Source of the DNA: Spirogloea muscicola
Lineage: Eukaryota > Streptophyta > Zygnematophyceae > Spirogloeales > Spirogloeaceae
Assembly (NCBI GenBank): GCA_009602725.1
Contig: WELB01000036.1
Coordinates: 148,845-185,766 of the forward strand
Direction of reading: 5' to 3'
DNA length: 36,922 nt
The notes under the pieces were generated by a model, which had not been told where the DNA came from, ran no database searches, and worked only from the letters and a program-made list of their open reading frames with translations. Position numbers and translations under genes: made by a program. Within the stretch, counting starts at the first letter, position 1. The number at the start of each line of letters is the position of its first letter. This document shows, in pieces, positions 1 through 36,922 of the stretch.

Positions 1-412
<412 letters not shown>

Positions 413-539
413 GGGGGAGGTCCGAATTTGGCGCCAACGTCACTCCTTCCCGGCTCCCGCCAAAATTTCGGAGTTGCGCACGATCCCAAGCCTCCGAGAA
501 GAAGGTGGCTTACCCAATGGGGGTTTCCTCCCCATGATT

Positions 540-602
540 GTCCATTCTTTTTGGGTTGGCTTTGCCAGCCCCTCTTCTCAATGGGCGAGCACCTTCTTTC
601 TT
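540..602 (+). repeat. Hairpin 3'-tail unit (GGCTGGC family)
   Basis: A TGTCCATTCTTTTTGGG lead-in is followed by a hairpin at 553-571 (stem GGGTTGGC/GCCAGCCC, loop TTT, one G-T pair). The unit ends in CAATGGGCGAGCACC and a CTT-rich tail. The same order of parts recurs near 1120-1165 (minus), 1672-1710, 1954-1995, 6911-6975 and 14512-14645. It is interpreted as the 3' end of a non-LTR element. Confidence 0.7.
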
Positions 603-660
603 CCTACTGACAGCTTCTTCAGGCCCCTTCGTAGCTGCTTAGCGCTTTTGGCCAGGGAAC

Positions 661-694
661 GCTCAGTAACCTCTAGTCAGGAGATGCAAGTCTG
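661..694 (-). pseudogene. RLE retrotransposon ORF 3' tail fragment
   Basis: On the minus strand this short piece encodes the C-terminal signature SDLHLLTRGY followed by a stop. The same peptide ends the copy at 10072-11149, and SDFLLLTRGY ends the intact ORF at 2814-6857. Only the last codons remain. The plus-strand sequence just after it (about 695-760) matches the 3' flank of the 11,149 copy, so the tail and its flank are rearranged relative to each other. Confidence 0.6.
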
Positions 695-730
695 AGTACT
701 CCGGCTCCTTCAGACCTTGTCCATTCCTTT

Positions 731-749
731 GGGCTGGCCTTTCCCAGCC
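731..749 (+). repeat. Hairpin unit (GGGCTGGCC...CAGCC)
   Basis: Stem GGCTG/CAGCC follows CCATTCCTTTGG. The flanking sequence, including CACTCCGGCTCCTTCAGACC-like bases upstream and GGCCGCGCTT downstream, matches the 3' flank of the retroelement copy ending at 11,149. It is therefore a relic of that subfamily's 3' UTR. Confidence 0.65.
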
Positions 750-808
750 ACCAGTCAGTCTGGCCGCGCTTCCCTTTTACCACCGACGCAAACGACCGCT
801 CACACCCA

Positions 809-1085
809 GCCCAATGTGCCACCAAGGTTGGGCGCTCGGTGGCTCGAGTTGCTCACCCAGCTCGCCCGCCACGCTATCGCCCGTCGCTTCCATGGGGAGC
901 CGGTGGACATTCCTGCAGCCGGGTCGCTAGCGCAGGTGTACCGGATGCGCTTGGCCGTCTCGCTGCAGCGGTCGATGGCCCGCGCGCTGCACCTGCGGGC
1001 CGGCAGAGCCCTCGCTGCTGCCTCTGGCTCTGGCCAGGGGACCCACTTCCAGGAGCCTAGCGTATCTGACCTGAGGCTGCTTAGC
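809..1085 (+). pseudogene. RLE retrotransposon ORF fragment (C-terminal end)
   Basis: The frame encodes an ELLTQLARHAIARR segment, then AGSLAQVYRMRLAVSLQRSM, then a HLRAGRALAAASGSGQG segment and SDLRLL. These align with the last ~100 residues of the intact element at 2814-6857 and of the copy ending at 11,149. The terminal TRGY-stop is missing. The frame joins directly at about 1081 to a second C-terminal fragment, so two copies were spliced together. The upstream portion is absent, with a hairpin unit (731-749) close to its 5' side. Confidence 0.7.
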
Positions 1086-1506
1086 GGCCCTTGCCATAGA
1101 CGTCCACGGGGCTTATGAAGAAGGCTCGCCCATAAAGAAAGAGGGGCTGGCAAAGCCAGCCCAAAAAGAATGGACAATGTCCAAAGCCGAAGAATGAGAA
1201 GCCGAGGAAGGACTCCTCTACTCTACCAATTATGGCAGCGGCTGGCTGGATCTCCTCCAGCGGCTTGCCCGGCAGGCCATTGAGCGGCGGCCGGGTCCGC
1301 CAGGGGGGCTGCCCGGCTTCAACGCGGCCGGCTCCCTGGCCCAGGTCTTCCAGATGCGGCTCTCCGTGTCGCTTCAACGCTCCTTCGCTCATACCGTCCA
1401 CTCGCGCGCGGGCCGTGCTCTTGTTGCTGCTTCCGGGTCTCATCTGCCTGCATCTTTTCCAGCTTCGAGCTACTCTGACCTGATGTTGCTCTCCCGCGGG
1501 TATTGA
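1085..1506 (+). pseudogene. RLE retrotransposon C-terminal fragment, interrupted by a hairpin insertion
   Basis: The fragment opens with ALAIDVHGAY (1086-1116), matching the AIDVHGAFGSGWLDLLQRL region of the copy at 7022-9945. Coding similarity stops at 1117 and resumes in the same frame at 1231 (YGSGWLDLLQRLARQAIE). It runs to SDLMLLSRGY and a TGA at 1504-1506. The intervening 112 bases plus a 5-base direct repeat are foreign (separate entry). Only about the last 110 residues of the element survive. Confidence 0.75.
1118..1234 (-). mobile_element. Short hairpin insertion with 5-bp direct repeat
   Basis: A 112-base block (1118-1229) interrupts an otherwise collinear retroelement reading frame. 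TTATG occurs on both sides (1113-1117 and 1230-1234), as expected of a target-site duplication. Read on the minus strand, the block contains GACATTGTCCATTCTTTTTG, the perfect hairpin GGGCTGGC-TTT-GCCAGCCC (1144-1162), and ends in ATGGGCGAGCCTTCTT. No terminal inverted repeats are visible. It resembles a 3'-UTR-only insertion of a non-LTR element. Confidence 0.7.
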
Positions 1507-2050
1507 GCTTCCTGTGGTTTCGTCATGTCTACTTGTCTAGATGCCTAGCTGTGTGTTTCCCTTCTTTTCGGCACCTGTTGTAGCAGGGGTTACTGAGTAA
1601 TCCGTAGCTGCTTTGTTTCTTTGTGTGCTTGTTTTTCTTCGCGCTTCCCCTGCCCCCCTTCTCGTCCTTTTGGGCTGGCTTTTCCAGCCCCTATTCTCAA
1701 TGGGCGAGCACCTTCATCTTCAGGCCCCTTCGTGGCTGCTTGGCGCTTTTGGCCCCTGCGAACTCGTCAATTCTCTTCGGGCTGGCTTTCACAGCCCTCG
1801 CCCCCCTTGGGATTGCCACTTTGTCTGATGGGGGCAAGGGCTGTGAAAAGCCAGCCCGAAAAGAATGGACAAAGGTTCAAATCTTTCTTTCTTTGTGTGC
1901 TTGTTTTCTTAGCGCTTCCCCTGGCCCCCTTCTTGGACTCTTCATACTTTTTTGGGCTGGCTTTTCCAGCCCCTATCCTCGATGGGCGAGCACTTTCTCG
2001 ATGGGGGTCCGAAAGTTGCCAGCCCTTGCATGCGATGCGCGAGCACTTCA
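1507..2050 (+). repeat. Cluster of 3'-UTR/hairpin units, two orientations
   Basis: Two plus-strand copies of one unit (about 1590-1710 and 1885-1995) share TTTCTTTGTGTGCTTG, a CTTCCCCTG-rich block, the hairpin GGGCTGG-CTTTT-CCAGCCC (1672-1690; 1954-1972) and CNATGGGCGAGCAC. Between them lie a second hairpin type in plus orientation (1779-1797, GGGCTG...CAGCCC followed by TCGCCCCCC) and its minus-orientation counterpart (1838-1857). A third copy of the first unit precedes the intact retrotransposon at about 2700-2813. No gene is supported; open frames here are repeat-derived. Confidence 0.65.
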
Positions 2051-2130
2051 TGGGCGAGCATTTTCTTCTTGCATGCCGGCAGCCAACTTGTTTGTTTTGC
2101 GATGTCGAGTGTCAGCTTGTCTGCAGCGAG

Positions 2131-2275
2131 CTCAGGCTCATGCGTCGCATCAGAAAGCTGGTCGAGCTTAGGTGGCACAAGACCTTGTCGATTGCCGACC
2201 GGTATCCGGGCCCCAGTTAGCGACTTCTGTGTGCTGACTCGTGGTTACTGAGCGGGTCAGCTCAGCAGCAGGTGA
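2131..2275 (+). repeat. ~145-bp retroelement tail, inverted partner at 14233-14380
   Basis: The segment ends with the retroelement C-terminal signature SDFCVLTRGY plus TGA at about 2249-2251, then GCGGGTCAGCTCAGCAGCAG. A clearly related copy lies on the opposite strand at 14233-14380, about 12 kb away, with the same flanks on both sides of the tail. The pair defines one retroelement subfamily tail and could support inversion or hairpin formation. Confidence 0.65.
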
Positions 2276-2351
2276 TGTTCATTGGTCAACAATTGGCTTG
2301 CCTTTGTCCTTGGTCACACAGGCCCTCCATCACTACATACAAACTCCACAC

Positions 2352-2520
2352 CTTGCAGCGGGGTTGCTCTACCTCCCCTCAGCTCATCTGTCTGCCTAGC
2401 CTGTGGTCCGTCATGAACCTGTATGCATCTGGCTGGCTTTTACAGCCGCTCCTTGAATATCAGCAGCCGCATTCTCATTTTGCTCATCTGACTTCCTATT
2501 GCTGACACGGGGGTACTAAG
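2352..2520 (+). pseudogene. RLE retrotransposon tail split by a 3'-UTR insertion
   Basis: Positions 2352-2390 match the end of the intact ORF (CAGCGGGGTTGCTCT, then CCCCTCAGCTCATCTG). Positions 2491-2519 continue it (ACTTCCTATTGCTGACACGG) to a TAC-TAA end, encoding the familiar DFLLLTRGY terminus. The two halves are separated by the insertion described next. The remainder of the element is absent. Confidence 0.75.
2391..2490 (+). mobile_element. 3'-UTR-only hairpin insertion with 9-bp direct repeat
   Basis: A 91-base block (2391-2481) is flanked by GCTCATCTG at 2382-2390 and 2482-2490. Its sequence (TCTGCCTAGCCTGTGG, then GTATGCATCTGGCTGGC and CAGCAGCCGC) matches the 3' flank that begins just after the stop codon of the intact element (about 6868-6955), including the hairpin (2431-2447). 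It therefore looks like an extreme 5'-truncated retrotransposition product that starts downstream of the ORF. Confidence 0.8.
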
Positions 2521-2589
2521 AGCGCCCAGTCTGCCTAGCCTGTGGCTCCGCTAGTAAACATATATTAACACCCTTTGTATGCTTTTCCG

Positions 2590-2660
2590 CCCTCTAGTTA
2601 TTCTGATTAGCACTTGCTGACTAGAGGTTGTTGAGCGCCCCTTGCTGATATCATGGAGAC
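2590..2660 (+). pseudogene. RLE retrotransposon tail fragment
   Basis: AGTTATTCTGATTAGCACTTG followed by CTGACTAGAGGTTGTTGAGC corresponds to the SYSDLHLLTRGY tail, with the SD-L codon mutated to a stop and the final Tyr codon to Cys. The following CTTGCTGAT bases match the 3' flank of the 11,149 copy. Only the last dozen codons are retained. Confidence 0.6.
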
Positions 2661-2697
2661 TAGTATCCTGCTTCTTATGCCATCCGGCCCCTCCACT

Positions 2698-2813
2698 GAG
2701 TGATCCGTAGCCGCTTTGTTTCTTTGTGTGCTTGTTTTTCTTAGCGCTTCCCCTGGCCCCCTTCTCGTCCTTTGTTGATTTTTTTGGGCTGGCTTTTCCA
2801 GCCCCTATTCTCA
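2698..2813 (+). repeat. Hairpin 3'-unit interrupted by the intact element
   Basis: This copy of the unit seen at 1590-1710 carries the hairpin GGGCTGG-CTTTT-CCAGCCC (2786-2804) and CTATTCTCAATG. The expected continuation GGGCGAGCAC is replaced after CAATG by the N-terminal region of the full-length retrotransposon. The unit thus marks the 5' junction of that insertion. Confidence 0.65.
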
Positions 2814-5800
2814 ATGCCTGGACAGCAGCCCCCCCCGACCGACCGACCCAACGGCTCCCTAGCTCGCCGCCGGCGCCGCCGCCCCCCCGGGCGCTGCGGC
2901 GCCTTGCCAACCCCCCGGGGCGCTCGAGCGCCTGAGCGCCGCCGGGCGCGCATGCCGCCGCCTGCCAAGGCACGGCGCGCACCTGCGCGGCGCGCTCCTC
3001 GGAGCTCGCCGCGCACAGTGCCGCCCGCAGCGCGGCCCCCAGCTGGCGGGGTCCCTCATGCCACGCCGTGCGCCGCGGCGGCCACGGCGGTGGCGAGGGA
3101 GGATACGGCACCTAGGCAGCTTGCACAGCCTCGTGCGGGGGACATGGGTCCGGCTGCCCAGCCCACAAGCTGGCGCGGCCGGCTGCGATCAAACCCTCGG
3201 CTCACTTGTGCCGGGGAGGCAACCGCACTGGCGGCCATTGCGAGAGCAGTGCACCGGAGCTCCAGGAGCTGCTGCGCTACGCGCTCATCCCAGGCCCCAC
3301 CAGGCCCAGGGATGGACGAGACGGCTGTCCCAACCACGGCCCCAACATCATCCGAGATTGCCATGGAGGAGGACAACATGGAGAGGGGCACAGGACCCCC
3401 TCCCCCAGTATCCTCTCCCACTGCTTCTCATGCTGCTCTACTCACGGGCTTCGAGCCCCACCCACAACCAACGCCGTGCACCTCTCCCGCGTCTGCAGGG
3501 CAGGCGGCTTCCGCAAACCCCCCTGCATCTTGGAGGGGAGGTCGCCGCAGCGGAGGAGCCAGGCGGCGCTTGGAAGTGGTTGTCGCCATGGGTTCGGCGA
3601 GTGGTGGCAGTGGCGCTGGTGATGCTGACGGGCCCGTGGCTGGCGATGCCGCTGTATCAGCTGCACCTGGGGAAGGGGAGCAGGGCCAAGAGGACCTCCG
3701 GCCCCCTGCGGAGGCAACCTCTTGCCCGCCTGTTGAGCTCCGCTGCCGGCTCTGCCGGCGGCGATGTGCCAACAAGGTGGGTTTGAGCTCGCACGAGCGG
3801 GCCTGCGTGCGTTTGGCTAACAGAGAGGCGCAGCAGGCAGAGGCATCCGCCACCGCTCGGGCTCGCAGAGCCCCTACAAGAGGGGCGATGCCACCACCAC
3901 CACCAGGGCCTACGGCAGAACACTGGCGGTGGGCGGAGAGCGTGGACGTCTCCGAGATCCTGCGGACGACCAACGCGCAGCTCCTACGACACATCCCGTA
4001 TTGGGCCCGGCCCCACATACGGAGAGCCCTTCGGCCCCTCCTGACACGTCTGGCTCGTGACAGCGAGGATGAGGCTGCATGGGCTGTGTTTGTGTTGTTT
4101 CCGCGACTCTTGCTTGGTCGCCTGCCGCAGGGGAAGGCAGGTCGCACGGAGCTGCTGTTGCGCCTCCACCTGTTTGAAGGTGGAGAGTGGCAGCTGCTAC
4201 TTGCAAAGCACCAAGCGGCTGCGCAACTTGCGCAAGCCAACTATCGGCCCACCACGTCGGAATCCGATATTAAGGAGGCGGGCAAACGACGTGCCATCCG
4301 ATATGGGCGAGCCGGCGACCTTGGCAGGGCTGCCCAAGCCTTGGAGCCCTCAACACCAGCACCGCATGATGCGGCAACCTTGGCCGCACTCGAGCAGCTC
4401 CATCCTTCGGCCCCGCGAAGATTAGATACATGGATGGAGAGCTTCATGCCTGCTGAACCGGTGGACCTGGACCCGGCTGTCTTCCGTCGGGCGATTGTGA
4501 GTAGCCGCAAGGCAGTCGCCGGGGGTCCATCTGGCATGCTCTTTGAGCACTTGCGGGAGTTATATGGGGAGGAGGACTCGGAGGATTTCGATCTGTTGCA
4601 TAGGGTCGCGCAACATGTTGCGCGTGGGCACCTCACCCATCGTGTAGGCGCAGTCCTCTGCACAAGCAATCTCATTGCTTTGCAGAAGGACAACGGCGGA
4701 GTGCGTCCTATCTCGATGGGGGAGGTTCTGGCGCGCCTTGTGGGGCGCACCCTAATCATGCAGATCCAGGACGATGCCCAGGCGCACTTCCATCCCCACC
4801 AGTTTGGGGCTGGGATGCGTGCTGGCGCTGAGACCCTGGTGCACGGGGTACGAGCGGCACTGGATGTAAACCCCCATTGGCTGGCCCTGAGCGTGGACGT
4901 ACAGAACGCCTTCAACTCCGTGGATCGGCAGGTTATCGCCGAGGAGCTAAGGCAGTACTTTCCCACCCTCCTCCCTCACTTCCGCTGCATGTATGGCTCG
5001 CCATCTGCATTGTTGTGGGGGGCAGGGACTTCTTTGGCTGTTTTGCAGTCAAAGACGGGGACACGTCAAGGTGATCCCATGGGTGGTTTTCTCTTTGCTC
5101 TGGCGCATCACCGTGCTTTGCGCAACACGGCGAGCGCTCACCCTGGCGTTCTCCTCCCGAGTTACGCGGATGATACTACGCTCCTCGGCCCCCCAGAGGA
5201 GGTGCTGCGAGCTTTTGGCACGCTTCAGCACCAGCTCCAGCTCATCGGGCTTGGGATAAGTACTGCCAAGTGCTCTGCCTGGTCCCCCAATGGCATCCCT
5301 CTTTCCCTCCTTCCCTCGTTGCCTACATCTTGTCAGACACCAGAGGGCGGTTTGAAGATCTTGGGAGTGCCTGTAGGGGACCCGTCTTTCTCGGAGGGTG
5401 CTGTCCTTGCTCGTCTCCAAGGATATATGCAGGTCCTGCCAGAGCTCCCCACCCTCGGGGACTCTCAGTTGGCAGTGGCCATTTTGACCAGGAGTGTGGC
5501 ACAGCGGCCGTGTTACCTCTTAAGAACGGTCCCACCTTCGGTTACCATGGATGAGGTCTATGCATCCATAGATGTCAGGCTCCAACGATGCCTAGCTGAC
5601 ATGATTGCTCACCCACTTCTAGAGCAGTCCCCAGCAGCACTGGTGCAATGTACGCTGCCCATCCGTCTCGGTGGGCTTGGTTGTCGCCCCTTGGTCCGCT
5701 TGTGCAGACCAGCGTACCTTGGCTGCTGGGCCCAGGTGGCTTCGTCCATATCTGGACGATTCCTCCTTGGGCAACAACGTGTGTTGGCGCCTCACATCAG

Positions 5801-6857
5801 TACCGTGGTTCAGGGGAGTCTGCCTTTCCAAGTGACTCTCAAAGCATGCCAACAGGACCTCTTTGCCGCATACCCGCCTCTGGTAAATGAGCCTGTTAGT
5901 TTTGCTGCCTGGGCTGACGTTTCTGATGTCAAGGCTCAATCGCGGTTTACCCGTGCTGCAGACGAGCAACCACTGGAGCATCTCCGGAGTCTCCTCCAAG
6001 GAGATGCTCGAGGCCAGGCTCGGCTCCTATCTGTTTCGTCTCTGGGAGCGTCTGAGTGGCTCCGCGCTTTGCCTTTGCATGCGGGCTTGCGGATGGAGAA
6101 TGCTTTGTTTTGCGATGCTATGCGCCGCCGTCTTGGCTTGCCATCCCTGTGCTTGGCAGGGGTGACCCAATGTGAATGTGGGCTTATTGAGCATGATGCA
6201 TTGCTCATGGGTGACCACATGCTCAGGTGTGCCAAAGGCAGTGAGCGCACGGGCTCCCACAACCTCCTACGTGACGCCATGTATGGCATCGTCAAGGAGG
6301 CGGGATATCAAGTGGCGTTGGAGAGCACTGGGGTGATGCCCATCCTCCTCCGCAATGGGGTCCCTCGGACGAGGCGTGTCGATCTGGTCGGCGTCCCCCT
6401 GGGAGGTGGCAAGCGGCTCCTCATGGACGTTGTCCTCACCGACAGCTTCCGGACGAAGGGCCCCATTACTTCTGAGACCGGCTACGCTGTGAAGGTAGCC
6501 GAACGGAAGAAGCTGCACAAGTACAAGGACCACCCGGCGGGTGATACCTTTTACCCCCTGGCCATGGACATCCATGGGTGTTACGGGGGTCGGTGGTCCT
6601 CGTTACTTTCGCTGCTGGCCTCTCAAGCTGACCAGCGGCGCCGGGAGCAGGGTGCTGCCCTTCCCGGTGGCTCGGTGCCTTTGGGTCTGGTGTCCTGCTA
6701 CCGTATGCGACTGTCTATGTCCCTGCAGCGCTCCCAAGCGCTTGCTTTGCACCGCCGCGCTGGTCGCGCCCTTGCAGCAGCCTCTGGCTTGCGCAGCGGG
6801 GTTGCTCTTCCTCCCCTCAGCTCATCTGACTTCCTACTGCTGACACGGGGGTATTGA
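2814..6857 (+). CDS. Intact R2-like RLE non-LTR retrotransposon polyprotein
   Basis: The single ORF product (1347 aa from the first ATG at 2814, which is the start chosen; the frame stays open upstream to a TTG) is predicted to mediate target-primed reverse transcription. The first ~250 residues are Arg/Pro/Ala-rich and disordered. A C2HC-type zinc finger lies near residues 309-330 (CRLC...HERAC). Reverse transcriptase motifs run from about 620 to 830: NGGVRPISMGEVLARLVGR, QFGAGMRAGAE, SVDVQNAFNSVD (~692), TRQGDPMGG (~749) and the catalytic YADD (~785). The C-terminus has a CCHC knuckle (CECG...H...C, ~1119-1141), then ERTGSHNLLRDAM, RRVDLVG (~1188) and LLMDVVLTD (~1203), consistent with a PD-(D/E)XK restriction-like endonuclease as in R2/NeSL-type elements. 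No N-terminal APE endonuclease is seen. It ends in DFLLLTRGY and TGA, with no frameshifts. Clade assignment beyond RLE-type is inference. Confidence 0.85.
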   Translation: MPGQQPPPTDRPNGSLARRRRRRPPGRCGALPTPRGARAPERRRARMPPPAKARRAPARRAPRSSPRTVPPAARPPAGGVPHATPCAAAATAVAREDTAPRQLAQPRAGDMGPAAQPTSWRGRLRSNPRLTCAGEATALAAIARAVHRSSRSCCATRSSQAPPGPGMDETAVPTTAPTSSEIAMEEDNMERGTGPPPPVSSPTASHAALLTGFEPHPQPTPCTSPASAGQAASANPPASWRGGRRSGGARRRLEVVVAMGSASGGSGAGDADGPVAGDAAVSAAPGEGEQGQEDLRPPAEATSCPPVELRCRLCRRRCANKVGLSSHERACVRLANREAQQAEASATARARRAPTRGAMPPPPPGPTAEHWRWAESVDVSEILRTTNAQLLRHIPYWARPHIRRALRPLLTRLARDSEDEAAWAVFVLFPRLLLGRLPQGKAGRTELLLRLHLFEGGEWQLLLAKHQAAAQLAQANYRPTTSESDIKEAGKRRAIRYGRAGDLGRAAQALEPSTPAPHDAATLAALEQLHPSAPRRLDTWMESFMPAEPVDLDPAVFRRAIVSSRKAVAGGPSGMLFEHLRELYGEEDSEDFDLLHRVAQHVARGHLTHRVGAVLCTSNLIALQKDNGGVRPISMGEVLARLVGRTLIMQIQDDAQAHFHPHQFGAGMRAGAETLVHGVRAALDVNPHWLALSVDVQNAFNSVDRQVIAEELRQYFPTLLPHFRCMYGSPSALLWGAGTSLAVLQSKTGTRQGDPMGGFLFALAHHRALRNTASAHPGVLLPSYADDTTLLGPPEEVLRAFGTLQHQLQLIGLGISTAKCSAWSPNGIPLSLLPSLPTSCQTPEGGLKILGVPVGDPSFSEGAVLARLQGYMQVLPELPTLGDSQLAVAILTRSVAQRPCYLLRTVPPSVTMDEVYASIDVRLQRCLADMIAHPLLEQSPAALVQCTLPIRLGGLGCRPLVRLCRPAYLGCWAQVASSISGRFLLGQQRVLAPHISTVVQGSLPFQVTLKACQQDLFAAYPPLVNEPVSFAAWADVSDVKAQSRFTRAADEQPLEHLRSLLQGDARGQARLLSVSSLGASEWLRALPLHAGLRMENALFCDAMRRRLGLPSLCLAGVTQCECGLIEHDALLMGDHMLRCAKGSERTGSHNLLRDAMYGIVKEAGYQVALESTGVMPILLRNGVPRTRRVDLVGVPLGGGKRLLMDVVLTDSFRTKGPITSETGYAVKVAERKKLHKYKDHPAGDTFYPLAMDIHGCYGGRWSSLLSLLASQADQRRREQGAALPGGSVPLGLVSCYRMRLSMSLQRSQALALHRRAGRALAAASGLRSGVALPPLSSSDFLLLTRGY

Positions 6858-6990
6858 GGGCGCCCTGTCTGCCTAGCCTTTGGCTCCGTCATGAACACCT
6901 GTATGCATCTGGCTGGCATTTCACAGCCGATTCTTTCATATCAGCAGCCGCTTTCTCTTATGGGCGAGCACTTGCTTCCTTCCAGGCCTT
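6858..6990 (+). other. 3' UTR of the intact retrotransposon with terminal hairpin
   Basis: After the stop come TCTGCCTAGCCTTTGGCTCC, TGTATGCATCTGG and the hairpin GGCTG-N8-CAGCC (6911-6928). Next are ATATCAGCAGCCG and CTTATGGGCGAGCACTTG, ending in a CTTCC-rich run near 6985. The block 6868-6955 recurs as an independent insertion at 2391-2481 and, more diverged, at 12587-12645 and 36690-36742. The hairpin is a candidate recognition structure for the element's reverse transcriptase (inference from R2 biology). Confidence 0.7.
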
Positions 6991-7021
6991 CGACATTGCT
7001 TTGGGCTGGCCTCGTAGCACG

Positions 7022-9945
7022 ACGCTGCAGTGGCTGCGGCCACAGCAGGCCGCCGCACTTCGCAGACAGCGCCTTCGCCTGACAGGGCGGCCAGTGTCCG
7101 CCGCGCTCTCCGGTATGGCCATGCCGGGGAGCTCTCGAGAGCCGTCCAAGCGCGCGATGATTCGGTGTTGGCGCCGGCGACTGAGGCCACGCGGGATGCC
7201 CTCTCGTCCCTCCACCCCTTGGTGCGCTCTCCCCTGCCTTCGTGGTTGGCTTCCTACATCCCGCAGGAAGGGGTGGCCCTTAATGCGGCCGCCTTCCGCA
7301 AGGCCTTGCAGAGCAGCCAGCGCGCAGCTGCAGGCGACCCCTCGCGCATGGTATGGAGCATTTGAGGGAGCTCTTCCTCGAGGGGGACGAGGCGGTCTTT
7401 CGGGCGCTGCACCAGGTGTGCCAACGCATGGCCCGGGGTCACGTCCCTGCCAGCATCCGCAGTGTGCTCTGCGCCAGCACCCTGCTAGCCCTCAGCAAGG
7501 TCAATGGCGGCGTCCGCCCCATTGCCATTGGCGAGGTCCTGTACCGCCTGGTGGGACGGGCACTCTGGCAACAGCACGCCGATGCGGCCCAGACACACCT
7601 GGCCCCACACCAGTATGGCGCAGGCCTGCGGAGCGGCGGCGAAGCAGTGGTCCATGGGGTGCGGGCTTCCCTCGACTTGCACCCCAAGTGGGTGGTGCTG
7701 GCAGTGGACGTCCGCAACGCGTTCAACTGCGTCGACCGCGCAGCTGTCGCCGACGAGCCCCGTGAGGCCCCAGCAAGGCCAATGGGGGGGTCAGGCCCAT
7801 TGCCGTTGGCGAAGTGCTCTACCGCCTGGTGGGGCGCGCACTATGGCAACAGCACGCGGGGCTGGCCCAGGCACACCTGGCGCCCCACCAGTTCGGCGCG
7901 GGGCTGCGAAGCGGCGGTGAGGTGGTCGTGCACGGCGTACGGGCCGCCTTGGACCTGAACCCAGATGGATGGCCTTGGCGGTAGACTACCAGAATGCGTT
8001 TAACAGCGCAGACCGGGATGTCATTGCAGAGGAGCTGAGGGCGGCCTTCCCCAGCCTCCTCCCCTTCTTCAGGCTGGGATATGGTCAGCCAAGCGACCTG
8101 CTGTGGCGGACATGGCATGGGGTGGTGGAGGTCCTCCATTCCTCCACAGGCGCGCGCCAAGGAGATCCGCTGGCTGTGCTCTACTACGCACTGGCTCGCA
8201 ACCGTGCGCTGCTGGCTACGGTCGCGGCTCACCCGGGCGTCCACGCCCCCACGCATGCTGACGACACAACGCTGGTGGGGCTGCCAAACGACGTCGTGGC
8301 AGCCTTTTGACACCCCCAAAAATTGCAGCTGGGCGCGATCGGCTTGGGCATCCGCGCAGCCAAATGCAGCGCTTGGTCTCCCCAGGGCCTGCCAGCCCAC
8401 CTGCGCTTGCCCTCGGGCTGTCAGACACCAGCTGGGGGCTTCATCCTCCTCGGCGCCCCCATAGGCTCCCCAGCCTTTGTGGTGGAGCAGCTCCAGGTAC
8501 GACTGCTGGAGCAACTCCAGCCGGCGGACCGCCTCCACACGCTGCAAGACATGCAGTTGGCGACCGCTATGCTGACCAGGTGCACTGCCCAGCGTCCACA
8601 CTACCTGGCCCGCGTCCTCCCTCCCTCCCCGGCGGTGAAGGCGACATACGCGGCTTTTGACTCTGGCATTCTGGCGAGCGCTGCCACTCTCCTGCAACAC
8701 CTCAGCTTTTTCACCACACCAGCCGCGTTGCTCCAGGCTAGCCTGCCTGTTAGTCACGGCGATCTGAGCTGCCGCCCAGTCGCCCTCACCTGCGAGGCCG
8801 CCTACCTGTGCAGCTGGGCCCAGGTCGCCGCACCCATCAGCCGGCGGTTCCAAGCTCACGGCATCCGCACCTTGGAGCGGGTGGTAGCTGAAGTGGAGGG
8901 CGGCTCGTTGCCCTTCCAGGCTGCTCTCCGCGCTGCCCGTGACGCGCTCCTGGCGGCCCACCCCGACATGTCGAAGCAGGTCGTTCCATTCATCCACCTT
9001 GCGCACACCCCCGACCTGCGGGCCCAGGCCCGCTACACTGCACTTGTGGACAAAGCGGCCTATGACCAGGTGGTGGAGCTCATTCCGCCGCACGACACCC
9101 GAGGGCGCGCCCGGATCCTCTCGCCTCCTCCCCCGGGGCGGCGGCGCGGCTATCAGCACTCCCCATCTACGCGGCGCTGACAATTCCAGACGCGGTATCC
9201 AGGACGGCGGCCCACTGGCTCCTTGGCCTCCTCCCTCCCTGCCTTGTCGGGGTCCAACAGTGCAAGTGCGGTGCCCGCCACGATGACCCTGCGGCGCTGG
9301 CGGCCCACATGCTCCGCTGTGCGCATGGGGGCGAGCGGACAGGTTCACACGACCTCCTGCGAGACGCCATGCAGGGTGTGTTCCTGGAGTCCGGCTACAA
9401 GGTGGCAGTAAAGAACTTGACGATGATGCCCATCCTGCGGGCCGCTGACGGACAGCTTCACACCCGCCGCGCGGACCTCATTGGTATCTCGCCTGGAGGA
9501 GGTCCGCGAATCGTCGCTGATGTGGTGACTGCAGATTTGCGTGGATTTGGCCAACCCCGCGAAGTCGGCCACGCTTGTTGGGCACGCGGTCGCTTTGGCG
9601 GCTCGGAGTAAGGAGCGCAAGTACTCTGACCACCCTCCAGGCGATGCCTTGGCGGCACTGGCCATTGACGTACACGGGGCCTTCGGCAGTGGCTGGTTGG
9701 ATCTCCTCCAGCGGCTTGCCCGGGAGGCCATCGAGCGGTGGCCGGGTTTGCCAGGCTTCAATGCTGCCGGGTCCCTCGCGCAGGTCTTTTGGATGAGGCT
9801 GGCGGTCTCGCTACAGCGCTTTTTGGCTCATGCGGTCCACGCGCGCGCTGGCCGTGCTATGGCTGCTGCTTCCAGGTCTCGGCAGAGTGCCGCTTTTCCT
9901 GCTTCGAGATACTCTGATCTGCTGTTGCACACACGTGGATATTGA
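7022..9945 (+). pseudogene. Broken RLE retrotransposon, chimeric copy
   Basis: Homologous to the intact element from the region just upstream of the RT domain to the C-terminus, but in several frames: about 7030-7350, 7353-7757, 7771-7965 (another frame), 7969-8310, 8323-9140, then 9150-9560 and 9541-9945. Visible landmarks are NGGVRPIAIGEVLYRLVGR, SVD-like AVDVRNAFNCVD, GARQGDPLAVLYYALARN, HADDTTLVG (His replaces Tyr of YADD), the CCHC near 9260-9320, HTRRADLIGIS and SDLLLHTRGY-TGA. The NGG...NAF block occurs twice (7493-7757 and 7771-8036) with clear divergence, so it joins two different copies. At least four frameshifts make it non-functional. It begins right after the tail of the preceding element. 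Confidence 0.85.
7493..8036 (+). repeat. Duplicated RT segment (two diverged halves)
   Basis: Positions 7493-7757 and 7771-8036 both encode the stretch from LSK-NGGVRPIA through HLAPHQ-GAGLRSGGE to NAFN-DR. They differ at many third positions and several residues. The junction is near 7757-7770 (GACGAGCCCCGTGAGGCC). The divergence indicates recombination between separate copies rather than a fresh tandem duplication. Confidence 0.75.
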
Positions 9946-10071
9946 GCATCCATCTGAATCTCACTCTGCACCGTCTCGTGCTTTGTAGTGTAGTCCTTTT
10001 TCGGCACTTCTTTCTTTGGCTTTGGACATTGTCAGCCCCTCTTCTCCATGGGCGAGCTCTTCATTGGGAGC
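9946..10071 (+). repeat. 3' flank with hairpin core deleted
   Basis: The sequence TGCTTTGTAGTGTAGTCC, TTTTTCGGCA, TTTGGCTTTGGACATTGTC, CAGCCCCTCTTCTCCATGGG matches the unit at about 14440-14620. The segment carrying CCATTCTTTTTGGGCTGGC and the loop is missing, so GACATTGTC joins directly to CAGCCCC. The unit abuts the 5' truncation point of the next retroelement copy. Confidence 0.6.
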
Positions 10072-11149
10072 AGGCGGCAGTGGACGTGGGGACCGGCACG
10101 TTGCCATTCCAGGTGGCTCTCCGCTCAGCCCGGGATGCGCTGCTTGCAGATCACCCCGCCCTGGTGCCACGGGCCGTCCCGTTCGCGCACCTTGCCTGCA
10201 CGGCCGACCTCCGGGCCCAAGCTCGCATCAATGCCGAGGTAGATGCGGCCTCCTTCACCACGGCGTTGGGGCTTTTGCCTTCGGACGACCTCCGGGAGCG
10301 CGCGCAGTTGCTCTCTGCCTCCTCCCCAGGGGCGGCAGCTGGGTTGTCTGCCCTGCCGATCCACGACGCGCTCCGGATGCCGGTTGACGCCTTCCGTACA
10401 GCGGTGCACCGCCACCTCGGCCTCCACCCACCCTGCCTCAGTGGAGTACAGCAGTGTGGGTGCGGCGAGCGCAGCTCAGACGCGACATCGTTGGCAGCTC
10501 ATATGCTCAGGTGCGCACGGGGTGGTGAGCGGACAGGAACTCACGACCTGCTGCCGAACGCAATGTTTGGCATCCTTGTCGAGGCCGGTTACACGGTGGC
10601 GCTCGAGAATACCGCATCATGCCTCCGACCGTTGGGGCCGATGGCCGCATCCACACCCGGCGCGCCGATCTCGTCGCCAGCACGCTCGGCGGGGGGCCTC
10701 GGCTCATCGCCGACGTTGTCACGACTGACTGTTTTGATTTCAGGAGCGCCAAACGCTCGTCAAAGGAGGCGGGCTACGCAGTCCGCCAAGCGGCGAGCGC
10801 GAAGGAACGTACATACTCGGATCACGCGGTGGTAGACGAGTTTGTCCCACTCGCCGTCGACGTACACGGCGCCGTTGGCACAAAATGGCTTGACCTGCTC
10901 CACCACCTTGCGCAGCGAGCAGCGGCCCGCCCCCTTGGGCAGCAGGGCGAGCAGCCTGGCTTCAATTTCGCCGGGTCCCTCGCTCACGTCTTCCGGATGC
11001 GCTTGGCCATCTCTTTGCAGCGCTCCCTTGCCTTCGCGGTTCACTTGCGCGCAGGCCACGCTTTGGCGGCGGCCTCCGGCGTCCGTCAGGGCGACGTCTT
11101 TCCGTCTGCGAGCTATTCCGACTTGCATCTTCTGACTAGAGGTTACTGA
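10072..11149 (+). pseudogene. 5'-truncated RLE retrotransposon copy
   Basis: Only the C-terminal third remains. It starts at LPFQVALRSARDALLADHP and continues through the CCHC (CGCGERS...HMLRC), ERTGTHDLLPNAMFG, HTRRADLVAS, LIADVVTTD and YSDHAVVDE. It ends in SYSDLHLLTRGY and TGA at 11147-11149. A frameshift occurs near 10,610 (between LENTA and the MPPTVG-like segment). The RT domain is absent. The 5' junction lies at GGGCGAGCTCTTCATTGGG, the tail of the preceding unit. Confidence 0.8.
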
Positions 11150-11290
11150 GCGTACCCTTGCTGATGTCTTAGTCCTTAGCACTCCGGCTCCTTCAGACCT
11201 TGTGCATTCCTTTGGGCTGGCCTCTCCACCAGTTACTGTGGCCGCGCTTTCTCTCACAGCCACTGCCGTACTTTGGAAAACATTGGAAGC
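11150..11290 (+). other. 3' flank of truncated copy with expanded-loop hairpin
   Basis: CTTGCTGATGTCTTAG, ACTCCGGCTCCTTCAGACC and CATTCCTTTGGGCTGG precede a hairpin whose GGCTG (11215-11219) and CAGCC (11257-11261) are separated by about 37 bases, against 7-9 in most copies. The downstream CACTGCCGTACTTTG matches the units at about 12740 (minus) and 13355. Confidence 0.55.
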
Positions 11291-11399
11291 GCTTTCGTAC
11301 GTCCTCATTGGTTACGTGACGTTTAAGTGGGTCACCCTGACGCGTAGTACCAAGGTGCGGCGGCCCAGTATCGTTAAGACTCTCGCGGCCCCATTGCGA

Positions 11400-11520
11400 C
11401 GGTGACGCGCGGCGCGCCGAAAGAGGAGCTGCTCGGCGGTGCCGCCGCCGCCGCATCGCCGCCGCAGCGCCGCCGCGCCGCCGGAGCCGCCGNGGCGGCG
11501 CCGCTTCCAGAAGGAAGCCG
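11400..11520. other. CCG-rich stretch containing an N
   Basis: A GCCGCC-rich block surrounds a single undetermined base at 11493. The frames that cross it are Ala/Pro/Arg-rich and not credible proteins. The N indicates an assembly or base-calling problem in GC-rich sequence. Confidence 0.7.
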
Positions 11521-11645
11521 TGTGGCGTGGCTCTTGCGAGCCACCTGTCCTCACAACCGTATCACCCTTGTCGGGCCCGCCTTCTCGAAGGTGGGCCTTG
11601 AGGCGAGCCTCCCAGAGACCCCTGGGGAGGGTGGCACATGAAGCC

Positions 11646-11923
11646 CGCAACATCGCAGGCGCTGCTGTGGCGGCTGTGTTGCACGCTTCAGGGGTTCGGA
11701 CCGCAGACGTGCGGCCTACTCGTGGAGCTGCTCGGCAGTCCACCACCAACCTCTCTGAGCTGTATGTGCGTGGGTCTGTGCCATACCCATCACAAATACG
11801 CACATACAGCTCAGAGAGGTTGGTGGTGGACTGCTGAGCAGCTCCACGAGTAAGCCACACGTCTGCGGTCTAAACCCCTGAAGCGTGCAAGACAGCCACC
11901 ACAGCAGCCCCTGCAATGTTGCG
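11646..11923. repeat. 278-bp foldback element (125-bp arms)
   Basis: The left arm 11646-11770 and right arm 11799-11923 are inverted complements with only scattered mismatches. They begin and end with CGCAACAT/ATGTTGCG and are separated by a 28-base loop that itself contains TGGGT...ACCCA. Mirror-image open frames on both strands (ELYVR, TYSSERLVVDC) are a consequence of the palindrome. It is consistent with a MITE or foldback transposon. No clear target duplication is seen. Confidence 0.85.
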
Positions 11924-12056
11924 AGTGATCCATTACAACCGTGAAGTCAACACCCTCGAGATAGCATCACAACACACGTAGGGCGTGCACAACGACAGCA
12001 AGGGAGCAGGCGTCAAGCACGGTGGCTGATTGCATGGCCGCATTTTGTTGCCAAAT

Positions 12057-12576
12057 TGTGACGTCCTGATCCTTGTACACACAGTTAGGGTCAGGGCGTC
12101 CTGATTGTATCCGGTCGCTGGGGTTTAGAGACGGGTTTCCCAGCACAGAGAAGCACCACTTTCCTATGCAGCAGAGTACCTTGCCCTGAGGCGCCGCCAA
12201 CAAGCGGCGACTCACCACCCGGTCAAAGTCAGTGAAGCCCACGCAAGAGAGGCGCGCGCAGCCCTGCTGCCGCCTGCTGTCGCAGCTCGTCAACGCAGCC
12301 CTGCTGCTGCCTGCTGCTACAGCCCAACGCCGTAACCCGTCACTGCGGATCTTCATTGGCTCTCCTGAAAGTAGACTGTGGCTGCTCCCTTTGGGGACAG
12401 TTGCTAGCCCGTAGCGAGAGGTGAGTCGCCGCCTGTCGGCGGCGCCTCAAGGCAACTTATTCCGCTGCATATCGAAGTGGTGCTTCTCTGTGCTGGGGGT
12501 TTCGTCTCTAAATCCAAGCGACCAAATACAATCAGGAGTCTTAACCCCTAGCTGTGTATATGGATCAAAACGTTAC
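12057..12576. repeat. Imperfect inverted repeat, ~160-bp arms
   Basis: Positions 12057-12216 and 12420-12576 are inverted relatives. Shared pieces include GGTGAGTCGCCGC, GGCGCCTCA, AGTGGTGCTTCTCTGTGCTG and CTAGCTGTGTA-like ends. The arms are clearly diverged. The ~200-base spacer has internal CAGCCCTGCTGC duplications (12260-12310). Both arms translate to a similar VSRRL-AAPQG...WCFSVLG peptide, which I do not recognise. Confidence 0.7.
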
Positions 12577-12581
12577 ATATT

Positions 12582-12655
12582 TCTTTGTATGCACCTGGCT
12601 GGCTAAATACAGCCGCTCTTTAGTATCACCAGCCGCATTTCTACTTTCAGCGAGA
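12582..12655 (+). repeat. Hairpin unit like the intact element's 3' UTR
   Basis: TTTGTATGCACCTGGCTGGC, an AAATA loop and CAGCCGCT (12597-12614) are followed by TATCACCAGCCGCATTTCT. This parallels 6902-6955 and 2421-2475. The copy sits alone immediately after the inverted repeat, without the retroelement coding tail. Confidence 0.6.
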
Positions 12656-12734
12656 CGAGCCCTTGCGCGGGAGACTTTGTCTAAGTCCATTCCATTACTG
12701 CCATTCCTTTGGGCTTTTGAGGAACAAGAGAGGA

Positions 12735-12885
12735 ACGCTCTTTCAACGTAAGGCAATGGCTGTGAGGAAAGAAAGGCAGGCCAGCCCAAAGGAATGTACA
12801 AGGTCTGAATGAAAGAGCTCTTTCAATGTGCGGCACATGGCTGTGAGAGGCCAGCTCAACGAAATGTACAAGATCTGAAAGGCCG
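12735..12885 (-). repeat. Two tandem hairpin units, minus orientation
   Basis: Both units carry ATGGCTGTGAG (12756 and 12837) and ...CCAGCYCAA-GAATGTACAAG. They form hairpins at 12758-12786 and 12839-12856, then AAGAGCTCTTTCAA. Read on the minus strand they match the 11214-11280 and 13341-13380 type (CATTCCTTTGGGCTGGCC...CACAGCCA-TGCC-TAC). Confidence 0.6.
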
Positions 12886-13001
12886 GAAGTGGCAGAAACC
12901 ACGGAACTCTCTGCCTGAACAGTGTATCGCCTTGAATTGGCCTCCATTTCGTTTCATGCGCCCCGCGCGCCTTCCCTCTGTGACTTCCGTGAGTGGGCAC
13001 T

Positions 13002-13152
13002 TGATAACCTCTAGTCAGCAAGTGCAGATCAGAATAAGTAAATTGCAGAGAAGTGTCGCCCTGTTGAAAATTTGGAGGCAGCAGCCGAGGCGCGGCTTGC
13101 TCGCAGGTGGACGGCAGACGCCAAGGACTGCTGCAGGGAGATGGCAAGGTGC
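13002..13152 (-). pseudogene. RLE retrotransposon C-terminal fragment
   Basis: The minus strand encodes LAISLQQSLASAVHLRAS...AAAS in one frame and then, after a frameshift near 13085, TYSDLHLLTRGY. These align with the end of the 10072-11149 copy. The stop codon is mutated (TATCAA follows the Gly codon). It is a short, degenerate relic. Confidence 0.7.
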
Positions 13153-13174
13153 ATCCTTGTCCTTCATCACAGCC

Positions 13175-13235
13175 ATTAAACCTTAAACTCTAAACCCTAA
13201 AACCTTAAACCTTACATTAGGGGTTTAGGGTTTTG
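13175..13235. repeat. Degenerate telomere-like tract, switching strand
   Basis: TTAAACC, TAAACCCTAAAACC and TTAAACC are followed after ACATTA by GGGGTTTAGGGTTTT. The CCCTAAA strand is thus followed by the TTTAGGG strand, giving a head-to-head interstitial arrangement. The motif is the plant/green-algal telomere type. Confidence 0.75.
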
Positions 13236-13239
13236 AATC

Positions 13240-13440
13240 CTTGGGCTGGCATCTCACAGCCATTCCCTTACAGAGGGGGAATTGTTTCTTTCGGGCTGAC
13301 TTTCACAGCCCTCGCCCCCCGACGAGCTTACACCCCTTAGTGCTGGCCTCACACAGCCACTGCCTTACTTTGATAGAGCTATTCCATATCCGGCTGCTCG
13401 TGTTGGGGACTTGCGGTTGCTGACTAAGGGTTACTCAGCA
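13240..13440 (+). repeat. Three hairpin units and a retroelement tail
   Basis: Hairpins occur at 13244-13261 (GGCTGGCATCTCACAGCC), 13293-13311 (GGGCTGACTTTCACAGCCC then TCGCCCCCC, as at 1779-1797) and 13342-13358. A tail encoding GDLRLLTKGY follows at 13405-13436, with no stop directly after it. Each unit represents a different subfamily, so several insertions or exchanges are stacked in 200 bases. Confidence 0.6.
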
Positions 13441-13559
13441 GGCCTCTGTGGTGGTCTCTGCGCTGTCCCAACCCCATTCCTTTCCAAGCTCCCATTTGCT
13501 GTGGCTATTAATTTTTTTTTTGAATGAGCCACTATTTTAGGACTTTGTTTGATCATTTG

Positions 13560-13715
13560 TTGGCTGGCTTATCACAGCATCCTTCGAAAGACCTGCTTCT
13601 TGTTTGCGAAAACTCTTGTCAACCCAAAGGCGTTCGCCGTGCACTTCCGAGCAGGTCGCACCTTAGCTGCTGCGTCTGTGTGTCAGCAAGGCAAACTCTT
13701 TCAGGCTGCTAATTG
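13560..13715 (+). pseudogene. Hairpin plus RLE C-terminal fragment
   Basis: A short hairpin GGCTG...CAGC (13562-13578) is followed at about 13619-13700 by a frame reading NPKAFAVHFRAGRTLAAAS and CQQGKLF. This matches the AFAVHLRAGHALAAASG region near the end of the 10072-11149 copy, and then a TAA. No other part of the element is present. Confidence 0.65.
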
Positions 13716-13939
13716 ACACTTTCCTGGGCTGTGCGCTCTTGTACCTGCTCCTGTATTTGTCCCTGTGTGTTGTCCACAGCGTTCTCAGAGTCTGCATTCC
13801 TCCAGTCGAGCTCCTCCATTGGACGTTTGCATTTGTCCACAGGTCCAGCAGATCGCTCTCGTTGAGGTGGCGGCCCAGCAGATCGACCTCGTCGCAGCGG
13901 CTCAGATGCAGATGCGCTATGGCAGCAGACAGATTCAGA

Positions 13940-13998
13940 TCTCAGACAGTCAATTAGACAGTACAGGCTCCGCCCTCACCCAAGGTGGGTGGCAGCCA
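13940..13998 (+). repeat. Short dispersed repeat, second copy at 15172-15225
   Basis: GCAGATCTCAGACAG, ACAGGCTCCGCCCTCACCC and AGGTGGGTGGCAGC are recognisably related to 15172-15225 (GCAGATCATCCTAG, ACAGGCTCCGCCCGCATTC, AGGGTGAGTGGCAGC). Both lie in sequence without a supported gene. The origin is not known. Confidence 0.5.
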
Positions 13999-14009
13999 TA
14001 GCTAGAGAA

Positions 14010-14100
14010 GAAGTGGCACTCCCAATGGGGGCAAGGGCTGCGAAAAGCCAGCCCAAAAAGAATTCACAAAGGTTCAGAGGGGCCTAAGAGCGGTGAGCAG
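14010..14100 (-). repeat. Hairpin unit, minus orientation
   Basis: GGGGGCAAGGGCTGCGAAAA, GCCAGCCCAAAAAGAATTC and ACAAAGGTTC parallel 1828-1880. The stem is GGGCTG/CAGCCC at 14035-14054. This is the minus-strand form of the subfamily that is in plus orientation at 1779-1797 and 13293-13311. Confidence 0.65.
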
Positions 14101-14232
14101 CTACAGCTAGGGCGCGCGGGCGCATCGCGTGGCCTCAGATGTGGGGAGTTTGCCCGATGAAATGCGTGTGTATCAAGAGATGGGGACCATGTGTGGCCAA
14201 GTACAGTGGCAAGCACATCGACAAATGTACGT

Positions 14233-14380
14233 CACCTGCTGCTAAGCTGACCCGCTCAGTAACCACGAGTCAGCACATAGAGGTCGGTAAGTGATGCTCG
14301 AATACCGGACGGCAATCGACAAGCTCTTGAACTACCAGCTAAGGCTCGACCAGCTTTCTGATGCAACGCATGAGCCTGAG
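14233..14380 (-). repeat. Inverted partner of 2131-2275 (retroelement tail)
   Basis: Reverse complement of the 2131-2275 tail region, including GCTGACTCGTGGTTACTGAG (which encodes LTRGY plus stop) and the GTCGATTGCCG and CAGAAAGCTGGTCGAG pieces. Small indels distinguish the two. Only the tail end of the element is retained. Confidence 0.65.
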
Positions 14381-14429
14381 AGATGGGTGCCCGAGGGTGC
14401 CCGAGGCCTCCCTTAACCAGGCCTCCACC

Positions 14430-14660
14430 TCTGCTTCGTCTTGTGCTTTGTAGCGTAGTCCTTTTTCGGCAGCTTTTTCATCTTTAGCTTTGGATATTGT
14501 CCATTCTTTTTGGGCTGGCTTTGCCAGCCGCTCTTCGGCACCTGTTGTAGCTCTTTGGATTTTGTCCATTCTTTTTTGGCTTGCTTCTGCCAGCCCCCCT
14601 CTTCTATGGGCGAGCTCATTCTTCTTCTCCAAGGGCGAGCACTTTCTATCTTATCCAAGG
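14430..14660 (+). repeat. Two consecutive hairpin 3'-units
   Basis: The first hairpin is GGGCTGGC-TTT-GCCAGCC (14512-14529), preceded by TTTGTAGCGTAGTCCTTTTT and CGGCAGC. The second is GGCTTGCTTCTGCCAGCC (14578-14595) after TTTTGTCCATTCTTTTTTGG. They are followed by TATGGGCGAGCTC and AAGGGCGAGCAC ends. The arrangement is a nested or serial insertion of 3' ends. Confidence 0.65.
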
Positions 14661-16140
14661 GAGACTCTCACGGCCCAACGAGACGGGCGGGGAGGTCACC
14701 CACCCCGACCCGCCGATTCACCATATTACAATATTCAACACTAATCACTCCTGGGATGCGGAGCGGCCATCCCTCGAGATCAATTTGTTCCCTGAGTGGA
14801 ATCGTCCATCTCTTCCAGAACTTGTCATTCTTCTACGGGCTGTCACAGCTCTGGCCCACTTTGAAGAGCTTCTTCTTCTCCTTCTGAGCTCCTATTAGTA
14901 GTCACTCTGTGTAGCTTTAAAGTTGCACTCTCCAGCCCCTTTGGACCATGTCCAATACTGTTAGGCAGGCCTCACAACCATCGCCCCCTTGCAAAGAGCT
15001 TCTTCGCTTATCGAATCGATCAGAGCTGACAATCCTCAATATCGCACCTTTTAATGATTCTCAACAGACCACTTTCTCCAGTGTCCTTAGCTGGCCGTCA
15101 GCCCCTCTCCATGAAAGCAGCAAACCGCCCCTAGTCCAGCGGTACTGAGTCCGATCCGCTTATGGAGGCGGATGCAGATCATCCTAGCACAGGCTCCGCC
15201 CGCATTCAGGGTGAGTGGCAGCAGGACCTGCACCAGCGCAGTAGAGCAAGAACCCCTCAGGTTCAGAATTGAGCCCAATGAGCTGAGACACCCCTCTGAG
15301 AGTGCAGCCCACTGAACTGATAGAAACTGTCCCCAGCCCAAGTCGTGAGTTCTCTTTGTATAATACCAGTCGACATCCTTTTGAGCTTTTTGTTTCATTT
15401 GCAGACATCGACAGAGTTCCTCTATCCTCTTGCAAGATATACCAGACAGATCAGTCAAGAGTACACCAGTCGAGGACAAGCAAGCCCATGGATTGCAACA
15501 TGCACTCCATGGCTGGCAGGTAGTGCCTTGCCAACCTGCTGCGTAGACACTACTTCCAGGTTGTGCTATGATTCCCTTGCTGATAATTGCTCAGTCCAAA
15601 CGAGCCTGCACATGTTGTGAAGATACAAGAAATTGCTTTGTGAGGCTATCAATATGGCAAAAACAAGGGCTGTCAGCTTTGTGGGCTGTTCTCCCTGTGG
15701 TCACAATACTGGTATTAGTAGTACACCAATTAAAAAGGACTCATGCACCTACAACAACCAGATTACTCCAAGACCTCAAACGGGCAGGCTTTGCGGAACC
15801 ATCACGGATGCCCACAGGTGGCGGATGTCCCGCTTCATACCTCGTATGCCCAGCTTAGGAGGTTGCTTTATCATGCTGCAGACTGCCTCTTGGACTCGTC
15901 CAAGGATGCGAACCCCCAGGCTTTTAGCGCTAAAGTCGCGGCTCGAGCTGCGTGGGTGTTGGAAGGGCCTGCCCGCTGAGCCACGCGTGATGGAGCTCGG
16001 CAAGAGCAACCTCCTCATCCACACAATCCTCTGCAGACAATTTCCTTGTTGTCATCATCTCAAAAGAAGAATGACACGGCTGTAAGCTGAGATGGCAAAG
16101 TAGATATTGTGACGGCAAGTTGCAAGCATTACAGCGCTGA
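14661..16140. other. Region without a supported gene
   Basis: About 1.5 kb in which I cannot support a gene. A weak hairpin-like remnant is at 14837-14853, and the repeat partner 15172-15225 lies here. A plus-strand frame at 15743-15979 (78 codons, reading LHTSYAQLRRLLYHAADCLL and FSAKVAARAAWVL before TGA) has a protein-like, helical composition and could be the last exon of an unrecognised gene, but no neighbouring exon could be joined to it. Confidence 0.4.
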
Positions 16141-16141
16141 G

Positions 16142-19100
16142 TTACTGCTTCTGAGATTTGAATTCTTGAGCTGAAGAATACATAGTCATGGTTGTGGGCT
16201 TCCCCACAAGGTTAAAGCTTGTATAAGAGCATGGGCACCCACCTTCAAGCGGCACAACATTGCCATCGCCACCGGGCTCCTCATTCGGTAGCGCTAAGGC
16301 CGCCAGCCGGCACAGGAGCTCGATACCATGGGGCAGGACGATGGTGGCGTGCGGCCACAGCAGCCTCTCCTCTGTCTCCGACCTTGGCGTCCAGCACCGC
16401 GGACTGCTAGCCAAGCTCCCCCAATTGGGCCCAACCGAACAAGCAATGACCAGCTGATTGAGGAGCAGCCGGCTTGCAGCTGCTGACATCTGGTGGCGGT
16501 CACTAGCGCCAGCAGATAGCTGCTGCCGCTTTGACGATCTCCCTGCCTCAGAGGGCAGCTCCTTTAGGCACCGCCCAAGTGCGTCAGCAAGCTCTGCCTC
16601 CCTCTGCAGGATGTCCTCAAAGCCTGGGCTGCTGGCGGCTGCAGCCCTCACATCACTCAACACCTCCCCTAACTCCAACATCACGGCCAGTGGTAATTCC
16701 TGCGGCACGTTAGACCCATGACTGGCACGCGACTGGTCATCGTTGCCGTCAGCAGTTGTCGTTTCCCTTGTGATTGACCGGATGCTGCAGTGAATGCGCC
16801 GCTGGAGGTCAGCCTTTGCATGGGGTTTTCCCATTGTCGCATCCCTTGGCTCTGGGACTACTCCATCCAGCCTCTGCAGCTCGGCCTCCATGTTTGCTGG
16901 CGAGTAGCCGAGCCGATGCCAGTGCTGCGCAAGGTTGCTGTAGTCCTTCGGAAGCGCCACGGTGCAGCTGCGGAGCGATGGCGGCAGCTGCTCCAGATGA
17001 AGCTGGACAACAAGCTCCCGCCTGTTGCAGCAAAGCAATCATCATCACCTGGTGCGGACCCCCAGAGTTCCATACTTTAACACAGACCAAGAAGACATGT
17101 ATCACATCACATTCTATGCCTGCATCTGCCACTATCAGTGACAGTAATTAGTGCAGATAGCGAACTTGGTATTGCTGTACATGCCACTACGACAGGCAGC
17201 TCACAATGTCACGGGCTCCTTCACATCCTCAAGGACTTGCTGAAGTCTAGCCTCAAGCTTTGAGGCTGCGTCAACCCTGTTGTGGCATGATCAAGGTGGC
17301 CTGCCTTCCTTTTCCTCGCAAGTGCGCTCGGTGGCAGATGGTGGTCAGCGCATGACCTGTCTTCATGTCTATATCATAAGTCAAGGTCACATTCCAATTT
17401 CGTACAGCACGTGATGCTATTGAAGTGTCACATGGAAGCAATACAAACGGTGCAGGTAAACTGGACTGATTTCAGCTGATACAATCCACAACACTTGGAA
17501 ACTCCTGCTGTGGCCTTGTGGGAAACGATGACGCCCGTGCAAGATCTGAGGATCACAAACCACAGCAGCCGCGCATCTTAGGTTGAATGCCAATTCGAAT
17601 TCGAGAGCCATTGAGCTGCATCAAGCATGTATCAACTTTTGACAGGACGCCAGCTTCTCAAACAGCACAGATGGCTGCGCTGCTATTCGTAGGCGCATAC
17701 CTTGCAAAGCTTCCGTCACTTTGTCCATCTTCAATTGTGCACAAGCATCAATGCAGTCAGTCTGCTTGCTGAGACCGCGCCGAATTTTATGGGCCTCCAG
17801 GGCTGCAACAAACTCCTGGGTCACCAGTCGGCCACGACTGGATGAAAGTCTCAAGATGGCAACACTGCTGGCACTGGGCGCAAGCGCAACTCCAGCCAGT
17901 CGCTGCTTCGCCATGGACTCCGGCCCCTCCAGGACTTGGTTGCCAGGTGCCTCCAACAATCTGTCCACCGTGGAAGTAGGGCTTGCAATCAGGACGGCAG
18001 GTCCCTTCTGTAAATGTTTGGACGATACGTCCACAGCGCCTTCTGGCCTGATTGAGGTGTACGGGAAGCAGCTGACTCTTCCAGAGACAAGCGAAGCTGC
18101 AACAATCATATAACCTGTGCAAGCAAAGAACATGGATTGATAAGCAAAACGGAGAGTTGTGACTTAAGCCTTCACCTCCTCTAGAAAGGCTATTGCTTGG
18201 TCAAGTGCTCAGTAAGGTCTACTAAGCAACACCAGTTGCAGATGCAATGCTGCGTCTCATGCATGGCTTCCACAATTGGCTGAACCATACAGACTACTTT
18301 CACAAAAATTCAGCCATCTCCAGAAGAAAATTGGTGCAGCTTTGGGTTGACATGAATATAGATCTTTCTTGCAATGAGCAGATGTGGGGTAACGGTCTAG
18401 GCTCATGGACCACGTTTGTCTCTAAGAGGCTTCCGACCGGGATTGCCACATCGCCACACTCGTCAGTATATTTCAGAAGCAGGGCATTACTGTGGCGGCC
18501 ATGACAGCAGCTCGCTGCCAATTCGTCTTGCTAGCAGTGAGCATCTTTGTGTAACATCGGCATGACGGAGGATGAAAAGAAGTTGGGGTGGCTCGTCCAT
18601 GAAGTGCTCCCACTAGGTACCATGCCACAGACTCAATGCCTCAGATCAAGGAAAGCAATGACGTTCATTGAAAGCGTCCCAATCAGCTTCTGCATTTGAG
18701 CGTTCAGCTCTGGAATTGCTATTGCCAAATTAATAATAAACCTTTGACTACAAGGACGTGCAGAACTTGATAAGGTAAGGAGGTTGGTGAAGGTGAGGAG
18801 TTTTGGAAGACCTGGAGCATGGCTGCTTGGGGCTGCCGAACGTCGAAGAGCATCACGTGCGAGGCGTCTGCTACAGCAAAGTGGAAGCCACTGCCGCCAA
18901 CGAGGGGACTGGACGTCGCCAGGGACCAGAGTCTTTCTCGCGGCGACCACGACAGGCTGAAAGCATGGAGCCTGGCAGCGTCCACGAGGCACCGGATTGA
19001 CGAGCCTGCTTGGCAACACGAGGCAGGGTGATTGACAGATTGCTGGTTAAGTATCAGCGAGCTGAAGGTGCAGATGCCATCCTGTCAAGACACTGCGGAG

Positions 19101-22023
19101 CAGACTCCTGGACAGTAAGTACGCTATTCAGCACACATGTAACATTGACAAGCTGGAGCTTTGTACACAAGGGTTTGGAGTTTAGCGTTAGCGACTATGT
19201 TTTAGGGTTTGTGTTTCAGGGGTTCGGGCTAGGGCTAGGGTTAGGTTTAGGTTTAAGCTGCAAGCTGTGGAATCTGTGTGTACCTCCAAGGCCATCCTTC
19301 ACATTGACCAGGTACACATGGCGCTGTGACGCCACGAGCAGCGTCTTGGAGTGCCCGCCGTACTCGCAGTGCCACCAGCCTTGTGCTGCAGGCAAGAGCC
19401 CTGACGCATTCTCCACCGATGCAGCCACACCCGCCTGGCTGCCAATGCACATGTCCTCCGCTGAAGCCACGGGAATGTGTGCAGCCTCAAGCAGGCCGGC
19501 GCTTGTTCCCCGACGAAATCTTAGGAGGTGCAATGAGCCATCATCAAGCACAAAAGCTGTCTCTGTGCCCGGGAAGTACGGATTCCACGCCACCTGCATG
19601 CACGTGTCGGAAATGTGTTAGAGAATAGACTGTCTTGTGTCAAGACATGGGTTTAATTTTGTACTACTGTTCACACTGTGAACATTGAACATACAACTGT
19701 GAACTAAGATCATGGTGCACTCTGACATAAGGAACACGTAAGCCAGCTACACAAATGATCAAGTGACAGCTTGCCTGATAACTTCTACTTAAAAGGACGT
19801 ATGCCTGAAAACCTCTACTCCACTGACGCACTAAGCATTATGTCAAGTACAGGTGCTTCCAGATCTTTGCCATTTTACCAACTTAATTCTCACATCCCTA
19901 CACAAGAACTTAGTGGTAGCACCTCCAGATCAGCATCAACAGAGTCTGCAGGACACTTCCTTCTGATTGGCAATCTCAACTGCAGGGTGCTCTCACTTTG
20001 TTGTGAAGGAGTTACCAAGAACCCTGACATGCTTAAGCACGTCCTTCCTTACAGACCTGGACCTTATCCAACCAACCAAATATCAAACAGATGACAAACT
20101 TCAGCCAGGATAGTCCTGCTTTTCCAACATAGCAGGTTCAATTTGGCAGGTTCACAGCCACCAGTCTACTGTGATCGAACCTGGGGTGTGGTCAGAATGC
20201 AGAATAAGGGTCCAAGTATCTATGCATCTTGACTTGCCTTCCAACACAAATATTGTGTTGCAAGACATTGAGGTAACAGGCAAAGGGTACTGGATCTAGC
20301 AGGTCGGAGATTGCATTGACCAATACTATCTCCAACACGTACTTGACCACGTACTTGGTGACACTTATTGGACTTGGAACATGACATCCTAGGCCATTTC
20401 AGACTCCCATTCAACAACCAAGTGTTCAGCAAAGCACAGAAAGCACACTCTGCATCCAAGATGACTACATCCAGACAGTGCATAAGCAGTTGACGCTGAT
20501 CAAGAGGTACCACTACTTAAGCCCAGGTCGGAAATACAGATGCTGACCCTGCTGCCAATACATGTAGGAGCATGAGATCTGAGCCAATCCTTTCGAGCCT
20601 AATAAAGAACTTCATGGATGGGAAGCTTACATGGCATGGGCACCTCGAAAACCTCGCATCCACAATCAGCTCAATCTCGCTGCCAGCTTCCTGTTGGAGG
20701 TGGCAACATAACCGCCGTAGCCCAACTGAGAAGTTGGGCTGCAACTTTGGCAAATACTAGCTAATGGAGGTGGAGAGGCAGGGGAAGAGAGAAGAGACTA
20801 GGGAGGTGATTTGCTCTAGCAACTCTGCTGACCAAGGTGCAGGATGGTGCTCGAGTGCTCTTGATGGACTGAGCAGGCTGATGGACCAGAAAAGCTCAAG
20901 AACCGTGGGAGTGGCCCTTATGCGGAGCTATCCAAGGCACTTGCAGCTGACAGATGCTAGGAGTATGCATCCTATATGCAGGATGCAAAGAATCTACTCT
21001 ACTCACCTTTGGTGACAATCGGAATACCTTAATGGTTGACAACGTCCGGGCAGCAATGAGAGTCGTCGTAAGGCTTGCTGACTTGCCATCACCTGCTACA
21101 GCGGCGAGCTTCTCGACCGAGCAATGCATCCGCAGAGTACAGTCAGAGGTGCTGCCAACTCGCAGCAACTATCTCAAGGCAAGCGACAGTAAATGTGAGG
21201 CAGCAGGAATCATCTACAACAATTGGGCCAAACTGCATCCCGATGGTCCTGGTGAAGGGCGTGCCACGGCTAAACGCACTTTGACAATGTATCCAAGAGC
21301 GTTACATTTACTTATCAGCAAGTGTGGCCATGCTAGTGTACTGGTAATAGACATTAATCAGATATGTGTCGTCACTGTCATTGGCCATGTGCTGGTGTGC
21401 TGCAAGAGCTGTGCAAGGATTAGGGTTTCAAGTTTAGGGTGTGGGGGTTTAGGAATTAGAGTATTCTGTTTAGTTATTAAGGGTTAAGGGTTCAGTGTTT
21501 AGGATCTAGGGTTCAGTGCATATCCACCTGCTTGATTGGCTGGTCCAGCGGCCCCGTGAGCGCATAGTGGCCAGGCGGCGACGTGCGAAGTGGCTGCACC
21601 ACGCGCTGGCTGCCGCTTGCAGTTTTTGCCGACCATACTGGTGGCGTCCTTAGAAGAGGCGGCTCTGCTGCCTCTCCAACAGAGTCGCCGCTGGACTGCA
21701 CCACCCCTCCTTGATGAACCGCTGACTCCTTCCTGCCCTCGCTGCCGTTGTCACTGCTGCTGCCGCTTCCCTCGCCACTCTCCTCCACGTCCTCCTCTCC
21801 GCCGTCGTCACTGTCACCATCTCCTCCATTGAGCTCCCTGCTGCTCTCCCCCTCCTTCATCGCCACTGCCGCGACCTCCACCGTTTTTGTGTCCACATTG
21901 GCATTCTCGTGCTGCACCGCCCGCCAGTTCCCGCCATCGTCCCTCCAGCAGCGGGCCCCCCCGAGCTGCGCGCCGTTGCGCCCCGTGGGGAAGTACACGT
22001 GGAGGTCCCCGCTGGACGCCTGC
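16142..22023 (-). CDS. Multi-exon gene, possible TAF1C-like propeller protein (approximate model)
   Basis: Minus-strand segments with protein-like character and plausible splice sites occur in order. One from about 22023 begins ASSGDLHVYFPTGRNG and then has an Asp/Glu/Ser-rich stretch. Next come one near 21270-21180 (RGTPFTRTIGMQFGPIVVDD), one near 21110-21010, and 19593-19284 (VAWNPYFPGTETAFVLDDGS, HSKTLLVASQRHVYLVNVK). They are followed by ~19010-18812 (SWSPRERLWSLATSS, FHFAVADASHVMLFDVRQP), 18114-17701 (GYMIVAASLVSG) and ~17030-16142 (LVVQLHLEQLPPSLRS). The W-x-P, LLVAS...VYLVN and FAVADASHVMLFDVRQP patterns recall the beta-propeller of the RNA polymerase I selectivity factor subunit TAF1C. 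That is family-level inference only. Exon ends are approximate, and some predicted phases do not match, so the gene may be partly decayed. It could be another WD-like protein. Confidence 0.35.
19170..19258 (+). repeat. Degenerate telomere-like (TTTAGGG) tract
   Basis: GGGTTTGGAGTTTAGCG, TTTTAGGGTTTGTG, GGGCTAGGGCTAGGGTTAGG and TTTAGGTTTAAG form a degenerate array. It lies just beyond the donor end of the minus-strand exon ending at 19284, that is, inside an intron of the proposed minus-strand gene. Confidence 0.7.
19621..20950. other. Region without a supported gene
   Basis: About 1.3 kb between the exon at 19593-19284 and the next upstream candidate exon near 21.0 kb. Base composition is lower in GC than its surroundings and open frames are short. 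It is best read as a long intron of the minus-strand gene, or as sequence inserted into it. Nothing else is recognised. Confidence 0.4.
21419..21517 (+). repeat. Degenerate telomere-like tract
   Basis: TTAGGGTTTCAAGTTTAGGG, GGGGGTTTAGGAATTAG, AAGGGTTAAGGGTTCAG and TTTAGGATCTAGGGTTCAG give a ~100-base run of decayed TTTAGGG motifs between two exons of the proposed minus-strand gene. Confidence 0.7.
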
Positions 22024-22263
22024 AGAGAGGTGACTTGACACGCCGGCTCAGCCGCCGTCTAAGCATGGCCCCATGGCAGGGGCTCACTGCCAATGTGGGT
22101 CCCTACTCTGCTCAGACTTCTCAGTAGCTATCACCATGAAGGCTAGAAGGGACTGGGGCCTCAGGAGCTTCAGGAGCTTCAGAAGCTCCATGTCCTAGTG
22201 CAATTACTCAGGGGTTGCGATAATAGCATACGTACAGCTTAATCCAAGCTGTGAACCAGAATG

Positions 22264-22297
22264 CAGAATGGATGAACCAGATGGTTCATCCATTCTG
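22264..22297. repeat. Perfect 16-bp-arm palindrome
   Basis: CAGAATGGATGAACCA, then GA, then the exact complement TGGTTCATCCATTCTG. With a two-base centre, this 34-base structure would extrude as a cruciform or tight hairpin. It lies between the proposed minus-strand exons and an unassigned upstream block. Confidence 0.9.
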
Positions 22298-22320
22298 ACT
22301 TACACTAGGTTCTGACACCT

Positions 22321-22790
22321 TCATGACTTTGCCTGATCCATCCTACCATCCGATCCTGACTTTGATATGTGATCCAGCCTCATGCTCCAGTAGATGTACT
22401 CCTCAAATGCTACATCGAGCGGCAAACACGACAGGCTGAAGATGAAGCAACGCCATGCTGCTGCTGCGGGTAGTGCGGCGAAGAGGAGCACCTGGATGGA
22501 CTGCAGGCAGCAGCCGGCCAGGGGGTCACCGTCCAGCGCGGAGCGGGTGCGCAGCGCCGCGTCCTCCGCCACCAGGCCCAGCAGGAGGTGCAGCGGGACG
22601 TTCACCCCCGGGAAGCTCGCCAGCACGCTCTCGGCTACCTGCGAGCGCAGCAGGCGAAGCAGGGTCTAGGCTTATGCATAAGGTACCAAATGCACGGATA
22701 AGGGTAAGGGCTTGATTCTCGAGGGTTCAAGTACAGGTCGGGATCCACAGCTTCGAGGAATTTCCCAACGTAACGGACGCGACGGGCTGG
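22321..22790 (-). CDS. Unassigned minus-strand exons
   Basis: Minus-strand frames here read RRVRYVGKFLEAVDPDLYL (about 22790-22730), then TLLRLLRSQVAESVLASFPG through VPLHLLLGLVAEDAALRTRS (about 22670-22540), then LQSIQVLLFAALPAAAAW and a FEEYIYW segment (22500-22380). The composition is protein-like, with a possible hydrophobic segment, and candidate splice signals exist (CATAAGCCTAG acceptor, ATCCAG-GTGCTC donor). Phases do not join cleanly. They could be 5' exons of the minus-strand gene downstream or a separate gene. I do not recognise the family. Confidence 0.25.
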
Positions 22791-22799
22791 GCGCCGCGG

Positions 22800-24008
22800 A
22801 AGCCGGGACGTCCGGGCCGGGAGGACCTGTAGGGGCTCACCAGGCGCGGGTCGCCCTGTGGGGGCCCGGCGCTCGGCGGGCGCAGGTCCGCGCCGGTGAC
22901 GAGCAGCTGCACGGGGGGCGCGGCCGGCGCCAGGCTCGGCACCGGCGTGGCCGCCATGCCATCTGCGGGCGCAGCGGGGCTGAAGTCGCGGCTCTCGGCA
23001 GCCTCGCTCCCACGTCGGCAACGGGCCGGCGGCGATGGGCCTGAAGAGGCCGCGGAAGAGGCGGCGGCGGGGGCGGCGGAATTGGCGGCGGTGAGAGCAG
23101 CAGTAGCGGCGACGGCGGCGGAAAAGGCGCCGGCGAGAGCGGCGGTAGTGGAGGCGGCGGAGGCGGCAATTTGAGAGCACAGCAACCTAACCCTAAAACG
23201 AGTCCAAGTGGCAAGGAGGCCGCGCCACGTGGCGACACTGCCACGTGGTGACGCGTGCTCGACGCGAACGCGGACGTGAGCATTGTCACGGCAGCGGACG
23301 CAGACGTGACAAGTCGGATCAGGTTGAAAATTTAAATACACTTCTGGTGTTGTTGTTAGCGTCCAACCTGATTACATCTGGGCAAGGATATCGTAGGAGG
23401 CAGTCGACGGCCCCAAACGTGTCATCGAAAGCCGCCGCCGGGTCACGTCCTCGTCGGCGGGGGCGTCGGCCTTGACGTCAGCGCCCTCCCCCCCCCCCCG
23501 NTCCCTCCCCGCCACACGCCCAAAGCCCTTTCCAGCCCCTCGCCTCCTGCAGCCCGTCTCCCGGCGCCGCCAGCCAGCAATCCGCCGGCTTCCTTCCGAG
23601 CTTCCTGCCCCACCATCCGCCTCTGGCAGGAGGTAACAGTATTCCGCTCTTATTACATTTTTTTGATGTTACATGGGTTGCACTTGGGAAAGTAATACCT
23701 ACAGCAGCTCGCCGAAATTCTGACTGCCTGTGCTGTTGGCTGAGCAGGCAGGCCTTGCTCCGTGGACCTCCGCTCCCCCTCGTTGTTTCCCAGCCCCTCT
23801 CCAGAAGCAGCAATGCTTTGCCCGTCACTCGGAGTGGACAAGTAGCCCTGCGCAGCTGCCCGCACCTGGCTTTGGTCTCCCACCTCTCCCTCACCTCTGC
23901 TCTTGCACAAAGCGCTCCGCCATTTTCAGGCAGCCAGGCCAGCTCGCTCTTCCACCCTCCTGGAAAACATTTCCTCCCACCACTTCTAGCTGTGGGCAGC
24001 ACGCAGCC
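22800..24008. promoter_or_regulatory. Intergenic region, possible divergent promoter
   Basis: This stretch separates minus-strand exons from the start of the plus-strand fusion gene. It contains a GGCGGC-rich block (23030-23170), a CCACGTGG palindrome near 23240, and a C-rich run with one N (about 23490-23502). A pyrimidine-rich segment then runs up to the ATG. Frames across it are low-complexity Ala/Pro/Arg and not credible. The plus-strand frame is open upstream of 24009 but has no in-frame ATG, so an N-terminal targeting extension cannot be shown. Confidence 0.4.
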
Positions 24009-27000
24009 ATGGGTGGCGATAAGCGCAAGACGTCGGACGTGTTCGTCAAGGCCCTAGAGAACGAGCGAATCGAGTGAGTCGGGGACGCAATCACACTGCT
24101 CCTGCTCGCCACTCTCGTTGCCCACAAATGCCTGCTGCTCAGACTTCTGCAGGCGGCATGCTGAGCTGCTCCATGCCGCGTGAAAACATTGGTGCAGGTG
24201 CATTTTTGGCATACCCGGCGAGGAGAACATGGACCTTCTGGACTCGCTGCAGAGCTCGACCATCAAGCTGATTGTGACGCGGCACGAGCAGGCGGCGGGC
24301 TTCATGGCCGCCACCGTCGGCCGCCTGACAGGCCAGTGTGGCGTCTGCCTCTCCACGCTCGGCCCTGGCGCGACCAACTTCACGACCGCCGCTGCTTATG
24401 CTCAGCTCGCCGGCTTCCCAATGGTCGGCCGCCCACCTCAACTCGAGCACCTTGCCGGCTGCCGCGCCAAGCTGAGACGCCCACATTGCATCAGTGCGGC
24501 GACGGCTCTCCTCGTCGCCCCGACACCCCTGACGAGGTCTCGGCTGGTGGGACGAGCGCAGATGATGATCACGGGTCAGAAGCCAATACGGAAGAGCAAG
24601 CAGGGCTCATTTCAGATCGTAGATATTGTTGAGAATCTGCGACCCATCACCAAGGTGCGAGGTGCCACCGCCCTCTTAACTACGCCTGACGGGTAGTTAG
24701 TGTTCAATCTACAATGTCTAGACAAACAAGCTATTTGCATCTCCCATTTGTGCACCTCAGAGAACCTGGATTGGCATAAGTGACAGTGGGCCTGAATCGA
24801 AGCCGGCGACCGGCCTGCTTCTCCTGCTGCAGTATACGCGGCAGATTGCTGACGGCGACCTGGTGCCGTCGCTCGTACGAGAGGCGGCGCGGCTGTCCGT
24901 GGAGGAGCGGCCTGGGGCGGTGCACCTGGAGCTCCCAGAGGACATTGCAAGCACGCTCACCGACGCCGAGCTCTTTCCGGTGCACCAGGTCCGGCGACCT
25001 GTCGCCGAGGAGAAGGCCATTGCTAAGGCTGTCGCGATGATCGAGGCCGCCCAGCGCCCGCTGCTCCTCATTGGCGCCGGCGCCAACCGCAAACTCACCC
25101 AGAAGATGTATGTTGGTGCAGCCATACTGCAGCTTAAGCTCTAAGGCTTCCGTTGGCTCCGCAGCCAAGCTCAACTTTTCAATGCATAATCTGCATTGAA
25201 GAAAGGTCACTGTCACAGCAGGTTACGAGGCGATAAGCTCAGAGTGAAATTGCTAACAAGTAGTACTCACCGTCAAGTCTTTCTGATGGGGGTATGGTGT
25301 TCCCACTCTGCGATAATGTTAAGCTTCTTGCTGCTATTAGCTGGACACTAAGCAGTGCCCGAGTGGGACGCGCTCGTGGCCTTAAGGCTGTCACGAAATG
25401 GGCGCTCACTTTTGCTGCGGTGGGTGCTGATGGCGGCAGGCTGAGGCAATTCGTGGACCAGCTCGGCGTTCCCTTTGTCACGACGCAGATGGGCAAGGGC
25501 GTCGTCCCAGGTGATGCCTCGCTGACCGCTTCTCTGTCCCACATAAGCTGCCACGTCCAACTCAAGCATCAAGAAAGCCCGCGATCCTGCAGCGTGCACA
25601 AAGACCAAGAGTTCCCGAGTATGTGAGCTGAAGGGTCCTGGTGGACGGCACCGACTGAGCGTGCGCAGATTCGCACCCGCTGTGCCTTGGCTGCTGCGCG
25701 CTGTCCGCCAACGACTTCCCGCACCTGTGCTGCGAGACCGCGGATCTCATCATCAACATTGGCCACGACGTCGTTGAGAAGCCGCCCTTCATAATGAGGC
25801 AATGGCCACCCTCTCAAGCCAGCACACCTCCCTCTGGAAGTGAGGAGGTTGCTAGTTTCGTGAGTGTAGTGTGCCGTGCACAGAAAGCCCAATGTGTAGC
25901 CTGCAGGAAGGAGGTCCAGCAGGAGCTAATTGCCTGATATATATGAGGAAGATGTTCAATTGTCTTCCAGTTCATCTTGTGACAACCACCGTTGTGATAT
26001 GATGGGATCTTCAGGCACAATGAGCCGCCGATGGTGATTCACGTGAACTTCTATAGCGCCAAGGTAGACAATGTCTACTTCCCGCAGCTGGAGGTTGTTG
26101 GTGACATCGCCAACGCCGTCTGGCAGCTTACGAATCGCCTGGAGCCCCAGAGCCACTGGGACCATTCCTTCATGATGGGCGTGAGTGGACCTGGACATCT
26201 CAGAACTCTATTCACGCTAGTGAATAGAGTTCTGAGATTGTTGTCAAGCTGCTGCCTGCCTCCCCTTTGCCCCAAACAGCCTTGCAGTGCTATGCTTCTA
26301 CCTACGATGGGTGCAGGTTTGAAGAATCAAGCTTAGACTCCAATATGCAGCTGCAAGCTTAGCTTTTGACCTTGGAACTCTGAAAATCACCTTTTTTGAG
26401 ACAAACGCGAAGGTGAAGAAGGACTTTGAGGACTCACTTCGCAAGAACGTTGACAATCCGGCCTTTCCCCTCTCCCCACAGCGTGTTGTGGCCGACGTGA
26501 GGTGCTTATCGTCACAGCATTGTATCCTGACTTACCTAGCTTTAACCTCTCCACTGTATCTCCTGGTCCTACTGCGAGTCCACGTCCACGTTGGTCCTGA
26601 AGACAACACGCGTGTGCTGATTGTTCCCACCACATCAACCTGCGCAGGAGAGCACTCCCAGATGACGGTGTCGCCTGTCTGGACAACGGTAAGCTGGTGT
26701 TACCTCTCCTTCTGTCGGTGTGTGACTCTAAGAGCAGCAATGGCTTGCTGGCTTATTCTATACCAGAGGGGTTTGTCCTTTGAGCACTGCATGTGTCATT
26801 TTGTCTTTATCAGGAACTACTAGAGATCCTTGTCGCTGGAGCAGGCAGCAGGCTGGTCTGTGCTGATCCACCCTTTCATCTTGCTCTCTCTAATGCAGGC
26901 ATGTACAAAATCTACTTTGCTCGCTGCTACAAGGTTGGTGGGATATGAAACACAAGGCTTCTGGATTAGTGCTGCTCGCTCCACATGTTACCTACAGAAG

Positions 27001-30000
27001 AGCTCGACGAAGACGAGACAGGCTTTGACTTAGGATGTCTCAAATTTCTGCAATGCCTTCTATAGTAACTCTGCTGGTCACTAAAGTTATGGGCTTCATG
27101 ACTTGATCCACTGTACTGAGGAAGCAAGGAGGTGCTTGACAGGCCTATCAACCAAACACTCTTCTGCTTGACAACGCTCTCGCCACAATGGGCGCCGGTC
27201 TGCCCTCGGCAATGGCTGTCTCGCTGCTCTACCCAGAGAAGAAAGTGGTGGCTGTATGCGGCGACGGAGGTTTCATGATGAATTCGCAGGTGCGCATGCA
27301 TTGTACGAGGCCGAAGCCTCGTAAGCTTCTTCGAAGGGCCTTGTAAGCTTCCTCAAGCTTCAGAATGTGGAAGGATGGTGGAGCCAGGGACAGCCACAAG
27401 AGGAATAATGAGATGACCAATCTACTTTGACTACTGTTCTTCGAGTAATCATGTTTCTAATTCACGTGGTCATAGATTTCTTGTCCAAAACTAGTTCATG
27501 TCACCTCATCGTGAATTCTGACATTTACCCCTGCTTAACAGGAGCTGGAGACTGCGGTCAGGATCAAGCTCAACATGACTGTAATTGTCATCAACGACAA
27601 TGGCTACGGCATGATCAAGTGGAAGCAGCATGCGGCGGGGTTCAGCAAGTGCGGCCCCCTTCAACTTGGATATAATTGTGCCCTTGTGGTGCGCGGCGCG
27701 GCAGGCTAAGCCGGGTCCATGTGAAGATTGGCATGTCCTTCTTTTCGGGCCATAATTAAATATTTCAATGTGGCGTCCTCGACCACTCTAATGGTTTCCC
27801 TAGTCAGCCTGCCATTGAACTTTGTGAGCTGACTGCCCTCTCCTTGCATTGGTGCAATGGTGATTGGTAGATTCGGTTTGGAACTGGACAACCCCGACTT
27901 TGTCGCGTATGCCAACAGGTGGGCCTCTGTCTCCACACCTCACCCAGGAATAGCAATCAACATGATTGATCTACATGACCTCGAAATATGTCCTGCTGGC
28001 CGGCTGTTTTCGGTGTCTGACTATGGCGAGGGCACTGTGAGCCACCAGCTACGGAGCCAAGGGCTTCCGTGTGACCAAGGCAGACGAGTTCCTCGAGATC
28101 CTGCACCAGTGCCTCGACGTCTTACCTGGCGTCAAGCTCATTGAGGTCAGTCTCGGACTTGGCTCGTCTACTCGTTGTGTTATGTTCTGCTCTTGCTGTG
28201 TACTGTGCCTGCCTGCATACGAATGTGTGCTTAAGCTCAGCGCTGAGCTGCTGCAAGCAGGTCCCGGTTGACTACACTAAGGACAATGAGGTGCTTGACA
28301 AGGAGCTGCCTGGGCTCGTCCGCAAGGACCACATGCAGGCTAACGTGAGATCTAGTCATCAATCTGGCTGCCATTGCCAAAACCCCGTGTGAAGAATGGC
28401 TATGATCACACTTGTTATCACTAATACTGACTTGATCTCTTTGGTGAGACCTTCACAGCATGTCTTATCATGGCTGCCAACGGCGGTGTCATGTGCAGGT
28501 CATCAGCGGTAAGCTCAAGGAGGTGGCAGCTGTGCCAGCCATTTGCGGCTCGACGCTCACCTCCGTCCCAACACGCAAGGACGACGAGGCGGACATCAAC
28601 ACGGGCGAGAAGTCTGCGGACATCCCCCACCCTGGCAGGACCCCTTCACTGACAGACAACACTGGCCCCGCGAAGGCTGAAGCGCCAGTCAAGGTGTCCT
28701 CGGCGGAGTTCGGCATGCTCCAATCTGCAAGCAAGAAAGGGGCCTCTGAAGGGGCCTCTGAGCACCAGAGTGCAGCTCCGCCAAGGGCAGAAGCGAGCAC
28801 CTCAGAGTCGGAGGTCACCACATACCCGTTCTACATCGCTAATGTCGCCAAGCAGCCCAACACAGACCTGGAGGTCACTAACAAGTACACTGGTGAGTCA
28901 GCGCTATCTATGACTTTCCTGTTCGTTATGCTCTAAAGGTACCTACTTTCTCACACTCAGGCTCAAGACAAGCTAGCTGAGGTGTATCACATGTGTACTT
29001 GGTCTTCTCCCATACGTTCACAGCTTCACTTCTTCTGTGTGTTATCTTTGCTACTAGAGGTGAAATTGGTGTCAAGCTTTTCTGCTTCATGTAGCCACAC
29101 CCATGAGCATCCGTATACGGTGGAACAGGCAAGGTGGGCGCGAGGTGCGCCCTGGCGCATGCAGCGGACATTGAGATGGCCATTGCAGCGGCAGAGCGGG
29201 CTGCGCCTGCAATGGCAGCCATGGCCAGCTACGAGCGCAAGGCGGTCTGTGAGATGGTTGTGAGGGAAGTGAAGGCGAGGTCGGAGGAGTTTGCCAAGGC
29301 CCTCTGCATGGAGGCTGGAAAGCCCATCAGGTAGCCCGCTGCCCTTGCCGGCCCTGCTCTCAGCAGGTTCTGTTGGGTTGACGCTTCGAGGTACTTGGTG
29401 CTCATTATTCTGAAGATTGCATAAAGCCTTACTGGAAAGAGTGGACCATTAAACTGAGAATCACAAATCTACCAAGTGATAATGTCATTGGCTACTAATT
29501 GTGCGCTTCGTTCATGATTTATAGGGACTCACGAGGAGAGGTGCAGAGGCTCATTGACACCTTCCAGATTGCTGCAGAAGAGAGCGTCCGTATGTAAGCA
29601 CCAGTCCTTGTTGCCCATGGCCATTGATACAGTCCAGCTATCCTAGCTTGATACTGTAGATTAGCCGTGCCCAGTCCAAGTTGTGTCCAATCAAGGCCTA
29701 AGGCGGTAGTTGTGCATTTAAGATGTCACTCCTCACCGTCAGCAAATAGGAATACTTCTGTGACCAGCAAATGGGAATACTTCTGTGACATGCTGACCTT
29801 CTTGCTGCATCCCGGAGAAATGACATATGGATCTTACACTACTCCTGCTTCTGCTGAGGTGAAGGTATGGCGAGTATGCCCCCATAGACATTTCAGAGAG
29901 AGCAAAAGGCTACCAGTCCCTGGTAAGCTGCTATTTTTGGTGCATGCCTTAAGAGCGTGCAGGAAAAAGCACAAGATTTACCAAGTTGTGTGACTGAAGC

Positions 30001-32822
30001 CATGGTGCGATGCTGTTAGACCTGATAATTGTGCCATCCTGATTGCTGGTGGCGTGATTGGGTGGAGCCCTGCACATTTTGCTGACAGGTGAGAAAGTTT
30101 CCGATAGGCCCCATCAGCATGGTCAGCCCGTTCAACTTCCCCCTCAATCTGGTAAGCCCTTGGGCTCTTCACCAAGCGAGCTGCAAGGATCCTCCTGTCT
30201 CATGTGGCATTGAGTCGATTGCAGGCAATTAAAAGTGCTACACTGTGAGACTGTCACACGCAGCTGCAATGCTCTGACTCCTGATCATCTGCTTTTCAGG
30301 CTGCTCACAAAATTGCCCCAGCGCTTGCTGTCGGCTGCCCGTTCGTGATGAAGCCTGCCAGGTGTGGGCTGCCACCTTCATGCAGGCTTGGGGCTTGATT
30401 ACAGTGACCTGATCTTATTGACCATCAGCTGAACGCCATCATCCGTGAGATGATTCCTTATCCTCGTTGCCATTTTGCCGCTTTGCCGCTGGCTTGCAGC
30501 CGTACGCCCATCGGGGCACTTCTTCTCGGAGAGATCCTGTCGCGTGCGAACCTGCCGGAAGGAGCATTCTCCATCCTCCCATGCGCCAGAGATGGAGCTG
30601 ATCTCTTCACAACGGACGATAGATTCAAGCTCCTCTCCTTCACGGGGTCCCCATCTGTGTGTTCCGTCTCTCGTTAGCTGCTCTTCTCTCTCCTCTGCAC
30701 TTGCATTGCCCTGGCTGTACTGCTGCCCAGGTTCTGCAACCCCCCTGGAGAGACTCAGTGCCAAGTCTATGCTGATACTTACCTTAATTGGACTCACCTA
30801 ACAGCTTGATGGGCTTGTCTGCAACAGGTTGGGTGGGCTATGAAGGCTCGAGCTGGAAAGAAAAAAGTGGTGCTGGAGCTGGGCGGCAATGCTGCCTGCA
30901 TTGTTGATGTGAGCATTGCTTCCTACTTTGTTGCGCCTTAGCCATCCTCAGTGATTATGTCACCCAAGCAATTTCACATAGCAGAGATGACTGCTTATGA
31001 GGGCTCAGACTCACTCTGCCTGTATTATTAACAGGTACTACTCTTGCTTTCTGCTGTCACTTACTAACATACTTATGCATTGTTCTGCTGGTGTGACAGG
31101 AGCTAGTGCCTGACATTGGCGGTGTAATTGCACTCATCGTGCACGGTGGTTTCTACCAGAGTGGGCAGTCGTGCATCAGCGTGCAGCGGATATACATAAA
31201 AAAGGCATGATAGACTATCGCTACTTTGACTGTATCTCGTGCAAATTGCCTTGTCAGTCTCACGATCTTGCAATGTTGCCAGCCGAAAGCAGAAAGTGGA
31301 GATGCATCAGGCAATGAGGCAATAGGGCGTCAGTGAGTGTGATAGTTGACACCCACTCAGTTACCAAAAAGAGCCCATATTCCTGCCATTGAGATCCTCC
31401 TCATTGCTCTGCCTATGCACAGAACCTTTATGAAACGGTCAAAGGGGCGCTGACTGAGGCAGTCTCGCAGCTCAAAGAGGTACGACAAAGTGATTGTTCT
31501 TTCACTTGCTGAAAGTGGATGCAAGCCACTGCTCTGAAATGTCGGGTAACACGATGGTGTCAACACATCACTCTCTCAGAAATGTTCATACTCAAAAGTA
31601 GACTACCACGAGGCCCTTCTGAGATTGCAGAGTTCTTGTCTCAGGGAGACCCACTAGAGGAGGAGACATTCATAGGCCCAATAATTGCCGAGTCAGAGGC
31701 CAAGCGCATCGAGCAGTGGGTGGATCACGCAGTTGAGAATGGGGCGCGGTAACCACCACCCCCTAGCAACTCTTGCCAGAACAAGGAGGCTTTACCTCTC
31801 CTATTTGTGCCTCATGCATTGTGCCATCTCTGCCAACAACACATCTGTAGCTCAGCCGTTTGCCACCGGTTTCCCACAACAGAGTCCTGATAGGTGGCAA
31901 ACGCGACGGCGTCTTCTACAAGGCAACCGTCATGGAGAACGTGAGGACTGACATGGAGGTGAGCACTCGTCCGTCCTTGAAGGTAGTGCATGCTTCAAAA
32001 GCACGAAATCTTCAGGGATCAGCATGCAGCCGTTGTGAAGTACACTTCACAACCCTGAATGGATTAGAGAGTGCTCTGAATCTCCACAGAGTGACTGTCC
32101 TATCTCGCTGGCCAACTCAAAGAGCTGATGCAGACACAGCCTTGCATTGTATTTGCGCAGGTCCTTTGCGAGGAGGTATTTGGGCCCGTGGTGGTGCTCA
32201 TACCTTATGACGACTTCACAACTACAATCAACGATGTCAATGCCTCAAAGTTTGGGCTCCAGGTAATTGATGTGCCGTCTTGGCAATTGCAAAGTGGGCC
32301 AGTTCTAAGTGCGGTCTCCTCGTCCTTATGGCCATGCTGAAGGAAGCTTTAAGGATGTGTACTATTTATCAGCGGGGAAAGTTCGTACTCAAGAAGGAAC
32401 AATTCAAAGTAGAGGCCCTGTGGCAGCAACTTTCTAGTCTCTTCATCCTGTTAACAGCCAAGCTCCGGCGAGCACTGCAGGCTGGAGTATTCAACAGGGA
32501 CCTGAACAAGGCCTTCTATGCATTTGAGCACCTTGATGTTGGCGGCGTGTGCATCAACGACGTGCCAAGCATGCGCATTGACTCGCAAGTGAGCTTTGGT
32601 GACTCGAATAATTGTGCTACAGTGTCTGCATCCTGCCAACGCTGCAAACACGTATCGGGCTCCACATGTCTGCAGAGCTTGATGCCCTTGTGTTGCTCTT
32701 GATGGCAGCCATACGGCGGCGTGAAAGACTCGGGGCTGGGCCGCGAGGGCCTGCGGTACGCCATGGAGGACATGACGGAGACCCGCGTCATGCTCATGCG
32801 CAATGTGGGTCAGATTATGTGA
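24009..32822 (+). CDS. Fusion of acetolactate-synthase-like ThDP enzyme and aldehyde dehydrogenase (30 exons)
   Basis: The 1149-aa product combines a ThDP-dependent 2-oxoacid enzyme (~1-562), a polar linker (~563-667) and a full ALDH (~668-1149). Exons: 24009-24073, 24198-24423, 24562-24654, 24833-25107, 25440-25510, 25669-25798, 26015-26180, 26401-26501, 26648-26688, 26899-26933, 27143-27289, 27542-27648, 27871-27918, 28049-28145, 28261-28344, 28499-28892, 29129-29330, 29525-29593, 29865-29922, 30089-30151, 30300-30361, 30500-30656, 30828-30908, 31100-31204, 31423-31479, 31633-31748, 31883-31958, 32161-32262, 32481-32588, 32709-32822. All phases join (3450 nt including TGA) and follow family alignment. 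Two introns have GC donors. The start has a strong GCCATGG context. No signal or transit peptide is visible, so cytosol is the default inference. Single-gene fusion is inferred from continuous splicing; transcript evidence would settle it. Confidence 0.85.
25799..26014 (+). other. GC-AG intron (intron 6 of the fusion gene)
   Basis: The exon ends ...TTCATAATGAG and the intron starts GCAATGG. The acceptor is GGGATCTTCAG before GCACAATGAGCC. Joining gives [14 protein letters not shown] in frame with the family alignment. No GT donor nearby gives the correct phase. Confidence 0.7.
26197..26238. repeat. Perfect 19-bp-arm hairpin inside intron 7
   Basis: ATCTCAGAACTCTATTCAC, loop GCTA, then the exact complement GTGAATAGAGTTCTGAGAT. 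It begins 17 bases after the GTGAGT donor at 26181. In RNA it would form a stable stem next to the 5' splice site. Confidence 0.9.
28499..28815 (+). other. Inter-domain linker of the fusion protein
   Basis: The first ~106 codons of exon 16 are rich in Ser, Ala, Glu, Lys and Pro. They include a duplicated GGGGCCTCTGA unit (GASEGASE) near 28738-28762. Linker and the first ALDH strand ([20 protein letters not shown]) share one exon, with no stop, promoter or ATG between them. This is the strongest sequence argument that the two enzymes form one polypeptide. Confidence 0.75.
29741..29788 (+). repeat. Two-copy tandem repeat in intron 18
   Basis: AGCAAATAGGAATACTTCTG and AGCAAATGGGAATACTTCTG follow each other, each ending in TGAC. 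It is a local duplication with one difference and no coding effect. Confidence 0.8.
31205..31422 (+). other. GC-AG intron (intron 24 of the fusion gene)
   Basis: The exon ends ...ATACATAAAAAAG and the intron starts GCATGATAG. The acceptor is CCTATGCACAG before AACCTTTATG. Joining gives [16 protein letters not shown], matching ALDH spacing after the catalytic Cys. It is the second GC donor among 29 introns. Confidence 0.65.
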
Positions 32823-33760
32823 GACCATGCGCTTATTTACTGCACATGTTACGAGCTCGAGGGCATGCGCAAGCTCAAGCTGCAACAGAGGCAGACATCG
32901 TTGCTTTACTCCTGAGTGAAGCTTAGATCTGGGTCGATTTCCATTGGGTTTGAGAAGTAAACCTGCAAGTACAGAATGTAGATTTGAGGTGCAAGTGATG
33001 CCATTTTAGCTGCTCGCTGCTTAGCTCACAGCCATGTAAAATCGTCCTTGCTTAGAGGCAGGCACTTATGGGCGCAAGATGACTGGATTCCCGTCCTTAT
33101 CCGCAACTTGCCCTTGTTTGCTCAGCCACGCCTCCTATCACATGTCGCCCCTTTGGGCTCGACAGCTCTGCTCGTCATTTGGTTTTCCAAATATGTCCAT
33201 GGATTGACGAGGTGTTAAATGGAGTGTACCGCAATCATTGACGCATGCTACACTGATTTTAAGTATAGCGCAAGGTCAGCGAGGCACATCAATGAAACAC
33301 CAGAGCCTTGCACCACACAGCGGTCGACATCTATGCATGTCCAAAGGCTGGACTTGAGGCGCGCACAGGCTGCACCAACCGCCATTGCTTGCTACTAAGC
33401 AAGCGGGCGATCATAGGAAGCCGCAGATGGCTTGTCATGTGGACTGCAAGTTGTAGAAGATGATCTGTCAGTCCTCCAAAGAATTTGCTAAGCTAAAGTT
33501 TTCCGAATTTGCAGTACAAATGCGGCAGCTAATGGTGGTCTAAGCAGGTGCAATGAGCAGTTGCCAGCAGCCAGTCAGCTGTTGGTAGTGGTGGCAGAGG
33601 TGGCGGCGGATTTTGGGAGGTGGAGCTCTACGACCCTACAGAGCTGGTTCCTGATATTCATGGAGACGATTCACACCGCCAAGGCCAGAAGGGGCGCATA
33701 ATGCCCAAGCAAAGAACAACAAATAAGTTGTGGATAAGCGCCGGGCTACGATGGCACGTG
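32823..33760. other. 3' UTR and convergent intergenic region
   Basis: No gene is seen. The plus-strand fusion gene and the minus-strand DUF3419 gene end towards each other here. TGTAA, the usual chlorophyte polyadenylation signal, occurs at 33035-33039, about 215 bases after the stop. That is a plausible but unproven site. Confidence 0.4.
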
Positions 33761-36517
33761 CTAGCGCTTGACACCGACCATGACAGCCTCGCGACGGCGC
33801 CAGTACATGCATGTGCGCTCCGCCTCAGCAACGGCGGCAAGCAGCGCCTCATCAACATGGAGAGACCCCTCAAATGCTGCACGCTGCCGACCAACCATGC
33901 AGCGGTGCAGAAGAACGCCTGGAAAGATAGAGAGGGGGAGGAGGGAGGTGCAAAGGAGTGGTCATTGACGCTGTAGCAAGACCAGACCGGCGCTCAGGCA
34001 GTTTGCACATCGGGCATGCGGCCGCGAGTGCCGCGCAGCAAGTACCTTCATCGGCGAGGCAGTTGGCTGTGGCCTGGACGAAGGTGCAGAAGTCGTCGTC
34101 GCTCATCCAATCGCCAATGTTGGACAGTGTGATGAGGTCAAAGGGGGCACCCTCCTGCGACCCCCGCACTGGCAGTGTGAGAGGGCAGAAGTAAAGGAAG
34201 AGGGAGGGCACTGATGGCATTCACAAGCGCCATCAAGCTGTGACTGTCGCATCGCCGTTGGCATGTGCTTGCACCTCGCGGCACAGGCACTTCGCCACAG
34301 CGACGGCATTGCCAACGTGGGCAGTCAGGTGCACACAGACGGCGCCGCTGCTGGGCTCCTCTGCCACTGCCGTGGCGCGTAGAGCTGCGGCGCCCTCTTT
34401 GGTGAGGTATAGTGGGTAACTCCTACAGGCTCCACCCTTAGGCAGGCCGCCTGCGAAGAAGCGGTGCATGGCGGCGTTGGCACCGTTGGCCAGCCTGCTA
34501 GCCAGCTGTGCCATCAGGCCCTGTGCACACGCCGCACTGCCGATACCTGTCAGCGTTGAAAGCCATGCAAGCTCCAACTGGCAGGAATCATGCCGGTCGC
34601 AGGTCACGCGGAGTTGAAGTTGAAGAGCTTAGAAGAACTTGACCACAGAACGACCTCCTATTCCTCCAACTTCATCTTCAATCAATTTAGTTGCAGTATG
34701 TAACTAAGCTTGAAGCTTCTTTGGTGGTGGGAGGAGGGGGTTGGAGGGTGAGGGTCGACTGTCACCAATCGAGGGTGCTCGAAATGCCGGGAGATGGCCA
34801 CTCAAAACTCCCCACGCACCATGGCTTTCCATCTGCAGGCAACGGCTTGACAGCCGCTGCAGACACATCAGCACGCCATGCGGTGGCGACAGCACATAAG
34901 TAACTTGGGCTGCAGTTAACTGCGGACCTGGAAGGCGTCTGCAATGGCGGCCTGGGCAGGCAGCCGCCAAGTACAGCGCGCAGAATCTCATCAGACGCGC
35001 CCGTGGCGCCAGGCACCACGGCATCGCGCTCCAGGTGTAGCAGTGTGCCGACGTCGACTCCACGCACCGCCAGATGCCGGCGCACACCAGCGCTGAGCCG
35101 CTCCAACGCACCACTCGCTGCTGCGCCATGTGACACCTCCCCAGCCAGCCGCGCATCCCAATATGCCTGCGCTCACGCTTCAGTGGAGCCGGCGCTCAGT
35201 CTCTGACCGAGTAGCAAGCTGAAACGAAGTTGCTGTCATGGTCAAACTTTAACATGGGAGTCAAGCCACTCCAAGTCAAAGGCAAGATCATGTCAATGTC
35301 GAGTTAAGTCACGGTTGTTGTTGAGGGGTCTAAGGACTGTGTTGTGGCGCCCACCTGTTCGATGATGGGCAGCGCCTAGCGGACGGCAGCGACATACGTG
35401 GCACGTCGAGCAATGCCGGCTGCCGCCCCATGGTCGCCATCGAGGCCGAGGAAAGAGACGCGCCGCCAAGTGGTGCCTCCGGCGCTGCAGCGCGCTTGAG
35501 GTGAAGCAGGTGCGTCTGCGCCGCATTCACGTCCACTGCGGCCAGTTGGGCTATGGGCGCGCCAGGCAGGCAGCAGAGTGACAGCGCGCCGTCGCCACCG
35601 CTCACCACGACCAACAGGCGCAGGCGCCGCCCCCCTGGCCCTCGTCTGGGTGAGCGAGCACCGCGAAAGATCAGCGAGAAATTTGACTTTCAAGGGCAAG
35701 TGAGGATTGCACAGGAAGAAGAGGAAGAAGAGTGTGGAGTTGGGGGAACTGTCAGGTGCAGTCAGGCGGAGGAGGGAGGCAGGGGAAGGAAGGGGAGGGG
35801 GGGGGGGCGGCAAAGAAGGAGGATGGAGGAAAGGGCTGAGAGCAGGTGAGAGGCAGTGGAGTAAGAAGGACCCCAGCTGAAGCAAGAGCCAGAAGAAGAG
35901 AGACAGAATAGAAAGGCAGAGCGTGAGACACCTTCTTCAGGAGGAGGGGGAGAGAAAGGCTGAGGGAGAGGGAGAGAGAGAGAGGAGACAGAGAGGCAGG
36001 AAGCAGGGAGGCGATGTGAGATGGGCACGCGGAAGGAGCGAGAGACACGGGGGAAGCGCGAGCTCCCACCGTGCTCGCAAGTACTCGATGCAGGTGAGCT
36101 CTGCACGGAAGTCCTCGTTGTCGGACCCGTTGCTCAGCTCGCTCACGAGCTGCGGGGCATTGGGCTGCTCCGTGACGGGGCTCGCCATTGGCCCTGGCGC
36201 CTGCATGCAGCTGGGGCAGCCGGCCATAAGGCTGCAGAACCGGCACTCGCTGCCACCAATTTCAGCGCCGAGGCAGCCCAGAGGAGCTGGGCTGGCGAGC
36301 TGCCGTAGCGAGCTGGTGGGCCTCCCAGCCGGTGCCTTTGGCGCCAGAGCCAACTGGACCAGCTCAGGGAAGTCACTCCTGGACTTTGGCTGTCAAGAAG
36401 AGAGAGGAGATGGAGGAGAGAGGGAGGAGAGGCCAGGATGGGGAGGAGGGAGGAATGCTGGAGGCATCGACGAGGCCGCTCGGAGGTTCGGCAGAGCCTC
36501 ACCTCCCCAGCCGCCAT
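33761..36517 (-). CDS. DUF3419 / BtaA-like AdoMet-dependent transferase gene, with a frame lesion
   Basis: Seven minus-strand exons: 36517-36503 (MAAGE, Kozak GCCGCCATGG), 36389-36070 (EDFRAELTCIEYLRAR), 35645-35355 (LLVVVSGGDGALSL, AAVDVNAAQTHLLHLKRAA, FLGLDGDH, RRATYVAAVR), 35166-~34928 (AYWDARLAGE, GALERLSAGVRRHL), ~34546 to ~34277 (HRFFAGGLPKGG, YPLYLTKEGAAALRA), 34168-34046 (FDLITLSNIGDWMSDDDF) and 33918-33761 (RAAFEGSLHVDEALLAAVAE...YWRRREAVMV, stop TAG). The order ED.R-EL, AdoMet-binding SGG, D-N-AQ, FDLI-SNI and C-terminal ER-Y pattern fits DUF3419, whose BtaA/BTA1 members transfer the 3-amino-3-carboxypropyl group of AdoMet to diacylglycerol in betaine-lipid (DGTS) synthesis. Exon 3 changes frame between LKRAA and the FLGLDG segment and then has an in-frame TAG (35376-35378). 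It is therefore either a pseudogene or an assembly error. Some middle exon ends are approximate. Confidence 0.6.
35646..36069 (-). other. Strongly pyrimidine-rich intron 2 of the DUF3419 gene
   Basis: On the minus strand the ~424-base intron is almost entirely C/T, with runs such as CTCTCTCTCTCC and a G(11)/C(11) homopolymer near 35797-35807. On the plus strand it is a GGA/GAG purine tract. The flanking exon phases (2 plus 1 nt) agree across it. Such mirror polypurine runs can form triplex DNA and cause assembly errors. Confidence 0.6.
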
Positions 36518-36660
36518 GGCGGCCTCCCTGCCCCTGCGGCGGTGGGAAACGGAGGCGCAGCCCCGCCGCCTGAGCCGCCGCCGCTCCCTCCGCCGTCGCC
36601 GCCGCTCGTCTCGTCGCCGCGGCGCTCCTACCCAGCGCGGCCCTCCTTTGCCTAGGCTGT
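36518..36660. other. CCG-rich 5' flank of the DUF3419 gene
   Basis: A CCGCCGCC-rich stretch immediately upstream of the proposed minus-strand start codon, suitable for a 5' UTR or promoter. Frames are poly-Arg/Ala and not credible genes. Confidence 0.45.
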
Positions 36661-36663
36661 AGT

Positions 36664-36745
36664 TCCGCAACTACAGCTATGGACACCCTCTGGATGCACC
36701 TGGCTGGCTATCACAGCGGCTCTTCTAACATCAGCAGCCGCAGTC
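36664..36745 (+). repeat. Isolated hairpin unit
   Basis: TGGATGCACCTGGCTGGC, TATCACAGC (36702-36716) and ACATCAGCAGCCGC match the 6902-6955, 2421-2475 and 12587-12645 units. This copy is over 20 kb from the retroelement cluster and just upstream of the DUF3419 gene. The hairpin units are thus mobile beyond the nest. Confidence 0.6.
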
Positions 36746-36922
36746 CTCCCACTCCACCCTCCTCCTCTCCTCCTCCTCCTCCTCCCCTCGAGATTACCCC
36801 TCCCCCCTCCCTCTCCTCCTCCTCCTCCGGCCTCCTGGCTTCGCCACCCTCTCGCGCCGGTCGCGGCGGCTGCGCCGCCTCGCCGCGCCGAGCGCGTCCA
36901 GCGGCCACCCCGCTGCCCCGCC
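36746..36922. repeat. CTCCTC microsatellite and GC-rich end
   Basis: CTCCTCCTC tracts at 36766-36830 are followed by CGCCG-rich sequence to the window end. No gene is supported. Confidence 0.75.

Follow-up and report, generated by a model that had tools for sequence, protein, structure and literature searches.

What does a streptophyte alga do with an enzyme that appears to join a ThDP-dependent 2-oxoacid module to an aldehyde dehydrogenase (ALDH) in one polypeptide? The gene in question lies in Spirogloea muscicola, in an assembly of 153,112,186 bases in 471 contigs, within a stretch of 36,922 nucleotides of contig WELB01000036.1 (here C36). We refer to this whole stretch as the window. A first reading of the window, made from the sequence alone, had proposed a single fusion gene and left the oxoacid open among pyruvate, 2-oxoglutarate and glyoxylate.

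We rebuilt the gene manually and checked the result by script. The gene runs from ATG to TGA on the forward strand, and the frame is kept through 30 exons and 29 introns, of which 27 are GT-AG and two (introns 6 and 24) are GC-AG (Table 1). Two more copies, on contigs C3 and C61 of the same assembly, have the same 30 exons and are fully open. The rebuild and the copies thus bear out the proposed 30-exon fusion with frame across every junction, and also the exon (exon 16) that was said to hold the linker together with the beginning of the ALDH module. However, the coding length given by the sequence-only reading, 3450 bases, was 24 nt too high: the corrected coding sequence is 3426 nt, which gives a protein of 1141 amino acids. 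A start of exon 8 at position 26401 was rejected, because it adds 12 nt and breaks the frame of the C61 copy. With this start, GG precedes the exon in C3 and a one-base gap falls in C61; neither occurs with a start at 26413, which is preceded by AG in all three copies. The first model, with exon 8 from 26401, was 3438 nt long and gave the residue numbers Glu52, Asn468, Glu914 and Cys949. After exon 7 all numbers drop by 4, so that the GDG motif is at 437-439 and the later residues become Asn464, Glu910 and Cys945. Both active sites look intact, as had been claimed, in the three-copy comparison and in residue checks. From the upstream stop at 23721 to position 24009 no ATG is in frame, and a further upstream exon is possible.

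Table 1. Features of the fusion gene, in window positions; amino acid (aa) numbers follow the corrected model.
Feature	Positions	Strand	Content	Basis or remarks
Whole gene	24009..32822	+	30 exons, 1141 aa	conservation drops outside CDS (little upstream in C61)
ThDP module	24009..28344	+	exons 1-15, aa 1-558	NF006187 826 bits; PF02776, PF00205, PF02775
Exon 1	24009..24073	+		three-copy comparison
Exon 2	24198..24423	+	Glu52 (RHEQ)	three-copy comparison
Exon 3	24562..24654	+		three-copy comparison
Exon 4	24833..25107	+		three-copy comparison
Exon 5	25440..25510	+		three-copy comparison
Exon 6	25669..25798	+	followed by GC-AG intron	rebuild, copy alignment
Exon 7	26015..26180	+		three-copy comparison
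Exon 8	26413..26501	+	start corrected	three-copy comparison
Exon 9	26648..26688	+		three-copy comparison
Exon 10	26899..26933	+	Lys389	three-copy comparison, residue check
Exon 11	27143..27289	+	Ala411, GDG 437-439	three-copy comparison, residue check
Exon 12	27542..27648	+	Asn464, Asp465, Lys474	three-copy comparison, residue check
Exon 13	27871..27918	+		three-copy comparison
Exon 14	28049..28145	+		three-copy comparison
Exon 15	28261..28344	+	end of ThDP module	three-copy comparison
Exon 16	28499..28892	+	linker (aa 559 to ~662), first ALDH module residues	dN/dS 0.20-0.26; 12-nt in-frame indel
ALDH21-type module	29129..32822	+	exons 17-30	PF00171 452 bits; 62% identity to moss ALDH21 5mz5
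Exon 17	29129..29330	+		three-copy comparison
Exon 18	29525..29593	+	Arg765 (moss R121)	three-copy comparison, residue check
Exon 19	29865..29922	+		three-copy comparison
Exon 20	30089..30151	+		three-copy comparison
Exon 21	30300..30361	+		three-copy comparison
Exon 22	30500..30656	+	Arg871 (moss R228)	three-copy comparison, residue check
Exon 23	30828..30908	+	Glu910	three-copy comparison
Exon 24	31100..31204	+	Tyr939, catalytic Cys945; followed by GC-AG intron	three-copy comparison, residue check
Exon 25	31423..31479	+		three-copy comparison
Exon 26	31645..31748	+		three-copy comparison
Exon 27	31883..31958	+		three-copy comparison
Exon 28	32161..32262	+		three-copy comparison
Exon 29	32481..32588	+	Arg1100 (moss R457)	three-copy comparison, residue check
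Exon 30	32709..32822	+	ends with stop codon	rebuild, three-copy comparison

The Pfam domains TPP_enzyme N, M and C, followed by Aldedh, match the protein in this order with E-values of 4e-29 to 2e-135. (Pfam and NCBIfam scores were obtained on the model that preceded the correction of exon 8.) The ThDP module belongs with NCBIfam family NF006187 (PRK08322), for which its score of 826 bits is over the curated cut-off of 509. We know of no assay of any member of this family. On a ThDP tree built with a quick method, the query has no firm place, and its end branch is 0.94.

Clues to the substrate come from the ThDP pocket. The 2-oxoglutarate decarboxylase of Microcystis is described as forming an aldehyde from 2-oxoglutarate only, among six oxoacids, and its substrate contacts, as obtained by docking, include Ala408, Lys386 and Lys471 (PMC10418658). 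In the fusion these residues are Ala411, Lys389 and Lys474. Across 79 prokaryote ThDP rows (79 of 80 loci, leaving out L022, whose frame was not recovered), the Ala411 position holds Ala in 78 and Gly in one, and the positions of Lys389 and Lys474 hold Lys in every row. A wider mapping, made by motifs and offsets from the published residue list of MaKGD/OgdA without the cyanobacterial sequence and with Gln254 falling outside it, finds nine positions (Glu50, Lys386, Ala408, Met410, Asp435, Asp462, Tyr465, Lys471 and Tyr531) all kept in the fusion. Four others differ, with V382, A384, H385 and L467 of MaKGD replaced by Asn385, Met387, Tyr388 and Met470; Asn385 and Met470 are invariant in the 79 prokaryote rows. 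The ThDP family thus appears to resemble 2-oxoglutarate decarboxylase at some pocket positions, a likeness that falls short of showing orthology.

The ALDH module (452 bits with PF00171) has moss ALDH21 as its best PDB match (5mz5; 62% identity over 459 residues, 649 bits). Among the 25 NCBIfam families shown, it reaches no cut-off: the best match, lactaldehyde dehydrogenase NF040648, scores 422 bits under a cut-off of 650, and the succinic semialdehyde dehydrogenase (SSADH) model TIGR01780 scores 314 bits under a cut-off of 646. We take residues R121, Y296 and R457 of moss ALDH21 to hold succinate and R228 to contact NADP, a list that reportedly comes from Kopecna 2017. All four are kept in the fusion, as R765, Y939, R1100 and R871, respectively. 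Moss ALDH21 itself is described as a succinic semialdehyde dehydrogenase (PMC7823795). In a midpoint-rooted ALDH tree of 61 rows, the bacterial ALDH21-type sequences (43 rows, from 42 loci and 5kf0) group together (100/100); the query adjoins this group without entering it, and moss branches off one step beyond (94/83), so that the tree gives no single clade of query and moss. A search of viral contigs with the ALDH module alone gave no match.

The two modules have counterparts in prokaryotes. A scan with the ThDP module gave 593 matching stretches, the best 80 of which were kept as loci (59-66% identity). Sixty of these best 80 have an ALDH gene downstream in the same orientation, and in 58 of the 80 it is within 500 nt; 17 have no ALDH gene downstream despite at least 1.8 kb at hand, and three are cut off. 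Therefore, the fusion keeps the bacterial gene order, ThDP and then ALDH. In none of the 60 loci that have both genes does an open frame run through the two. In the flanks, which extend as far as 5 kb on either side, ALDH is the only regular partner of the prokaryote ThDP gene: no other cluster of neighboring frames occurs in more than eight of the 80 loci, and the eight-locus cluster is led by an antisense frame. The ThDP gene is also carried by 166 plasmid records.

The 60 partners are not all of one kind. Forty-two are ALDH21-type (53-62% identity to the fusion's ALDH module), and 15 are at 29-39% identity; of these 15, 13 are whole and make up one clade (100/99), and two are cut short. This second kind (L003, L014, L018 and 10 more loci; 33-39% identical to the fusion's module) occurs in Bacteroidota, Nitrosomonas, Desulfobulbaceae and others. 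The best PDB matches of its L003 member are ALDH21-type chains at 266-281 bits, with no close characterized relative in the PDB. The remaining three partners (L061, L073 and L079; 29-30% identity) form one clade (100/100), and the L061 protein, the one member of this third kind that was searched, scores 540 bits against 4it9, a succinate-semialdehyde dehydrogenase of solved structure. On the quickly built ThDP tree, the partner kinds do not form one clade each. Residues were counted in 58 of the 60 partners, leaving out L005 and L046, which are cut at a contig end and of unsure kind. The equivalents of moss R121, Y296 and R457, the three succinate-binding residues, are the same in 42 of 42 ALDH21-type, 13 of 13 second-type and 0 of 3 third-type partners; that of R228 is kept in 41 of 42, 3 of 13 and 0 of 3, respectively.

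Taken together, the evidence tips slightly toward a bifunctional enzyme that would convert 2-oxoglutarate through succinic semialdehyde to succinate in one polypeptide. The ThDP module would decarboxylate 2-oxoglutarate to succinic semialdehyde, the ALDH21-type module would oxidize this product to succinate, probably with NADP+, and the aldehyde may be passed directly between the two sites. The protein is a eukaryotic fusion of two genes that are adjacent in many bacteria. The self-contained oxoacid-to-acid enzyme envisaged in the sequence-only reading is in this respect supported indirectly, by ALDH as the sole recurrent neighbor and by conservation of the ALDH21 succinate residues, and among the oxoacids left open there the evidence favors 2-oxoglutarate. 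At least three kinds of ALDH partner are present, and two of them resemble succinic semialdehyde dehydrogenases. Against this choice, the third kind, the closest to an SSADH of solved structure, does not have the succinate residues of ALDH21 (three of three cases), and the two carboxylate-binding Arg residues would also suit other acid aldehydes. The four differing pocket residues and the 17 loci with no downstream ALDH also speak against it. The enzyme is likely cytosolic, because it has no N-terminal extension of note relative to the bacterial proteins (only MGGDKRK stands in front).

It is possible, although we consider it unlikely, that the ThDP module acts on a different oxoacid, dicarboxylic or longer (2-oxoadipate or oxaloacetate, for example), which it decarboxylates, and that the ALDH module oxidizes the corresponding semialdehyde. 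Any acid that bears a second carboxylate would fit the two Lys residues of the ThDP pocket and the two Arg residues of the ALDH pocket, the same gene pairing and residue evidence fits, and the second ALDH kind (13 whole rows) lacks a close characterized PDB relative. However, the resemblance of two partner kinds to succinic semialdehyde dehydrogenases argues for 2-oxoglutarate.

Less probable still is that the ThDP module works as a genuine acetolactate synthase, which condenses two pyruvate molecules, and that the fused ALDH acts on something unrelated. The name of NF006187 in NCBIfam is "acetolactate synthase large subunit", and the best PDB match of the module, 13bb, is also named acetolactate synthase. 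Yet the module scores far under the cut-offs of both the AlsS model TIGR02418 (393 versus 551 bits) and the biosynthetic acetolactate synthase model TIGR00118 (342 versus 538 bits). In AlsS of B. subtilis, Q424 and Q487 are described as important in positioning the second pyruvate, although enzymes with Q424S or Q487S still condense pyruvate (PMC9469723). In our alignment these glutamines correspond to Ala411 and Lys474 of the fusion, and the replacements recur in its relatives, as counted above, which argues against an acetolactate synthase. Because the Ser variants of AlsS are still active, these positions tune rather than decide the reaction. In addition, distant ThDP-family matches elsewhere in the genome (C4, C7, C1 and C3; 30-40% identity) could serve branched-chain synthesis, and a conserved ALDH neighbor would be unexplained if the module were a free carboligase.

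The C3 and C61 copies bear on whether the gene encodes a single protein. In both, the ALDH module follows the ThDP module, and 29 of 29 intron positions and all splice dinucleotides of the gene are kept, both GC donors included. Identity of these copies to the window is 96% in exons and 86-89% in introns. The proteins are 1141, 1137 and 1137 amino acids long, and the single indel among them is 12 nt, in frame and in the linker. By dN/dS (Nei-Gojobori, our own script, three copies), the whole protein is at 0.065-0.084, the ThDP module at 0.043-0.054, the ALDH module at 0.048-0.102 and the linker, which has about 100 residues, at 0.20-0.26. Both modules, and also the linker, are under purifying selection. 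Three open copies with low dN/dS therefore imply a single reading frame through the two modules and the linker, maintained by selection. Upstream of the coding sequence, identity to C3 drops clearly (78-80% versus 97% in exon 1), and that to C61 changes little (93-98% versus 100%); downstream, identity is 91% to C3 and 83% to C61, versus 98% and 97%, respectively, inside. Separate genes in all close relatives had been named as an observation that would speak against a fusion. This is the case in the prokaryotes seen (60 loci), but not in the C3 and C61 copies, both of which are fused. Although it comes from DNA and not from RNA, the evidence argues strongly for one gene encoding one fused protein, and we infer a single transcript. 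Two adjacent genes with separate transcripts, the ThDP gene ending after exon 15 and the ALDH gene starting in intron 15 or exon 16, are very improbable: exon 16 does hold an ATG (Met631, in the linker) and exon 15 read into the intron meets a stop, but intron 15 keeps its GTGAGA donor and its AG acceptor in all three copies and, over its 154 nt, holds no TGTAA or AATAAA, and the linker, most of it upstream of the Met631 ATG, is coding by its in-frame 12-nt indel and its dN/dS.

The surroundings of the gene are likewise present three times. Synteny among C36, C3 and C61 is found on both sides (window 14759-23736 and 33393-36922, 75-91% identity), and with C3 and C61 it ends near 14759 (about 1 kb beyond was compared). 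The distant ThDP matches on C4, C7 and C1 and the matches to 2-oxoglutarate dehydrogenase E1 described below likewise come in threes; perhaps the genome is triplicated or represented by three haplotypes. ALDH stretches on C315 (L110) and C175 (L111) were considered as separate genes and rejected, because they are 100% identical to the window, covering the 3' part of the gene and downstream sequence. These stretches, of 4367 and 907 bases, are each joined at a single N and share an end point at window 33609, next to a CGG repeat, and are most likely assembly misjoins. Elsewhere in the window, a 1370-aa open frame at 2745-6857 has a reverse transcriptase domain (PF00078), and similar frames continue to approximately 14.7 kb. 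Long open frames on the reverse strand at approximately 15000-19700, with the same DNA on C3 and C61, are possibly exons of another gene; five of them were scanned without a Pfam match. A tRNA scan gave no lead.

If the substrate is 2-oxoglutarate, the enzyme has to be placed beside 2-oxoglutarate dehydrogenase. Matches to E1 of that complex occur at three genomic places (C97, C136 and C134), each made up of separate exons, which were scored apart, so that none reaches the whole-protein cut-off. A second, weaker E1 relative, also at three places (C156, C75 and C77), may be DHTKD1 or a Euglena-type decarboxylase. Among the 26 prokaryote carriers searched, which stand for 27 of the 80 loci less L018 and for which genome completeness is not given, E1 is over the cut-off in 14, under it in three (G003, G014 and G016) and without a match in nine. 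A simple replacement of 2-oxoglutarate dehydrogenase was rejected, given the E1 matches in the genome and in 14 of the 26 carriers; since matches to E1 are also present, the route from 2-oxoglutarate would be a side route. We tentatively suggest, as a wider reading that is plausible but doubtful, a cytosolic, NADPH-forming shunt from 2-oxoglutarate to succinate beside the mitochondrial cycle, in which the semialdehyde is handed over and of which lower-plant ALDH21 is a possible surviving half. The known eukaryotic 2-oxoglutarate decarboxylase bypass, that of Euglena, is described as mitochondrial (PMC6630311), and its decarboxylase as phylogenetically apart from acetolactate synthase kin (PMC4224347). 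Use of 2-oxoglutarate by the fusion would mean a second, non-dehydrogenase eukaryotic route to succinate, unrelated to that of Euglena, and ALDH21, which has so far been assigned to the GABA shunt, would have its substrate supplied from a further source. The fusion also ties the widespread and vaguely named PRK08322 family to an ALDH partner, and an assay of this one protein could indicate the substrate for many bacterial gene pairs.

No such fusion was found in the literature searched, which consisted of open-access papers. The parts are of known kinds and their pairing is known in bacteria; what is new is the single polypeptide, its presence in a eukaryote and the handle that it gives on PRK08322. 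The closest counterparts are the pairs of PRK08322 and ALDH21-type genes in Planctomycetota, Alteromonadaceae and others (42 of 80 loci), which have the same modules in the same order, at 59-66% identity for ThDP (80 loci) and 53-62% for ALDH (42 loci), but as separate genes with no linker. AlsS (4rjj) shares the superfamily, the catalytic Glu and the GDG motif, and differs in its Gln424 and Gln487 (Ala and Lys here), with the fusion scoring under the family cut-off. Moss or lower-plant ALDH21 (5mz5) resembles the C-terminal half in its 62% identity and the four substrate and coenzyme residues, but is a stand-alone protein. The cyanobacterial 2-oxoglutarate decarboxylase, a ThDP enzyme, likewise belongs to the acetolactate synthase superfamily and shares its operon with an SSADH, and the Ala408, Lys386 and Lys471 of the Microcystis enzyme are kept in the fusion; however, the cyanobacterial enzymes are two separate proteins, and four other pocket residues differ. 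We take 4it9 to be the SSADH of the cyanobacterial pair, and hence another kind of ALDH than that of the fusion. The Euglena bypass shares with the proposed function a eukaryotic conversion of 2-oxoglutarate to succinate via succinic semialdehyde, but it is mitochondrial, has another phylogeny and uses a separate SSADH.
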